Shown: positions 1-64,000 of the stretch, in pieces
How the letters are laid out: every line of letters starts with the position of its first letter
How positions within the stretch are numbered: position 1 is the first letter of the stretch
Assembly: GCF_021731985.1 (NCBI RefSeq)
Contig: NZ_JAKFWH010000006.1
Location: 1 to 64,000, forward strand
Reading direction: 5' to 3'
Source of the DNA: Nitrosomonas sp.
Lineage (GTDB): Bacteria; Pseudomonadota; Gammaproteobacteria; Burkholderiales; Nitrosomonadaceae
Length of the DNA: 64,000 nt
Notes under the pieces: generated by a model
Seen by the model: the letters and a program-made list of their open reading frames with translations, nothing else
What the model was told of the DNA's origin: nothing
Database searches by the model: none
Translations under genes and position numbers: made by a program

Positions 1-8
1 GCCCATAA

Positions 9-118
9 GGAATCTCTGAATAACTGTCATTTCGAGCAGAGCGAGAAATCTATATTGTTGATTGCCAAAGATTCCTCACTACGTTCGGAATGACAAAGGT
101 GAGTTATTCAGAGATTCC
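9..118. repeat. MITE/REP-like palindromic repeat, copy 1
   Basis: GGAATCTCTGAATAA at the left end is inverted as TTATTCAGAGATTCC at the right; inner arms TGTCATTTCGAGCagaGCGAGAAATCT / AGATTCCTCactACGTTCGGAATGACA pair imperfectly; second copy at 1301-1410. Confidence 0.75.
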
Positions 119-157
119 ATAAAGTAATCATCAGGATCTGAACGGGAGGATCTGATC

Positions 158-709
158 ATGCGTACACAGATTAAACTATTGTTTTGTTGCTTGAGTTGTG
201 TGATTTCATCCGCTGTAGTCGCGGATGAACGGAGGGTATCCGCTTGGCTGCACGAGGTTAAGTTCGGCGTGCTTCACCATGACACGGGTGATTTGTGGAG
301 TGGCTTTCGTCGCGAGAGCGGTGTTGATCTGAATCTGGAAGGTATTTTTTCGCCGCATATTAAATTTTTGGGCGGAACCGTTCGTCCCGCCTTGGGCGGA
401 TCGGTAAATACCAACGGTGATACGTCCAAGCTTTACTCCGGCCTTCGCTGGCAATATGAGCACGCGAGCGGTATGTTTTTTGGTATTGGTTTGGGCGGGG
501 CGATTCATGACGGCAAACTCCATCTTCAGCACAATGACCGCAAAGCGTTCGGCTCACGAGTGCTGTTTCACATTCCGGTCGAAATCGGCTATCGCCTGAC
601 TGCCAAAAGTTCATTATCCGTGTACTTTGATCACGTCTCCAATGCCTATCTCGCGAATTCCAATGAAGGCATGGATACCTTGGGCGGACGTTTCGGTTAC
701 CGATTTTAG
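158..709 (+). CDS. Acyloxyacyl hydrolase / PagL-like lipid A deacylase
   Basis: Signal peptide; C-terminal FDHVSNAYLANSNEGMDTLGGRFGYRF resembles the PagL active-site region and outer-membrane barrel end. Confidence 0.75.
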   Translation: MRTQIKLLFCCLSCVISSAVVADERRVSAWLHEVKFGVLHHDTGDLWSGFRRESGVDLNLEGIFSPHIKFLGGTVRPALGGSVNTNGDTSKLYSGLRWQYEHASGMFFGIGLGGAIHDGKLHLQHNDRKAFGSRVLFHIPVEIGYRLTAKSSLSVYFDHVSNAYLANSNEGMDTLGGRFGYRF

Positions 710-890
710 TATTCTTGGTGTAATGCGCTTCGCTCATTGACACCCTACATCATGGATGGATGCGCGTTCATTCAGCGTTATGTGCTTGAGTGGGGTGTTT
801 TATCAAATAATTCAGCATATCTCTGAATTTTTGAGAAATTTCTGAGAAATCTCCTTGACTCTTAATAGATGTTTTTCGAAGGAGAAGTTT

Positions 891-1274
891 ATGGCTATAA
901 CACTGAATCACACAATTGTGCCTTGCTTTAATAATGTCGAATCTGCCAGATTCTATTGCAAATTATTTGGTTTTGAATATGCCGGCGAGTTTTCACGTTT
1001 CATCGTAGTCCGTGTAAATGATACGTTGTGCTTGGATTTTGATAGTAGGGATCAGTTTGAATCCAATCACTATGCATTCAAAGTCTCCGAGCAGGAATTT
1101 GACGAAATATTCGAACGCTTACAGACCGAGAATATTAAATATGGCAGCGGACCCAGTGAGGTTGATAATATGATTATCAACCACAACTATGGCGGACGCG
1201 GGGTTTATTTTCGTGACTCGAACGGGCATTTGCTGGAGTTGCTGACAGTTGACTATGTTATACCTACCCACTAA
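891..1274 (+). CDS. VOC family (glyoxalase/bleomycin resistance-like) protein
   Basis: MAITLNHTIVPCFNNVESARFYCKLFGFE...GRGVYFRDSNGHLLELLTVDY; start likely at 891 within the longer ORF. Confidence 0.8.
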   Translation: MAITLNHTIVPCFNNVESARFYCKLFGFEYAGEFSRFIVVRVNDTLCLDFDSRDQFESNHYAFKVSEQEFDEIFERLQTENIKYGSGPSEVDNMIINHNYGGRGVYFRDSNGHLLELLTVDYVIPTH

Positions 1275-1300
1275 CCATAATCAGCACTACGGTCATTTAG

Positions 1301-1410
1301 GGAATCTCTGAATAACTGTCATTTCGAGCATGGCGAGAAATCTATGCTATTGATCCTCGAAGATTCCTCGCTACGTTCGGAATGACAAAGGCGGGTTAAG
1401 AGATTTCTTA
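1301..1410. repeat. MITE/REP-like palindromic repeat, copy 2
   Basis: GGAATCTCTGAATAACTGTCATTTCGAGCA..GCGAGAAATCTAT shared with 9-118. Confidence 0.75.
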
Positions 1411-1429
1411 GAAAACATTCGTTTTCGCG

Positions 1430-2602
1430 TTAGATGTAGTAATCCTTCAACGGCGGAAAGCCGTTGAACTCTACCGAGCTGTATGTCGTTGTGTAGGCGC
1501 CGGTTGACAGCCAATACAGTCGATCTCCGGTTGCGAGATTCAGCGGCAATCCGTACTTATAGTTCTCGTACATGATATCTGCGCTGTCGCACGTCGGCCC
1601 GGCGATGATCGCGTTCTCGAGCTCGCCGTTTTTCTCGGTGTAGATCGGATACTTGATCGATTCGTCAAGCGTCTCGATCAACCCGGTAAACTTTCCGACA
1701 TCGGTGTACACCCATCGATGCAACGCCGTGCGTGATTTACGTGCGATCAGCACGACTTCGCTCACAAGTACGCCGGCATTCGAGACCAACGAGCGGCCAG
1801 GCTCGATGATAATTTCCGGCATGTCATCCATGAAATCTTCGTGCAGGAATCGTGTAATTTCCTCGGCGTAGATCGCAAGTTCGTTCGTGCGTTGCAAATA
1901 GTTGGCCGGAAATCCACCGCCCATGTTGATCATCTTCAGTTTGATGCGGTCTTCTTCCCACAAGCGGTTGAAGATCACTTTCACCTTGCCGAGTGCCGCG
2001 TCCCAAGCGCCGATTTCACGCTGTTGCGAGCCGACGTGGAACGATACGCCGTATGGTTCGAGACCGAGATCGCGCGCGAGGATCAGCAGATCCATAGCCA
2101 TGTCACTCTCGCATCCGAACTTGCGCGATAGCGGCCAATCGGCGGTCAATGTGCCTTCTGTCAGGATGCGAGCGTAGATACGCGCACCGGGTGCAGCCTT
2201 CGCAATATTGCGCAGATCCGCCTCGGAATCGGTCGCGAACATGCGCACACCCTTCTGGTAGAAGGTGCGGATATCCTTGGCTTTCTTGATAGTATTGCCG
2301 AAGCTGATTCGATCGGGCGTCACGCCGAGTGCGAGCACCTTGTCAAGTTCGTATGTCGACGCGATGTCAAAGCAGGCACCTTTGTCTCTGAGCAATGTCA
2401 GGACTTGTGGTGCCGGATTGGCTTTGACCGCGTAATAGGTGCGCGCGTACGGAAAATGCCGCAACATATCATCGTATTGGCGATCGATCGTTGTGAGATC
2501 AACAACCAGGAACGGCGTTTCGTGCGTGTCGGAGAAGGCTTTAATTCGCCCCCAGGTGGTCTCATCGAAATAATCGTTAACTGTAACCGCTGTGTCGGAC
2601 AT
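1430..2602 (-). CDS. Type III PLP-dependent ornithine (lysine/ornithine) decarboxylase
   Basis: TYYAVKANP PLP-lysine motif, SFHVGSQ, GGGFPANY, EPGRS, GPTCDSADI. Confidence 0.9.
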   Translation of the reverse strand: MSDTAVTVNDYFDETTWGRIKAFSDTHETPFLVVDLTTIDRQYDDMLRHFPYARTYYAVKANPAPQVLTLLRDKGACFDIASTYELDKVLALGVTPDRISFGNTIKKAKDIRTFYQKGVRMFATDSEADLRNIAKAAPGARIYARILTEGTLTADWPLSRKFGCESDMAMDLLILARDLGLEPYGVSFHVGSQQREIGAWDAALGKVKVIFNRLWEEDRIKLKMINMGGGFPANYLQRTNELAIYAEEITRFLHEDFMDDMPEIIIEPGRSLVSNAGVLVSEVVLIARKSRTALHRWVYTDVGKFTGLIETLDESIKYPIYTEKNGELENAIIAGPTCDSADIMYENYKYGLPLNLATGDRLYWLSTGAYTTTYSSVEFNGFPPLKDYYI

Positions 2603-3008
2603 TGGCTGATGGATTCTCCAAGTAAGGTGTTCGGGGATATGGGTACAGCGCGGAGATCTTACAGGGTATCTGGCTGTTATTGCAATTGGAAATTCTGGTT
2701 ATTTTAAGGATTATAGTATCGAAGCTTATTGGTGGAGCTAACTTTGCGCAACCTTACTATTGAGCACCCTTCGTATTGATGGGGAATTGGTTGTGATGGG
2801 AATATTAATATTATTCGATGACAAGTGACTTAAGTGGTTATTCTAATATTTTGAATAGCTGGCTGATTCATTAGTTTTAGAGAAATTGCTTGATCAGTTA
2901 AATGAGAAAACCCTTTTTATGTTCGATTTATTCCAGTTCTCTACCTGCTTCGTTTAGAGTTGTATTTAAATTTCCTACATTGTGGCTACACAAGCGCAGA
3001 AAATAAAA

Positions 3009-3046
3009 AAGCACTTAAGATTATCGATCTTTAAGCGCTTGTTTTT
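3009..3046 (+). terminator. Hairpin followed by T-rich tract
   Basis: AAGCACTTAAGAT...ATCTTTAAGCGCTT then GTTTTTATT. Confidence 0.5.
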
Positions 3047-3048
3047 AT

Positions 3049-3096
3049 TGGTGGCCAAGGGCGGAATCGAACCACCGACACAAGGATTTTCAGTCC
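3049..3096 (-). other. tRNA-Phe 3'-end fragment, putative prophage attachment site
   Basis: Minus strand GGACTGAAAATCCTTGTGTCGGTGGTTCGATTCCGCCCTTGGCCACCA: GAA anticodon loop, variable region, T-arm and CCA end, but no D-arm or 5' acceptor; adjacent integrase. Confidence 0.85.
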
Positions 3097-3185
3097 GAGT
3101 TCCGCGCCATTCTCGCACATTCACGCAGATTCATAAAAGTTCACAAAACTTGATGTAAAGCCATTCTTGGGGTAATCTGTTATTA

Positions 3186-4454
3186 ATGGGCATTCATGAA
3201 AATACGTTAAAATGCCTGCAAATTGTTACCCCAATGTTACCCCGGTGTTACCCCAGAATGAGCAGAAGATTCAATTTCACAAAGTCCGAAATAGACGGAT
3301 TACCAATCCCGGACCACGGCAAACGTGAAGATTATCAGGATACAAAAGCTGCTGGCTTGTATTTGCGGATATCGCATACTGGAATTAAAACATTCAGCGT
3401 TTTAAAGCGCATCAAACGCGGCCAGCTCGAAAGAGTTACCCTTGGGCGATACCCAGAAATGACGATTGATCAAGCGCGTCGCAAGACAATGGAAATAAAC
3501 CTTAAAATTTCAGAGGGCAATAACCCGGCTGAGATCAAGCGCGCGGCAAGAGATGAAATTCTTTTTAGTGATCTTTTCGCTGACTATCTTGAGAGGCATT
3601 CAAAGCAGCATAAAAAAACATGGATGGAAGATCAGGAAAAATACAATAATCACATATCAGGCACGCTGGGTAACAAAAGGTTGTCAGCAATCGATAGGAG
3701 CATCATTTCAATGCTGCACAGCTCTATCACTAAACAAGGTCACCCAATCGCAGCAAATCGTATCCTGGCGTTAATTTCAAGCGTGTTCGGCTGGGCGATG
3801 TCAGCGGGTATGTGGGAATCAAACCCGGCATTGGGAATCAGAAGAAATAAAGAAAAAAGCCGCGATAGATTCATTCAGGGCGATGAATTGCCGCGATTCT
3901 TTCAGGCCGTGGCGGATGAGCCAAATGAAACTGTGCGTGATTATGTGCTAATTTCACTGCTTACCGGGGCAAGGCGCTCAAACGTTTGCTCAATGCGCTG
4001 GCAAGATATTAATTTTGATAGGGCAGAGTGGCGTATCGAAGAAACTAAGAACGGTACCCCGCAAACTGTTGCTCTGTCTCCAGAAGCGCTTCACGTACTC
4101 AGGAATCGCAAATCAGATAAGTCAGTTTTTGTATTTCCTGGCACCGGAAAATATGGATATCTTGCGGAGCCTCGTAAGGGATGGGAAAGAATTCTGAAAC
4201 GCGCCGGGATCGACAATCTTCGGATTCACGATTTACGGCGTACTTTGGGAAGCTGGCAAGCTAAAACAGGCGCTTCTTTGGCGATTATTGGCAAATCTCT
4301 AAACCATAAGCACCAAAACACCACGGCGATTTATGCAAGGCTTGATTTAGATCCGGTGCGAGACAGTATAAATACGGCCACAAGCGCAATGCTGAGTGCT
4401 GCTGGTCTCAAAGAGCCTGCTGATGTGATCAACATCAAAAAGAAAACAAAGTAA
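3186..4454 (+). CDS. Tyrosine-type site-specific integrase (P4-like, DUF4102 N-terminus)
   Basis: YLRISHTGIKTFSVLKRIKRGQLERVTLGRYPEMTIDQAR; LLTGARRSNVCSMRWQDI; HDLRRTLGSW; LNHKHQNTTAIYARL; start may be 3258. Confidence 0.93.
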   Translation: MGIHENTLKCLQIVTPMLPRCYPRMSRRFNFTKSEIDGLPIPDHGKREDYQDTKAAGLYLRISHTGIKTFSVLKRIKRGQLERVTLGRYPEMTIDQARRKTMEINLKISEGNNPAEIKRAARDEILFSDLFADYLERHSKQHKKTWMEDQEKYNNHISGTLGNKRLSAIDRSIISMLHSSITKQGHPIAANRILALISSVFGWAMSAGMWESNPALGIRRNKEKSRDRFIQGDELPRFFQAVADEPNETVRDYVLISLLTGARRSNVCSMRWQDINFDRAEWRIEETKNGTPQTVALSPEALHVLRNRKSDKSVFVFPGTGKYGYLAEPRKGWERILKRAGIDNLRIHDLRRTLGSWQAKTGASLAIIGKSLNHKHQNTTAIYARLDLDPVRDSINTATSAMLSAAGLKEPADVINIKKKTK

Positions 4455-4676
4455 TCAAGCTGCGACTCTCTTGCTCTCAAGCCACGCAAGCAAATCCTGT
4501 TCTCGGTAATACACTTTCCCCCCCACTTTGTAGTATGGGATACTTTCTTTCTTCGTGCATCGCCATGCCGCCATTGTCTGTTTTGATACGCCCACAATTG
4601 CGGCGGCCTCATCTGGTGTGAGTTGCTTCGGTTTACTGTTTATGATTTTTTCTATCGCTTGGCTCATTATATTCAT
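4455..4676 (-). CDS. AlpA/excisionase-like HTH DNA-binding protein
   Basis: LTPDEAAAIVGVSKQTMAAWRCTKKESIPYYKVGGKVYYREQDLLAWLES. Confidence 0.8.
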   Translation of the reverse strand: MNIMSQAIEKIINSKPKQLTPDEAAAIVGVSKQTMAAWRCTKKESIPYYKVGGKVYYREQDLLAWLESKRVAA

Positions 4677-4679
4677 CCA

Positions 4680-4895
4680 TCAATTAAGCACGAGGTTATC
4701 GTTAATTTCTTTCTTGCATTCAATCGTTACTACGTGAGTTCCGAAATCTACATCGTGATTGATCACCGCGCCCGGTTCATAATCGTTAAGAATATTAGAG
4801 ATATACACCCCATAATATGCTCTTAGTTCTAGCTCGAATTCTTCCTGCGTCATTCCGCTTTCAAGTGCCAGTGTTTTCAGGTTCTTAGTGATCAT
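4680..4895 (-). CDS. Hypothetical phage protein
   Basis: ORF in a compact leftward early operon. Confidence 0.5.
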   Translation of the reverse strand: MITKNLKTLALESGMTQEEFELELRAYYGVYISNILNDYEPGAVINHDVDFGTHVVTIECKKEINDNLVLN

Positions 4896-4917
4896 TGTGT
4901 TGTGACATGGCCTTCAA

Positions 4918-5184
4918 TCAATAATTAATCTTGTATTCTTCAATCTGTCCCGGTACCAAAAAGCAATTCACGCCTTCAAATGTAAGATTTAGAAAACCGT
5001 AACATATAGGAGGATTGTCAATTTTTGCTGCTTCCAAAAACTTGCTTAATCCTAAATTATTAAAAGTTATGCACTTTGGTATAGGGGGTAATGATTTAGC
5101 GAGTTCTATTCCGGCTTGTAGATCAGCTAATGTGAAATTCTTCTGCGTTCCGGTCGTGGCGATGCTTGCTGGATAAGCATTCAT
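4918..5184 (-). CDS. Hypothetical phage protein
   Basis: Compact leftward operon. Confidence 0.5.
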   Translation of the reverse strand: MNAYPASIATTGTQKNFTLADLQAGIELAKSLPPIPKCITFNNLGLSKFLEAAKIDNPPICYGFLNLTFEGVNCFLVPGQIEEYKINY

Positions 5185-5561
5185 TACTTAATCTCCAATC
5201 TATTGGATTCATTGACGATAAGAATGGATTTATCCAAAGTTTCAGCATCAACAGTATCACCTGATTCCTTAACCACTTTTTCTAGCGCCGCCACTGCCCG
5301 CCTAATGTACTGTGGCACGCTCGCTGCTTTCCTGACGCTTTCCACAATCCGCTGCTTGGCTGCTTCATCAAGATCGTGATCGACTATTCCTGATAATTCA
5401 GCGCATCGTTGGATGGTTTCTTGCTCATCGCCACCGATTTGGCATTTAACATACCCAAGCAGCCGTCTTAAATGGTTGATGTCTGATTGTTTGATGGTTT
5501 TCATTACTAGACTGCCTTTGCCCAACGCGGGAATTTGTTGTCGCCGGTTATGCGATTCCAC
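5184..5561 (-). CDS. Hypothetical phage protein
   Basis: Compact leftward operon; internal start at 5505 possible. Confidence 0.5.
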   Translation of the reverse strand: MESHNRRQQIPALGKGSLVMKTIKQSDINHLRRLLGYVKCQIGGDEQETIQRCAELSGIVDHDLDEAAKQRIVESVRKAASVPQYIRRAVAALEKVVKESGDTVDAETLDKSILIVNESNRLEIK

Positions 5562-5707
5562 TGCTTGTAATACGCAGACACCTCATGTCGTAGAATTACA
5601 TCGTTTTCATTGCTATGAGCGATTGATTCTAGTTCTTTCAGCATTGCCCAGAATGTGCCTAGTACGCCTTCTTGCTCGTTTTCAGGTATATGCTTTAAGT
5701 TAGGCAT
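5507..5707 (-). CDS. Hypothetical phage protein
   Basis: Compact leftward operon. Confidence 0.5.
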   Translation of the reverse strand: MPNLKHIPENEQEGVLGTFWAMLKELESIAHSNENDVILRHEVSAYYKQWNRITGDNKFPRWAKAV

Positions 5708-5921
5708 TTATGGCCTTATCCGCTAATTTATCTCTCAGAGATAGCATGTGGTTTTTCGCATCACCCGATGAGTCGAATACGCTTTGTGTGTTTAGTACAG
5801 GTCTACCATTTGGCATGGATATCCATCCTGAAAATTTACCGTTGCTGTCAGGACCGGCATACGTAAAAATAAGATCCTCGTTATTTACGATTATCATAGC
5901 GGTCAGGTTAGATATACTCAC
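5700..5921 (-). CDS. Hypothetical phage protein
   Basis: Overlaps neighbours, same strand. Confidence 0.5.
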   Translation of the reverse strand: MSISNLTAMIIVNNEDLIFTYAGPDSNGKFSGWISMPNGRPVLNTQSVFDSSGDAKNHMLSLRDKLADKAINA

Positions 5922-6148
5922 TTCAGCTCCTCCTGTAGCTCTTCTTGTTTCTCTGCAAAGAAAAGGAATTCGTTTTCGTTTGATGGGTCTCTATATTTGT
6001 AAGCTGGCTTGCATTCAGAGAAATTTGAGTCACAAGGAACTAGGTCGCTAACATCACATCCGCATTCAGCGTAGCCATTCACAAGTCCATCAAACTCGTT
6101 ATCAACCAGGTGCTGTTTAAGTATTTCTATAACTGTTGGCATAATCAC
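5918..6148 (-). CDS. Hypothetical phage protein
   Basis: ATGA-type overlaps with neighbours. Confidence 0.55.
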   Translation of the reverse strand: MIMPTVIEILKQHLVDNEFDGLVNGYAECGCDVSDLVPCDSNFSECKPAYKYRDPSNENEFLFFAEKQEELQEELK

Positions 6149-6402
6149 CGCTCCATCAGCTCATCAAGGTTTTTGATGTTCCCGATATTCGCGCTTGATA
6201 TTGCTTTATCAGCCGCAGCCATGTCGCCCGCATCTAAAGCCTGCTCTATCAAATCAAGCCTGCGCATTTCGTGATCACACGATACCACAGTAACTGAAAA
6301 CGGCTTTCCCTCTGATGCACTCATGCTATCAATGATAGATTTGCGGGTTTCCTCGAAAGCTGCCGGGTCATTGATTGTGTAAACCACTGTTAGGAATTGC
6401 AT
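6145..6402 (-). CDS. Hypothetical phage protein
   Basis: ATGA-type overlap. Confidence 0.55.
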   Translation of the reverse strand: MQFLTVVYTINDPAAFEETRKSIIDSMSASEGKPFSVTVVSCDHEMRRLDLIEQALDAGDMAAADKAISSANIGNIKNLDELMER

Positions 6403-6414
6403 GGCTTCTCCTTA

Positions 6415-6675
6415 TTACTCAGTATTAGTGCCATTGCCAGACTCAGATTCATCATTAATAAACTTGATCATGTTTGCAGCTGGTGTGATAACAGATCCAT
6501 CTGGCATTTCTACTATGGCAGTCGAATATGAGGAAAAGCCACGATCATCTTCCATGCAGTCATATCCGAACTGATGGAATATGCCAGTTCCCAATTCACC
6601 TTTAACCAAAGGATCTCCAAATTTATTTGTGTACTCATAAACAACTACTTTTCTACGTTGCGCGCTCATATTCAT
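6415..6675 (-). CDS. Hypothetical phage protein
   Basis: Compact operon. Confidence 0.5.
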   Translation of the reverse strand: MNMSAQRRKVVVYEYTNKFGDPLVKGELGTGIFHQFGYDCMEDDRGFSSYSTAIVEMPDGSVITPAANMIKFINDESESGNGTNTE

Positions 6676-6881
6676 CCATTCTCAGTAACCGTTTCCCATA
6701 TTTCCTCGAGCTTATCGATCTGTGCCTCACTCAAATTCCGGCCCTCATCAATCTGATTGCGTATCGTTTCAATGAACTCACATTCCCAGTCACTCATCAT
6801 CGATTTGTCGACCTCGCAATCTTCAATCATATTCAGCAAGTAGCTGTTATTGTCATTATCCATACCAGTCCCCTCCATCAT
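6672..6881 (-). CDS. Hypothetical phage protein
   Basis: ATGA-type overlap. Confidence 0.5.
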   Translation of the reverse strand: MMEGTGMDNDNNSYLLNMIEDCEVDKSMMSDWECEFIETIRNQIDEGRNLSEAQIDKLEEIWETVTENG

Positions 6882-7113
6882 TTTCTATGTTTATTGTCGC
6901 AACAACATGCTCCTGACAAACTCCGCCAGTTTCATTAATGGCTCTATTGTTTCCTCCTGCTTTCTTCAATACACATAGAGAACCTGATCCGGAGAAAAGC
7001 CATAAACTTTTTGGCCATTTCTTAGCTACTCTTTTAAGCGCATCAATCGCTTTTTTTTCTTCCTTACTAAGTTCTTCCATAATCACCTTCCACTCACGGG
7101 CACAAACCCACAC
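6856..7113 (-). CDS. Hypothetical phage protein
   Basis: Compact operon. Confidence 0.45.
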   Translation of the reverse strand: MWVCAREWKVIMEELSKEEKKAIDALKRVAKKWPKSLWLFSGSGSLCVLKKAGGNNRAINETGGVCQEHVVATINIENDGGDWYG

Positions 7114-7268
7114 TCATCAGTACGCATATCCGAAAAATCAATCGGTGGCTCACCATCGCTTCCCCACCATGCGCGTGCGTGCGCCATCACGTCATCATTA
7201 AAATTCCTGCTGCAATCGGTATTCGCGCACGGCTGGTTGCAGAATCGTTTGTCTAGGTAGCAGGGCAT
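7083..7268 (-). CDS. Hypothetical phage protein
   Basis: Cys-rich N-terminus MPCYLDKRFCNQPCANTDC. Confidence 0.5.
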   Translation of the reverse strand: MPCYLDKRFCNQPCANTDCSRNFNDDVMAHARAWWGSDGEPPIDFSDMRTDECGFVPVSGR

Positions 7269-7270
7269 TT

Positions 7271-7903
7271 TTAAATCCGACAGCCCATGATTGCTCCGAT
7301 TGTGTCAGAGCCTGTCCGAAACACGAGCATTCCGTTTTCTTTTGCGGAAGAGAATTCCAGGCTTTCTTCGTCGATTATTAGCCGCAAATACTTTTCTTGC
7401 ACATTGATTCCGAGAATTTCCACACAAGCGTATGGCTTGTATACTTTCCCAGAGCCATTGCAATCCGGGCATGTTTCATCGGTTTCCAGATTGTTGTCAT
7501 AACCGGCTCCACCGCATAGCGCGCACTGAAGATCATAGTATGTGCTGTAGTCTGTTTCCGCATCAACAGTGCCATCGCCTTCGCATTCTTCGCACTTTAT
7601 TTTCTTTGCCTTGCCTGTGCCACGGCACACCAGGCATGGCACCATCTCCGGCAAAACCATTCCATCTTTATTCACAGTTAACCATGCGGTCGCTGATTCG
7701 ATTATGTTTATCACCCGCGCAGCGTTGAACCTTTCCGGGCATTGCGGATACTCGTTTTTGCCGTCGTTTGGCATTACGATAATTACGTGTCCGTTAGTTG
7801 CAACAATTCTGTTGTCAACAATGAATGGTGCGTTTAGATGGCTGCGAATATCGTCTTTTCCGCAGAATTGATTAATGTCAATCATGTTTTGCCTCCAAAT
7901 CAA
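7271..7903 (-). CDS. Phage protein with DnaJ-type CxxCxGxG zinc-finger repeats
   Basis: CLVCRGTGK, CEECEGDG, CALCGGAG, CPDCNGSG; start may be 7888. Confidence 0.75.
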   Translation of the reverse strand: MIWRQNMIDINQFCGKDDIRSHLNAPFIVDNRIVATNGHVIIVMPNDGKNEYPQCPERFNAARVINIIESATAWLTVNKDGMVLPEMVPCLVCRGTGKAKKIKCEECEGDGTVDAETDYSTYYDLQCALCGGAGYDNNLETDETCPDCNGSGKVYKPYACVEILGINVQEKYLRLIIDEESLEFSSAKENGMLVFRTGSDTIGAIMGCRI

Positions 7904-8456
7904 CTATTGCCGCAAACTTTCCTGGATGCCAACTCACGGTTCCAGCATCAACCAATGCTTTATTAAAGACTGCTAACGCCTCCTCTACGCTATCCGGCAA
8001 TTCACCATCCTCTGGAAGATCGTCATTCCAATATTCCGAATTTATTTGCGACAATTCATTTGGTTCACAGATAAACAACTCCAATTCATCGGGATCTGTC
8101 ACTTGGGTTTCGCACATCAAATCAAACAGATCATCTTTATCGAAGAGATACTTGTCATGATCCTGTGAATAGAGCGGCGTTTTATGATCCCATTCGATTT
8201 TTTGGGCATTCTTGTATTTCTCGATATCTTTCCTTCTTGAACATGCCCTGCAATAAGACCTTTGTTCAACTACCTCGCCACAATCGCAATGCCTATGCGT
8301 AGATCCTGAATATCTGGCCATTTTTTCATCGGCACCCCAAAACCGGCCATCACGATCAACCCACCCACTAATGCCGGTGACAAATTTAGCCGCTTCCTCG
8401 GATTCTGGGAATATTGGTTTTTCTGGGTTATTTGCTTGCATTTTTTGCCTCGTCAT
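7878..8456 (-). CDS. Hypothetical phage protein with Cys-rich zinc-ribbon-like segment
   Basis: HRHCDCGEVVEQRSYCRACSRRKDIEKY. Confidence 0.55.
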   Translation of the reverse strand: MTRQKMQANNPEKPIFPESEEAAKFVTGISGWVDRDGRFWGADEKMARYSGSTHRHCDCGEVVEQRSYCRACSRRKDIEKYKNAQKIEWDHKTPLYSQDHDKYLFDKDDLFDLMCETQVTDPDELELFICEPNELSQINSEYWNDDLPEDGELPDSVEEALAVFNKALVDAGTVSWHPGKFAAIVDLEAKHD

Positions 8457-9084
8457 ATTTCATGATCCCCCACACAATCGCGTACAGGTTCCAGATAAAC
8501 TGCGGCGAATAGCATTCAGTTCCTCCGCCGTCAAAGAAATCAGAGAATTCAAATGTATGATCACCAATCTCATATCTAAAATCATTAACAGATTGATACG
8601 CCCTGTGTTCCTCGTCAGAGTTGTATAAAACCTCATCCTCTATTTCTTTCCACAATTCACCCTTCTGTAATTCATCCTGAATGCGGGTAACCATATAATC
8701 TTCAAAATGTTCTTTGACCCGGTTCTTGAATTTTTCCTGATCAAATCTTAGGAATCCCCCAAATCTGCTAATAGACTCAAGCTTTTCGCCCCAATAATGT
8801 GGATTGATTAACATCACTCCATTTTTGGATCTAAAAAATCCGAACATGTCGTTAGTGCGTGAAAAAACATAGGTACCGCAATCACCTGAAATACACAGTG
8901 TCCCAGACCAAGTAATGAGATTAAACCAATAAGTGCAGCTATCTGCTTGTTTGAACTGAATGTGTCTATGAACACCATCATCTTTGATGATAGTCATATG
9001 GTGACCCTTAACATCCTCAAGAAATCGTTCTTGAGTGCATTCGTGTTGGTTACTCATCACGCGCCTCTTTTGCTCGTTCTGCAA
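8428..9084 (-). CDS. Hypothetical phage protein
   Basis: ORF in compact operon. Confidence 0.6.
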   Translation of the reverse strand: MQNEQKRRVMSNQHECTQERFLEDVKGHHMTIIKDDGVHRHIQFKQADSCTYWFNLITWSGTLCISGDCGTYVFSRTNDMFGFFRSKNGVMLINPHYWGEKLESISRFGGFLRFDQEKFKNRVKEHFEDYMVTRIQDELQKGELWKEIEDEVLYNSDEEHRAYQSVNDFRYEIGDHTFEFSDFFDGGGTECYSPQFIWNLYAIVWGIMKYDEAKNASK

Positions 9085-9286
9085 GATTCTTTATTGTTTC
9101 AAAAACAAGGTGAGCCTCATCTTTGTGCATTGGCACCGATACAAAAAGCCTTCCTTGCTCCAAATTGCTCCTTTCTTTCCGGATGACTCTCTCAGCAAAC
9201 CACTGACCCCAGCCGAACCCGGAAACAAAAAATATGACAGCTATCACTGCAAAATAAGTAATCACGATTTTCATATCCTTGAGCAT
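9050..9286 (-). CDS. Small membrane-anchored protein
   Basis: MKIVITYFAVIAVIFFVSGFGWGQWFAERVI transmembrane segment. Confidence 0.55.
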   Translation of the reverse strand: MLKDMKIVITYFAVIAVIFFVSGFGWGQWFAERVIRKERSNLEQGRLFVSVPMHKDEAHLVFETIKNLAERAKEARDE

Positions 9287-11011
9287 TTAAGCTGCCTTTG
9301 CCTTGTTATCCTGAGCAATAACCCCGTCCTGTATCCAATAAGCACTTGTTAAAGATGGAAGCTTTTCAGGCAATTCTTTGAGCGTTCCAAACACCATCAC
9401 TGTTTCAATCTCTTTATTTTTTGCCAAGGTAACAAGCCATTTCATGCAAGTGACGCGACTAGGTGGATCAAGCAAATCAAACTCATCGGCCATAAAAAAC
9501 TTCAATTCGGTTATGTGGCTGATAGCTTCTGCAATCATTACATTGGCGCGCCACTTGGCAGATTGTGATGCTAGACCGTATGGTTTGCCGCCATAACTGA
9601 TGGTCATGTCATCATTGATAAAAACTTGCTTCCAGCCGGTATCTGTAGAAGTTTTTGCCAGCCGCTCATTGATTGGGGTAATTGCAGTTTTAAGTATTTC
9701 TCCTGGTATTCCATCAGGAGCTAATGCATACGAAATTGCATCCCATTCCTGAACATCAGTGTGATAGCCAGCGGCTTTTTTGGTCTTTTCATCTGCTTCA
9801 AGGGCAAGTTTTACGTTCTTATTGATCAGGTCGAGTGCATCCTGGGATTCTTTGCGCTTTGTTCTCAGCGAATCAAGCTTTTCTTTAAGTAGATTAATGC
9901 GTTCCTCGCTGATTACCTCTTTTGATTCTTTTTCGAGTTCTACCAGTTTTTCTTTGGCATATTTCGCAGCCGCAAGATCACGCTCACCGTTTTCAACTGA
10001 ATTCTTGAGCAATGTAAGTGCGCTTTCTAATCCAGGAAGCGCCAAAACAGCATCTTCATTGCCTTGCAAATCGCCTTCCCGTTTAACAAGTTCCTTTCCA
10101 TTCCAGAATAAGTCAGAATCGCATGATGGGCACTTGCACGCGATATTGTCAGGCGTTGATCCTTGAGCAAGTCTGCGTGCGTCCTCTACCTTTACCGTAA
10201 TCAATGCTAGTTCTTTCTTATCAATCGACAACTTTGTTTCAATACGATCAATCTGCCCAGATTTAGCGCGTAATCCATTAATCTCAGCTTCATTCTTATT
10301 GGCATTGTTAAATTGTGTCTGCAATGATCCAAGTTTCTGGTTTTCCGCATCAAATTCAGCGCTGATATCTTCGAGTGCTTTCTGTGCCGCAGCCATTGCA
10401 GATTGATCCACTTCCGGCTTGACTGCCTTCCAATCGACAGCCTTTTTATCGCCATACACTTCGCCGGTCGTAGCTTTCCAACTGGATCGCGCATCTTTGG
10501 TATTATCGATGGCTTGCTTTTGGGCATTGCTAAAGCCTGACACCAGGAATGGCAGTATTGATTCAGTTTTTTTCTCATTGCATTTGCGTTCTAGCATTTT
10601 CTTTTTAATGCTAGGCAGGTCTCGTTTTGTACCGGTAATCTCTATGATGAGACCGCGCCTTAAATCCTCGGTGGCACTCGAAAATAGGGCAGGGTTTAGC
10701 ACATACGGAAGGGCAGAATGAATCTGTTCTTTAATCTCATGCGCGCCATTAGGCAGGGTAATACTTGCGCGCTTGCCACCATCCCATTCAACGTAGCAAT
10801 ATCCAACCGTGTCATTATCATTAACAAGATGTTTTAATTCTTTTTTGCCTACCCGCGTGCTGGCACCGGTAAAAGCGTGAATGATTGCTTCATAAATACT
10901 GGATTTCCCGGCTTCATTTGATCCGCAGATCATGTTTACCGGGTTACTCAATTGGATATCTGCGCTTCTTGCTGCAATTATGTTGTGTGCTGATATTTGT
11001 TCGATTTTCAT
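9287..11011 (-). CDS. SMC/SbcC/RecN-like AAA ATPase
   Basis: ISAHNIIAARSADIQLSNPVNMICGSNEAGKSSIYEAI Walker A; central CPSCDSD zinc hook-like; C-terminal MADEFDLLDPPSR Walker B-like. Confidence 0.85.
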   Translation of the reverse strand: MKIEQISAHNIIAARSADIQLSNPVNMICGSNEAGKSSIYEAIIHAFTGASTRVGKKELKHLVNDNDTVGYCYVEWDGGKRASITLPNGAHEIKEQIHSALPYVLNPALFSSATEDLRRGLIIEITGTKRDLPSIKKKMLERKCNEKKTESILPFLVSGFSNAQKQAIDNTKDARSSWKATTGEVYGDKKAVDWKAVKPEVDQSAMAAAQKALEDISAEFDAENQKLGSLQTQFNNANKNEAEINGLRAKSGQIDRIETKLSIDKKELALITVKVEDARRLAQGSTPDNIACKCPSCDSDLFWNGKELVKREGDLQGNEDAVLALPGLESALTLLKNSVENGERDLAAAKYAKEKLVELEKESKEVISEERINLLKEKLDSLRTKRKESQDALDLINKNVKLALEADEKTKKAAGYHTDVQEWDAISYALAPDGIPGEILKTAITPINERLAKTSTDTGWKQVFINDDMTISYGGKPYGLASQSAKWRANVMIAEAISHITELKFFMADEFDLLDPPSRVTCMKWLVTLAKNKEIETVMVFGTLKELPEKLPSLTSAYWIQDGVIAQDNKAKAA

Positions 11012-11059
11012 GATTATTCGACCTTAATTGATGTAAGTTCTTGTCTGTTTTGATGATGA

Positions 11060-11947
11060 TTACGCAGCCGCTTTCTCATCACTCAAAGGCCGCTGCTCCC
11101 CCAGAGTACCAATTAGCTCATTGATTATTTTTAAGCACTGTCCTGACCGGATGGTGAACTCGTTATCAAAATAGTCATCATCTGTGTCGAATTCAGAGCG
11201 ATCCTCAACTAGATCAGGAAGGGTGATTTTGCTAATCATTGATTTGTTATCAATTGTGAAAAAGCACTCATCCTTGCCAAGTACGATTTCTAACTTAACA
11301 GGGCGCTTACCCTGCAGAACGTAACTGGTAACCACGACCGTGTCCAAATGCTCATTTTTGTACGTGATTCTTTTGCTTTTTGCTTCCGCATCTTCAAGAA
11401 CGCAACTCCTGCCCAATGAAAAATTATCAATGCTCGAATCATCATCAAGAACCAGTCTGCGCATAAACATTTCCACCGAACTACCAAATCTTAGAAGCGC
11501 CCCGGTGTATCCTAAGTGCTTAAAAAGGCGTGCCCATACATCATCCGCAACGGCACTGGAGGTAGTTTCAATGCACAGCAAATCATGTTCGGTATTAATC
11601 CAAACATTTATTGATTTGCTTGTTACAAAAGCTTTTGCGTACAGCTCAGAGATTAATTGCTCTTTTAATTCGCGCAACTGGCTTTTTGTAAGTTTTTTTA
11701 CTTCGAGCCTTTTGCACAAATCATCGGCTCGCAGTTTTAACTCACGATTAATCACGCTGGCAGGTAGCAATTTCTCTTGTTTTTCGCAAACAAGCATGAT
11801 GTTTTTGCCTACTTCGATGAATGGATCGCCATTGCGTAATTCCTTCCATGAGTAACCAACATGGCCTGGTATTGAGATTTCCTCTCTGAGCTTTTCCAGG
11901 TCTGGTACCCACCCTTTGGGCGATCTGAATATCGTTAAATTTTTCAT
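11060..11947 (-). CDS. rdgC: Recombination-associated protein RdgC-like
   Basis: KNLTIFRS..., KLLPASVINRELKLRADDL, LRELKEQLISELYAKAFVTSKSINVWINTEHDLLCIETTSSAVADDVW. Confidence 0.8.
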   Translation of the reverse strand: MKNLTIFRSPKGWVPDLEKLREEISIPGHVGYSWKELRNGDPFIEVGKNIMLVCEKQEKLLPASVINRELKLRADDLCKRLEVKKLTKSQLRELKEQLISELYAKAFVTSKSINVWINTEHDLLCIETTSSAVADDVWARLFKHLGYTGALLRFGSSVEMFMRRLVLDDDSSIDNFSLGRSCVLEDAEAKSKRITYKNEHLDTVVVTSYVLQGKRPVKLEIVLGKDECFFTIDNKSMISKITLPDLVEDRSEFDTDDDYFDNEFTIRSGQCLKIINELIGTLGEQRPLSDEKAAA

Positions 11948-11975
11948 GTTTATTTCCTATGTTAATTTTTGGTGG

Positions 11976-12458
11976 TTAATTTGATGCCAATAATTTACTT
12001 TCCTTTAAAACCATTCTCGCCCACTCAGCAGAACACCCAACTTCACGCGCCAGTAAGCTAATGTTGATTCTCTGTCTGCCCCTATTTAGCTTAATCATCC
12101 TTTTATAAACCTTAATAATCGTGACCTTTACAAGAGGAAGGCTAATATTCAAATGAGATCTTGTTTCCTGTATGTATTTGGCTATGCTGCTACTCTTTAA
12201 ACACGGAATATCTTCATTGCTCTTATCTTCCGTAATAAGGCCATCCACACATAATTCGTAATGAATAACCTTGCACAAGGTTTTTCCTTCAAGAAGCTTT
12301 TTAGCAATCGTAGTCTTAATATTTTCTCTCTGCTCTTTGCTTATTTTTGTGCGTTCCCGATGACTGATTGAACATTTGCCAATATGAATCCGTGGCTTAA
12401 CACCGTCTAAAATTGGCAGTGACTTATTCGCAAAGAAATTAATTGCAGCGCTATCCAT
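11976..12458 (-). CDS. Hypothetical phage protein, possible HTH at C-terminus
   Basis: NISLLAREVGCSAEWARMVLKESKLL. Confidence 0.5.
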   Translation of the reverse strand: MDSAAINFFANKSLPILDGVKPRIHIGKCSISHRERTKISKEQRENIKTTIAKKLLEGKTLCKVIHYELCVDGLITEDKSNEDIPCLKSSSIAKYIQETRSHLNISLPLVKVTIIKVYKRMIKLNRGRQRINISLLAREVGCSAEWARMVLKESKLLASN

Positions 12459-12463
12459 GACAT

Positions 12464-13504
12464 TTAATCGAGATTAAAATCTTTATCTGATGAAGATTCA
12501 GCAATCTCGCGCTGGCGTATCTTTTCTTTCTCTTCTGGTGATGGTGAATCAGAGTTTCCAGCTTGGGATTCTTCGGTTTTTATGCCTGGTCTAGCTTGCT
12601 CGTTTTGCTTTTGATCATCAGGTTTTTTATCTGCAGTTTCTGTTCTTTCCTTTGTGCGTTCTGAGCCACCAGACAAATCTCCAGCATCAGGAGATGATTT
12701 AAGGTCTTGGAGATTTACGTTGTTCGCAGAAAAAGATCCATCTGCCTGCTCAAAAACATCAATTACATCATTGATTTCTTCGGAGCTTTTCCCCATCCCC
12801 ATAATCGCGTCTTGAGCGTATATCGATGCAAAGAAAGTACCTGCGCGATATTGGAGCATCTGGAATCGCATTTCTCCCTGCCATTTTGAGCCGTCTTTTG
12901 CATACCATCCTTCCTCTACTGCCATCTTCATGGATACCGGAATAGACTGCACAATATCTTTTGTCGGACGGCGGTTAGCGTCGAGAACATAAGCCCACGC
13001 AACACATTCCCAGTTATCTATTTCAATCTGTTGATCTTTGAAATTAAACCGGTTTAGAGTTTTATTCCAATCCTGCTTTTCTTTATATTTGGCCGTTATT
13101 CTGCCTAGGTTTGTGAGCTTAAATTGGAGCGGAGTAAATCTACCGCAGGCGTTAACAGCGGCTATTTGGAATTTTGACGACCAACGCAACTTGCCTTGGA
13201 TTACATCAGCATTTTGCATGACGCTTATCATTGATAATCCGACTGATTTGGCAACTTCTATTGCAACCAAGCAATTTCCTAGTGATGCGGGGTTTCCAAC
13301 AAGCGTTGAATTCCCATTAGATCCTTTTTTTTCATTGAATTGCCTGAATGCTGATGGCACTGCATCCGATGTTGAAAGAGCCTTGGCAATTTCGCACGCA
13401 AGTTCAAAGCCGTTCTTCGAGAAGAAATCAACTTTTAAATCCGGCTGCATTCCTATGGCTGTTCCAGTTTTCCTTATTTCTGATAATTGTGTTGTTTCAT
13501 TCAT
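12464..13504 (-). CDS. RecT-family-like single-strand annealing protein
   Basis: NCLVAIEVAKSVGLSMISVMQNADVIQGKLRWSSKFQIAAVNACGRF; acidic C-terminus; located beside exonuclease-like gene. Confidence 0.6.
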   Translation of the reverse strand: MNETTQLSEIRKTGTAIGMQPDLKVDFFSKNGFELACEIAKALSTSDAVPSAFRQFNEKKGSNGNSTLVGNPASLGNCLVAIEVAKSVGLSMISVMQNADVIQGKLRWSSKFQIAAVNACGRFTPLQFKLTNLGRITAKYKEKQDWNKTLNRFNFKDQQIEIDNWECVAWAYVLDANRRPTKDIVQSIPVSMKMAVEEGWYAKDGSKWQGEMRFQMLQYRAGTFFASIYAQDAIMGMGKSSEEINDVIDVFEQADGSFSANNVNLQDLKSSPDAGDLSGGSERTKERTETADKKPDDQKQNEQARPGIKTEESQAGNSDSPSPEEKEKIRQREIAESSSDKDFNLD

Positions 13505-13509
13505 TTGAT

Positions 13510-14325
13510 TTAATCTCCTTTAAAAATACATTTTTTCCAGCGTGGACAATATTTCTCTGAACAGAGCGTAGATTTTGGATTCGGATAAAACATGCCAGTA
13601 CGAAACATATTTGCAGCAAACTCAATCAAACCCTTATTGTTTTCATCACCAACCATGATCTGCTTCGCATTGCCTATTACCCCGGTAGCTATTTCCGCCT
13701 TGCCCTTGGTTTTTAGTCCGATAATCTCAGCCTCAGAGGTTATTTGTTGGCCGGTCGTGTGTTCATACAGCAATTCATACGTGCCTATTTGCGCAGCATG
13801 TCCCTTCGTTACTGCAACGCCGTTTTGAACAGAATTTCCACCACTTTTGAGGTCAGCAATACCAACCCCTGCGGTTGTTTTCTTTATCCTTGCTCTATCC
13901 AGCGTTCCTTTCAGCCTGATAACAACTCCGTTTCCGCAATCAATATCAAACTCCTTGGTATTCATTTCGATAGCCACAAAGTTGTATTTTGGGGACCATA
14001 CTTGGCAATACTCTGAAACAAGCGACACCCCTATAAATTCCGCTTCTTTCATGGTGATGCCGTCTCTACCGTGATCGAATTCGTTTTCAGGATCGTGCAA
14101 TTTGTCTATCATTACGCCGGTTGCATCTATGATGCTCACACCAGAGTCGTCTAATCTGCCTTGATCAAATGCCGCGGTTCCAGCATGAATTGCGGTACCT
14201 AATGCGGCTCGCAGTCCGACTGTGTTGCGCATGCCTAGCAAGTGAATTCCCTCCCATTTATACGCACAGTCAAAAAGACTGGGCCATGAGGATGCGCGAA
14301 CGGTTAGCGACGGCTCTACCATCAC
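13510..14325 (-). CDS. PD-(D/E)XK nuclease (RecB/Cas4-like phage exonuclease)
   Basis: ALGTAIHAGTA; LKGTLDRARI; GVGIADLKSGGN; C-terminal CSEKYCPRWKKC. Confidence 0.75.
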   Translation of the reverse strand: MMVEPSLTVRASSWPSLFDCAYKWEGIHLLGMRNTVGLRAALGTAIHAGTAAFDQGRLDDSGVSIIDATGVMIDKLHDPENEFDHGRDGITMKEAEFIGVSLVSEYCQVWSPKYNFVAIEMNTKEFDIDCGNGVVIRLKGTLDRARIKKTTAGVGIADLKSGGNSVQNGVAVTKGHAAQIGTYELLYEHTTGQQITSEAEIIGLKTKGKAEIATGVIGNAKQIMVGDENNKGLIEFAANMFRTGMFYPNPKSTLCSEKYCPRWKKCIFKGD

Positions 14326-14633
14326 TTCTTCTCTCGAGTAATTCTTGCCAGACGAAACGATTCTTTGAAACTGAACCCCTCACGCTTATAAAAAACAAAG
14401 TCACAGAGGAACTGCCACGCTCTCTTAATTTTTTGCATGATTTATTCCCTCACAAAACCCGTATGTCTTGCACCACCGCTCGTTTGCTTTATCAAAATCA
14501 ATAAAGCTAACAACCGCAACCAATACGGCGATCCCGAATATCAGATGTTTAAAACCCATTAGTTCATTCATTTGAATACTCCACATTCATGTACAGTTGC
14601 TACAATCGCGATTTGTAGAGGAAGGCTCATAAT

Positions 14634-14882
14634 TTAACTCTCTGTACGAGTTAATATTCCATCAGTAAAATCGTGGTCGTAATAACCTCGGTTCACCTTG
14701 TCCAAATCTATCAATACTGATTCCCAGTTTTCGTTCTGCTTCCCCTCCGCGGCAACACAAATCTCATGTTTAGAAACAAAACAGCCATCAACCGGAGTCG
14801 GGTACGCTGCATGGAACTTAACTGTCCCATCCAGATCTTGTGTTAAATATTTAAAAGTTGGGACCTCTAATTTAGGCATCAC
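14634..14882 (-). CDS. Hypothetical phage protein
   Basis: ATGA overlap with 14879-15274. Confidence 0.5.
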   Translation of the reverse strand: MMPKLEVPTFKYLTQDLDGTVKFHAAYPTPVDGCFVSKHEICVAAEGKQNENWESVLIDLDKVNRGYYDHDFTDGILTRTES

Positions 14883-15274
14883 AGCACCTCGCTATCAGGT
14901 AAAAAATTCTTTAATTGCTGATTCTTTAGTTTTGCTTCAATGCGTAATTCACGCGCTTCTGCTGCAAATTTCATTTCAACAGCACGGAAAACGTCAGCAG
15001 ACATGGAGTCAACTATTCTCATCACTTCAGTGTTCGGAATGTCCTCGTATCTTGGATAACTAGGATCAGGAATATTTAATTTTCTAACGAACCCGCTCAA
15101 AGAGTTACCACTCTTTCTTCTGTTAGCTAAATACTCTGAATGGTCATCAAGTTTTTTTGCTCGCTTTAATAGATCTTTTTCTTCATTGGCAATCTGGTTA
15201 AGGTTTTCAAGATTCATCACAGCACCTTTACTTTCACGCAGCACAATCCATTCATCGCTGCATACATTTGGCAT
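14879..15274 (-). CDS. Hypothetical phage protein, first long gene of leftward operon
   Basis: Same-strand ORF downstream of the promoter at ~15437-15465; start may be 15217. Confidence 0.5.
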   Translation of the reverse strand: MPNVCSDEWIVLRESKGAVMNLENLNQIANEEKDLLKRAKKLDDHSEYLANRRKSGNSLSGFVRKLNIPDPSYPRYEDIPNTEVMRIVDSMSADVFRAVEMKFAAEARELRIEAKLKNQQLKNFLPDSEVL

Positions 15275-15436
15275 GTAGCCTCACCAGTTGATTTGAACTG
15301 GCCATAAATCGGTTTGTGCCTACCGGCAGCAGTCCTGATTGTTATTACGCACTTGATCATTTTTATTCGCTCCGTTTGTTTGCTTATCAGCACTCACCTA
15401 CGCTTAACGATTCATGGTGGTTGTGTTGATGTGATG

Positions 15437-15479
15437 ATATTAGGCCATGCCTAACTACTTGTCAATAGGCAAAGCCTAA
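15437..15479 (-). promoter_or_regulatory. Leftward early promoter with two operators
   Basis: Minus strand TTGACA-N17-TAATAT (15465..15437); operators TTAGGCCATGCCTAA 15440-15454 and ATAGGCAAAGCCTAA 15465-15479. Confidence 0.85.
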
Positions 15480-15594
15480 TATTATTTGCTATACTCCAAA
15501 CTCAAGTTGAAATTAAGCGTTGCTTTGAAGGCCGGGCAGGGCGTTGCAGGGAGATTTATTTGAACAATCTGAAATTAATTACTAAGATGCGAAT

Positions 15595-16344
15595 ATGGCT
15601 ACTCAATCAACAATAGAATGGACGGAGCAAACCTGGAATCCCACTACCGGCTGTACTAAGGTGTCACCGGGTTGCAAAAACTGTTATGCAGAAGTAATGG
15701 CAAGGCGGTTACATGCAATGGGAACGCCTGGCTATGAAAACGAATTCAATCTCACTGTTCATGAAAATCGTCTTAGCCAGCCTTTACTCCGGAAGAAGCC
15801 AACTGTTTATTTTGTGAACAGCATGAGCGATTTATTTCATGAAGGCGTTTCTGATGAATTCTTGGATAAGGTGTTTGAAGTTATCGAAAATACTCCGCAG
15901 CATACCTATCAAATACTAACCAAACGAGCAGAACGGTTGCCGGTATATTTCAACCTGCGAAAATGTCCTGATAACGTATGGCTTGGCGTATCAGTAGAAG
16001 ATAAGAAATATGGAGTGCCACGCATTGATTACTTGAGGCAAGTAAACGCAAAAATTAGATTTCTTTCAGTGGAACCCTTGCTCGAAGATGTGGGGAAAAT
16101 GAATCTAACCGGCATTCACTGGGTGATTGTTGGCGGTGAATCTGGACACAAAGCCAGACCAATGAAGGCTGAATGGGTTATTAATATTCAGCAACAATGT
16201 GAAGAATCGGATGTGGCTTTTTTCTTCAAACAATGGGGTGGTTGGGGTGCGGACGGTGTTAAGCGTGACAAAAAGGCTAACGGGCGCATTTTTCGTGAAC
16301 GCACATGGGATGACTATCCGAAAGCTTTGGGTTCGTCCTTATAG
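15595..16344 (+). CDS. DUF5131 / phage Gp37-Gp68 family three-Cys-motif protein
   Basis: TIEWTEQTWNPTTGCTKVSPGCKNCYAEVMARRL; TKRAERLP; WLGVSVE; GGESGHKARPM; FFKQWGG. Confidence 0.92.
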   Translation: MATQSTIEWTEQTWNPTTGCTKVSPGCKNCYAEVMARRLHAMGTPGYENEFNLTVHENRLSQPLLRKKPTVYFVNSMSDLFHEGVSDEFLDKVFEVIENTPQHTYQILTKRAERLPVYFNLRKCPDNVWLGVSVEDKKYGVPRIDYLRQVNAKIRFLSVEPLLEDVGKMNLTGIHWVIVGGESGHKARPMKAEWVINIQQQCEESDVAFFFKQWGGWGADGVKRDKKANGRIFRERTWDDYPKALGSSL

Positions 16345-17256
16345 TGAATTCAGAATATCTTTTGCAATTTTGGTCGCCAGTCCATGCGCCTTAAGGCTAG
16401 GATTGGATGATGCAAAATACAGGGCGAAGAGTGGAGGGCCACTTGGATTTCTTGAATTTCCGCCCCGGTGCAGAATTTTTGGTTCAGTCACTGCGGGAAA
16501 CAAAGTCTTCAATTGCTTTGATACAAATTTCAGCATCTGAGGGTGATCTATATCACGCACATCGCCATTTCCTCCGCCAAACATATCTGATTGTGGATTC
16601 TGGACATAGAATACCTTGCGCCATTCATCAGTCCCAAGTACGCGCGTTAGTGATGCCTCTTTGTCGGCATCAAGTGCGTCTGCGTTCTTTGTTGCCTGTC
16701 GATACAGTCCGGCATACGGGAATAAGTACCAGACATCAATCGCACCGGTTTTAGCAATAGTTTCCAACGTTGACCATTCAACATGCATTCCAAACGGATC
16801 AAGAAACAGTACGGCACGCTCCCGTCTCCAATGATATTGGGTGCACAAGGTTTTCAATGCCTTATTGGCATCGTCCTGGATAATCTCAATGATCTTTCCA
16901 GGATGCTCTGATCTCAAAGCATTCAATGCCATTAACTTCTTCGAGTGAAGCTCGATGAAACAGAATTTATGAAATGCTGGATTGATGTCCAATGCCCTGC
17001 GTGCAGAGCCATCGATAGTTTTATTCTCACCATCGACTTTGATATCGCACCGTCCCGTACCAGCAAAAGCATCGATATATAGACGGGTAAAACTTTGTTT
17101 GCTGAGAACAGTATTGAACGCAGCCAGATATTTCTCTAACGCCCCTAGCTTGATGAGAGTCCAAGCCCCGCCGAAGGAGTGCTGATCGCGTGAGACATTG
17201 TCTAATTCGTCTTCATCTGGCAACAGCCCATTATCACCTCCGATAGGTTCTACCAT
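16339..17256 (-). CDS. Three-Cys-motif partner protein TcmP-like
   Basis: YIDAFAGTGRCDI; GSARRALDI; CFIELHSKKL; VLFLDPFGMHVEWSTLETIAKTGAIDVWYLFP; convergent with DUF5131 gene. Confidence 0.85.
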   Translation of the reverse strand: MVEPIGGDNGLLPDEDELDNVSRDQHSFGGAWTLIKLGALEKYLAAFNTVLSKQSFTRLYIDAFAGTGRCDIKVDGENKTIDGSARRALDINPAFHKFCFIELHSKKLMALNALRSEHPGKIIEIIQDDANKALKTLCTQYHWRRERAVLFLDPFGMHVEWSTLETIAKTGAIDVWYLFPYAGLYRQATKNADALDADKEASLTRVLGTDEWRKVFYVQNPQSDMFGGGNGDVRDIDHPQMLKFVSKQLKTLFPAVTEPKILHRGGNSRNPSGPPLFALYFASSNPSLKAHGLATKIAKDILNSL

Positions 17257-17464
17257 ACACCCCTCTTAGTTCTGTTTAATAATAAAAAATATCATATTTC
17301 CAATTACTTGGTAACGTAAAATTTTTGATAAACTTGAATTCACCGCGATATCGTAAGGGTAAGGGAAAGAACGAAAGGGTAGGCGGTAGAAGGGGTGCGG
17401 TTATAACAGGCAATAAAAACCAGCCGGAGCGGATTAGTGGTCGAATTGGATTAAAATTAAATAG

Positions 17465-17896
17465 TTACACTTCAATTCTAAACTTATATTCTAAATCGGT
17501 TTCCTTAATTGAAACTACTAATTTATATTCACCAAGTTGCGTAACCTTAAATGGAACAAATTTTGCAATTAAATTAGCTTCTTTATGTGCGCTATTAATT
17601 CCTTCATCAACTATATGACCTAATTCACTATTTTCTATTAATACCGTGGTATCTGGCGCATATAGACTTATATTTACTGCAAAACTACCTTCAAAACCAA
17701 CTAAACTAGCTAATATAGAAACACTTGGAATCATGACAGCCGCTTCTTTGGAAAGGGCTGGTATATCAGTAGGTAAAGTAATGACAATTCGATCTCTTGG
17801 GTATAGGCCGATTATGATAGGACGATTATTCAATTCAAGTCGAATATCTTCTGCCAAATAAAACTTTACTTCTTTTTTTTGAGATGTTTTTTTCAT
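17465..17896 (-). CDS. Unknown protein (possibly DUF6941-like) coupled to HicAB
   Basis: 4-bp overlap with hicB; FYLAEDIRLELNNRPIIIGLYPRDRIVI. Confidence 0.6.
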   Translation of the reverse strand: MKKTSQKKEVKFYLAEDIRLELNNRPIIIGLYPRDRIVITLPTDIPALSKEAAVMIPSVSILASLVGFEGSFAVNISLYAPDTTVLIENSELGHIVDEGINSAHKEANLIAKFVPFKVTQLGEYKLVVSIKETDLEYKFRIEV

Positions 17897-18465
17897 TGCT
17901 GGGTAATAAAATGTTCTGAGGGAGTGTTTTCCGCCATACTAATTGTCTTTCCTTTAAAAGCAATCATTTGTTTATTGCTAATAGTTTGAGGCGGGTAAGC
18001 GACTAAAATCGTATTACGCAAGTCATTTTTGATAGAAAAGAATTGGTCTTGTATGGATTTTAAAAAAACATGCTCTGTATTTTTACAACCAACATACTCA
18101 GAGATTGCTGAGACAATCAGTTGATTAATACTGGTATCTTCTAATTCCGCTAATTCTGCAATTTGTTTATGCAGTCCGCGTGGTATACGCAATGCTATCT
18201 TTCCACTATAGCCAGAATAATCTATTGGCTCCCTAACAGGATAGCCATTAGATAGAGAACTTTCTAGCCAAGAGAAAGCAGCTTCATTCAAATTATCGAG
18301 TGCCTCTTGCGGGGTATCTCCTTCAGCAAAACAACCTGGAAATTCTTGTATCAATGCTGTAAACCCGCCAGTCACGTCCGGAATAAGTTGTCGAGCATAG
18401 GGTTTCCTCAAAATATCTTTTATTTTGTCTAAGTGATGTTTATTGGTTTTTTTCATCTGATTCAT
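17893..18465 (-). CDS. hicB: HicB-family antitoxin
   Basis: GGFTALIQEFPGCFAEGDTPQEALDNLNEAAFSWLE plus IALRIPRGLHKQIAELAELEDTSINQLIVSAI (RHH). Confidence 0.85.
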   Translation of the reverse strand: MNQMKKTNKHHLDKIKDILRKPYARQLIPDVTGGFTALIQEFPGCFAEGDTPQEALDNLNEAAFSWLESSLSNGYPVREPIDYSGYSGKIALRIPRGLHKQIAELAELEDTSINQLIVSAISEYVGCKNTEHVFLKSIQDQFFSIKNDLRNTILVAYPPQTISNKQMIAFKGKTISMAENTPSEHFITQQ

Positions 18466-18748
18466 TTTCTATTAAAAATAATTCCCATTCATCAACATCG
18501 TTAATAAGAAAATCAATAATATTTCTCGCTGTTCCAGGTTTGAGTTCATCCCGATGAGGGATACTTAATGAACCGTTTAGCCGTGGCGGGATATTTTTCC
18601 TTTCATAATAAGGTTCCTTACCATGATTCTCTTTTAAGCGACCTAATTTTTTAGCAATATTAACTAAAATCTTAGAGTTAATATTGAAGGGGGACTTACG
18701 TAAACTACTCAACTGTTTCTTAATTTCAGATAATTTCTTCTTGTTCAT
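18440..18748 (-). CDS. hicA: HicA-like toxin
   Basis: KLGRLKENHGKEPYYERK...GSLSIPHRDELKPGTARNIIDFL; overlaps hicB. Confidence 0.65.
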   Translation of the reverse strand: MNKKKLSEIKKQLSSLRKSPFNINSKILVNIAKKLGRLKENHGKEPYYERKNIPPRLNGSLSIPHRDELKPGTARNIIDFLINDVDEWELFLIENESDEKNQ

Positions 18749-18860
18749 GATATCACAGGCAATATCATAAGCAAGTAATCGGAAGGAAAGAGATTTTATT
18801 TAACATTAATTTTATGACCTGATAATTATCTAAAACTTCCTCTCATTGATCACTATAATT

Positions 18861-18929
18861 TTAGGTCTTCTTGCGCATCCCCATAAACCCAACCAACCCC
18901 AACCCGGCCAGCAGCATCGCGTAGGTGTG
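18861..18929 (-). pseudogene. Orphan PEP-CTERM C-terminal anchor remnant
   Basis: Minus-strand translation HTYAMLLAGLGLVGFMGMRKKT*, immediately preceded by an in-frame stop (18930-18932). Confidence 0.8.
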
Positions 18930-18937
18930 TTATGAAA

Positions 18938-19327
18938 TCACCAGACTTTTGTCGCTGTAATCTTATAGCCATCCGGCAACAAACATTCATATCCAATATT
19001 GGGGATGCAAGATACTTGTGTTATTTCAGCGATTGTATCCGTTTTAATTTCTATATCAGAGATTATATTGCCTTCTCCGGTGATATTGGTGATACGGGCT
19101 TTATTATCTGTCCTTGTACCTCTTGAAGCCACCCAATCTCCCCCATAATCGTCGTTATACACAGCAACAATAATCATTTCATTGTTATTTTCGGAAACAA
19201 TGGCATATCCGTAAGGTTTTATTTCCCAAATGCCATCGAATGGCCCAGCCGCGAATGACTGCGCGGGTACAAGTAACAAAAGCGCTATAAGAAATTTTTT
19301 CATAATATTTTCTCCTAATTTGATCAT
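18938..19327 (-). CDS. Small secreted protein of unknown function
   Basis: MKKFLIALLLLVPAQSFAAGPFDGIWEIKPYGYAIVS signal peptide; start may be 19303. Confidence 0.65.
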   Translation of the reverse strand: MIKLGENIMKKFLIALLLLVPAQSFAAGPFDGIWEIKPYGYAIVSENNNEMIIVAVYNDDYGGDWVASRGTRTDNKARITNITGEGNIISDIEIKTDTIAEITQVSCIPNIGYECLLPDGYKITATKVW

Positions 19328-19357
19328 TTCTGTTTTATAAACGTATTAACCAAATAT

Positions 19358-20632
19358 CTAGTCGCTTACCGAAACCAACTCGTCCCAATCAGTTGTGTAT
19401 CCTGGGCTTCTACTACCCTGTTTCATCTTCCATAACTGATCAGTACCTTCGGATGCTAACTTAATAGTGCCTTTGCCCATCCTGGCGTTAATTTGATCTA
19501 TAACTTTCATCAATCTTTTCGACTTGCTATCTTCCAGCCGGAGCCCAAACAGATCGGTTTGCCGATGCTCGCTATCTACCAAGTCGGATAGCATCACCCC
19601 AGCTTTGTTGTATTTATAGCCGCGCCGGTAGATTTTGTGGAGTCCCCAAAGGGCAACTTTGGTCAGCAAGATAGTATCTGCAGATTGAGTTGGCAGCTTG
19701 ATCTTGAAATCGTTATGATAGTTCTCTTCCGGCTTATTGAATCTGCTGGTGGTGATGAATACCTGCACCGATCCGGCATACGATTGCTGCCGGCGTAATT
19801 TCTCTGCCGCTCTGGCGATGTGTGAGGAAACCGATTCTTCCAGGCTAGCGAGATCTTTTACCGTGATTCCGAAAGATCGAGAACTGATGATCTGCTTCTT
19901 GGGAGGCGATATTTCTTCCATTGCTATGCAGGGTGTACCATTAATCTCATGAATAGTTTTTTCCATGACCACGCTAAAATCCTCCCTCAATCGCTTTGGA
20001 TTTGCGTGTTTCAGGTCTAATACTGTCTTAATGCCATGTTTATTGAGTCGTGGTGCCAGGCGCCTGCCGATTCCCCATACTTCTCCAACTTCAATGCGGC
20101 TGAGCCACTCGTCATGGAGGGTAGGGGATAATGAATTAAGATCGCACACGCCGCTGAACTCTGGATTTTTCTTGGCAATATGGTTTGCCAGCTTTGAGAG
20201 CGTTTTGGTTGACCCAATTCCTACGCATACCGGAAGTCCTGTGCATTGTTTGATTCTTTGTCTGATGCCATGGCCATAAGTAGATTGATTCTGAAATCCG
20301 GTGAGATCGAGAAAGCATTCATCAATCGAGTAGATTTCCTGATTAGGGCTGTATTCAGAGAGTATGCTCATCACTCGACTGCTCATGTCGGCATAGAGTG
20401 TGTAATTGGATGAATAAGCAATGATTCCATGTTTCTTTGCCAAATCCTTCATCTCGAACCATGGCTGACCCATCTTAACGCCCAGGGCTTTGACTTCATT
20501 GCTTCTTGCTACCGCGCAGCCATCATTATTCGAAAGAACGACAACAGGCACGCCCTCAAGCTTTGGATTAAATACCCGCTCGCAACTCACGTAAAAATTA
20601 TTGACATCGATGAGGGCAATTAAGCGGGGCAT
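19358..20632 (-). CDS. umuC: UmuC-like Y-family DNA polymerase
   Basis: [75 protein letters not shown]. Confidence 0.95.
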
Positions 20633-20818
20633 GATTTACTCTATTAATATTTTTCGTGTTCTGGCGTACAAAATAGAAGATAAAATGAATTCAGCATCCG
20701 AAAAGTTCATATCGCTCTCATCCAGAGTGGCCTCCCAGCCGACTTTGCTTTGGGGTGTGAAGAAGGCTGGGTTTATTTTCATTCTTTATTTTTCTTCCGG
20801 ACCTGGTTCTGGAACAGG

Positions 20819-20856
20819 ATCTGGATCTGGCTTTATGGGAAAAGCCAGATCCAGAT
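20819..20856. repeat. 16-bp perfect inverted repeat (hairpin)
   Basis: ATCTGGATCTGGCTTT-atggga-AAAGCCAGATCCAGAT. Confidence 0.8.
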
Positions 20857-20947
20857 GGTTGCAATTGCAATCAGCGCAGTAAAGATTAGTGGCTTAGTCG
20901 GAAAAATTGCCTTTTCCTGATTCTATAGCAGCATATTATGAATTAAC

Positions 20948-21289
20948 TTATTTTTTACCGTATGGTATCCAGTCTAGCTTTTCATCTAAAAAGGCAATCC
21001 TATATGAAAGACATCGACGCTCAGCGAGAGTCACAAGCAAACTTAAGGTATGCACTTCGGTGCCCAGGTCTAATAGCCAACAGTTTTCGCCGAGCGCTTC
21101 AAGATTTTCGCCAGTATTCGAGAGATTTTTGCATCTCTCTCTATAAATACGTGAAATTTCGTCTAAAGCGAGACTAGCTTCATGAGGAATGCTTCCTTGG
21201 GAATCCTTTTCTGGTCTGAATATTTGTAAAATTGCTTGTTTCATAATGTTTATGGCGCTGATTATGATTTTTTCAATTTTTCTTTCCAA
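20948..21289 (-). CDS. Hypothetical protein
   Basis: 113-aa ORF between umuC and the PEP-CTERM gene. Confidence 0.4.
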   Translation of the reverse strand: MERKIEKIIISAINIMKQAILQIFRPEKDSQGSIPHEASLALDEISRIYRERCKNLSNTGENLEALGENCWLLDLGTEVHTLSLLVTLAERRCLSYRIAFLDEKLDWIPYGKK

Positions 21290-21306
21290 GATACGATTAC
21301 CGCAAG

Positions 21307-22071
21307 CTACTGTTGTCTATTCCTACGCCGCACCATAAACCCAACTAATCCAAGACCTGCCAGCAGCATCGCGTAGGTGGATGGCTCTGGTACCGGCGAC
21401 ACTGGATCAGGATCTGGAATAAAAACTGGCGGCAGCGTTACATTAATGTTGTCTATCGCTAGGAAATTGGTGGTGTCTTTCGTGATTGTTACGCTTGCTA
21501 GATTGGTGAATCCTGTCAGATCGTGGTGAGTGAAATCATTCCCAATCTGAATATCGCTATTAAGGGCGGTGGCATCAAGTCCCACAGATTGACTGATTGA
21601 GCCGCCGCCTACAAAATTACCAGTAATGGTAGCCTGAGTCTCACCATAACCAGCCTGCCACATAACCAAGTCCAAGCCATTGAGAGAAAACGGTTCATTG
21701 CTGGCAAGATTGAACGTTAATGATGGAGAAAACATAGCGTAATCGGTCCCGTTCCAAGCTGTCAGGAACGTATCTATTGCAGCCCCAGAAAGCCCCGGAT
21801 TGCTGCCCCAATTTTGCATATCAACAAAAATTAATCCATTATCAGCTCCGATAGATGGATTTAAACCTACGCCGCTACTAGCGAATTGGAATCCTCCAAT
21901 AGAAGCTACTGCGCTATTGATAAGCACTGTCGACGCACTATCATGAGAATACTCTCCCGGCATATAGTTGCCAGCCAAGCCATCAAAAGTGATTGTTTCT
22001 GCCGCTGAATTTGATGCTAGCCCTATTGATAAAACACTTGCTATTGATGCTGCTATTAGTTTTTTCTTCAT
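21307..22071 (-). CDS. PEP-CTERM sorting domain protein
   Basis: Signal peptide; C-terminal VPEPSTYAMLLAGLGLVGFMVRRRNRQQ. Confidence 0.92.
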   Translation of the reverse strand: MKKKLIAASIASVLSIGLASNSAAETITFDGLAGNYMPGEYSHDSASTVLINSAVASIGGFQFASSGVGLNPSIGADNGLIFVDMQNWGSNPGLSGAAIDTFLTAWNGTDYAMFSPSLTFNLASNEPFSLNGLDLVMWQAGYGETQATITGNFVGGGSISQSVGLDATALNSDIQIGNDFTHHDLTGFTNLASVTITKDTTNFLAIDNINVTLPPVFIPDPDPVSPVPEPSTYAMLLAGLGLVGFMVRRRNRQQ

Positions 22072-22143
22072 TTTTATTTTCTTTTAATTAAGTTCTTGCA
22101 CTTACATTCTTCTTCATCGCACCACTCGTTTAAAAAAACAACG

Positions 22144-22587
22144 TTATTTGTCTCCATTAACATCATTTTTCTTTGGTTTTCCTGTCGAATCAGCAAATCT
22201 TCTAACGATTTTTTTTAAATCAGGACGATGATCTTTTTTTATTTTCATCACCGCTCTGATTATCTCTATCTGATCGAAATCTAAATTGTTCTTTTCAATA
22301 CCAAGCAGATCTAATAGATCTTTATCTTCTGAAGTTTCCTCTATCGACGGGACGGGTGGTTTCTCTTTTAATCCCCAATGCTCTGGGCCTACCACATCAG
22401 AAAAATAATCCCAAAGCTTTGGCAATTTATCTTTAGAGATCGACCCTTTCTTTATCCAATCGTGTATCGATGGCGGCTGTATGCCGAAATAGTCAGCAAT
22501 CTCTTTCTTTGACGAAACAGCGCCAGAAGCTATTTTTAATTTGATAGCTTCAGCTATTGCGTAACCCAATTCTTTTCCTTTAAGCAT
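22144..22587 (-). CDS. CI-like phage repressor with HTH
   Basis: KKEIADYFGIQPPSIHDWIKKGSISKDKLPKLWDYFSDVVGPEHW; divergent from Cro/YdaS-like gene. Confidence 0.7.
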   Translation of the reverse strand: MLKGKELGYAIAEAIKLKIASGAVSSKKEIADYFGIQPPSIHDWIKKGSISKDKLPKLWDYFSDVVGPEHWGLKEKPPVPSIEETSEDKDLLDLLGIEKNNLDFDQIEIIRAVMKIKKDHRPDLKKIVRRFADSTGKPKKNDVNGDK

Positions 22588-22656
22588 CGCCTAATTTTCG
22601 ACCCAAAAAAGAATATAGGCAATTCCTATTGACAATTATTAGGCGTGGCCTAATAA
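22580..22656. promoter_or_regulatory. Genetic switch region with three operators and a rightward promoter
   Basis: TTAAGCATCGCCTAA 22580-22594; ATAGGCAATTCCTAT 22615-22629; TTAGGCGTGGCCTAA 22639-22653; TTGACA 22629-22634 with TAATAA about 16 bp downstream. Confidence 0.85.
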
Positions 22657-22916
22657 TGTTAAACATGAATACAGAAACCGTTAATTATCATTTAAAAAAT
22701 GCATGCGAAATAGTTGGCGGGCAATGTACTTTGGCGCGCTTGCTACAAGTCTCATGCCCAACAGTTAACCAATGGATACACGGTATAAGGCCAATTCCAG
22801 CGAAGCGGTGCCCTGAAATTGAAAAATTAGTAAATGGGAAAGTTAAATGCGAGCAATTGCGAGCTGATATCGACTGGTCGTATCTACGCCAAACAAATTC
22901 AGAAGAAGCGGCATGA
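22656..22916 (+). CDS. Cro/YdaS-like HTH regulator
   Basis: NACEIVGGQCTLARLLQVSCPTVNQWIHGIRPIPAKRCPEIEKLVNGKVKCEQLRADIDW; ORF track starts 22629, likely start 22656. Confidence 0.8.
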   Translation: MLNMNTETVNYHLKNACEIVGGQCTLARLLQVSCPTVNQWIHGIRPIPAKRCPEIEKLVNGKVKCEQLRADIDWSYLRQTNSEEAA

Positions 22917-22957
22917 TTTTTCATCATTCCAGTTTAGAAACATTGTCGAGGTAAGTC

Positions 22958-23554
22958 ATGCAACATAAATCGCATAAAAGATCGTGGATTTCAGTTGTTT
23001 CTGACCATGTTGAAGAGTGGAAATCAGCAAATAAGTGGAGCCGCGAAACTGCAGCGGAGGCGATAGTCAACAAATACCATGAGGTTTATCCAAACGGATT
23101 GCCTGGGGTGGAAGAGTTCTCAAGTCACCCTGACATATTCACGCGCAATCGGGTAAATGCAACGCGCATATTCCGCTGGCTTGATGACCGTACAAAAGAC
23201 AAAAACTTCCTTGATTCAAACTTTCTCTCAGTGATCCTGCAAGCATTGCCAGATGACATAAGGCTTCATTGTTTGAATGAAATGCTGCGGTCAATGGATA
23301 TTGTTGCTGAATCAGTTTGGCAGCAAGTAAAAACCTCTGAAGATAAGCCAATTTCGCACTTAAAGGCATTGATAAAAGAAGGCTCGGAAGCCTGTAATGC
23401 GCTGACAGACTTACTTGATGGAGAAACATACGAAGAGTTGGCTAAGGCTCAACAGGAATTAGCAGAACTCGAACGAAGTGCAAAAATTTCCAGGTTATCA
23501 GTAAATGCAAAATTATCAGCCTTGAATGTACAGCCAATCAAAGGCAGTAAATAA
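22958..23554 (+). CDS. YdaT-like/CII-position phage regulatory protein
   Basis: Position immediately after cro; NRVNATRIFRWLDDRTKDKNFLDSNFLSVILQALPDDIRLHCL. Confidence 0.45.
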   Translation: MQHKSHKRSWISVVSDHVEEWKSANKWSRETAAEAIVNKYHEVYPNGLPGVEEFSSHPDIFTRNRVNATRIFRWLDDRTKDKNFLDSNFLSVILQALPDDIRLHCLNEMLRSMDIVAESVWQQVKTSEDKPISHLKALIKEGSEACNALTDLLDGETYEELAKAQQELAELERSAKISRLSVNAKLSALNVQPIKGSK

Positions 23555-23667
23555 CAGAATTCATGTGAACCTCACTAGACCATGAATAAACCTCTTAACC
23601 CAAGTGCTGGAAACAGCATCAAAACGATACGAGATATCGGTGGAGTGTTGAATTGGGTTTCATACAC

Positions 23668-23734
23668 AAGAGCTGTATTAGTGGTAGCACATGCAATTCC
23701 TTCATGTGCGCAGGTTCGATTCCTGCCAGCTCTT
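23668..23734 (+). tRNA. Aberrant tRNA-like element (possibly Gly-UCC-like)
   Basis: AGAGCTG/CAGCTCT acceptor, canonical T-arm GCAGG-TTCGATT-CCTGC, GTGGTAG D-loop, extended 7-bp GCACATG/CATGTGC anticodon stem with 9-nt loop. Confidence 0.45.
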
Positions 23735-23750
23735 CCCGGTTTTACAGCAG

Positions 23751-23796
23751 CCCAGTGCGTTTTGTTTTACTCCTTGTTTAGCGCACTGGGTTTTTT
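23751..23796 (+). terminator. Rho-independent terminator
   Basis: CCCAGTGCG...CGCACTGGG followed by TTTTTT. Confidence 0.8.
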
Positions 23797-23817
23797 ATTC
23801 CTTACTACATTTTTTGA

Positions 23818-24135
23818 TTACACAAGAAAAGACATGACATTAAATGCAACACCAATAACCTGCATAGAAAATCCTGCAATAAGAAGTCTCGTGCCAATTT
23901 TTTCTGCTTCTATTGCCTGTCCATGCATACCGTACATTTGAATATTCGGAATGGCTTCGCCTCTTTTTATGGCTGCGGAAATTTGTGCATTCAGATCGAG
24001 GGCTTCAACTGCGAAAGAAAGTGCTTTTAGTATTTTAGTGACCCGCAATGACACAAGGATAGTGCCAGCAAACATGAAGACAGCACTCAACATTTTTAAT
24101 GAATCAACTTCAATAATTTCAAAAGGAATAACCAT
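23818..24135 (-). CDS. Hypothetical membrane protein
   Basis: Minus ORF with hydrophobic segments MLSAVFMFAGTILVSLRV and LLIAGFSMQVIGVAFNVMSFLV. Confidence 0.5.
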   Translation of the reverse strand: MVIPFEIIEVDSLKMLSAVFMFAGTILVSLRVTKILKALSFAVEALDLNAQISAAIKRGEAIPNIQMYGMHGQAIEAEKIGTRLLIAGFSMQVIGVAFNVMSFLV

Positions 24136-24382
24136 GTTTTGGCCTTTTAATAAAAAGAAAATAATTGCGAAGAAAGAAACTAAGCAACGAAAAGAATTCT
24201 ATTCGTTCGAGCCTACCGAAGATATCACGGCCTATGAGTGTGCTCAATTTTTAGCAGAATTCACGTGGCGCGTATTAAAGGACGGGGACTATATAAGTAG
24301 TCTTCCAATTTCTGCAAGACGACATTTTAAAAAGATTCCGTTGCTAGATGAAGCGCAAACATTAACCAATATTGATGCGTAA
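24135..24382 (+). CDS. Hypothetical phage protein
   Basis: MFWPFNKKKIIAKKETKQRKEFYSFEPTEDITAYECAQFLAEF; probable start inside longer ORF. Confidence 0.45.
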
Positions 24383-24669
24383 ACAAAGAAATCAATTCTT
24401 TAAGAGCAAAGAACAAATGATTAAGAATTCGTCATGGAATCTCCATAATGATGAGCGCACCGCACCATCCAGAGCACAAAATGCCGTGCGTAGACGGATG
24501 GATGGATTAATTAAAAGCATCATTGCAAATGAGAATCATTTGCAATTAATAAAACAATCGGGTAATATAACAATCTTCCATCTCTCATATTTTTTGGAAA
24601 TACCGCAGCAACCAGCGCGCCTTAGAACGCGTAGTCGGATGGTAGCTTTATTCAAGTTTGTTGCCAATA

Positions 24670-24709
24670 AACCCAGCACACCTTCCTCCTTAGGTGTGCT
24701 GGGTTTTTC
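24670..24709 (+). terminator. Rho-independent terminator
   Basis: CCCAGCACACC-ttcctcctta-GGTGTGCTGGG-TTTTT, just upstream of replication gene. Confidence 0.85.
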
Positions 24710-24723
24710 TTTGGGTAACGATA

Positions 24724-25527
24724 ATGCCTAACCGTTTGCTAAAAGAAGGCATTTGTACGTCAGATGCCATCAATATGCTGTCAAGCGACAGCGAGGTGCT
24801 TTTCTATCGCTTGCTTGTAGTTGCAGATGACTTTGGACGCATGGATGGTCGAGTCCAAATAATAAAAAGCCAGTGTTTCCCTCTCAAAGATTCATTCACT
24901 CCATCAAAAATAGAGAAACTGCTTGTTGAGCTTCAACAAGCAACCTTAATTACATCCTACCAAGTTAACAATAAACCTTTCTTTATCATAAACAAATGGG
25001 AGCAAAGAGTTAGAAGTAAAGAAAAATATCCTGCGCCTCAAGAATCAATTGAGAGCAATAAGAATACATTTGACAGCAATCTGCTGACAGATGACAGCGA
25101 AGCGCAGACATGTGACAGCGATATGCAAACAGATGACCGCCTGGGTTTGGGTTTGGGTAAGGGTAGGGGAATGGGTAAGGGAATAGAAGAAACACACACT
25201 ACCTATCCCTCCCAACAGAGTAGCGATTTATCCCTTTCAGCGAGTGTGTGTATTGCCATAAAAAAAATCGGAATTATCGACATCAACCAATCTCATCCTG
25301 AGTTCATTGAATTGCTAAGGATTGGAGCGACTATAGATGAATTTATGCATGCTGCCAGAACTGCCAAAGACAAGAAGTCTGGATTTGCGTACATGCTTGG
25401 AATCGTCAAGAAACAGCGCGAAAGAGCATTGGAATTAAAAGGAAAATTGTTAATAGGAACGCTACCGGAATTAACGGGAAAAACAGGATCGGATCATGGA
25501 AAGTACCAAACAGTCGAATCGGTTTGA
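24724..25527 (+). CDS. Phage replication initiator (O-like)
   Basis: MPNRLLKEGICTSDAINMLSSDSEVLFYRLLVVADDFGRMDGR...; upstream of DnaC-like gene; ORF track starts 24694. Confidence 0.75.
   Translation: MPNRLLKEGICTSDAINMLSSDSEVLFYRLLVVADDFGRMDGRVQIIKSQCFPLKDSFTPSKIEKLLVELQQATLITSYQVNNKPFFIINKWEQRVRSKEKYPAPQESIESNKNTFDSNLLTDDSEAQTCDSDMQTDDRLGLGLGKGRGMGKGIEETHTTYPSQQSSDLSLSASVCIAIKKIGIIDINQSHPEFIELLRIGATIDEFMHAARTAKDKKSGFAYMLGIVKKQRERALELKGKLLIGTLPELTGKTGSDHGKYQTVESV
25071..25181 (+). other. Putative replication origin: iterons plus G-quadruplex motif
   Basis: TGACAG/TGACAGC at 25071, 25085, 25092, 25113; TGACCGC at 25134; seven G-tracts in GGGTTTGGGTTTGGGTAAGGGTAGGGGAATGGGTAAGGG 25143-25181. 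Confidence 0.55.
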
Positions 25528-26314
25528 TGAAATGCAAAACATTTCTAATCTTGCAGAAATAGCGATTGGAAACGCAATGGATAAGGCCAAAAAATCTGAA
25601 TTTATCCAAGAATTCGGAATCTGCGATACCCATGGTCAATATCCAGCGAACATGCAGGATACGAACGGTGTTTTACGCAGTTACAGACCTCCCGGATGTC
25701 CGGCGTGTTTAAAGCTGGAAAATGCCGCTAGATTGTTAGGTAAAAGCAACATTCCTAAGCGTTTTTTGAGTTGTGACTTCGATAATTACGAGACTTCAAC
25801 TGATGTTCAGAAAAAGGCGCTTCATCAATGCAAATCATTCGCTGAAAACTTTGCAATTCATCGCAAAAATGGAGCCTGCCTTCTGCTTTGCGGTCGCCCA
25901 GGTACTGGGAAAAATCATCTTGCCACAGCGATAAGCAAAAAATTGTTAAGTGATGGCTTTTCAGTGCTTCGAGTCAAAGCAAGTCAGTACCTTGATGCTT
26001 ACTGGGCAAAGAGTTTTGAAGAGCGCGAAGGTTGGTTGAATGACATAGCCAAGGTCGATTTGATCATGATCGATGAGATAGGCCGCAGCAGCAACGCAAA
26101 AAGCGCACAAGACGCATTTTTCAGACTGATTGATGCGCGATACGAAGCCCAACTACCCACGATGATTGCAACGAATATGAACCGTGACGAATTAATCGAA
26201 GTGCTTGGAGAAGCCACTTATGACCGGTTTCGTCAGGGCGGAAGTACCCGCATTACTTTCGACTGGGAAAGCTACAGACCAAACGCAGCAATGCAAGATT
26301 CTGGTGATATTTGA
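25496..26314 (+). CDS. DnaC-like replicative helicase loader ATPase
   Basis: LLLCGRPGTGKNHLATAI Walker A; LIMIDEIGR Walker B; ATNMNRDEL; RFRQGGSTRITFDWESYR. Confidence 0.88.
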   Translation: MESTKQSNRFDEMQNISNLAEIAIGNAMDKAKKSEFIQEFGICDTHGQYPANMQDTNGVLRSYRPPGCPACLKLENAARLLGKSNIPKRFLSCDFDNYETSTDVQKKALHQCKSFAENFAIHRKNGACLLLCGRPGTGKNHLATAISKKLLSDGFSVLRVKASQYLDAYWAKSFEEREGWLNDIAKVDLIMIDEIGRSSNAKSAQDAFFRLIDARYEAQLPTMIATNMNRDELIEVLGEATYDRFRQGGSTRITFDWESYRPNAAMQDSGDI

Positions 26315-26335
26315 GCATCAAGTTGCTGTTAAGAA

Positions 26336-26551
26336 ATGTCTGTCTTGGATAAGCCTGCAGAAGATAAAACTAAGTACAGAAAACCGACAGTAAAAGAAGG
26401 TGCTGACTTTATCGAAATGTGTATTACCAGAGAGTACAAATTTAGCTGCATAGCTTTTTGGCGAAGATTGTACGGTGATGAACTTGCAGATCAGATCATG
26501 AATGAGTTGAGAGCAAGGAAAAGGAAGGGGAAAAAAGAAAATGACAAATGA
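26336..26551 (+). CDS. Hypothetical phage protein
   Basis: 71-aa ORF downstream of dnaC-like gene. Confidence 0.5.
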   Translation: MSVLDKPAEDKTKYRKPTVKEGADFIEMCITREYKFSCIAFWRRLYGDELADQIMNELRARKRKGKKENDK

Positions 26552-26660
26552 AATTAAGCTAACAAAAACCAGTTTATCGAAAATGGTAATTATGGCCATG
26601 TTTGCGGGAATAACTATTGGTTTTGTGATTGGTCTTGTTTGTGGGTTGATGGGCAAATGA
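26541..26660 (+). CDS. Small single-TM protein (39 aa)
   Basis: MTNEIKLTKTSLSKMVIMAMFAGITIGFVIGLVCGLMGK*; overlaps both neighbours; absent from ORF track. Confidence 0.5.
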   Translation: MTNEIKLTKTSLSKMVIMAMFAGITIGFVIGLVCGLMGK

Positions 26661-27007
26661 TTCTCGAAAAAGACGAAAAGATAATTGTCACTGAGCTTAA
26701 ACCGATGAGCGATTGCCCGGTTAGAAAGAAAGTGATGATCGACTGCAATTTTAGCTCATGTCTTGAAATGGGTATCTTGAGTCAAGAGCGTGACAAGGTT
26801 TTTCTGATTCACGGCGGGATGAAAATCGATATTGATGATTGCAATGGGTGGTTGCCATGCTTCTCCTATATTCCAGAATCAAATGAGCCAGACACAAGCC
26901 AGCAGAGGTGCATTGAATGCGGCGCTGTGACAGCAAAAGAAGCTGAGGAAAAATGTATCAGCAATGCTGAAAAAGATTTGTGCCACGGCAATGAGTTGTG
27001 GGGTTGA
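26657..27007 (+). CDS. Hypothetical phage protein, Cys-rich C-terminus
   Basis: ATGA overlap with preceding ORF; CIECGAVTAKEAEEKC. Confidence 0.5.
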   Translation: MILEKDEKIIVTELKPMSDCPVRKKVMIDCNFSSCLEMGILSQERDKVFLIHGGMKIDIDDCNGWLPCFSYIPESNEPDTSQQRCIECGAVTAKEAEEKCISNAEKDLCHGNELWG

Positions 27008-27011
27008 TTGT

Positions 27012-27347
27012 ATGTACGATTGGCTAAAAAACCTAAAAACAGGTGATGAAGTTTGCGTTTGCCGGTACTGCGATGAGCGCATTGTTAAAGTAGATCGCGT
27101 CACCAAGACCATGATTGTTGCTGATTGTGGCGAGAGGTTTAGTAAGTTAAATGGTAGGGCGGTTGGTTCTCCTAGTTGATCGAAAACGCATATTGTTGAG
27201 TTAACAAATGAACGAAGAGAAGTAATTGAAAAGAAAGTTATTTGCGACCGGATTCGTCGGTGTACTTTTGAAGCTTTTAGTATTGAAAACCTAAGAGAAA
27301 TTAAAAAGATAATTGATTTAGATAGACAACAGAAGAATAAACAATAA
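27012..27347 (+). pseudogene. Phage protein interrupted by in-frame TGA (27177-27179)
   Basis: MYDWLKNLKTGDEV...SKLNGRAVGSPS-TGA-SKTHIVELTNERREVIEKKVICDRIRRCTFEAFSIENLREIKKIIDLDRQQKNKQ* in the same frame. Confidence 0.6.
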
Positions 27348-27361
27348 CAAGGAGTTTTAAA

Positions 27362-27571
27362 GTGAAAGTTAGAGCAAATGTAATGATAACGAAACGTAAA
27401 TTAGAGCAAGTTTTTAAAGATTGGAACGCTACCGCTAAAGCGTCCGAGAATGCGCCAGGTTGGCTATATTTTTTGGCCAAGCATTTCGGTGAAAAGCAGG
27501 AATTCAATACTTGCTACAGCATTCTTGAAGTTCGTCAGTTCTTTGGTGTTCAGTATTTGATCTATAAGTAA
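27362..27571 (+). CDS. Hypothetical phage protein
   Basis: Small ORF with ribosome-binding-like AAGGAG upstream. Confidence 0.5.
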   Translation: MKVRANVMITKRKLEQVFKDWNATAKASENAPGWLYFLAKHFGEKQEFNTCYSILEVRQFFGVQYLIYK

Positions 27572-27574
27572 TAA

Positions 27575-28267
27575 ATGAACCAACAAACCATCAGAAACGC
27601 CACGATCATCAACGTTCACTGCATGAAATACATGCAGACGTTGGCTGATAAGCATTTTGATTTGGCTATTGTTGATCCTCCTTATTTTGATGGTCCGAAC
27701 AGGGCGGGTTATTACGGCAAAGGATATTCAAGCCTTGGTGTGCAACGTGCCAAACACTATGGTGAGTGCAAATCTTGGGAAGTGCCGGATAGAGAATATT
27801 TTATTGAACTGCAGCGCGTGAGCAAAAAACAGATTATCTGGGGTGCAAATCATTTTGCCGGTCTATTTGATTCTAGCTCTCCATGCTGGATTGTGTGGGA
27901 CAAAGTTAATGGAGCAAGCACATTTGCTGATGCTGAATTGGCTTATGCATCATTCGATACTGCTGTGCGTGTATTCAAATATATGTGGAATGGCATGCAC
28001 CAAGGAAGTTTTGGCGGCGATGTTCGCAAAAACGATAAGCGCATTCATCCAACGCAAAAACCGGTGCCGCTTTACGAATGGTTGCTGCTCAATTATGCGA
28101 AACCAGGACAGAAAATACTTGATACGCACCTTGGTTCAGGATCGAGCGCAATAGCTTGTAACAACATGGGTTTTGAAATGGTTGGCTGCGAATTGGATAT
28201 TGATTATTACCATGCGGCATGCGAGCGAGTAGATGAATACGCAAAACAAGAGAGGCTGTTTGCATGA
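27575..28267 (+). CDS. DNA methyltransferase (N6-adenine/N4-cytosine type)
   Basis: DLAIVDPPYFDG; HPTQKPVPLYEWLLLNYAKPGQKILDTHLGSGSSAIAC. Confidence 0.9.
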   Translation: MNQQTIRNATIINVHCMKYMQTLADKHFDLAIVDPPYFDGPNRAGYYGKGYSSLGVQRAKHYGECKSWEVPDREYFIELQRVSKKQIIWGANHFAGLFDSSSPCWIVWDKVNGASTFADAELAYASFDTAVRVFKYMWNGMHQGSFGGDVRKNDKRIHPTQKPVPLYEWLLLNYAKPGQKILDTHLGSGSSAIACNNMGFEMVGCELDIDYYHAACERVDEYAKQERLFA

Positions 28268-28971
28268 GCCAAAACGAAGCCATAGCAGTATCAGGCACCA
28301 GGCGAAGTATGAAAGAGCTTGTGGACGGCACGATCAGAGTTCAGATCGATATTGACCCAGTCTATCGAGAGTTGTTCTTTAAATTGTTTGGGCAAATTGA
28401 TATGCCGGTTGCAATCGCTCCGATGGTAATTAATTCGCCAATTCTATCGCCGGTACATGAAGAGCAGCGGAAACCGGATAAAAAAGAAGCTAATTATCTG
28501 GCTCAAAGCATGCACCGTGATGGCTATTTCCGCAATCCCAAGCTTTGGGATGCCATGGAAGAGAAGGGACTCTATACCCAGGAAATGCACAAAGTGTACG
28601 TTCAATCGCTTCCGTGCTGCGGAATCAAGTTTGCGCCACATATAAAGCCGTGCGATGGCGATGTTGTTATGCACCACGTCAAGACATCGGCGAATTCAGG
28701 GGTAAGAATTAAACCGCTGCACTGGTACGGCGTGCCTTTATGTTGCAAGCACCACATGACTTGGGCGCACGGTTCCCACAAAGGATCTGCCAGCCACGAA
28801 GATCGTCATGATGTCATGTTGCCGCATGCTGTAGGACTCACAGCAGATCGTATAAAGGCAGCATTTAAGGATTCTCTTGGACTTGAAAGCCTGTCAGAAA
28901 TTACGCAGGAAATGCTTGATGATTTTGAGAAATATTTGTTTGGCAGGGTTATTAATAATTACGCGGCATAG
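28264..28971 (+). CDS. DUF968-like HNH protein
   Basis: VQSLPCCGIKFAPHIKPCDGDVVMHHVKTSANSGVRIKPLHWYGVPLCCKHHMTWAHGSH. Confidence 0.75.
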   Translation: MSQNEAIAVSGTRRSMKELVDGTIRVQIDIDPVYRELFFKLFGQIDMPVAIAPMVINSPILSPVHEEQRKPDKKEANYLAQSMHRDGYFRNPKLWDAMEEKGLYTQEMHKVYVQSLPCCGIKFAPHIKPCDGDVVMHHVKTSANSGVRIKPLHWYGVPLCCKHHMTWAHGSHKGSASHEDRHDVMLPHAVGLTADRIKAAFKDSLGLESLSEITQEMLDDFEKYLFGRVINNYAA

Positions 28972-28981
28972 GGGATCATAA

Positions 28982-29389
28982 ATGACAGATTTCGTTACTG
29001 AAAACACGACACCGGCTAATGCTCCTGCAAAAGAGCCTGTAGAACAAAAAGATCCAGCAAAAGAGTACAGGGCTAAGCTGGTTCAAAAGTTAGTTGAGAA
29101 CGTAAAGCGAGAAAGCGAATTCATGAGGAAATTCCATGAATTATTCGGTGACTATCCGGGGCTTAATAGCGATACCTGCTTATACCGGTTCGTGAATGAC
29201 CTTCTTGCTGACCAAATCAGTATTGTTGCCACCTTGATCGGTGATACCAAGGTCGGTCTTGATTGGTTCCTTTTTGAAAATGAATGCGGTGACAAGGGGT
29301 ACGAGGCCGGTATTGATGAAGGTGAAACAAGGCCAATTAAAACAGTTGAAGATTACCTTTGGTTGGTGGATGTAAGCAAGGAAATTTAA
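28982..29389 (+). CDS. Hypothetical phage protein
   Basis: 135-aa ORF in rightward operon. Confidence 0.5.
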   Translation: MTDFVTENTTPANAPAKEPVEQKDPAKEYRAKLVQKLVENVKRESEFMRKFHELFGDYPGLNSDTCLYRFVNDLLADQISIVATLIGDTKVGLDWFLFENECGDKGYEAGIDEGETRPIKTVEDYLWLVDVSKEI

Positions 29390-29550
29390 TTCAGCGAGTA
29401 CAAGTGATTGCGTGTGACTTGTTAGTAAGGCTTCAAGAGATGGCGGCATTGGAACCGGGACACAAGCAAGGTTCTGCAATCGTAAAAGATTTGGTTTTAG
29501 TGCTGCCTCCTGTTGGTGAGAGCAATCTGATAAGTAGGTAACAAAGGTCG

Positions 29551-29618
29551 CATGGTCGCGCTGCGTGAAAATCGCAGAATAGAGGGAATCTCGTTCGATT
29601 CGAGTCGCTATGCCGCCA
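29551..29618 (+). tRNA. D-arm-less tRNA-like element (low confidence)
   Basis: CTGCG-TGAAAAT-CGCAG anticodon-like arm; CTCG-TTCGATT-CGAG T-arm; weak CATGGT/GCTATG acceptor pairing; no room for D-arm. Confidence 0.3.
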
Positions 29619-29629
29619 ACAGTCTATAA

Positions 29630-30022
29630 ATGGAGAGTGAAATGCTGGAATTCAGGGAAACACGATATGTGGAACAGATCAATGTTTGGACAACCTGCAA
29701 TGACCGCAGATGTGTCGGGCAGCTCATAAAAGAAGATGGTGTATGGGGAGTTCAGCATTTAGATTTTAGAGTAACAAGCGCATCATTTCTGCACCAGATA
29801 GCGGCAAAACTGTTTGAATTAAATGGCGGCAATACCCTGCAATTCATAGAGCAAGACGATGGTGTTATCAATGTAATGGATGAGTGCGGCGATGCTGTTG
29901 GTGATCTAGTAAAACATAATGGCAGATTCCATATAAGCTTTTTACATACTAATGACAATGCTGATTATCTGTACCAAATCGCAGACAAGCTGAAACAGTT
30001 GAATAGTGATTTGGATTCATAA
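29630..30022 (+). CDS. Hypothetical phage protein
   Basis: ORF; internal duplication-like pattern QIAAKLFELNGG / QIADKLKQLNSD. Confidence 0.55.
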   Translation: MESEMLEFRETRYVEQINVWTTCNDRRCVGQLIKEDGVWGVQHLDFRVTSASFLHQIAAKLFELNGGNTLQFIEQDDGVINVMDECGDAVGDLVKHNGRFHISFLHTNDNADYLYQIADKLKQLNSDLDS

Positions 30023-30026
30023 AAAA

Positions 30027-30521
30027 ATGACCGGATACTCACCCGCATTCAAGAAGGATATTGAGAATCGTATTAAAAACGGCACGCTAAAGGTTGCCGG
30101 CCAAGGTCCTGCGTTAGTCCCAAGTATTAAATCAGTTCTAGCCGCAATCAATCAAGGAAACTCAGGAAGCGAAACAATGCGCAACCTGCAGGCACTTGGT
30201 CGCATGAAAACCGGCAGGATGAATAAAACAGAGATTGCTTATTCGCAATATCTGGAAGGATTAAAAGCGTGCGGTGAGATTGTTTGGTGGAAGTTTGAGG
30301 CTATAAAGCTGCGATTGGCTGATAGCACGTTTTACACGGTAGATTTTTTTGTAATGAAAGCATCCGGTGATCTTGAGGCGCACGAAGTAAAGGGTCATTG
30401 GATGGATGACGCACGGGTGAAAATTAAGGTTGCGGCAGAATCATTTCCTTTCAGATTTATAGCTGTTCAGAAGAAATCCAATAAACAAGGCGGCGGTTGG
30501 AAAATTGAAGTTTTTGAATAA
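30027..30521 (+). CDS. DUF1064-like phage protein (PD-(D/E)XK-type)
   Basis: NKTEIAYSQYLEGLKACGEIVWWKFEAIKLRLADSTFYTVDFFVMKASGDLEAHEVKG. Confidence 0.75.
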   Translation: MTGYSPAFKKDIENRIKNGTLKVAGQGPALVPSIKSVLAAINQGNSGSETMRNLQALGRMKTGRMNKTEIAYSQYLEGLKACGEIVWWKFEAIKLRLADSTFYTVDFFVMKASGDLEAHEVKGHWMDDARVKIKVAAESFPFRFIAVQKKSNKQGGGWKIEVFE

Positions 30522-30576
30522 CGGCAATTGCAGTATCACTGAATAAATATCGACAAATACACGAGGTAAATAGTTT

Positions 30577-31230
30577 ATGGTCGAAGAAAAGCCGGTCTTA
30601 GAAGTTCCTAAAGCAAATTCACGTGCAGCACTGGCAAAGAACATGGGCATCAGGCTGCGCGCATCAAGAGAATCAATAGGCATGGCTCAGGGTGAAGCTG
30701 CTAGGCGTTTGGGTTATGCCAATCAGACTAAGCTTGCCAAGATCGAGGGTGGTACAGACACAAATTCAGTTCCGCATTGGATGGTTCTAAGAGCCGCAAG
30801 ACTCTATGACGTATCGATCGATTACATTTATGGCGAATCAGATGACTGGGAAATGAGTGCCAGGGCATTACAAGAGCGCGATATGGCCAAATGGATGATG
30901 GAAGCATGGGAAGCCGGTCGCCAGAAAGATTTGGAAGTTTTGAGGAAGCTTAAAATAAGGATGAATGCTATCAGCGAAACGGTAACCGGACTATTTTCTG
31001 CATCGCAGGATGTGCAAGATGCGTTTAGAAGGTTCATTGAGCTTAATTCAGAAACATTCGATGACATGCGCGGCGGGGCGAAATTGCTTGCATCAGTTGA
31101 CCGATTATTTAATTTAACGGGTACATGTAAGAGAACGGTAACCAGATTCAGCAATCAGTGCGCGGTATCAGGGATAGGTGCTGTTATTGTTTCCCAGGCC
31201 GATAAGCCGGTACAGCGGCAATTGTTGTAA
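30577..31230 (+). CDS. XRE-family HTH transcriptional regulator
   Basis: IRLRASRESIGMAQGEAARRLGYANQTKLAKIEGG. Confidence 0.75.
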   Translation: MVEEKPVLEVPKANSRAALAKNMGIRLRASRESIGMAQGEAARRLGYANQTKLAKIEGGTDTNSVPHWMVLRAARLYDVSIDYIYGESDDWEMSARALQERDMAKWMMEAWEAGRQKDLEVLRKLKIRMNAISETVTGLFSASQDVQDAFRRFIELNSETFDDMRGGAKLLASVDRLFNLTGTCKRTVTRFSNQCAVSGIGAVIVSQADKPVQRQLL

Positions 31231-31236
31231 TCAATC

Positions 31237-32217
31237 ATGGCAGCAAAACCGAAATTAACCCCGGAAGAGTGGGCGAAAGTACGCAGCACATGGGAATCAG
31301 ACCCGCGTGAGGGTTATGCGTGGATTATTGATGAGCTGAGTATCCCGATGACGAGAGCAGCGCTGAGAAAGGTTGCTATACGTGAGGGATGGGTTAAAAA
31401 AGCAGGAAGCAAGCCAGAAGCCCTTATCGGAACTGTTGCAAAAAATGCAAGAGTTGCAAGCAAGGTATCCAGGAATTCCAAGGTACCCGTCAAGGCACTC
31501 GACAACTCACCTAAAGAATCGCCCGTGCACCCCGCCAGCAAAGGGAATAGCAAGAAGGTATCCAAGCCCAAGGTATCCAAGGTATCCCAAACAGCGATGG
31601 TATCCAAGGTATCCAATGATGATGGTTCGGATACCATCAATGACGAGCCGGATACCATCGAGGAAACCATCGAAGAGGCTGATAAGAATCCTGGGGGCAG
31701 ACCTACACTTTATAGGGAAGAGTATAACGATCAAGTACATAGATTATGTGTATTGGGTGTGACTGATGAAGAGATAGCCAAGTATTTTGGGGTATCGAAA
31801 AACACAATAACAAACTGGAAGAATGAGCATCCGGAGTTTTTGGCATCCATGGAAGAAGGGAAGATGGAAGCTGATGCTGATGTGGCTATGTCAACTTACA
31901 AATCAGCGACCGGGAAGCACTATGTCGAGGAAGAAAAGATTGTTGTTGGTGAAGGAGTCAGGAATCTAAGAAGGCAAATCCCACCAGACGTTGCAGCACA
32001 AAGAATGTGGTTATTTAATCGCAGACCCAAAGAATGGAAGAATAAAGTCGAGGTTCAAGAAGATATCAATCTCAATGTATTCCCGCCCAAAGAAGTGCTT
32101 GATGCTGTTTACGCTGAAGCATTGGAGGTTGCCAGAAAGCGTGATGAAATGCTTATCGGCAGGCGCGAGCGGCTTGGAATTGTCATAGATCACGATACTG
32201 GTTTGATTGATGACTAA
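31237..32217 (+). CDS. Terminase small subunit-like protein
   Basis: GVTDEEIAKYFGVSKNTITNWKNEHPEFLASMEEGKMEADADVAMSTYKSATGKHY...PDVAAQRMWLFNRRPKEWKNK; adjacent to large subunit. Confidence 0.8.
   Translation: MAAKPKLTPEEWAKVRSTWESDPREGYAWIIDELSIPMTRAALRKVAIREGWVKKAGSKPEALIGTVAKNARVASKVSRNSKVPVKALDNSPKESPVHPASKGNSKKVSKPKVSKVSQTAMVSKVSNDDGSDTINDEPDTIEETIEEADKNPGGRPTLYREEYNDQVHRLCVLGVTDEEIAKYFGVSKNTITNWKNEHPEFLASMEEGKMEADADVAMSTYKSATGKHYVEEEKIVVGEGVRNLRRQIPPDVAAQRMWLFNRRPKEWKNKVEVQEDINLNVFPPKEVLDAVYAEALEVARKRDEMLIGRRERLGIVIDHDTGLIDD
31464..31656. repeat. GGTATCC repeat array, six direct and two inverted
   Basis: GGTATCC at 31464, 31557, 31572, 31581, 31599, 31608; GGATACC at 31629 and 31650. 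Confidence 0.85.
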
Positions 32218-33730
32218 ACGAGTTCTACTTCCCGAAGATCCGCGCTGGTTGCCTTTTTGCAAACGCTATGCAGGAAGCATTGAGCAATTCGCAGTAGAAG
32301 TAGTAGGAATACACCCTTCGCGGCAACAAAATGAGCTATTTGCCAGCGTATCGCCGTCGAGATCGCGTACTTCTGTTGCATCAGGTCACGGTACCGGCAA
32401 GACAGCCGGTATAGCAATTATCGTTTTGTGGCATCAGTTGTGCTACCCCATGTCGATTACGCTGCTTACTGCGAACGACATGGATCAGCTCAAAGCCACA
32501 GTATGGAAGGAAATAGGGATATCGCACGAACGCATCAGGCGCGGCAGGCACGGATGGATTGCAGAACATCTTGAAATACTGGCCGATGCTTCATGCCGGA
32601 TAAAAGGATTTGAGCCGGTATGGTTTACCGAGAGCAAAACAGCCAATGAAAAGACCGCGAACAAAATGGCCGGTCGACACGGTGAATGGTTGCTGGTGAT
32701 TGGTGATGAAGCGTCAACACTGCCGGATGCGGTATTAACCACTTTATCCGGGGCGCTGACAGAGCAGCATAACCGGATGCTTTTAACCAGCCAGTTCACG
32801 CGCAATGCCGGTTTCTTCTACAGAACCCAGAATGAATTATCAATCAGCAATGGCGGTGAATGGAACAATCTGAGGTTCAGTTCATTTGATTCGCCTTTCG
32901 TTAGCGATGCATCGCTCAAAGAGCTGTGGGACCAGTACGACGATGATGAGAGAAACGTTCGCCTGTTAGGAATTTCACCGCAGGATTCGTCAAAGCACAT
33001 GATGAATAGGAAGGTGGCCGAGGCCATGTACCGGCGAGGGAGAATAATTGATGACAATGAGAATTTCGGCTGGATTGTCAGCGGCGATATCGCATCAGGT
33101 GAAGGATTGCGGGATAAATCGTCGTGCGTTATCGGGCGCGTCATTGGTTATGGTGATATGGGACCGGACGCGCGGCGTGTTGAAATAGTCAGGATACCCC
33201 TTTTAACAAATAAGATCCGCTCGAACATGTTTTCAGGTTATCTGGCTGATGAGGGTGCTGAGTACAGCAATGTAACTCATGTTGTTGATTCAGGCGGTCT
33301 GGGTATCAATGTATGTCAAGACTTGGAAGATTTGAATAAGGTAGTTCACCGGGTTAACTGGGGCAATCCGTGCTTCAAAAACAAGAATAAGGACAGATAC
33401 CTCAATCTTCGCGCGCAAGCCATGCATCAAGCGGCCAGGGCAGCCAAGGAAGGCCGGTTATCTGTGCGGACACTGGATTATAAAAACGTGATGCTCGATC
33501 AATCGTCACGGATTCCCAAGACATTCACTGACAAGGGACGTATTCGGGTGCCACCAAAAGGCTCGACTGAATGGGATGGTATGGGTTCGCCGGATTTGTG
33601 GGATGCGGTCTGCTTTTTTTTCTTGGAAGATGTGAATTATATTGTTGCGGAAGGTGGAGTGGGAGGTTCTGGTGGATCAGTGGCCGCAACCGCCCAGGAA
33701 AAAGTTGATGATATGTTTGCTGGTGTTTAA
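32207..33730 (+). CDS. Terminase large subunit
   Basis: SRSRTSVASGHGTGKTAGIAIIVLWHQLCYP; LLVIGDEAS; GDIASGEGLRDKSSCVIG; GMGSPDLWDAVCFFF. Confidence 0.9.
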   Translation: MMTKRVLLPEDPRWLPFCKRYAGSIEQFAVEVVGIHPSRQQNELFASVSPSRSRTSVASGHGTGKTAGIAIIVLWHQLCYPMSITLLTANDMDQLKATVWKEIGISHERIRRGRHGWIAEHLEILADASCRIKGFEPVWFTESKTANEKTANKMAGRHGEWLLVIGDEASTLPDAVLTTLSGALTEQHNRMLLTSQFTRNAGFFYRTQNELSISNGGEWNNLRFSSFDSPFVSDASLKELWDQYDDDERNVRLLGISPQDSSKHMMNRKVAEAMYRRGRIIDDNENFGWIVSGDIASGEGLRDKSSCVIGRVIGYGDMGPDARRVEIVRIPLLTNKIRSNMFSGYLADEGAEYSNVTHVVDSGGLGINVCQDLEDLNKVVHRVNWGNPCFKNKNKDRYLNLRAQAMHQAARAAKEGRLSVRTLDYKNVMLDQSSRIPKTFTDKGRIRVPPKGSTEWDGMGSPDLWDAVCFFFLEDVNYIVAEGGVGGSGGSVAATAQEKVDDMFAGV

Positions 33731-33743
33731 TTACAGGAGTGTT

Positions 33744-34082
33744 ATGACTAGAAGAGAAAACCCGGTACCAACCATTAAATTTATTGTTTCAAAGATTCTG
33801 AAGTGCGACAAAAAAGAAGTTTTACTCAGAAAAGAGTTAATTAAGGATCTTGGGGCTGATTCAATGCAAGTGCTGCAGATAATCATCGTAATCGAGCGTG
33901 AATTCAGGGTGGAGTTTGATGATGAGCGTCTTGGCGATAGTCTCAATGGCGGTGGGATAACGGTTAGGAAATTGATTGATGAGGTGAAGCGTAGGGTGCA
34001 TGCCTCAGATGCGTTTAAAAGAACCGTGAGTCACGCGGCAAGAGCGCCGATAATCGATGAAAATAGAGCAATAATTGATTAA
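33744..34082 (+). CDS. Acyl carrier protein-like
   Basis: KKEVLLRKELIKDLGADSMQVLQIIIVIEREFRVEFDDERLGD: GADS phosphopantetheine motif; likely start 33744. Confidence 0.75.
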   Translation: MTRRENPVPTIKFIVSKILKCDKKEVLLRKELIKDLGADSMQVLQIIIVIEREFRVEFDDERLGDSLNGGGITVRKLIDEVKRRVHASDAFKRTVSHAARAPIIDENRAIID

Positions 34083-34097
34083 AAAGGAGATTGAGTC

Positions 34098-34343
34098 ATG
34101 AGATATATCATTGAATTGATTAAGACTGTTAGCAAGATCATTGAGAAATACGATACCAAGGATGATGTAACAGTTAGAGTAACCGCAAGGAGAAAGATGT
34201 TGATAGGCAATGGATGCTATGAATATAGAGCATTACCAATGGCGGTTGAAATCGAGAACGATATTAAGCCAATTGATAAAGATCATCCAATTTGGATGGC
34301 GGCTTATAGAGATTTGAAAAAATCAATGGGAGTTCAACAATGA
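34098..34343 (+). CDS. Hypothetical phage protein
   Basis: ATGA overlap with dut. Confidence 0.5.
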
Positions 34344-34807
34344 ATAAATTTGAACTAAAAATATTGAGTAACCTGATTGCAGCCGAAAATTTGAAGCCAA
34401 AGACACCTGGTAGTGCCGGTATCGATCTGATGGCGGTGACATTTCCTTCTATTTCATCTAACAATGACGGTTTTGTTGATATCAATCCTGGTGAGGTGAT
34501 ATTGATTGGTACCGGAATCGCAATTCATCTCGCAAACCCAGGATACGCCGGTATGATATTGCCGCGCTCTGGATTGGGGCACAAAGGGCTTGTGCTTGGT
34601 AACCTGGTGGGCTTGATTGATTCGGATTATCAAGGGGAATTAAAGGTTTCTGCCTGGAATAGAACGAATGAAGCTATTAAAATTAATCGAATGGACAGAA
34701 TCGCACAGCTTGTCATCGTGCCGGTGATGGTTCCTGAATTCACTATTGTGGATAGCTTTGGTGAGTCTGCGAGGGGTGCTGGGGGATTTGGGTCAACGGG
34801 TTTGTGA
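34340..34807 (+). CDS. dut: dUTP diphosphatase
   Basis: [49 protein letters not shown]-like [23 protein letters not shown]. Confidence 0.95.
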
Positions 34808-35066
34808 GACAAAATATCTAATATAATAGAGATCATATAACAATAACTTGCAACTCTTGCCAGCTCTAAGACCTGTTTGTTTTGTGCCTAATTCGATGTT
34901 ATTGACTCTCACAATGGCGCAATTTTGTCACAGTATTAGATATTCTATTAGACTCACTAGATAGTTATTTGATAGAATAATTTCGTTGGTCAGTGATCCC
35001 TGTTCTTATACATGTTTGATTAGACAGAATATAGCGATATTAATTTTTATTGCTAGCGGAGAAGTT

Positions 35067-35528
35067 ATGGCAGATACAGATAATGTGCCTCAAAGGCAGT
35101 CAGTTCCAGAGATGGTGTCGTCTCGAAATAGCACATTTAAGTACTGGCAAAGAATCTGGTACGCAGTTCACTATTTATCCGGCCTTATCGCCGTCATTGC
35201 AGGTGGTCTTGCCACTGCTGCAGTTGCTATTACCACTGATCCAAATACGGTTAGTTATCCGGCATATTCCGCTTTTATCGAACAAGTTCCTTGGATATGG
35301 GGCTTGATTGCAAGTCTTTTTAGTGGGATTGTTACCTTTCTTGGGCCCTTACGAAAAGCCGAGAGTTACAAGCATGCATATTATCGTTTATCCACTGCTA
35401 TTACTCGGTATGAGGAGAGCCTCATTGAGAAGGTGCAGTTACTTGAAGAGTTTGAGACCGCCCAAAACACTGTGCTTATTGGTGATCCCTCTGCTTATAA
35501 AGCACGTGACCGCACTCAGATAAATTAA
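35067..35528 (+). CDS. SLATT-like two-TM protein (putative defence effector)
   Basis: YWQRIWYAVHYLSGLIAVIAGGLATAAVAI, WIWGLIASLFSGIVTFLGPLRKAESYKHAYYRLSTAITRYEESL: two TM segments then helical tail; ORF track starts 34986. Confidence 0.6.
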   Translation: MADTDNVPQRQSVPEMVSSRNSTFKYWQRIWYAVHYLSGLIAVIAGGLATAAVAITTDPNTVSYPAYSAFIEQVPWIWGLIASLFSGIVTFLGPLRKAESYKHAYYRLSTAITRYEESLIEKVQLLEEFETAQNTVLIGDPSAYKARDRTQIN

Positions 35529-35585
35529 TAACTTGTAGTTCTTGTCAAAGCCAAAACAAGTCCCATAATGTACTAATCACGTTTA

Positions 35586-35608
35586 TTTGTGCCAGAACTT
35601 GGCACAAA
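35586..35608. promoter_or_regulatory. Perfect palindrome upstream of the 510-aa ORF
   Basis: TTTGTGCCA-GAACT-TGGCACAAA. Confidence 0.7.
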
Positions 35609-35798
35609 ATTGTCACAAATTTACTTATATCCTGTTAGTCTTCCCGTTTATTAATTCATATACCTATAATGATCATAGCGCTATAAGAAAATTAATGTGC
35701 ATGTAATATCGCAGTATCTTAGCAACAATCAACTTATATGGTCATTGTAATTTTGAGCTATTAAGAATTCTTTAATAAGGCTCTTCAGCAAAAAACAA

Positions 35799-37331
35799 AT
35801 GTCATTACAACAATATAGATCTCAAAAGTATCAACGAAAGGCACATCAAATCAAGAAGCACCTTAAATGTTATGATGAACTTGATATATTGAATGCTTGT
35901 GCTGATTATATATATGCACCAATCAAGGAAGAGATAGATCATTTACAACGCCAACCTTGGGTAGTGCTATTGGTACTGAAATGGAGCTTTCTGGATAGAA
36001 GCAAAGAAGAAATTTATAGAAAAGATTATTTGGATAGCAAGAAATTCTATGATGTGATTAACAGGACATACAAGCTATCGAACTTGATCAAAATGCCCCA
36101 TGAATATTCACATCACCTCCTATTTCTTAGAAATATAGCGTATCAACAATTTATCTATCAACGACCATTTTCTGCATCTATGTATGGTAGGCAAGTAAAT
36201 TGGTTCGGAAATCTACCTCAGAACCATACACTAAGAAGAAGATTCAAAGAAATATATGGGATTGAATGTGAAGACTTTTTATCTCTATCTTTAGCTTTAA
36301 TTACTAAGTTTTTTGATAGATCTAATCACACTATTGACTTGAACTGGTTTTCACCAATCTTCCCTACTTTTGAACCATCTTATATTGAAAGATTTCTGGA
36401 TTCATTGAGTGTTGATATTGTTTACATTTCACGTGAACTGAAAGAAGTTAACCTATCGACAGGGGGGTATGAAGAGTATTACGAGCAATCCCCTTTTGCA
36501 AGATTTCCGCTAATAAAACATGAGAATAAGTACACATGCATACACCCATGTATTTTGTATAGGCGCTTAGAATATTTTATATACGATGCGTTAAAAGAGG
36601 ACAACCCAAGTAAGATGATGGAATATTTCTCGGGTCTATTCGAGAGCTACCTATCAAAAGGCCTAGATTATGCCAATTTAACGTATGTTACTGAGAAAAT
36701 ACTTAAATCAAATCTACCAAATCACGTTAAATGTGTTGATTACGTTGTTTATGACGATTATGCGAATATTTTTATTGATGCGAAAGCTGTGGAAATGCCT
36801 TATTTAGGAAAAATCACTGGAAATCCAGAGATTATTCTAAACAAAGTAAAGAGCACGGCAATAAAAGCTGTTGAACAAGCAAATCGATTAAATGAATACT
36901 TATTTGAAATCCGTAGTGAGAAACTACCTCAATTCAAGAAATCTAACTATTTATTAGTAGTGACGTGTAAAGAACTGTATCTTGGGTCTGGGGCATCCTT
37001 GTATGATTCGATAGGAAAAAGGAAACTTGATGAGTTATATCAAACTATTCCGAACGAGGCTTTAATTGATCCTAAGCACATTTATTTTATCAGCGTCGAT
37101 CAGTTTGATTTCCTAATGTCGATTATAAAAGAGAGAAATTTGTCACTTAAAAGTTTACTGGATCAAGTTATTTCTGAAGATGCTAACCCATCAACAAGGA
37201 AATTCGATTTTTCTCAGCACATTTATAGTTTGGATAAACAGGCCATTATTCCTAAGTATTTGGAGGAAGAAATAAACAGTAAATTTGAGTATCTTAAGTC
37301 TTTTACTATAAATTCGATATCGACCGGATAA
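35799..37331 (+). CDS. Putative PD-(D/E)XK nuclease-like protein of unknown function
   Basis: HVKCVDYVVYDDYANIFIDAKAVEM (D-X11-DAK); AT-rich gene beside SLATT-like gene. Confidence 0.5.
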   Translation: MSLQQYRSQKYQRKAHQIKKHLKCYDELDILNACADYIYAPIKEEIDHLQRQPWVVLLVLKWSFLDRSKEEIYRKDYLDSKKFYDVINRTYKLSNLIKMPHEYSHHLLFLRNIAYQQFIYQRPFSASMYGRQVNWFGNLPQNHTLRRRFKEIYGIECEDFLSLSLALITKFFDRSNHTIDLNWFSPIFPTFEPSYIERFLDSLSVDIVYISRELKEVNLSTGGYEEYYEQSPFARFPLIKHENKYTCIHPCILYRRLEYFIYDALKEDNPSKMMEYFSGLFESYLSKGLDYANLTYVTEKILKSNLPNHVKCVDYVVYDDYANIFIDAKAVEMPYLGKITGNPEIILNKVKSTAIKAVEQANRLNEYLFEIRSEKLPQFKKSNYLLVVTCKELYLGSGASLYDSIGKRKLDELYQTIPNEALIDPKHIYFISVDQFDFLMSIIKERNLSLKSLLDQVISEDANPSTRKFDFSQHIYSLDKQAIIPKYLEEEINSKFEYLKSFTINSISTG

Positions 37332-37559
37332 ATTTCGGACCGAACGATAGGATAAGAACATAAAATATTGAAAGTTATATATGGCTGCAGTTATTTTTTT
37401 GGTTCTACGGCGGACAGAAACCGTTTCCGGGTGCGACGGCCGACACGACGCAAGGCCATGATCAACTTTGTTGACCGCTTATTAATATAATTTTCTGGAA
37501 TACTCGGCTTAGATCCGCCAAAAACTTAAGTAGAAATTACATATAAGTTATCATGTCTT

Positions 37560-37979
37560 ATGTGCGGCGGAATCCAATATCAAGATCAAAAAATCTACTT
37601 TCCACAGCCCGAGGCTAGATTGCCTATAAATCTAAGGAAGGGCGGAATAACTTGGGTTGTTTGGGGTAGACGTAAAGATGAGTCAGTAGGTAAATTCCCC
37701 AATGGTGGATGGGCACGAATCGATTCCATCAAGATGGGCAAATGGAAACCTTGGCATCCTAGACCTGTATTGATTCCTGCTGAAAGCTTCATGGAAAAAG
37801 ATCACGATAAACAATCCCATTGGATAACCTTGGTGCCGGGGATGGCAATTCAGGCGTTACTGGCTGAGCGTGAGGGTGAACAAAGGGTGTATGTGGTTAC
37901 TGAAGAAACTCCACCTGAGTATCACTGGATTCATGATCGGTGGCCAAGATTGAGGAAGATCGCAACTATCGCGGATTGA
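37560..37979 (+). CDS. SRAP/HMCES-like protein (short)
   Basis: MCGG start (Cys2); ARIDSIKMGKWKPWHPRPVLIPAESFMEKDHDKQSHWITL. Confidence 0.7.
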   Translation: MCGGIQYQDQKIYFPQPEARLPINLRKGGITWVVWGRRKDESVGKFPNGGWARIDSIKMGKWKPWHPRPVLIPAESFMEKDHDKQSHWITLVPGMAIQALLAEREGEQRVYVVTEETPPEYHWIHDRWPRLRKIATIAD

Positions 37980-38032
37980 ATTTAGCGACATCCTTTTACA
38001 CACTTAACTAATGCAATTTACAGGGCAAAACC

Positions 38033-38278
38033 ATGCAAATAAACTGGACGAAATGCTCTGAGAAGATGCCTAGCTGGGAGCCTGATAACAAATTAATATG
38101 TCGATTCAGTAGTGAAGCTGATTATATTGTTGTTGAGGATTTTATGTACGATATCAACAGAAAGGGTTTCGTAAATCCTGTTAACCAGTACAACGCAATG
38201 GAATTGGATATTGAATGGACTACATTCACTTCAGAAAAATGGAATACTTGTATCAAATCGACGCAAGCAATGCGCTAG
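38033..38278 (+). CDS. Hypothetical protein
   Basis: 81-aa ORF. Confidence 0.4.
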   Translation: MQINWTKCSEKMPSWEPDNKLICRFSSEADYIVVEDFMYDINRKGFVNPVNQYNAMELDIEWTTFTSEKWNTCIKSTQAMR

Positions 38279-38362
38279 AAAAAGGTGATTCTGTCAAGTA
38301 ATCTGCACAAAATAGCGGAATTCTCAAATTTTGAACCAAATTGTGCAGATTTCTCGAATCGC

Positions 38363-39592
38363 TTACGCCGCTGATACTTTCCTGCGATGTGCCATAAAAC
38401 CCATTAACCCTAAGCCAGCCAAAAGCATAGCGTAGGTTTGTGGTTCTGGCACTGGAAATGGAGAAAGAAGAAATGCTTCGGTATGCCCATGAAATTTGCC
38501 ATACCCAACAATTTGGCCATTATTATTGATTGCCTGCGCTACAACATTGGTCCATCCTGCGCCAATAACGGCAGGTAATAGTGAAAGATCAGTCATTTCA
38601 TTATTGCTAAATAAGAAAGAGTTCCCGCCATCAGTGGTAGATAAATATCCGACTACTTGTCCCGAATCGTTGATATCTGTGGCGTAAGAGAATGCACCGC
38701 CCTGACCATCCAGCAAGTCGGTCGTTCCAACCCCATTTGGGCCTGTGATGAATGCATGATATACAGTATCTCCAGCAAGGTAAGACCCGCCCACCACTTG
38801 CCCTGCATTATTGATGCTATTGGCGTTGCTGTAACTTCCGCCAAGGTTCTCTAAGACAGTTATTCCTGTCCCGTTAGGTCCTGTGATAAAAGGACGTGTT
38901 AAATTTTCCGTGCCATTCATTAAATACCCTGTTACTTGACCGGAATCATTAATTCCTGAGGCGCTAGAATAGTTCCATTGGTCAAACCTAGTAAATCCAT
39001 TCAGGCCAATACCATTAGTGCCAGTAATAAAGGCCGTTATATAAGGTTCCCCGCCATCAGTACCTGCAACTTGTCCAGAATTATTGATAGCAAAAGCCTC
39101 ACTATATTCAAAGTCATTATTTTCACCAGGATGCACACTTAAAAATCCTAAATCGTTCATTCCACCACCATTAGGGCCCGTTATAAAAGCGTGAGTCCTG
39201 AAGTAGCCTAAGCTAGAAGATCCTACTACTTGTCCAGAATCGTTGATGCCGGTAGCTATACTGTTTTTTCCACCCAACGTGCCCAGGTCCGACATGCCAG
39301 CGCCATTAGGCCCGGTTATGAAGGCACGGTAGTTACCTATAGTGCCGTAAGACCCTACTACCTGCCCAGAATTATTTATATCATAGGCCTCACTTATTGT
39401 TCCTCCCAGAGTTCCCAAGGCACGAATTGACCAATCTGCAAGAGCCATCGTGGGTATTGAAGCTGCGGCAATCCCAGCGAGAAAGACTGCAGTGCGTTTA
39501 ATTTTTGAAAGTTTATTGTTCATTATTTTCCTTTTTTGAAATCTCATTTTGCTCAGGCTTCTCCTTGGCACAGCAAAAGTATTGTTCAGCAT
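38363..39592 (-). CDS. PEP-CTERM protein with HAF-type repeats
   Basis: Repeats of INNSGQVVG / AFITGPNG; C-terminal VPEPQTYAMLLAGLGLMGFMAHRRK; start may be 39520. Confidence 0.92.
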   Translation of the reverse strand: MLNNTFAVPRRSLSKMRFQKRKIMNNKLSKIKRTAVFLAGIAAASIPTMALADWSIRALGTLGGTISEAYDINNSGQVVGSYGTIGNYRAFITGPNGAGMSDLGTLGGKNSIATGINDSGQVVGSSSLGYFRTHAFITGPNGGGMNDLGFLSVHPGENNDFEYSEAFAINNSGQVAGTDGGEPYITAFITGTNGIGLNGFTRFDQWNYSSASGINDSGQVTGYLMNGTENLTRPFITGPNGTGITVLENLGGSYSNANSINNAGQVVGGSYLAGDTVYHAFITGPNGVGTTDLLDGQGGAFSYATDINDSGQVVGYLSTTDGGNSFLFSNNEMTDLSLLPAVIGAGWTNVVAQAINNNGQIVGYGKFHGHTEAFLLSPFPVPEPQTYAMLLAGLGLMGFMAHRRKVSAA

Positions 39593-39636
39593 TATTAAAC
39601 TCTAAATACTGAGGGATCTGAATACATCATAAAAAA

Positions 39637-40296
39637 TCAGAAAGCCCGAATAGCACGAACTCTCTGAGGAATATCTTTTTGTGTTGGATCTCGATTTTGA
39701 TCTTGGTTATAAATATAAATGGAGAAAAGAACATCACTGCCCTCAGTGGAACTCCAATAAAAACTGTCGTGGAACCCAAACCCAGAATCACTTCTGCTCC
39801 AGATGTATAAGTTTTCACGCATCAGTTTTAATTCCTGAACTGAGGGTAAAAACCAATCGGAATAACCATTGAGTTCGTAATTTGCAGCAAGTTCTGCAGC
39901 TGTACCTGGTTCTGTACAATCCGCCAAGATATCGGCAGTATTTTGCGCGCCAGTTCCGACTTTATATCCTGCTGCTCCGGGTATATCTGAAACCGTAAGA
40001 CATCCCCAGGGTGCATCACCTAGATCTGCTGGCGCGGTCTCCAATCCATGATGCCCGCGAACTCTACTGCCCCCACCATCGCTAATATGAAACACAATTC
40101 CACCGGCAGGTCCGGTTTTGCCAATTTCATAAACGGTAGCTGCTGCGGGTTTTTGGGGTTTCTGCGCAAAGACGTTGCCAGACAGAATTATTGCGATACT
40201 TAGCATTACTATGCTTAGAATCGTAGTTGATTGATATTGTTTCATGCTTTTCCCTTTCAATATGGTATTGGAATGACCAATGCTATGCCTAAACAA
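39637..40296 (-). CDS. Secreted Lcl/DUF1566-like protein
   Basis: Signal peptide; GYSDWFLPSVQELKLM...FYWSSTEG...RVRAIRAF; start may be 40245. Confidence 0.75.
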   Translation of the reverse strand: MFRHSIGHSNTILKGKSMKQYQSTTILSIVMLSIAIILSGNVFAQKPQKPAAATVYEIGKTGPAGGIVFHISDGGGSRVRGHHGLETAPADLGDAPWGCLTVSDIPGAAGYKVGTGAQNTADILADCTEPGTAAELAANYELNGYSDWFLPSVQELKLMRENLYIWSRSDSGFGFHDSFYWSSTEGSDVLFSIYIYNQDQNRDPTQKDIPQRVRAIRAF

Positions 40297-40806
40297 TTGT
40301 GCTGTATATAGGTTATTTCACCCTGTTTTTAGGACATATGACTACAGCATGTTGTGCGCCATGGGGTTGTGGCGGGGGGGTGAGTGTTCCAAGATGGAGC
40401 TGTAATTCCGTTAAAAATTATTCACAAATTATTTCATACTGAATAATACTTTATCGGGTAAGTAATTAAGGTTTTGCTTTATATTCCGAAGCGGTTTGTA
40501 ACCGCTGTCTCAAGCATGCAGTTCAGTTTGCGAAATTGTGCAAGTTTACAAATTGGATAATTTGCAAGGTTATCAGGTTGACAAAAGCGCGTTATTACAA
40601 GGTTGGTTGACAAAAACTGATTAATGCAAAGTCATGGAAGGCATTTGGATAGCACCTCAGTTTGAACTTCACTTGTAATGCTTTACATTTCCACCAATCA
40701 AGCTTTACATTTATCTGTATTCTTTAAAGTAAATGGATGAATCGATCCTGTCGTTCCAGGTTATGAGAAAATTCTTATATTATTTATTACCTATGGTTTA
40801 TTTATA

Positions 40807-41295
40807 ATGATTCCCTGCAATCTAGGCACAGTTACAGTTCGTTACCTTGAATGCCAAGATCACGAATCCTATATCGCATTGGAAAAGGACGCAGTGATAA
40901 AGCAATACGTTGGTGGCCCATCTCCAAGAACCAAGCAGGATCTTAAGGAAAATCTTGGTGAGTATCGCCCCCAAATCTCACTAATGGTGATAGCAGACTC
41001 TGAGACAAATAAATTTATTGGTCGTTGTGGTCTGCTTGAGGGTATGGGATTATATGAGGCAGAGTTATACATATTGCTTGCTAATACTCATCACAAAAGA
41101 GGAATCGCTAGTGTGGTTGTACCATTTCTTGTACAGCTTGCTTCATCGAAGGGAAAGGCCGCTGTTGCTTATGTTGATCCAAATAACAATGCAAGTATCA
41201 AGTTAATGAATCGAGTCGGAGCTATTCATGCGGGCATCGCTGAAGTTGAGGGCTATCAAGATGGCCATTTGCGCTATGTATTTCCAATCGTATAA
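40807..41295 (+). CDS. GNAT-family N-acetyltransferase
   Basis: NKFIGRCGLLEGMGLYEAELYILLANTHHKRGIASVVVPFL...VDPNNNASIKLMNRVGA. Confidence 0.85.
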   Translation: MIPCNLGTVTVRYLECQDHESYIALEKDAVIKQYVGGPSPRTKQDLKENLGEYRPQISLMVIADSETNKFIGRCGLLEGMGLYEAELYILLANTHHKRGIASVVVPFLVQLASSKGKAAVAYVDPNNNASIKLMNRVGAIHAGIAEVEGYQDGHLRYVFPIV

Positions 41296-41345
41296 CCTTA
41301 TACACTTAAGCGGAACGCACCTTACTCCACGTTAGGAATTAACCC

Positions 41346-41678
41346 ATGTATCTCAAGATTCACAAGAGCAGAATAATCACATCTATCCTCGCGGCAATTT
41401 TCATGACTGGTTGCCTCTCTACCAGTCAGGTTTTAGAGATGGGGCGTGATACTTATTCCGTTACCTCAACCGCCGATGGATATCGCCTTGCGTCACAGGC
41501 GAGAGAAAGTGCATTTCAGGCGGGGACAGAAAAATGCACTTCCCTTGGCAAACGTTTTATGTTCATTAATGAATCCAGCGCACGAACACGTATGGGAATC
41601 GACACTACAGTAACTGTGACATTTAGATGTTTGAATGAGAACGATCCAGAATATGTAAGACCAAATGTCCGGCAATAA
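41346..41678 (+). CDS. Putative lipoprotein
   Basis: MYLKIHKSRIITSILAAIFMTGCLSTSQ lipobox. Confidence 0.75.
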   Translation: MYLKIHKSRIITSILAAIFMTGCLSTSQVLEMGRDTYSVTSTADGYRLASQARESAFQAGTEKCTSLGKRFMFINESSARTRMGIDTTVTVTFRCLNENDPEYVRPNVRQ

Positions 41679-41756
41679 AAAAACAGCTAGGTTAAAGGAA
41701 AAACCGCGTTAGAGAGCGGACAGGATGTCACTTTTTGGAGTCTTGCCTTATATCTA

Positions 41757-43775
41757 TCAATTACTTAACCCACCAGTAACAATATGAGCAATACGCCGGT
41801 CTTTGACATCCTGCCCAACTTCCTGCTGTGCTGAAGCAACAACATTCTGATTCCTGGTACCAATGCTTGCCAATGGTTCTACAATTGACGGCTCATCCGC
41901 TGGCAATTGAGGTGCTGGCATTCTCGGTGATTCCGGTACGTGCGCGTGAGCAGTTTGGACATTACCCACGGTTGCAGCATAGCGTTTATCCAGTGCAGCC
42001 CTGTTTGTGTCAATGTACTCTGATGCCGTTCTGCTATTAGCACCATAATTCAGATTCATTGATCGCTGAGTATTAGATGACAAGTCAGCCTTGGATTTTC
42101 CACCCTCTGACCCGCGTATTATTTCCTTAGCTGCGCTTGGTCCAAGCTGATGCATCATGTAAATGTTTTCTGCAGTGACCGGCAATCCTGCTTTTTTAAG
42201 CATAGCCATGTTCTGGCTTGTTAGCTTCATGCCGCCTTCAATGTTCTGATCGACATCAAAGCGATTCTTTATTCCAACGCCTGACGCTGTTTGGCCGGTG
42301 AATTGATATAACCCAAGCGCGCCGGTCTTGCTGATTGCATTAGGGTTCCCGCCGCTTTCCATCGCCGCTATTTTTTGCATCATTACCGGATCTAATCCAT
42401 GCTTCTTAGCCTGGGCAGAAATCTTATCCTGTATTTCTTGAGACATTCCGCCCGGAATATTGGCTGATGTGTTGGCGGCGCTTGTCTTTAATGTCTTGAT
42501 ACGCTTGGCTTCAGCATCGGTATAGGTTCCATACTTTGCCAAGTCATCGCCGCCTTTAATGCCATCAAACATCGCTTTGTGGCGGTATCCTTTTAGCGTT
42601 ACATTCTCTAATACAGATCCGGTCTCAGCCTTTGCAACATCGTATGCGCGCTTTACAGAGGATGTTACGCCCGATACTTTCTCGGAGATTTTTTCAGCTA
42701 CCGGCTTTATCGCTTTTGGGATATCAATGCCAAACTTATCTTTTACAAATCCCGTAAAAGTGTTCCAGAATGATTCTATTTTGCTTGTAATGCTGCCAAG
42801 TACACCGTCAAATTTGTCTGTTGTGGAATCCCACGCGCTGAGAATCTTGGTCGCTACTGTTTTAAAATCGGTGACAGTAGAATCCCACGCTTTGCCTATT
42901 GAACCTCCTACCCCGGAAACACCGGCCATAACGAATGGCAATGCTAATGCAAGAATTGGGAGAATATACCTTCTTAACCAACTACTATCACCGCCCGATG
43001 CATCCCCACCAGCTGGATTTTCTTCAATATTCTTGAGGCTTTTATTGGCAGCTTTATTGAAGGCCGTTTCATCCTTCCGGAATAGCTTTATTTCGCCGAA
43101 TATTTTCCTAAACCATCTGAAAGTATCCTTTTGTTCACGCCCGGTACCGGCTGTCAGAATCTCATAACCGCGAGCCATAGGCTGCGCTACTTCACTGAAT
43201 GCCTTAATTGCCGGGTCTGTCTCTTCCATGCCGCTGCTGGCCGAACTGACAGCATTGGCAATCTTTTCTGCTGCCATACTCACCGCGCCGTTAGTATCTG
43301 ACGACGAGCTATCAACGTACCTATCGTTACTAACCGCGTTTTCATCACCGAATAACTGGCTGCCATTCTTCTTTGCGAATCTGCCGGTTTTGATATCTCT
43401 TTCTGCAGCCTGATTTACTTTTGCGGCAGACCTGACGTTTCCCGGCGTTACTGCGGGTTTCAATGGTTCTAACAAAGCCTTGTGGGTGGTGGTGACCGGT
43501 GCTGCTGCGGTAGGCTGATTCTTATTAGATTCGCGCGCGCTTTCATCCCTGCGCTGCGGTATGGCTGCCGGTTGTTGCGGTATATTTTCGCTGTCACCCG
43601 CGCGCTTGCTTGATATTACCCTGCCGGGTGATAATTCAGATACACCTTTACCATTGAGTGCCAGCCGAACGGCTCGCATGTCATTACGAATATCGTTCCA
43701 CAATTCAAACGTTCTGTTTAAATCAAGCGGCTCACCGATTAGGAATCCTTGATTGTCACTTTTAATATTTGCCAT
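41757..43775 (-). CDS. Virion protein with lytic transglycosylase (SLT) domain
   Basis: AKKHGLDPVMMQKIAAMESGGNPNAISKTGALGLYQFTGQTASGVG. Confidence 0.85.
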   Translation of the reverse strand: MANIKSDNQGFLIGEPLDLNRTFELWNDIRNDMRAVRLALNGKGVSELSPGRVISSKRAGDSENIPQQPAAIPQRRDESARESNKNQPTAAAPVTTTHKALLEPLKPAVTPGNVRSAAKVNQAAERDIKTGRFAKKNGSQLFGDENAVSNDRYVDSSSSDTNGAVSMAAEKIANAVSSASSGMEETDPAIKAFSEVAQPMARGYEILTAGTGREQKDTFRWFRKIFGEIKLFRKDETAFNKAANKSLKNIEENPAGGDASGGDSSWLRRYILPILALALPFVMAGVSGVGGSIGKAWDSTVTDFKTVATKILSAWDSTTDKFDGVLGSITSKIESFWNTFTGFVKDKFGIDIPKAIKPVAEKISEKVSGVTSSVKRAYDVAKAETGSVLENVTLKGYRHKAMFDGIKGGDDLAKYGTYTDAEAKRIKTLKTSAANTSANIPGGMSQEIQDKISAQAKKHGLDPVMMQKIAAMESGGNPNAISKTGALGLYQFTGQTASGVGIKNRFDVDQNIEGGMKLTSQNMAMLKKAGLPVTAENIYMMHQLGPSAAKEIIRGSEGGKSKADLSSNTQRSMNLNYGANSRTASEYIDTNRAALDKRYAATVGNVQTAHAHVPESPRMPAPQLPADEPSIVEPLASIGTRNQNVVASAQQEVGQDVKDRRIAHIVTGGLSN

Positions 43776-43777
43776 GG

Positions 43778-44689
43778 TTACACCTTGATGAAGGTATCGA
43801 GCTGCGAGAACGTCATTTGGATTTCCTGCATTGCATCATCGCGCCGTGACAGGCTTATTTCCAGATTTGACGGCCTGAACCATCCGATGCTCTCGTATGC
43901 CTCTGCTAGTGTGCTTTGTCTTGTGATGAAGGAATGCACGATCTTGATCTGTATGGCGTACTGACTGGGAGTTCCAACGGTGCCGTCCTGTGCTACTGTT
44001 GCCGCATGATGTTGCTCATACCAGCGTTTTATAGTGCCAAATTGATCATCCATTGTGGTTACGCGCAGCTCTACCGGTTCGCTGCTTTGAACAGAATCAA
44101 GAACAGCGACGCCAACTTTGCGTTTATCGCCAGATATGGTTAGGGGTGCATAATCCAGTTCCGTGGCGAATAGGTTGAACCACTGCGATATCCAATCACC
44201 CATAAGCGCGCTGGATACCTCAATCAGAAACAGATTCTTTTTTGACAGCCGGGCACTTCGCATTGTTTGGTAGATTTGCCGGGCTTCAGTGGGTGTAATG
44301 CCGCCAAACAATGGCGTTGGTCTGCCCCAATACATAACCTGAGACGCTATTCCGCTCATTCCAGGCAGGAAATCATTCAACAATCCGGAATCAAGTACGC
44401 GCAACCCGGCTCCGCTGATATCGCCGCGCATCAAATCGCCCACGACACCGCCGCCCACGTTCAATGCTCTATGGGCTTCGATAGGGATGTGCTGGTTAAT
44501 TGCATTCCTGACCACATTAGTTGCCATGGCGCCGCCAATGTTTGTTACGGCCTGAGCCAATTCACCTCCGCCCATCATATTCGCGGCCTGTTTGCTGATT
44601 CCGCCAGTGATTGACGTGGCACCGGAAATGGTAGCTCCAATCGTTCCTTGGGCAGATAGCGCTTGCGATACGTTATTGTATAAGGACAT
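43778..44689 (-). CDS. Putative phage structural (tail/baseplate) protein
   Basis: Between portal and transglycosylase genes on the same strand. Confidence 0.5.
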   Translation of the reverse strand: MSLYNNVSQALSAQGTIGATISGATSITGGISKQAANMMGGGELAQAVTNIGGAMATNVVRNAINQHIPIEAHRALNVGGGVVGDLMRGDISGAGLRVLDSGLLNDFLPGMSGIASQVMYWGRPTPLFGGITPTEARQIYQTMRSARLSKKNLFLIEVSSALMGDWISQWFNLFATELDYAPLTISGDKRKVGVAVLDSVQSSEPVELRVTTMDDQFGTIKRWYEQHHAATVAQDGTVGTPSQYAIQIKIVHSFITRQSTLAEAYESIGWFRPSNLEISLSRRDDAMQEIQMTFSQLDTFIKV

Positions 44690-44691
44690 GG

Positions 44692-46347
44692 TTATCCGCC
44701 TTTTCTACGGCGTTGTTTGCGATTTTGGATGATTGGGGCATCAATCTCTATCGCACTATCCATTTTTCCTTGACCGAATCCTTGACCAAACCCAGGACCG
44801 CCGCCAGATCCATCATCCGGGTTTTCATCCTTCATTTCTACAATTGGCGCATACAATTTGGCCTGATCCTCATCAAGCATCATGGTTTTGGATAAGAACT
44901 CTTGCATCATTTCTTTGGTAGCGCCAATATCTTTCATCTGCTGCATGGCTTGAACCAGTATCATTCCAGAATTCATTGAATCAGCTTTTGTGCGCTGCTT
45001 CTCCGCTTCTTGTGCTAAATTAGAGCCGTAGTAATTAACAGTGAATGGCCGCTTATCAGGATCAAATACCGTTCCATACTTGTGCATCGTATGGATATCA
45101 ATAGCGTGATAAATAAATTCTGACAATGAGTTACGAATAATCCTAGAATTTTCCGCTGCCTGAGCCGACATCCTGAAAAATCCACCTTCACCAAGACCGC
45201 CAGCTAACTGATCGGCAAATCCCAGCATGGCCAGATCGACACCAATGGCACCGGAATACATGCGAGCGTGAAGCATGATATCTTCAATGCTGATGTTGTT
45301 GGTTCTGCCAGTCTGCCCGCCGTTTGCATTGCTTACTGTCGTAAGCTGTTTCTCATTGAATGTGGGGATAATGTGCCTAATTCGTTCTAGTACCGGCTGG
45401 CCATTCTTGACGGCATCTTCAGCGCGTTGTTTTGATGAGGTCAGCATGGCTTTGATGGAAGCTAGGAATCTGTTTTGCTGCTCAATTGTCATTGACGTGA
45501 GATTCACCTGCAGCATTTGCTCATCAATCGAATCGAGCCAGCGTTGGCCAACAATGCCGACAAGCGATGAATACAGATTGTCGTAAGGACCTTCAGCGTT
45601 ATAAAACAGCGAGCCACCGGCCATGCTTGGCATGATTGGCAGGTTTTCAATATTATCTTCGGTAATGGCTATCCTCATGGCTTTCTCTACAACACCGAAC
45701 TGAGGCACCCATTGCGTGCGCGGCATTTTGAAGCGTGCCATCTGCGAAACATCCAGCCTTTCGAAGTTTCGAGTTCCAGTATAAACCGCATAACCGACTG
45801 TTCTATTCCCCTTCTCAAACGGCTGTACCAATTGCGGCCTGATCATCTCGCCAGTGTAAAGATCCACAACGCCGCGCGATCTTTCCGAATAAATACGCGC
45901 GTAAGAATCGCCAAAAGATGCCCCGGTGTACGCTATTGTGCGTGCTTCACGGTTAATCATTGGCGATAAAGCGGCTGATATTTCATCAACAACCGCAGCC
46001 AATCGCTTATTCTTTTTAGCTTCCACAGTTTTTTCGATAAAAACCAGGTCTCCACTTGTTTCATGACCCCCAAGCGCGCAGGTAACCAGCAATCCAATTG
46101 CAGTAGATCCAATGGGGTCTGATTCCATGCTCGACCATTTGTTATAAATCTGTTGGCGTGACCGGGCGGCGCGCCTGTCAGTTCCAAGTAACGATGCGAC
46201 AGTGGTTTGACCTGAGCCGTAAAGATATGCATCGGACTCATTGATTTCTTTGGCTACCGGGAGATTGGCTTTACTCCATCTGCTGGATGTCATGCCAATA
46301 CTGGCAAGAAAGCTGTTCTTTTTGATGTGATTTGATGATTGCGGCAT
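44692..46347 (-). CDS. Phage portal protein
   Basis: 551 aa; SDPIGSTAIGLLVTCALGGHETSGDLVF; GGFFRMSAQAAENSRIIRNSLSEFIYHAIDIH. Confidence 0.7.
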   Translation of the reverse strand: MPQSSNHIKKNSFLASIGMTSSRWSKANLPVAKEINESDAYLYGSGQTTVASLLGTDRRAARSRQQIYNKWSSMESDPIGSTAIGLLVTCALGGHETSGDLVFIEKTVEAKKNKRLAAVVDEISAALSPMINREARTIAYTGASFGDSYARIYSERSRGVVDLYTGEMIRPQLVQPFEKGNRTVGYAVYTGTRNFERLDVSQMARFKMPRTQWVPQFGVVEKAMRIAITEDNIENLPIMPSMAGGSLFYNAEGPYDNLYSSLVGIVGQRWLDSIDEQMLQVNLTSMTIEQQNRFLASIKAMLTSSKQRAEDAVKNGQPVLERIRHIIPTFNEKQLTTVSNANGGQTGRTNNISIEDIMLHARMYSGAIGVDLAMLGFADQLAGGLGEGGFFRMSAQAAENSRIIRNSLSEFIYHAIDIHTMHKYGTVFDPDKRPFTVNYYGSNLAQEAEKQRTKADSMNSGMILVQAMQQMKDIGATKEMMQEFLSKTMMLDEDQAKLYAPIVEMKDENPDDGSGGGPGFGQGFGQGKMDSAIEIDAPIIQNRKQRRRKGG

Positions 46348-46508
46348 GTTTTGCGCACCATGAACATGATAATCCTATGATGTTATGGTTTTGAAACCCC
46401 AGAAATGCCTTGATTTTCCGCAACAGATGCGCGTTACCGGAAAACTGCCAGTAAGAGCGTTTTTTCAGAAGGCATTATTGACTCAATTAGATAAAACAAG
46501 GAGTCAAT

Positions 46509-47357
46509 ATGCCTATATCTACCCCAATGATTCAGTATTCCCTCAAAGACAGGGGGCGAAAACATACCGGGCAGGCGCGTAATTTCAATACTAAATTGAT
46601 ATGCGACGCTATTAATAGCCCAGCTTGCCAGGAAATGGTTTCATCCCGCGGGATGGTTGGGTATTACGGGCACTTCCCAAGATTACGATTTGGCATGATG
46701 CCATCGGAGGGTGGTATGGATGGCGGCAAGTATGTGCCGGTCGATCCCGCATTCGTTACCACGCACCTGAGCGCAACACCAGAGGGAATCATCCGGCATC
46801 AGGCTGAATTCCTGGATACCGCAGCCGGTTTGGTTGCGGCCAAAGCATGGAATGGCAGGGTAGGGGGCTTTTCTTCTGCTATCGATGAGTCTAAGCCGCA
46901 ATTCTTTGGCTTTGACTACGTGTTACAGCCTAACTATCTGGGTAATTCTTTCCGTGGTGTTGTTTTGGATGATGTCATGGGCGGCAATTTTGGTGAGCTG
47001 ACTTACGACGATATCTACGCAGCCGAACAAGACGAACAAAAACAAGCAATGATTGTATTGCTGGACAGCTTAGATCGTGAGCGTAACGTATCCAGCGAAA
47101 CAATAGAGCGGCTGCAGCAAGAAAACGAGCAATTGCTATCCATGCTGGCAAAGAAAGGTAGCGATCCTTCCATGGTGCTTGATGCGTCTTATATTGCGCC
47201 CATCATGGTATCCGGTGGAACCCTTGACTCAATCCAGCGGGATATGGCGAGTTTCAAAAACATGGATTCGTTACCAGGTTTTGTTTCTCCCGTGAAAGAG
47301 GTGAGGGAAGAGACTGGTTCTGTTGTCAATCGCCTGCTCAATAGATTTAAGCGGTAG
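46509..47357 (+). CDS. Prohead protease/scaffold-like protein
   Basis: RGMVGYYGHFPR; AAKAWNGRVGGFSSAIDE; C-terminal coiled coil typical of a scaffold. Confidence 0.55.
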   Translation: MPISTPMIQYSLKDRGRKHTGQARNFNTKLICDAINSPACQEMVSSRGMVGYYGHFPRLRFGMMPSEGGMDGGKYVPVDPAFVTTHLSATPEGIIRHQAEFLDTAAGLVAAKAWNGRVGGFSSAIDESKPQFFGFDYVLQPNYLGNSFRGVVLDDVMGGNFGELTYDDIYAAEQDEQKQAMIVLLDSLDRERNVSSETIERLQQENEQLLSMLAKKGSDPSMVLDASYIAPIMVSGGTLDSIQRDMASFKNMDSLPGFVSPVKEVREETGSVVNRLLNRFKR

Positions 47358-47365
47358 GGCTTGGC

Positions 47366-48091
47366 ATGCTTGAGCCAGTCAAGGTAGCTTTTGGTGAATA
47401 TATGGGCGCGTTCTACTCAGGAATAGCGCCTACCACCATTGGGTTGAACGAATATGTTACGCGTGGTCTCGCTAAAAGCATTGTGTGGGCACCGTCGAGA
47501 ATGGTTGATGCTGTAGAGGAGATGCTTTCATCATGGCAGCGCAATGATACGGATGGCGCGCCCACGCAACCGGCCAAGATGCCCATTATCTTTGTGGCCA
47601 TAGCAAAAGATTACACACCTTCCGGGCGTGACTATACGCGGCAAATATCCGAACAAGTAGAAGTCATATTGCCGGGCGATACCAAAGAGCGTGATTTCAG
47701 AGTGCGAGTTATTTCTGGCGATGTTCGCGCGCAAGTTGTGTTTTGTGCGTTCGATGAACCAACCGCCAGATCATTGGCAGCTCAGTTCCTCTTATATCTG
47801 GACAACATGGAGAATAGGCGGTTTTTCTCCACCTACACGTTTGCCGGTCAGAATCTCACTTGGCCGGTGCAAATTGAATCCCCAGACAACCCCGCCATGT
47901 CCATTCAAACGGACTCGAAGAATTTAACAATACTGGCATGCGATGTCACATTAAGAGCATCGATACCATTATTCAGTGCGCCTGCAGATAGCGACCCGAA
48001 TGATGGCAAGGGAACTGATGGAGACCCAATAGATCCGCATGGTTACCAAGTGGTTGTGCAAGTTAACTACGATAAAGAGGATGTGCTTTGA
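47366..48091 (+). CDS. Hypothetical virion-associated protein
   Basis: Late operon position. Confidence 0.5.
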   Translation: MLEPVKVAFGEYMGAFYSGIAPTTIGLNEYVTRGLAKSIVWAPSRMVDAVEEMLSSWQRNDTDGAPTQPAKMPIIFVAIAKDYTPSGRDYTRQISEQVEVILPGDTKERDFRVRVISGDVRAQVVFCAFDEPTARSLAAQFLLYLDNMENRRFFSTYTFAGQNLTWPVQIESPDNPAMSIQTDSKNLTILACDVTLRASIPLFSAPADSDPNDGKGTDGDPIDPHGYQVVVQVNYDKEDVL

Positions 48092-48423
48092 TGGAAATTT
48101 ACATCGATGCTGACGTTGATTTGCTTAACGGCATAGCTATGGCTTGGCTGTTGATTGGGTTGGTCTGGTCGTTAATCGTGCTGCGGATGTGCGCGAGGAA
48201 TCAGGATGATTATGAGTTTATCAATCAGAAGCTTGGGATTGTCATTCTAACCGCTGTTATCGGATGGCCGTACAACTTGTTCTGCTGGATATTCTCCTGG
48301 TCTGGGTGGTTAATGCCTGCTAAAGATGTGTTATGGGGTGAGAGCACTCCCACATTTATGGTTGCAGTGGTTTACCCCTTAATTGCTTCTGTCATTATCG
48401 CCTTTCTTGTCGGAGCGCTATGA
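48088..48423 (+). CDS. Hypothetical membrane protein
   Basis: Several TM helices; overlaps neighbours. Confidence 0.6.
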   Translation: MMEIYIDADVDLLNGIAMAWLLIGLVWSLIVLRMCARNQDDYEFINQKLGIVILTAVIGWPYNLFCWIFSWSGWLMPAKDVLWGESTPTFMVAVVYPLIASVIIAFLVGAL

Positions 48424-48908
48424 TCAAAATCCAAGCCACATTCATTGGCTACGGCGGGCGCGCCTGCACCCTGTTTTCGGCTATCGACCCTGATTCTAAT
48501 GTTCTGGTTGTCAGCGTTGAATCTGAATATAGAACTGGCCGCATGGACGGCTGTATCGTCATAACCAATAATCCAGAAATACCCTACGACAGCTTATTTA
48601 CTGACGACGATATCAAAGCGGCAATATCCGCCTTCTTTGCGTTTAAAACCGGCTTTGCCAATGACAACAAAAGCCAAAGATTGGTGTTTTCTGAGCGGGC
48701 GGCAAGATCAAACCCAGAACAATCAATTGAAAAGGACGGAATGGATTCTTCCGGCCCGCGTTTTCGAATATCTGAGGGCGTTACCTGCGGACAGATCGCA
48801 GCACTGGCTACGTGCCTGCACGCATCCCGTTCTGGCACGATTGAGCAAACACTGAATATGTTTGATGCTCTCAATGCACTTTCGCGCGGTGAAATTATCA
48901 CTATTTGA
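48420..48908 (+). CDS. Hypothetical phage protein
   Basis: Overlapping genes in late operon. Confidence 0.55.
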   Translation: MIKIQATFIGYGGRACTLFSAIDPDSNVLVVSVESEYRTGRMDGCIVITNNPEIPYDSLFTDDDIKAAISAFFAFKTGFANDNKSQRLVFSERAARSNPEQSIEKDGMDSSGPRFRISEGVTCGQIAALATCLHASRSGTIEQTLNMFDALNALSRGEIITI

Positions 48909-49255
48909 GGGTTTCGCTGATGATTGATAAAAACTCCACGGCGGCCAAGAATTTCTATAAGGAAATACGTCTATTCTCCGAAAGAACAAAATCTTGGGAC
49001 CCGCAGATATCCTATGAAACCAAGCCAGACGAAGCGCATGATCTGACGCTGGTTTCTCAGCGCGTATATGGCCGCCGCGATGAATATCTGGTGATCATGG
49101 CTGCTGCTGGTCTGGATATGGTCGATCAAGCTTTGCCACAAAAGCGCCTGACATTGCCTACTGAGGCGCAGCTATACGCCATTAAACGCAGAACAGGATT
49201 TGAATCAAAGGCAGATAGCCGGTTTAATTTCTCACCTACATGGGCAAGGTCCTAG
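48905..49255 (+). CDS. Hypothetical phage protein (tail-associated?)
   Basis: DLTLVSQRVYGRRDEYLVIMAAAGLDMVDQALPQKRLTLPTEAQLYAIKRRTG. Confidence 0.55.
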   Translation: MRVSLMIDKNSTAAKNFYKEIRLFSERTKSWDPQISYETKPDEAHDLTLVSQRVYGRRDEYLVIMAAAGLDMVDQALPQKRLTLPTEAQLYAIKRRTGFESKADSRFNFSPTWARS

Positions 49256-49258
49256 ACT

Positions 49259-50350
49259 ATGGCCGATATATGGATGGGAAAAATCAAGGGGCATATCAGC
49301 GAGGCCAGAAACCGGGCTAAGGCCGATAAACTTGAACGGGAAGCCGCAGAAAAACACCCGCAGTCAATAATACTAACCAAGCGTGAAGTCCAAGGTGAAT
49401 GGGATGCCAGCCGGGTACTTTTGACAACCTTGGGTGGCGGTGCCGCGCGCCCAATTACAACTAATGATCTTGCGCAATTCCGTCATAACATGAGGATGGC
49501 GCAAAAGAACTTTAACGGCGATGGTATTACTGCGCGTCAGGTTATTGATCTTGCCTCATCCAGACCCATGCCGGGTACGGGCACGGATACTGACATTAAT
49601 CGCGCGAAAAAACAGATATCCATGGCCGTGCCAGTTTCGGCTTTCAATAACGAGATTCGCTTTATTACCAATGCCGGTCCGGAATCTGATGTTACCCGGC
49701 ATCATGTTCTTGTTCGCTTCAATGCTTTTGCTGAAGCAGCCAACAAACTAATGGCATCGACCACCAAAGAGCGTAAAGATTCCAAGCAGGCGGCAAATTG
49801 GCTCAGAAAACAAAAACTGGCCTTCGATTGTGATTGCGGCAGGCATCGATACTGGTTTCGTTATATCAGCACAATCGGGAATTTTAACGCCGGTCGCAAA
49901 GAGCTTGGGTTTCCTAAAATACGCAACCCGAACCTTCAAGGCGTGGCATGCAAGCATGTTCTGCGCGTCATGTCTGAGGTTGAATCATCAATATCGGTGC
50001 TTAATTTCCTGACAAAGCACATGATAAAGCTGCGGGATTCACAAGATAACACTGCTCGGCACCAAGCCAAGCAATCGGATTTTGATGATGATGTTAAGAA
50101 AAAATCCACACGCAAGCAACCCAAGCCCATTAAAACCAGTGTTCAGCGCGAGAGAGAGCGGCAGAGGGCTAAGGAACGCGAGCAGCTGCATAAGAAAGCC
50201 AAGCAAGTTACCAGGATCACCAGAAAACCGGCAGCTACACGCAGAATCGAAGCGGCGATGGAATCAGGCAAACTCTCAGCATCGGATTTGGATGTCCTGC
50301 GCAGAATGGGATTCACTGATAATGAAATTGCAGCCAAACTCAAAGGGTAA
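49259..50350 (+). CDS. Late-operon protein with SWIM-like CxC...CxH zinc motif
   Basis: FDCDCGRHRYWFRYISTIGNF...NLQGVACKHVLRVM. Confidence 0.6.
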   Translation: MADIWMGKIKGHISEARNRAKADKLEREAAEKHPQSIILTKREVQGEWDASRVLLTTLGGGAARPITTNDLAQFRHNMRMAQKNFNGDGITARQVIDLASSRPMPGTGTDTDINRAKKQISMAVPVSAFNNEIRFITNAGPESDVTRHHVLVRFNAFAEAANKLMASTTKERKDSKQAANWLRKQKLAFDCDCGRHRYWFRYISTIGNFNAGRKELGFPKIRNPNLQGVACKHVLRVMSEVESSISVLNFLTKHMIKLRDSQDNTARHQAKQSDFDDDVKKKSTRKQPKPIKTSVQRERERQRAKEREQLHKKAKQVTRITRKPAATRRIEAAMESGKLSASDLDVLRRMGFTDNEIAAKLKG

Positions 50351-50355
50351 ACGAC

Positions 50356-50838
50356 ATGTTAACGAACGTACCGAAAGCAATTAATCGCATGGCGCGCAAT
50401 ATCGTCATCAATCATCCTAATTCATTTGAATGCCAGCTCTACAGGAAGTCTGTTAATAGAACAAATGAATCTACCGTTTCCGGCATGCCAACTATTGGCG
50501 GCCTGGGTGTCATCAGCGCTGAAGATGAAGAGGATATTTCCTACGACTTTCTTGGCAGCGGGTATGCGCTGCAAGCTGAACCGTTCTCGCCATCGTCAAT
50601 GATGGAGCGGCAAGATGCAAATAATGGATTTGCCAATGAATTCCGTTTCTTGATCGAGCCAGAACAGCCTACCGGGGCAGAAGGCAGCTTCATGATAAAG
50701 AAAGGCGATGTGATGCTTATCGTGATATCGGATGAGGTCAGATTAGCCTACGAAATAGTCGAGCCAGAGACTGTTATGAATATCAGCCCATTCGCAATGC
50801 GGTATGTAACTAATCGCCGAGGGGATCTTGATATTTGA
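50356..50838 (+). CDS. Hypothetical phage protein
   Basis: Late operon ORF. Confidence 0.55.
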   Translation: MLTNVPKAINRMARNIVINHPNSFECQLYRKSVNRTNESTVSGMPTIGGLGVISAEDEEDISYDFLGSGYALQAEPFSPSSMMERQDANNGFANEFRFLIEPEQPTGAEGSFMIKKGDVMLIVISDEVRLAYEIVEPETVMNISPFAMRYVTNRRGDLDI

Positions 50839-50862
50839 TTTCATGTGTCTCGAATGTGCCAA

Positions 50863-50890
50863 TTAAAAAAGGGAGCTGAGCCCCCTTTCT
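50863..50890. terminator. Bidirectional hairpin terminator
   Basis: AAAAAAGGGaGCtgaGCcCCCTTTCT between convergent genes. Confidence 0.6.
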
Positions 50891-50910
50891 GGATAAAATG
50901 TCAGATTAAA

Positions 50911-51738
50911 TTACAGGGCAGCTTCCTTTCTGCGCCCCGCGATAAATCCAATTAAACAAAGACCAACCAATAACATGGCGTAGGTTCCGGGTTCTGGAAC
51001 AGCACCCATGATGTACTCGTAACCGAAAGTAACTGAATGGTGACTAGGAATGGTGCCAAGATTATAAACTAAGCCAATTGATGAGTCAGAATTTACATAA
51101 TCACCAAGCGCACAGCAAGTAAAAGGAAAGGGAACAGGATCAATGTAAGACATTATGCCAAATGCTGATGGAGCAGTAGTGTTAGCTAACGTCACCGACC
51201 AACCATCCAAGCTCGTAGCCGATACAGAAGCGCCGTTTCCTGTTCCACTGATTATATTATGTGTGTCAGGGCCAAGACCAACCGGCAAACCTTGGTTTGG
51301 GTTAAATCCAACACGCCATTGTGAATCTATAGCTTCAAATCCGGTATTATTCGTAAGCTGAATCTGAACAGCAACATGACCATGCACTGGAATAGATACC
51401 GTTTCTACAAATTTCCAACCATCGGAATCTGCGCTGGTTACCATCACGATAATTGAATCGGTGGGGTCATTATTTTTATGAAGCGAAAAAACCATATTAT
51501 TCAGTATACTTGATGTGCCGCCATTGAAAGACCAACTGCCGTGATCAAAGAACTCTCTTCCCATAAAACTTAGACCAAGGGAGGTAGCGCTGGGGAAATG
51601 ATCGGGATCAGCGACCGTGGCAACGGTGCCCAAGTCGTCGGTAATAACAATAGGTGCGGCATGTGCTGTAACAAAGGTACCACATAGAGCTATCACCGCT
51701 ATTTTCGCCAAGCAATTTCGTTTCAATTCAAATTCCAT
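50911..51738 (-). CDS. PEP-CTERM sorting domain protein
   Basis: Signal peptide; C-terminal VPEPGTYAMLLVGLCLIGFIAGRRKEAAL. Confidence 0.92.
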   Translation of the reverse strand: MEFELKRNCLAKIAVIALCGTFVTAHAAPIVITDDLGTVATVADPDHFPSATSLGLSFMGREFFDHGSWSFNGGTSSILNNMVFSLHKNNDPTDSIIVMVTSADSDGWKFVETVSIPVHGHVAVQIQLTNNTGFEAIDSQWRVGFNPNQGLPVGLGPDTHNIISGTGNGASVSATSLDGWSVTLANTTAPSAFGIMSYIDPVPFPFTCCALGDYVNSDSSIGLVYNLGTIPSHHSVTFGYEYIMGAVPEPGTYAMLLVGLCLIGFIAGRRKEAAL

Positions 51739-51962
51739 AATTACTCACTATTCCTTTAATTTAGATTGTTATTATTAATGGATGCGTCGAATCCGACATA
51801 CTATTATGAATTTTTTGAATAAAATCAGCAAGAGAAACTCAGTTCCAAAAACCGTTTAGCAATAAAGGGAAGTCAGAGTAAAGCTAAGCTGCGTAGCATG
51901 CCTCCTTTGCATAATAAAACCGGAAAAACCCCCGTTTCAGCAAATTTCCAGATTCCAGAATA

Positions 51963-51996
51963 GGCACTTGCCAATGTTTAAAACATTGGAGGTGCC
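51963..51996 (+). promoter_or_regulatory. Structured 5' leader of capsid gene
   Basis: GGCACttgCCAATGTTtaaAACATTGGaGGTGCC, then CCCGG-tcatccgt-CCGGG. Confidence 0.6.
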
Positions 51997-52043
51997 CGGT
52001 CATCCGTCCGGGTGAGTAATGTTAACCATAGGACAGAAGAATT

Positions 52044-53735
52044 ATGACCAAGCGAACGGTTCACCAAGAATATCTCAAGAAACAAACCGCCGAAGTGGCA
52101 GTATTTGCGGCTGAGTTGCGAGATCACGGCACAAACAAAGAAGGCACCTTCGATTCTGCGGCTGCTAATGATTTTATGGCAACGGCAATCAATCAGAATA
52201 TCGGCGTAAAAGTGCCGGAAAACCTGCAAATAGTCCTTGATGAAGCGCCGTCTGGAGAAGAGGGCGATGATGTGCGCAGTAAGATTACCAAGGCAATTCT
52301 TGATGGTATTGATATCTATGAAGCGCAGCACGGGTGCAATGCTCCGGCTGACGTTATTGAGCTTGGTTTGCATTTGGCTTACTCAACGAGCGATGCCGCG
52401 AAAAGAAAATATAGATTTGATTCCGCAAACTCGGACCATCAAGACAATCTTGCGTTGCAGCCAAACCGTGCCGTGCTTGCTATATTGTCTACCATGGGCG
52501 ATGCAATTCCTTTTGCACATTATCTGCCAGCTGACATTGGTTCCAATAAAGGCGTTCTGGCTATTATGGCGCATCAGGCAGGCAATACTTATGGTCAATA
52601 TACTGAAGGCGGATCAATGGATGGCGCTAATTCAGGCAACTCCTTCATATCAGCATCGCGCGTCAATGTGTCTATGCCAGCAGTCAGTACCGGCAACGTT
52701 ACGGGTGCATTAACGGCGGTACAAGCTACTGATGAAACTTGTGATCCAGCCGCATCAACACTTAAATTGCTGCGTGGCAGAACATTAGTTTATGTAAACG
52801 GCATGGTTGCTGCAAAAGAAGTGGATCAGTCCGGTTCGGGCAACTCCGCAGTCAGTGGAACGATCAATGTTGGCGGCACTGATTACGCCATTGGCGGAAC
52901 AATTAATACCGATACCGGCGTTTACGCTTTGACCACAACCCCGGCATTAGGTACAACCGTTCCAGTTGCAGTGGAAGGTTTCATTGATTACGAGCGTGCG
53001 CCAGAATTCACGCCATCGATCATCGCCGCCGCTACTACATACGAACTTTTTGCTGCACCATGGAGAGCAATCACTCAAATCACCATTGATTCAGCCACGC
53101 AAATGTCAAATGAGCTGGGTCTTGATCCCTATGGCGAGAGCATTCTTACTATCCAAAATCAGTTCGCCAATGAGCGGCACTACCAGATTTTGCTCAAAGC
53201 GCGTCGTTTGGCCAAAAACAACAGCGTTGATTATGACTTCGACTGGCCAAATCAAAAAAGTCAGAAAACCCGTGCGCAGATTTGGCTTGATTTCGCCACT
53301 CCACTGGGCGCGGTATCGCAACAAATGGCTGTCGATACGATGGATCACGGTATTACGCACATGTATGTGGGCAAATACATCGCATCTGCTTGGATGTCAT
53401 TGCCGCGCGAAATATTCGAGCCTTCTGGAATCGCTGAAAGACCTGGCATATTCCGTATCGGTCGCCTATTCGGTCGCATTGATGTGTACTACACGCCAAA
53501 AGGTCTGACTGATACCGCAGCGGCTGGGCAAATTCTTTGCATCGGTAAAGCTACTAACGTTGCACTCAATCCGTTTGTCTTGGGTGATGCGACAGCGCCA
53601 ATCGTTCAGCCATTAGCTGTTAATGCGGACATGAAGCGTGGCGCTGCGTTCTATGCGCGTAATTTCACCGCAGTTAACCCATACAAGCAAGCCTCACTAG
53701 GGTGCGCAATTATCAACGTTACAAACATGATCTAA
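52044..53735 (+). CDS. Major capsid protein
   Basis: 563-aa late protein with structured leader, position after protease; DYDFDWPNQKSQKTRAQIWLDFATPLGAV. Confidence 0.6.
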   Translation: MTKRTVHQEYLKKQTAEVAVFAAELRDHGTNKEGTFDSAAANDFMATAINQNIGVKVPENLQIVLDEAPSGEEGDDVRSKITKAILDGIDIYEAQHGCNAPADVIELGLHLAYSTSDAAKRKYRFDSANSDHQDNLALQPNRAVLAILSTMGDAIPFAHYLPADIGSNKGVLAIMAHQAGNTYGQYTEGGSMDGANSGNSFISASRVNVSMPAVSTGNVTGALTAVQATDETCDPAASTLKLLRGRTLVYVNGMVAAKEVDQSGSGNSAVSGTINVGGTDYAIGGTINTDTGVYALTTTPALGTTVPVAVEGFIDYERAPEFTPSIIAAATTYELFAAPWRAITQITIDSATQMSNELGLDPYGESILTIQNQFANERHYQILLKARRLAKNNSVDYDFDWPNQKSQKTRAQIWLDFATPLGAVSQQMAVDTMDHGITHMYVGKYIASAWMSLPREIFEPSGIAERPGIFRIGRLFGRIDVYYTPKGLTDTAAAGQILCIGKATNVALNPFVLGDATAPIVQPLAVNADMKRGAAFYARNFTAVNPYKQASLGCAIINVTNMI

Positions 53736-53791
53736 GCGTCAGATTAATAACTGAAGCAAATTCAAAGTAACGTTAATAAGGAGCAAGCATT

Positions 53792-54421
53792 ATGGCAAGA
53801 AAAATAGAACTGGGATCACCTTCATTCGTGAAGGTGGCCATTGCCAGCTTAATCGGGGCATTCGCTGATGCGACCTACCCGGTTAAGGTGGTTATCACAA
53901 ACAACATGCCACGGGATATTTCCTTGCCTGACATTGGATTATTCCTGCGGCATGTATGCAATCCAGATGGTGAAAACAGGCGCGAAATTGAGTTACAAGG
54001 CTTTGATCAATTGCAGCGGCTGGCATCGAATATTGGGCAGATATCAATGCTTAATGATTACCAGTATGCGGCCATGACTGTTGAGGAAGTGGTTGAAGAG
54101 CCTGAGCAGGATGGTGATGAAGAAGTGGAAGCTAAGGCCAAAGCAGAAGCAGAAGCCGAAGCCACAAAAATGGCGGAGGCCGCAAGAGTTCAAGCCGAAC
54201 TTGATGCTGCTGAAAAAGCTAAGGCTGCCGCAGAAGCGGAATCTAAAACTGGTGATGAATCGGGTACTGAAAATAATCCTGACTTGACCGGGACTGGTGA
54301 TGAATCTACCAAGATTCCAGGCGCTGATGCTGCCAATGGTGAGAGCGATGCAGGAAAAGACGCTGCGCCGCCAGCCGCACCAAAAAAGGTATCTCATGCC
54401 AAAAAAGCTAAGGAGGGCTAA
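53792..54421 (+). CDS. Hypothetical virion protein with Ala/Glu/Lys-rich tail
   Basis: EAKAKAEAEAEATKMAEAARVQAELDAAEKAKAAAEAE. Confidence 0.55.
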   Translation: MARKIELGSPSFVKVAIASLIGAFADATYPVKVVITNNMPRDISLPDIGLFLRHVCNPDGENRREIELQGFDQLQRLASNIGQISMLNDYQYAAMTVEEVVEEPEQDGDEEVEAKAKAEAEAEATKMAEAARVQAELDAAEKAKAAAEAESKTGDESGTENNPDLTGTGDESTKIPGADAANGESDAGKDAAPPAAPKKVSHAKKAKEG

Positions 54422-54427
54422 TAAACC

Positions 54428-56293
54428 ATGTCACTTACTTTTGTGAGACAACTTGGCTCTGAAGCAGGCGTGCAGCTTAACCCGCTGCGCGACAATTCAG
54501 AGATACCAACGTCCGGTAATGGTGATCAGGTATTCGCCTTAATGATGCGCGCTACTCGTGGTCGAATCGATAAGCCTTTCAAGGTTGATCGCGGGAACGT
54601 AACCAGAAAGCTTGGAAAGGGTGAGCAAATCCGTATATCCGCGCTAAATGAAGCCTGGGTGCATGTGGTGGAAGCATTGAACAATGGCGCGTATGAAGCC
54701 GTCGTTCAGCGCTTGGTCACCAGTGCTGCGATAATCAAATGGGCTGTAATAACTGCTCCAACTGATACCCCGGCATTTGCGGCCTCACATACTCCAGCCG
54801 TTTTAACTGCTGTGGTTGGTAGCGGAGCGGTTACTTCGGTGACTGTGGTCAGTGGCGGCAAGGATTACGCCGGTACTGAAACAATCACCGTTGGCGGTCC
54901 CGGTACCGGTGCGGTGCTTACTCCGGTATTCACCAACGGCGTTATCTCTTCAGTAACGGTAACGACTCCCGGAACTGGTTATTCAACAGCCCCAGCATTA
55001 ACGTGTTTGCCTACAGCAGCTGCGCCAGTCGGAACGTATTTGCTCGCAGTTAAGCACCTGGAATGCTTTAACGATGGCATTAAGCTGGAAATTCGTGCGG
55101 ATGAAAAGAAATCCAGCGGCGTGTCCGTAGCAAACGACAAATTGACTCTGCGCATCAAAGATAAAGACGGTCTTTTGCTGTATGAATTCACCGGGTCACT
55201 TGATCCTCTGGCAAAAGATGATTTTGGCGGATCTGCTTACCTCGCCGATGTGGCTGCGGCAATTACCGATGCATTAATAGTCAGTGTCGGTGTGACCGGC
55301 GCATCGGCTGATATTGAGCCGACATCAGATGCTTATGGATATGACTCGAACGGCAAGGAGAAATGGGCTAAATCAAGCGTTCTCACCTGCTTTACCGAGG
55401 GCAGCACTTCATATTCAAATGGCGATTATTCTGCCGCGCGAGTTAAATTGAATAATACGGTGTATGACTACGCTTATGTTTCTTCTGGGGGATCTCAGTC
55501 CGCTGCGTTGTTAGGAGAACTGGCGCAATTAGCATTCGATACCAATCGTCAACTGCGTTTCGATGTGCCTGGAAATCTTGGTATTGATGCGGCAATTGCT
55601 TTTGTCGAGCAATTAAACATGGGTGCCAGTCAAACTTCGCACCTAATTCATGCTTTCTGGTCACCTATTAAATCAAGTGATCCAACAGGCATTAACCCCA
55701 ATGGATATTTCGGTGTGGCCACGCTTAACATTGCCTACGCATGCCTGAGAAATGCACAGAAAAATGCTCGTGGCTTTGCTCCGAAGAATTACCCGATAGC
55801 TGGCAAAGAATGGCCTGTTCGTAGAACCGGAATGGTGCAAGCCTATACCCCAAGTAGTCAGGAATTGAATTCTCTTGCGAAAGCCAAGATAAATCCGGTG
55901 TTGTGGGAAGTGTATTCGGGTGGCGGTAGTTTCGTGTTCAGAGATTCTTTGACCAGTGCCTTGGTAGATTCCAGCCTGAAGAAATTGATCGCAGTAGCGG
56001 ATATGTCGGTCAGTATTGATGATGCGGTCACTCGTTACGGCAAGGATGTTCTGCAATTGCCTATGCAGGTTGCATTAAACCGTATGGGCAACTATCTAAC
56101 CGCACTGTTTGAAGGTGCCGAAGCTTCGGGATGGTTGGTTCCTAGCAATTCACCTGATATGGGCGGTAAAGCGTGGAGGTTTGATGTTCGCCCTAATGAA
56201 TTACGTCCATACGACAACATGGATGTTTCATATTGGCTTCGTTACGACGGAACGGTTAGACAGATTTTTGTCACGCAAACATTGACCCGGTAA
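54428..56293 (+). CDS. Tail sheath protein (contractile tail)
   Basis: SLTFVRQLGSEAGVQ...; C-terminal SLKKLIAVADMSVSIDDAVTRYGKDVLQLPMQVALNRMGNYLTALFEGAEASGWLV. Confidence 0.6.
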   Translation: MSLTFVRQLGSEAGVQLNPLRDNSEIPTSGNGDQVFALMMRATRGRIDKPFKVDRGNVTRKLGKGEQIRISALNEAWVHVVEALNNGAYEAVVQRLVTSAAIIKWAVITAPTDTPAFAASHTPAVLTAVVGSGAVTSVTVVSGGKDYAGTETITVGGPGTGAVLTPVFTNGVISSVTVTTPGTGYSTAPALTCLPTAAAPVGTYLLAVKHLECFNDGIKLEIRADEKKSSGVSVANDKLTLRIKDKDGLLLYEFTGSLDPLAKDDFGGSAYLADVAAAITDALIVSVGVTGASADIEPTSDAYGYDSNGKEKWAKSSVLTCFTEGSTSYSNGDYSAARVKLNNTVYDYAYVSSGGSQSAALLGELAQLAFDTNRQLRFDVPGNLGIDAAIAFVEQLNMGASQTSHLIHAFWSPIKSSDPTGINPNGYFGVATLNIAYACLRNAQKNARGFAPKNYPIAGKEWPVRRTGMVQAYTPSSQELNSLAKAKINPVLWEVYSGGGSFVFRDSLTSALVDSSLKKLIAVADMSVSIDDAVTRYGKDVLQLPMQVALNRMGNYLTALFEGAEASGWLVPSNSPDMGGKAWRFDVRPNELRPYDNMDVSYWLRYDGTVRQIFVTQTLTR

Positions 56294-56326
56294 TTTCCTG
56301 GATATTTATTAAAAGAGGATTAGAGC

Positions 56327-57025
56327 ATGAAATTAGCAAATAGAGCAGTGACTGACGTATTGCGAGACGCAATGAAGAGTAGGGCTTCAACTAAGCCTGT
56401 TCTGGATTCGGCTGAAGATACTGGAACTGAATTGATGGGCGCTGATGATTTCACGTTGAAAGACATTAAATTATCTGTTGCGGCAGTCATTCAGCAATGG
56501 GTAGAAACGGACGATCTTGATGATGGTGAAACGTATGCGGATCGTTTGCTTGCATTAATGATCGGCACCGCTGATGAAAATCATGACGGCGATATCACTG
56601 ATGATGAGCAAGGTGTTTTGGATATAGCGCTCAATGCGGCATGGGACTATTTATCCAGTAAAGGTGCTTCAGATGAGGATCTTGACGTGCTGCTAAATGA
56701 CTGGGATGGCGATGTTGCTGACCGCGTGCGCGACCTAGTAGCATCCGTATTGCCAGAGGGTGAAGATGAATCTGATTCTGATATTGATAACTTCGCCTTT
56801 AGTGCCAGCGATCAGGAACCGGCTTTGGATGCGGCATACAAGATGAAAATGGCGATTCGCAAGGGCAAGAAAATGCGCATCAGAAAGCGCGTATCTGGAA
56901 CCGTTCGATTGAGTGCAGCCCAGAAGGTTGGGCTTCGTAAGGCGCGCATGAAAAGCCACTCAGCTACAGCGAGAATGCGCCGGGCAAAATCGATGAAGAT
57001 TCGCAGAAAAGCTGGATTGAAGTAA
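56327..57025 (+). CDS. Hypothetical virion protein, acidic centre and highly basic C-terminus
   Basis: KMKMAIRKGKKMRIRKRVSGTVRLSAAQKVGLRKARMKSHSATARMRRAKSMKIRRKAGLK. Confidence 0.6.
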   Translation: MKLANRAVTDVLRDAMKSRASTKPVLDSAEDTGTELMGADDFTLKDIKLSVAAVIQQWVETDDLDDGETYADRLLALMIGTADENHDGDITDDEQGVLDIALNAAWDYLSSKGASDEDLDVLLNDWDGDVADRVRDLVASVLPEGEDESDSDIDNFAFSASDQEPALDAAYKMKMAIRKGKKMRIRKRVSGTVRLSAAQKVGLRKARMKSHSATARMRRAKSMKIRRKAGLK

Positions 57026-57051
57026 AAACATTAGATTAACTGAAGCCCTTG

Positions 57052-57093
57052 AGCGCTACCGTATCGAGAAAAACGTCCGGTAGCGCTTTTTTT
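57052..57093 (+). terminator. Rho-independent terminator
   Basis: AGCGCTACCG...CGGTAGCGCT followed by a T tract. Confidence 0.85.
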
Positions 57094-57104
57094 ACATCTA
57101 CATT

Positions 57105-57911
57105 ATGAATAGAACATCATCGCAACCGCCAAGCCTTGAAGGAAACTCGCTCTCATCACTTTGGGATGGTCTTTCGCCGCATTTGATAGCCAGCTTCTAT
57201 GAGATTAAAAAAAGTGATGATGGCGTGTGGTCAAGAGCAAAAGCAGACCCTGTGACCGTTCTGGCTCCTTTGTCTGAAGCCAGCATGGAGATATCCTTGA
57301 GCTGGCAAAGCCCATTTGAGCACGCCGGACCGGAATCACGCGCGCCCACGCTGCTTGCTATGCTTCAATCGGGTGCGTTGATGCCATTAATTGACGCATT
57401 CCTGAAAGGTGATGATGCATCAAGTATGGCCTCTCAAGCGCAGCAAAAATCAAATGATTTTATTCGCCAGTTCGAAGGTAGAACCGGCATTACCAAGCTG
57501 AATTCAATGCAGGTATTCAATGGTATGCCGCCTGTTAAGTTTCAGGTTACCGCTTTATTCCGGGCATGGAGTGATCCATTTGCTGAAGTGGAAGCGCCAT
57601 TCAATAAACTCATGGAATGGTCGCTGCCGGTAAAACTCTCACCCGATGGTTCGGTATTGGCAAGATCGGCTCAGGCAGTCAAGGGCAATACTGGGTTTAT
57701 TGATGCTTTGGTACCGTCTATCGCGCCTACCATGGTGGCCATGAAGTACAAGAACCGCATCTATTCTCCACTGGTTATTGAGTTTATAAAAGACCCAATA
57801 GAATCACCTGTTGACAGAAATGGCCGGTATGTTGAAAAAGCGGTAACGATGACACTGGCAACACTGACGGCTATAGATCGGGATGATTGGGTTAAGTATG
57901 GCAGTTTGTAA
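57105..57911 (+). CDS. Hypothetical virion (baseplate/tail) protein
   Basis: Late operon, 268 aa. Confidence 0.5.
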   Translation: MNRTSSQPPSLEGNSLSSLWDGLSPHLIASFYEIKKSDDGVWSRAKADPVTVLAPLSEASMEISLSWQSPFEHAGPESRAPTLLAMLQSGALMPLIDAFLKGDDASSMASQAQQKSNDFIRQFEGRTGITKLNSMQVFNGMPPVKFQVTALFRAWSDPFAEVEAPFNKLMEWSLPVKLSPDGSVLARSAQAVKGNTGFIDALVPSIAPTMVAMKYKNRIYSPLVIEFIKDPIESPVDRNGRYVEKAVTMTLATLTAIDRDDWVKYGSL

Positions 57912-58019
57912 TTTGCTGCTGCGGAATATTCCGTAAGTTATTCTCGATTTGAGTTCGTACAGGACATAGCACTTAGCTTGTATTTTAAGGTTGTTTGCTC
58001 AGCGATATCCTTTTCCAAA

Positions 58020-58257
58020 TCGGCTATCAGACTTCGTTGATAGCTATCACAGGCAAGCTGATATGTTTGGGCTAAGATTGGAAGATAGCAAGTCAAAAAA
58101 ACTCATGAAAGTAATAGTTCAGATCAATGCGCGGATGGGCAAAGGCACTATTAAGGTAGCATCTGAAGGCACTAATCAGTTGTGGAAGATGAAGCAAGGG
58201 AGTAGGAGCCCTGGTTATACTACTGATTGGGATGAGTTGGTGGCTGTGAAGAATTAG
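58020..58257 (+). pseudogene. Truncated umuC 3' fragment
   Basis: [64 protein letters not shown] nearly identical to the C-terminus of the UmuC at 19358-20632. Confidence 0.93.
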
Positions 58258-58436
58258 ATTTTCTAACTAACGGATAAAGATCGGGTAGAATGGATATTGA
58301 TGCTTGTCATGGACAACCTAGGAATAAAGAGATAGTTGCATCGATTAGAAAGTCTGTGGAAGATAATAAAAATATCTTGATATTCCCGAAAGAATTTGAA
58401 CACAATGTTATAAACAAACATTAAAGGAGAGTTTAA

Positions 58437-59567
58437 TTGAAAAAAATATCAAGTATTGTCTTTGCTGCATTGTTGGCAATGTCAACTACATTTGCACTGG
58501 CTACAGTTCCAACAATAGGACCTAAAGCATACACTCCCACAAGTACAAGTGGAACTGTTTACTATGTTGCCACCAGTGGTTCAGGAACCACATGCTCTAT
58601 CTCTGTACCTTGCACCATGCCTACCGTTATCGGGAAGGTTGCTCCAGGTGATAAAGTATTTTTGAGAGATGGGATTTATTCATTAACTTCAACGGTTAAC
58701 ATTTATGCTAGCGGATCTTCTGGAAGCCCGATCATATTTGAAAGTTATCTAGGTGAACAAGCTATTTTTGATGGCAGTTCAAATGCTAAAGGTGATGCTG
58801 TTCGAATTCAGATTACCGGAGATTGGGTTAAATTAAGAAATATAACCATCCGGAACATGCCGCAACAAGGTTTATGGATTCAGGGAAATGACAATGTTAT
58901 CGATGCGGTTACAGTCTATGACAATTATCTCTCAGGTATTCTTGTTCATCATAGTTACAGCACTCCATACACAAAATCGTCTAGAAATTCCATAATCAAC
59001 AGTGTTATTTTTGGTAACGTTGATGAAGGATATACCACGGAAGGGGCGAATGGTGGAAACGCCGATGGCATATCCATTTCAAGTGGCAATGATAATATCG
59101 TTAAATGGAATTATGTAGCCAAAAATTCTGATGATGGAATTGATGCATGGAGATCTATAGGAACATTAATCCAATTTAATCTAGTTTTATTCAATGGTTT
59201 ATTGGATGGAAATGGTAATGGAATTAAAGCTGGCGGCGATTCTCCTAGTGCTGACAACATAGTTAAAAATAATATCTCAGTTGGAAATCGTGAAACCGGT
59301 ATCGATTGTAATGGTGGCGATAATATCACTATCGGAAACAACACAACTTGGAGTAACAAGAAGAGCTACATCTTATGTTCGGATAGTATCGTAACTGATA
59401 ATATTGAACTTGAATACAATCATGCTGGAACTGGTTCAACAAACACCGGGAATTCATGGAATGCTGGTGGAACTGTTTTGATGGATTATTGGGATGTTTC
59501 TAATAAATTATTTTTAACTCCTAGTTCACAAACTTTTCAAGCTATTGGAGCAAGGGCAACTTACTGA
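58437..59567 (+). CDS. Secreted right-handed parallel beta-helix (pectate-lyase-like) protein
   Basis: Signal peptide; VYYVATSGSGTTCSISVPCTMPTVIGKVAPGDKVFLRDGIY; NVIDAVTVYDN/NIVKNNISVGN repeats; TTG start likely. Confidence 0.8.
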   Translation: MKKISSIVFAALLAMSTTFALATVPTIGPKAYTPTSTSGTVYYVATSGSGTTCSISVPCTMPTVIGKVAPGDKVFLRDGIYSLTSTVNIYASGSSGSPIIFESYLGEQAIFDGSSNAKGDAVRIQITGDWVKLRNITIRNMPQQGLWIQGNDNVIDAVTVYDNYLSGILVHHSYSTPYTKSSRNSIINSVIFGNVDEGYTTEGANGGNADGISISSGNDNIVKWNYVAKNSDDGIDAWRSIGTLIQFNLVLFNGLLDGNGNGIKAGGDSPSADNIVKNNISVGNRETGIDCNGGDNITIGNNTTWSNKKSYILCSDSIVTDNIELEYNHAGTGSTNTGNSWNAGGTVLMDYWDVSNKLFLTPSSQTFQAIGARATY

Positions 59568-59654
59568 GCTATTATTTTCTCCCCGCCCAGGGATAGAACC
59601 GCAGATCAAAGAGACCCTGGTGGAAAGAGCTGATTTATAAATTTTAGACCACAG

Positions 59655-59676
59655 AACCCGCTTAGGCGGGTTTTTT
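59655..59676 (+). terminator. Rho-independent terminator
   Basis: AACCCGC-ttag-GCGGGTT-TTTT. Confidence 0.8.
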
Positions 59677-60007
59677 ATTGCCCATAGCCAGCCAGCGTCC
59701 TGCTGGTTTTTTTACGTCCTTAGTTTGGAGTTTGGTATCGAGCAGATGACACGAGCAGATGAAAATCACTTCTTGTCTTTGGAAGACTCCCCTTCTTGGT
59801 GTTAACGCAGTTATAGCTTTCTTCTACGTCAAATTCCTTAAATTTATGCAGCCGCCAGATATTTCCGCTATCGAGCGTCTCAGCTTCCACCCAAAAAGCA
59901 ATAGCGGAAAATCCACCAAATTCCACCTGCACAATTTAGCACAATCATGGCATGTAGTTACATGACCAAAAGAGGTGTTGCTGGTGATTTATTATCCTGT
60001 TCTCAGA

Positions 60008-60763
60008 ATGCGGCGTTTGACTGTGCAACTCCGAGAACTATCAATTGGCGAATCGATAAAGATCGCATCCATGCCGGTACATTTAGAAGAGGCTTCCGTT
60101 ACCGCTATGCTTCGGTATGCCGTCGAAAGTGTGAAGGGCAAGGACATTATCGAAGATCCAGCGTATTGGACGGTTCAAGAACGCATTATGGCGGTATGTC
60201 ATTATCTGGCATCCATTTCCGATGGCGAACCGGATTTCACAATTGGTAAAGGCCGATATTCAGACTATTTGGATGGTAGTAACGATGTCGGTTTGATGGA
60301 AAGCGATATCAATATCGGTGAAGTGGGCGGGGATATCTGGCACATAAGGCACTTGACCGGCGCTATGGCCGAATCGATTGAGCGTCTAAGTGGTGAAATA
60401 GAAGGGGTATCTGGAAAGCTTCACTGGTTGTTGGGCGGGATGGCTGCGCAATTGACGATAGATGGCGAAAATAGTCCAAGTCCAATAGATGGTGAGGGTA
60501 AATTTGATCAGTTTCTTGTTGACCGGATGAAAGTCATGGCCGGTTATCCCGAGAGTGATTTTAATGCATTGCTTGGCCTATATTTCACCGGACGCGAAAA
60601 ACTACACCACTTATTCCACATAGAATTCGATAACAACGGAATTGTTTCACTACCAAAAGGAGGGGCGGCAAGCGATTTGCCACCCGCCCGATTTCCGGTT
60701 AGTACCTGCCTCTCGCGCGTCGTGCTTAACCTGGTCAGAGTCGCTCATGAGCCTGGCATCTAA
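60008..60763 (+). CDS. Phage tail assembly/baseplate-associated protein
   Basis: MRRLTVQLRELSIGESIKIASMPVHLEEASVTAMLRYAV; probable start inside ORF beginning 59975. Confidence 0.5.
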   Translation: MRRLTVQLRELSIGESIKIASMPVHLEEASVTAMLRYAVESVKGKDIIEDPAYWTVQERIMAVCHYLASISDGEPDFTIGKGRYSDYLDGSNDVGLMESDINIGEVGGDIWHIRHLTGAMAESIERLSGEIEGVSGKLHWLLGGMAAQLTIDGENSPSPIDGEGKFDQFLVDRMKVMAGYPESDFNALLGLYFTGREKLHHLFHIEFDNNGIVSLPKGGAASDLPPARFPVSTCLSRVVLNLVRVAHEPGI

Positions 60764-60971
60764 CATCAGCCTTTATTCCCACACCTCTTTGCTTGACGCA
60801 CTGAATCTGCCTGCAAGTGTGGCAAAAGATTTCTTTGACGGCAAGCCGTTTGGAGATTGGAAGAAAGTGCGAGAAGCGGAAGCCAAAACACAATCAGCAA
60901 TTGTCGGTCGTCTGAATTCAGTAATTCGGGCGATTGGCATACTTGCCAAGACAACAGCAGGGAGAAGATAG
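60747..60971 (+). CDS. Hypothetical phage protein
   Basis: MSLASNISLYSHTSLLDALNLPASVAKDFFDGKPFGDWKKVREAEAKTQSAI; overlaps upstream gene. Confidence 0.55.
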   Translation: MSLASNISLYSHTSLLDALNLPASVAKDFFDGKPFGDWKKVREAEAKTQSAIVGRLNSVIRAIGILAKTTAGRR

Positions 60972-60973
60972 AC

Positions 60974-61288
60974 ATGGAAAATCCACAACAATGCCCGCAC
61001 ACAATGCAAATGGGGTCGCATGAAGCAAGGATAGTCGCGCTAGAAAAAGGAATGGAGGATCTTGAACATTCTATTGAGGACAAGATAAATAAAGTGACTG
61101 CAATGGCACAGAACAATGCTGTAAAGATTATCGAAGATAAGGCAAATCAGTCTGGTTTCATAAAAGGCGTACATATCACAGCAACACTCATTGGCTACGC
61201 AATAATCATTGGTTTGTTGCTGATGGCAGGGAAATTTACTGGGGCTATAGAGTCATTCCTAAAACTATTAAGTGGTAAGGGTTTATAA
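60974..61288 (+). CDS. Holin-like single-TM protein
   Basis: MENPQQCPHTMQMGSHEARIVALEKGMEDLEHSIEDKINKV...TATLIGYAIIIGLLLMAG. Confidence 0.55.
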   Translation: MENPQQCPHTMQMGSHEARIVALEKGMEDLEHSIEDKINKVTAMAQNNAVKIIEDKANQSGFIKGVHITATLIGYAIIIGLLLMAGKFTGAIESFLKLLSGKGL

Positions 61289-61291
61289 AAC

Positions 61292-61849
61292 ATGGGTTCA
61301 GCAGCATTAATTATGGCAAAAAAATACCTTCCGTATCTCATTGTGGCGATTGTAGTAATCGGTTTTCTGACATGGGCAATCTCGAGTATTTATAAGGCCG
61401 GTGAAGCATCCAAAAATGCCGAATGGCTGATTAAGGACGCAGAGCAACGGGAAGCTTTGGCAAAAGAAATGGGAGAGGCCATGCAGCGCGTGGCTGATGA
61501 TAGAAAAAAGAATGAAATGCACACTATGGAGGTAATCAATGAAAGAGACCGTCAAATTAGTAGCCTTAATAATCATCTTGATGACAGTAAGCGCGTGCTC
61601 ATCCATACACAAAACACCGCTTGTAATGGCAACGCCGTGCCTGGAAAAAACAACGGTACCGTTGACTCTGGTGGAGCCACCCGTGAATCTGGAATACGAG
61701 TCTCAGGAGGATATGCTGAAGAGGTATATGTATCAGAAGAAATGACCAATACCATCATCAATGACTTACATCGGCAAAGAGAAGAGCTAAAGATATATTT
61801 TAAAGCATGCGCGGCAGAACTCAGGCCACTGGTAAACATTGTTAACTGA
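61292..61849 (+). CDS. Rz-like inner-membrane spanin subunit
   Basis: N-terminal TM then coiled coil; hosts nested lipoprotein ORF. Confidence 0.75.
   Translation: MGSAALIMAKKYLPYLIVAIVVIGFLTWAISSIYKAGEASKNAEWLIKDAEQREALAKEMGEAMQRVADDRKKNEMHTMEVINERDRQISSLNNHLDDSKRVLIHTQNTACNGNAVPGKNNGTVDSGGATRESGIRVSGGYAEEVYVSEEMTNTIINDLHRQREELKIYFKACAAELRPLVNIVN
61539..61745 (+). CDS. Rz1-like o-spanin lipoprotein nested in Rz
   Basis: MKETVKLVALIIILMTVSACSSIHKTPLVMATPCLEKTTVPLTLVEPPVN; lipobox VSAC, +1 frame. Confidence 0.8.
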   Translation: MKETVKLVALIIILMTVSACSSIHKTPLVMATPCLEKTTVPLTLVEPPVNLEYESQEDMLKRYMYQKK

Positions 61850-61864
61850 CTATGAAAGTTCATC

Positions 61865-62437
61865 ATGATACAAAGATCGAATAGATTGCGGTGGATTACA
61901 GGATTCAAATACAGAACCACTGAGCCTTATTGGTTGTTTACAAACTTCAGACCCAAAAAAGCAATTGAGTTAAACAGAATCCACCTGACGCGCGAAGGTC
62001 TTTTGTTTATCGAAGCCGGGTATTCATCTGACGGTCCTAGCGGTCCCACGATAGATACCAAGGACATTATGCCGGGAGCAACAGGCGCGCACGATCCTGG
62101 TTATGAATTGCTACGCAACGAAATGATGGGTGTGCCGGTGGATATCGTGCAGCCAGAGCAACGGGCTGGTGAGAGGCTGATCTATAACACCCCAGATGAA
62201 GAAAAGGTAATCAAAAACGCAAGTCATGAGCAAATCAGACACGAATTTGACAAATTGCTTGCTGATTTGATGCTTTTGGATGGTCAAATAGTATGTCAGA
62301 AATTCGATAAATATCCGCGCTTCAAGAAGCTGCTGGGTAAAGTCTTGGTATTCAGAGCGCAGTATTTCTATGACGGGCTGAGACTGGGCGGTGTATCTTC
62401 GGCAATCGTATGCCGCAAAGAATACGCAGCGCCTTAA
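61865..62437 (+). CDS. DUF1353-like phage protein
   Basis: LLFIEAGYSSDGPSGPTIDTKDIMPGATGAHDPGYELLRN. Confidence 0.6.
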   Translation: MIQRSNRLRWITGFKYRTTEPYWLFTNFRPKKAIELNRIHLTREGLLFIEAGYSSDGPSGPTIDTKDIMPGATGAHDPGYELLRNEMMGVPVDIVQPEQRAGERLIYNTPDEEKVIKNASHEQIRHEFDKLLADLMLLDGQIVCQKFDKYPRFKKLLGKVLVFRAQYFYDGLRLGGVSSAIVCRKEYAAP

Positions 62438-62572
62438 TGCCTGCAGACTACTCACAATTCTAATTCCCTCGAATACGGGGGAATTAAACCGGAAAAACAG
62501 CCAGTTCATGGCGATTCAGTAAGGCAAAGTTCTGTTCATCAGATTCACTTATGAACTATAGGACAGCCAATC

Positions 62573-63073
62573 ATGACAGTTTCTAATACAGCATATCTTC
62601 ACGGCTTCTACAACGTTTCAAAAGCGCTTGGTGCGAAGGTTATTTCCAGCGATTTCACTATGGAAATAGAAGGCTTTGAGCAAAATTACTTGCTTTGCAA
62701 GCAAGCGCCATGGGCGCAAGTATCCCCTGCTGGCGAAATAGAGGTTCCGGGGCCGATTGGATCTGCTTCATGGCAGCCACAACAAATAAGAGTCAATCAT
62801 CAAGGGCAGATTGCGCTCGAAGAAACCGTGGCTGGAAGCATAGACAATATGTTGATCAACATCATCACTCGTGGCGGCAGGTTCAACGCAAAAATGTACG
62901 AAGGAACGCCACAAAAGTTCTTGCGGGCAAAGCGCTACGAGGACTGCTTTATACAGATGGATGACGCAGACAGGGATTGGGAAAACAGATCACAGATACT
63001 GATGTTTACTGGAACGATGTTTTTTCATTACTTTGGCGAGGTAATTCCTGGAAATTCAGGCGATTACACATAA
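62573..63073 (+). CDS. Tail tube-like protein
   Basis: Position after sheath; 166 aa; leader motif shared with capsid gene. Confidence 0.5.
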   Translation: MTVSNTAYLHGFYNVSKALGAKVISSDFTMEIEGFEQNYLLCKQAPWAQVSPAGEIEVPGPIGSASWQPQQIRVNHQGQIALEETVAGSIDNMLINIITRGGRFNAKMYEGTPQKFLRAKRYEDCFIQMDDADRDWENRSQILMFTGTMFFHYFGEVIPGNSGDYT

Positions 63074-63106
63074 TTTTTTCATTAACTTTAACAGGAGTAA
63101 ATTGAT

Positions 63107-63463
63107 ATGGGAGCACCATCATTTTTAGGCGGTAAAGTTCAAACCAAAAAAGGATCATCAGGTAGCGAGGTAATTAGCGCTGAAGATGTCGATAAAAATT
63201 ACATGAGCAAAGCGTCGCCCAAGATCGTTGAAGGTGCAAATGCAGCAATGGGCACTACGGCTCTTGTAGGCGGTGCTAAAGTTGTTGCAAATACCAGAGT
63301 GACTGCTAATACCAGAATATTTCTTACATCTCAGGCAGACGGCGGTACTCCTGGTTGGTTGCGTATTTCTGCCAGAACCCCCGGTACCAGTTTCACTATC
63401 ACATCTAGCAGTGGCACTGACACCAGTACCGTAGCATACGAGCTGATTGAACCAGACGCATAA
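63107..63463 (+). CDS. Hypothetical virion protein
   Basis: Late operon ORF, Ser/Thr/Gly-rich. Confidence 0.5.
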   Translation: MGAPSFLGGKVQTKKGSSGSEVISAEDVDKNYMSKASPKIVEGANAAMGTTALVGGAKVVANTRVTANTRIFLTSQADGGTPGWLRISARTPGTSFTITSSSGTDTSTVAYELIEPDA

Positions 63464-63472
63464 GGCTGACAA

Positions 63473-63859
63473 ATGGCTACTATAGAAGCGCTCGTTGATA
63501 ATTTTCTCATGAATGAGCGTCCTGATAGTATCGTGCTAGACCCCGCGACCGTGCTTGCCAAGGCGGTTGCGGCAACAGAATTTTATGCGGGATATGCGAA
63601 TCTTGAGGCAAATGACGGTGTTGATCCGCCATTGCCTGCAATTGCTGCCAACACAGTCATCAGTTACTCAGAATGGGCTTTGATCAAGCCGTTGTTCATG
63701 CTCATGACGGAGCTTGAAACATCTACGCAGCTTGAAGCTTCGCGCGCCCTGGGAGTCGATGTTTTTGGCCGGTCATCCAGTGAAGTTCAGCAGGAAATCA
63801 ACCAATATCAAATGGAATTGCCGCAAAAGGCATTTCTGCAAACAATCATAACAGTGTGA
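63473..63859 (+). CDS. Hypothetical virion protein
   Basis: Late operon ORF. Confidence 0.5.
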   Translation: MATIEALVDNFLMNERPDSIVLDPATVLAKAVAATEFYAGYANLEANDGVDPPLPAIAANTVISYSEWALIKPLFMLMTELETSTQLEASRALGVDVFGRSSSEVQQEINQYQMELPQKAFLQTIITV

Positions 63860-63869
63860 TAACTGCCCT

Positions 63870-64000
63870 GTGATTCTATACCTCAATAGCGGAGACCAAA
63901 TACGTGGCGACCTTATAAAATCCGCCATAATTCGCTCGGATATGTCGCCGGTACCGGTTACGCTCGAGGCAGAGATCCGGGCTGATGAAGATATGGCTAA
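63870..64000 (+). CDS. Partial hypothetical phage protein running off the window
   Basis: GTG start; MILYLNSGDQIRGDLIKSAIIRSDMSPVPVTLEAEIRADEDMA... Confidence 0.45.
   Translation, partial: MILYLNSGDQIRGDLIKSAIIRSDMSPVPVTLEAEIRADEDMA

Follow-up and report, generated by a model that had tools for sequence, protein, structure and literature searches.

Organization of the Probable Left Operator Region and Left Arm

The window (the whole stretch of Nitrosomonas sp. DNA that was analysed, 64,000 nucleotides) contains at 15437-15479 two dyads of 15 bp each, interleaved with a sigma-70-like promoter on the minus strand. The original prediction placed here two dyads of the repressor-switch type, with centres 25 bp apart, and a minus-strand TTGACA-N17-TAATAT; direct reading of the sequence finds both where they were claimed. 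It also put the first dyad within the 17-bp promoter spacer. This dyad does take up 12 bp of the spacer, but it also runs into the -10 box, covering its leading TAA. With 10/12 consensus positions matched, the promoter is the top of 13 sigma-70-like matches between 4300 and 15700. The features of this region are:

15440-15454, no strand: operator OL1, TTAGGCCATGCCTAA, from the sequence and the OR-trained leave-one-out motif described below; one of the genome's two exact 15-mers, with 12 bp in the PL spacer and 3 bp at the start of the -10 box
15465-15479, no strand: operator OL2, ATAGGCAAAGCCTAA, from the sequence; 25 bp from OL1 and abutting the PL -35 box, with base 15465 common to both
15437-15465, minus strand: putative promoter PL, TTGACA-N17-TAATAT, with the -35 box at 15465-15460 and the -10 box at 15442-15437
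15217-15360, minus strand: 47-aa ORF that may be the first gene read from PL, with GGAG upstream, from an ORF scan of the leader; homology did not confirm it
4455-15274, minus strand: left arm, the presumed PL transcription unit (Pfam/PHROGs; order of the exonuclease, RecT-like and ATPase genes shared with locus L014)
13510-14325, minus strand: exonuclease (Pfam/PHROGs)
12464-13504, minus strand: RecT-like annealing protein (Pfam/PHROGs)
11060-11947, minus strand: RdgC (Pfam/PHROGs)
9287-11011, minus strand: SbcC-like ATPase (Pfam/PHROGs)
4455-4676, minus strand: excisionase-like HTH protein (Pfam/PHROGs)

Several small genes are also found in the left arm. The exonuclease, RecT-like and SbcC-like genes follow one another in the same order in L014, a locus from a Nitrosomonas MAG, where their proteins are 72%, 35% and 45% identical, respectively. 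PL precedes the recombination/excision arm as in lambda, and we infer that it transcribes all of the approximately 11 kb, in which no strong terminator stands out (10 terminator-like sites, 9.0 expected).

An 11-kb operon read to its end would usually need antitermination. No boxA within one mismatch was found in the PL leader near 15.3-15.4 kb, where other antitermination systems are possible, and boxA counts in the window (11, with 14.2 expected) show no excess. The window and the Nitrosomonas relative have the leader sequence AATCGTTAAGCGTAGGT in common, of which no further copy is found near PR, and Rfam gave no match in 15100-23700. Among relatives from Pseudomonas and Burkholderia, a boxA-like CGCTCTTTA or a one-base variant of it lies shortly after PL in L009, L010, L021, L037, L040, L041, L042 and L045. 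The enterobacterial PL leaders (K-12 Rac, L016, L023, L047, L107) share, by eye, a different stretch around CCCGAGGCGTATGAACATGACGGCGGG that may be a structured RNA for antitermination.

The Repressor/Cro Switch

The second set of operators lies between a leftward repressor gene and a divergent cro equivalent:

22144-22587, minus strand: RacR-type repressor, 147 aa (homology to RacR; Pfam; S24 peptidase domain not found)
22580-22594, no strand: operator OR3, TTAAGCATCGCCTAA, from the sequence; overlaps the repressor start codon, at a -7 position conserved across the family
22615-22629, no strand: operator OR2, ATAGGCAATTCCTAT, from the sequence; at a conserved position, abutting the PR -35 box
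22639-22653, no strand: operator OR1, TTAGGCGTGGCCTAA, from the sequence; the second exact 15-mer of the genome; it overlaps the spacer and the -10 box of PR
22629-22657, plus strand: putative promoter PR, TTGACA-N16/17-TAATAAT, from the sequence, with an operator-promoter layout as in PL
22656-22916 (start at 22656 or 22665), plus strand: Cro equivalent of the YdaS family (Pfam PF15943, E 8.7e-28)
22958-23554, plus strand: CII-like activator (PHROG 163, E 1.1e-16)

The family of the repressor had been left unnamed in the original prediction. Judged by homology, the protein encoded at 22144-22587 is a RacR homologue and its family is RacR. It shares 58% identity with E. coli K-12 RacR over 114 aa, and it matches the Rac repressor of E. 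coli phage vB_EcoS-683R6 to the same extent (58% over 114 aa). The recognition helix, residues 37-46, reads QPPSIHDWIK here and QPPSIYDWIK in RacR (9/10 identical), and helix 38-47 of RacR has been assigned to DNA contact (PMC11014345). The region has a RacR-like DNA-binding domain, a divergent YdaS-family Cro and a CII-like gene, as in RacR-type immunity regions, and three TTAGGC/GCCTAA dyads separate repressor and cro (22580-22653). In E. coli, RacR binds the racR-ydaS intergenic region at three GCCTAA/TTAGGC repeats, giving three complexes in EMSA, and represses ydaS (PMC5700373); by size exclusion it forms octamers (PMC11014345). Since the repressor is RacR, the sequence of its operator had been published before, and what had been noticed at 15437-15479 is a second cluster of a known word. 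When 60 related genomes were searched for the repressor, only two weak partial matches came back besides the window's own.

No S24 match was found in the window repressor by Pfam, and K-12 RacR likewise lacks an S24 domain. Relatives in L010, L017, L029 and L036 have the same DNA-binding domain and operators but carry S24. The DNA-binding domain is found with two kinds of C-terminal part, S24 in these four and a short unrelated one in the window repressor and L127. The two C-terminal types imply, at the level of domain architecture, that the induction mechanism may have been exchanged while operator specificity was kept. As a lead for inactivation we considered a LexA-controlled antirepressor of the Gifsy type (PMC3121763), and the box search gave it no support: the window has 16 near-matches to LexA-like boxes, none exact and not in excess of the 15.0 expected. 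No antirepressor was found in the window.

In 13 loci, nearly all of them lacking a Shine-Dalgarno sequence, cro has its start codon 10-12 bp past the end of OR1: the window (22639-22667), L014, L017, L018, L021, L028, L029, L032, L033, L034, L036, L038 and L044. This is about where PR should start, so that a leaderless cro mRNA is predicted. The distance is approximately 30-37 bp, mostly with a Shine-Dalgarno sequence, in K-12 Rac, other enterobacterial loci and most Pseudomonas loci. A second HTH regulator (XRE-like, HTH_31) is encoded in the right arm at 30577-31230.

Scarcity of the Exact 15-mer in the Host Genome

With up to two mismatches the core TAGGCNNNGCCTA is found 15 times in the window, against 17.7 expected, which is chance level; all five core matches with no or one mismatch, however, fall in the two switch regions. 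The original prediction expected the motif to cluster at these two places and not to be scattered over the host genome. When the whole host assembly (2.93 Mb, about 96% complete) was scanned, the exact 15-mer TTAGGCNNNGCCTAA was present only at 15440 (OL) and 22639 (cro), and no scatter of the full motif was seen. Two other exact 13-bp cores lie within long open reading frames on other contigs. The best pair spaced by 24/25 bp in the window scores 39.2, while the maximum over 1000 first-order Markov shuffles was 21.6.

A Conserved Operator Pair in RacR-Family Loci

We assembled 33 RacR-family loci from the genome collection and four phage records, 37 in all, plus five sampled viral contigs. 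For each locus tested, a palindromic weight matrix was built only from the repressor/cro operators of the other loci, and pairs with a spacing of 24 or 25 bp were then sought away from the switch. For 32 of 37 loci the best pair fell 3' to the repressor gene, and each scored above all 100 shuffles (first-order Markov) of its own locus, although the loci are related and the count overstates the number of independent events. These 32 loci come from beta- and gammaproteobacteria. The pair was also present in all five sampled viral contigs; it went undetected in L024, L025, L026, L031 and L027, the last a 5-kb contig, that is in 5 of the 37.

An alignment anchored on the pair gives the layout TTAGGCnnnGCCTA-TTGACA-n-TTAGGCnnnGCCTAATAT. 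Of the 36 aligned elements, 18 have TTGACA as the -35 box, 12 have TTTACA and 6 have a close variant; in all 36 the box is fused to the upstream operator, and the promoter always points away from the repressor. At the switch, nearly all loci have the third operator at -7, overlapping the repressor start codon, a position that suggests autoregulation of the repressor.

If one protein read both sites, OL and OR should change together. The mean OL-to-OR mismatch is 2.24 within genomes and 3.39 between genomes (27 dereplicated loci), and 0 of 10,000 permutations were as low, a result that relatedness of the loci likewise inflates. This co-variation is what a single protein reading both sites would produce, and shared ancestry contributes to it.

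These results bear on two trivial explanations of the dyads. One is that the two palindromes resemble the cro-region operators by chance, as the chance-level frequency of the two-mismatch core in the window might suggest. We give this a negligible probability and regard it as refuted, because the pair score was reached in 0 of 1000 shuffles and the pair is conserved in 32 of 37 relatives. The other denies that the dyads bind protein and takes them for hairpins or a transcription terminator. The segment 15466-15478 does score as a weak terminator-like stem on the plus strand, but the stem has five pairs and a T-poor tail, and the region holds 10 terminator-like sites against 9.0 in shuffles. 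A terminator would, furthermore, leave unexplained the fixed 24/25-bp spacing, the promoter overlap and the co-variation with OR. We therefore rejected this explanation as extremely unlikely.

Judged from these sequences, RacR-type phages seem to carry a conserved OL/PL cassette as a family-wide rule. In the open-licence literature, to which the search was confined, we found no description of a RacR left operator/promoter. A specialist in lambdoid phages would expect such an element.

The Operator Pair of E. coli K-12 Rac

The K-12 Rac prophage has an operator pair with 25-bp spacing at NC_000913.3 1419629-1419668, upstream of ydaG, ydaF, kilR, racC, recE, recT, xisR and intR. This element was found here and is not reported in the consulted passages of PMC11014345. 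According to that paper, xisR and intR rise about 100-fold when RacR is lowered, cells that express the C protein show a 40- to 70-fold rise of kilR, ydaF, ydaG, ydaE and racC, and the RacR regulon had not, in 2023, been characterised in detail (PMC11014345). Repression at the K-12 element would explain the rise of the left-arm genes, xisR and intR on loss of RacR and is consistent with these values. The link between expression and element is indirect, as the C protein could also act elsewhere. The pair names a candidate cis-site for RacR control of kilR, ydaFG, racC, xisR and intR.

Cargo between the Left Operators and the Repressor

The OL pair is 7,108 bp from the repressor start here, as against 712 bp in L014 and 573 bp in K-12. 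Comparison with L014, in which the interval is nearly absent, puts the cargo lying between OL and the repressor here at about 6.4 kb. Among relatives the interval ranges from about 0.5 to 7 kb. In the window it contains:

15466-15495, plus strand: possible divergent promoter, TAGGCA-N18-TATACT with a TG extension, from a consensus scan; weak, with its -35 box inside OL2
15595-16344, plus strand: DUF5131 protein, candidate defence component PDC-M41B/M30B (Pfam, PADLOC)
16339-17256, minus strand: PDC-M41A candidate defence partner (PADLOC), which we take to be TcmP-like
17465-22071, minus strand: remaining cargo, namely a HicB-like protein, a UmuC-type polymerase and unknowns (Pfam), and a PEP-CTERM-like protein (by eye)

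When the large ORFs of this interval in relatives were compared with PADLOC at 1e-5, 8 of 20 matched, against 1 of 20 size-matched ORFs from elsewhere in the same loci; the interval ORFs were chosen as the largest available. The matches were to BstA, NsnA/PD-T4-2, a methyltransferase, PD-Lambda-5_A, PDC-S13 and weaker ones. Fisher's one-sided test gives p of about 0.01, or 0.05 if only six are counted as convincing. These annotations hint at a slot for cargo that is enriched in candidate defence genes, which would be useful for spotting phage-borne defence genes.

The position of OL2 raises the question of whether it chiefly serves a rightward promoter for the DUF5131 gene, the cluster being a bidirectional operator for cargo and left arm. 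On the plus strand TAGGCA-N18-TGcTATACT (15466-15495) places its -35 box within OL2, and the DUF5131 start lies 100 bp downstream. A 9/12 match is, however, common by chance (13 found, 25.6 expected in shuffles), and this promoter does not outscore chance in the consensus scan. The same pair occurs in relatives that lack a DUF5131 gene, so that control of this gene cannot be the main role of the pair, and we consider a chiefly divergent function unlikely. A broader proposal is that the RacR OL/PL is a single conserved cassette, undescribed for RacR, that stays coupled to its repressor even where exchangeable defence cargo intervenes, over a range of at least 0.5-7 kb, and that OL2 here also gates a divergent defence-gene promoter, tying defence expression to repressor occupancy. 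Taken as a whole, we put this forward tentatively, as something rather improbable.

Proposed Repression at OL/PL

We conclude that 15437-15479 is very probably the OL/PL of a RacR-type lambdoid prophage. The OL/PL reading, already offered in the original prediction, is supported at the sequence level by the genome scan, the pair in 32 of 37 relatives and the OL/OR co-variation, and operators of the same repressor are interleaved with a leftward early promoter as in lambda. By analogy, the window repressor would bind and repress at OL, and cooperativity or looping between OL and OR may occur.

In a lysogen, RacR dimers on OL1 and OL2, covering the -10 box, spacer and -35 box, would exclude RNA polymerase from PL. 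RacR on OR1 and OR2 would block PR likewise, and at OR3 it probably limits its own synthesis. Upon loss of the repressor, PL would fire leftward and the recombination/excision arm would be expressed, and PR would express cro and the replication genes.

The sites might instead be mainly operators for the YdaS-like Cro, which would shut PL late after induction, the repressor binding weakly here. A YdaS-family gene is present, and CI- and Cro-type proteins bind overlapping operators in lambda and CP-933P (PMC8630535). The published binder of this word is, on the other hand, RacR (PMC5700373), and Cro binding is compatible with binding of the repressor, as the two are not mutually exclusive. We regard a mainly Cro-dependent role as very unlikely and favour RacR-controlled OL/PL.

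Comparison with Known Systems

RacR and DicA have been placed in the Gifsy/GfoR group of repressors with LexA-controlled antirepressors, and Gifsy/GfoR prophages likewise have a recE-type left arm under repressor control (PMC3121763); the window differs in having no detected antirepressor and no excess of LexA-like boxes. The PaaR2/YdaS system of CP-933P resembles the present one in its YdaS-type switch and in the matching repeats at a downstream left promoter, PL933P, but it has another repressor and its operators are repeats of the consensus GTTTAGTAA (PMC8630535). Phage lambda has the same plan of two opposed early promoters, one repressor and repeated dyads, with OL1 and OL2 interleaved with PL. 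Its operator sequence is unrelated, however, and here the repressor lacks a C-terminal S24 self-cleavage domain, there are two OL sites rather than three, and the OL-OR distance is much larger.

The E. coli Rac RacR-ydaS-ydaT region differs from the window in its left-arm genes, in the distance of OL from the repressor start (573 bp in K-12, 7.1 kb here) and in the integrase, which here is on the strand opposite the left arm. Published work on Rac, as far as PMC5700373 and PMC11014345 go, covers only the racR-ydaS operators. The two regions are alike in their homologous repressor, YdaS-type Cro, CII-like gene and operator word, in the switch operators between repressor and cro, in a recombination arm running leftward, and in the OL pair, which in K-12 also has a spacing of 25 bp.
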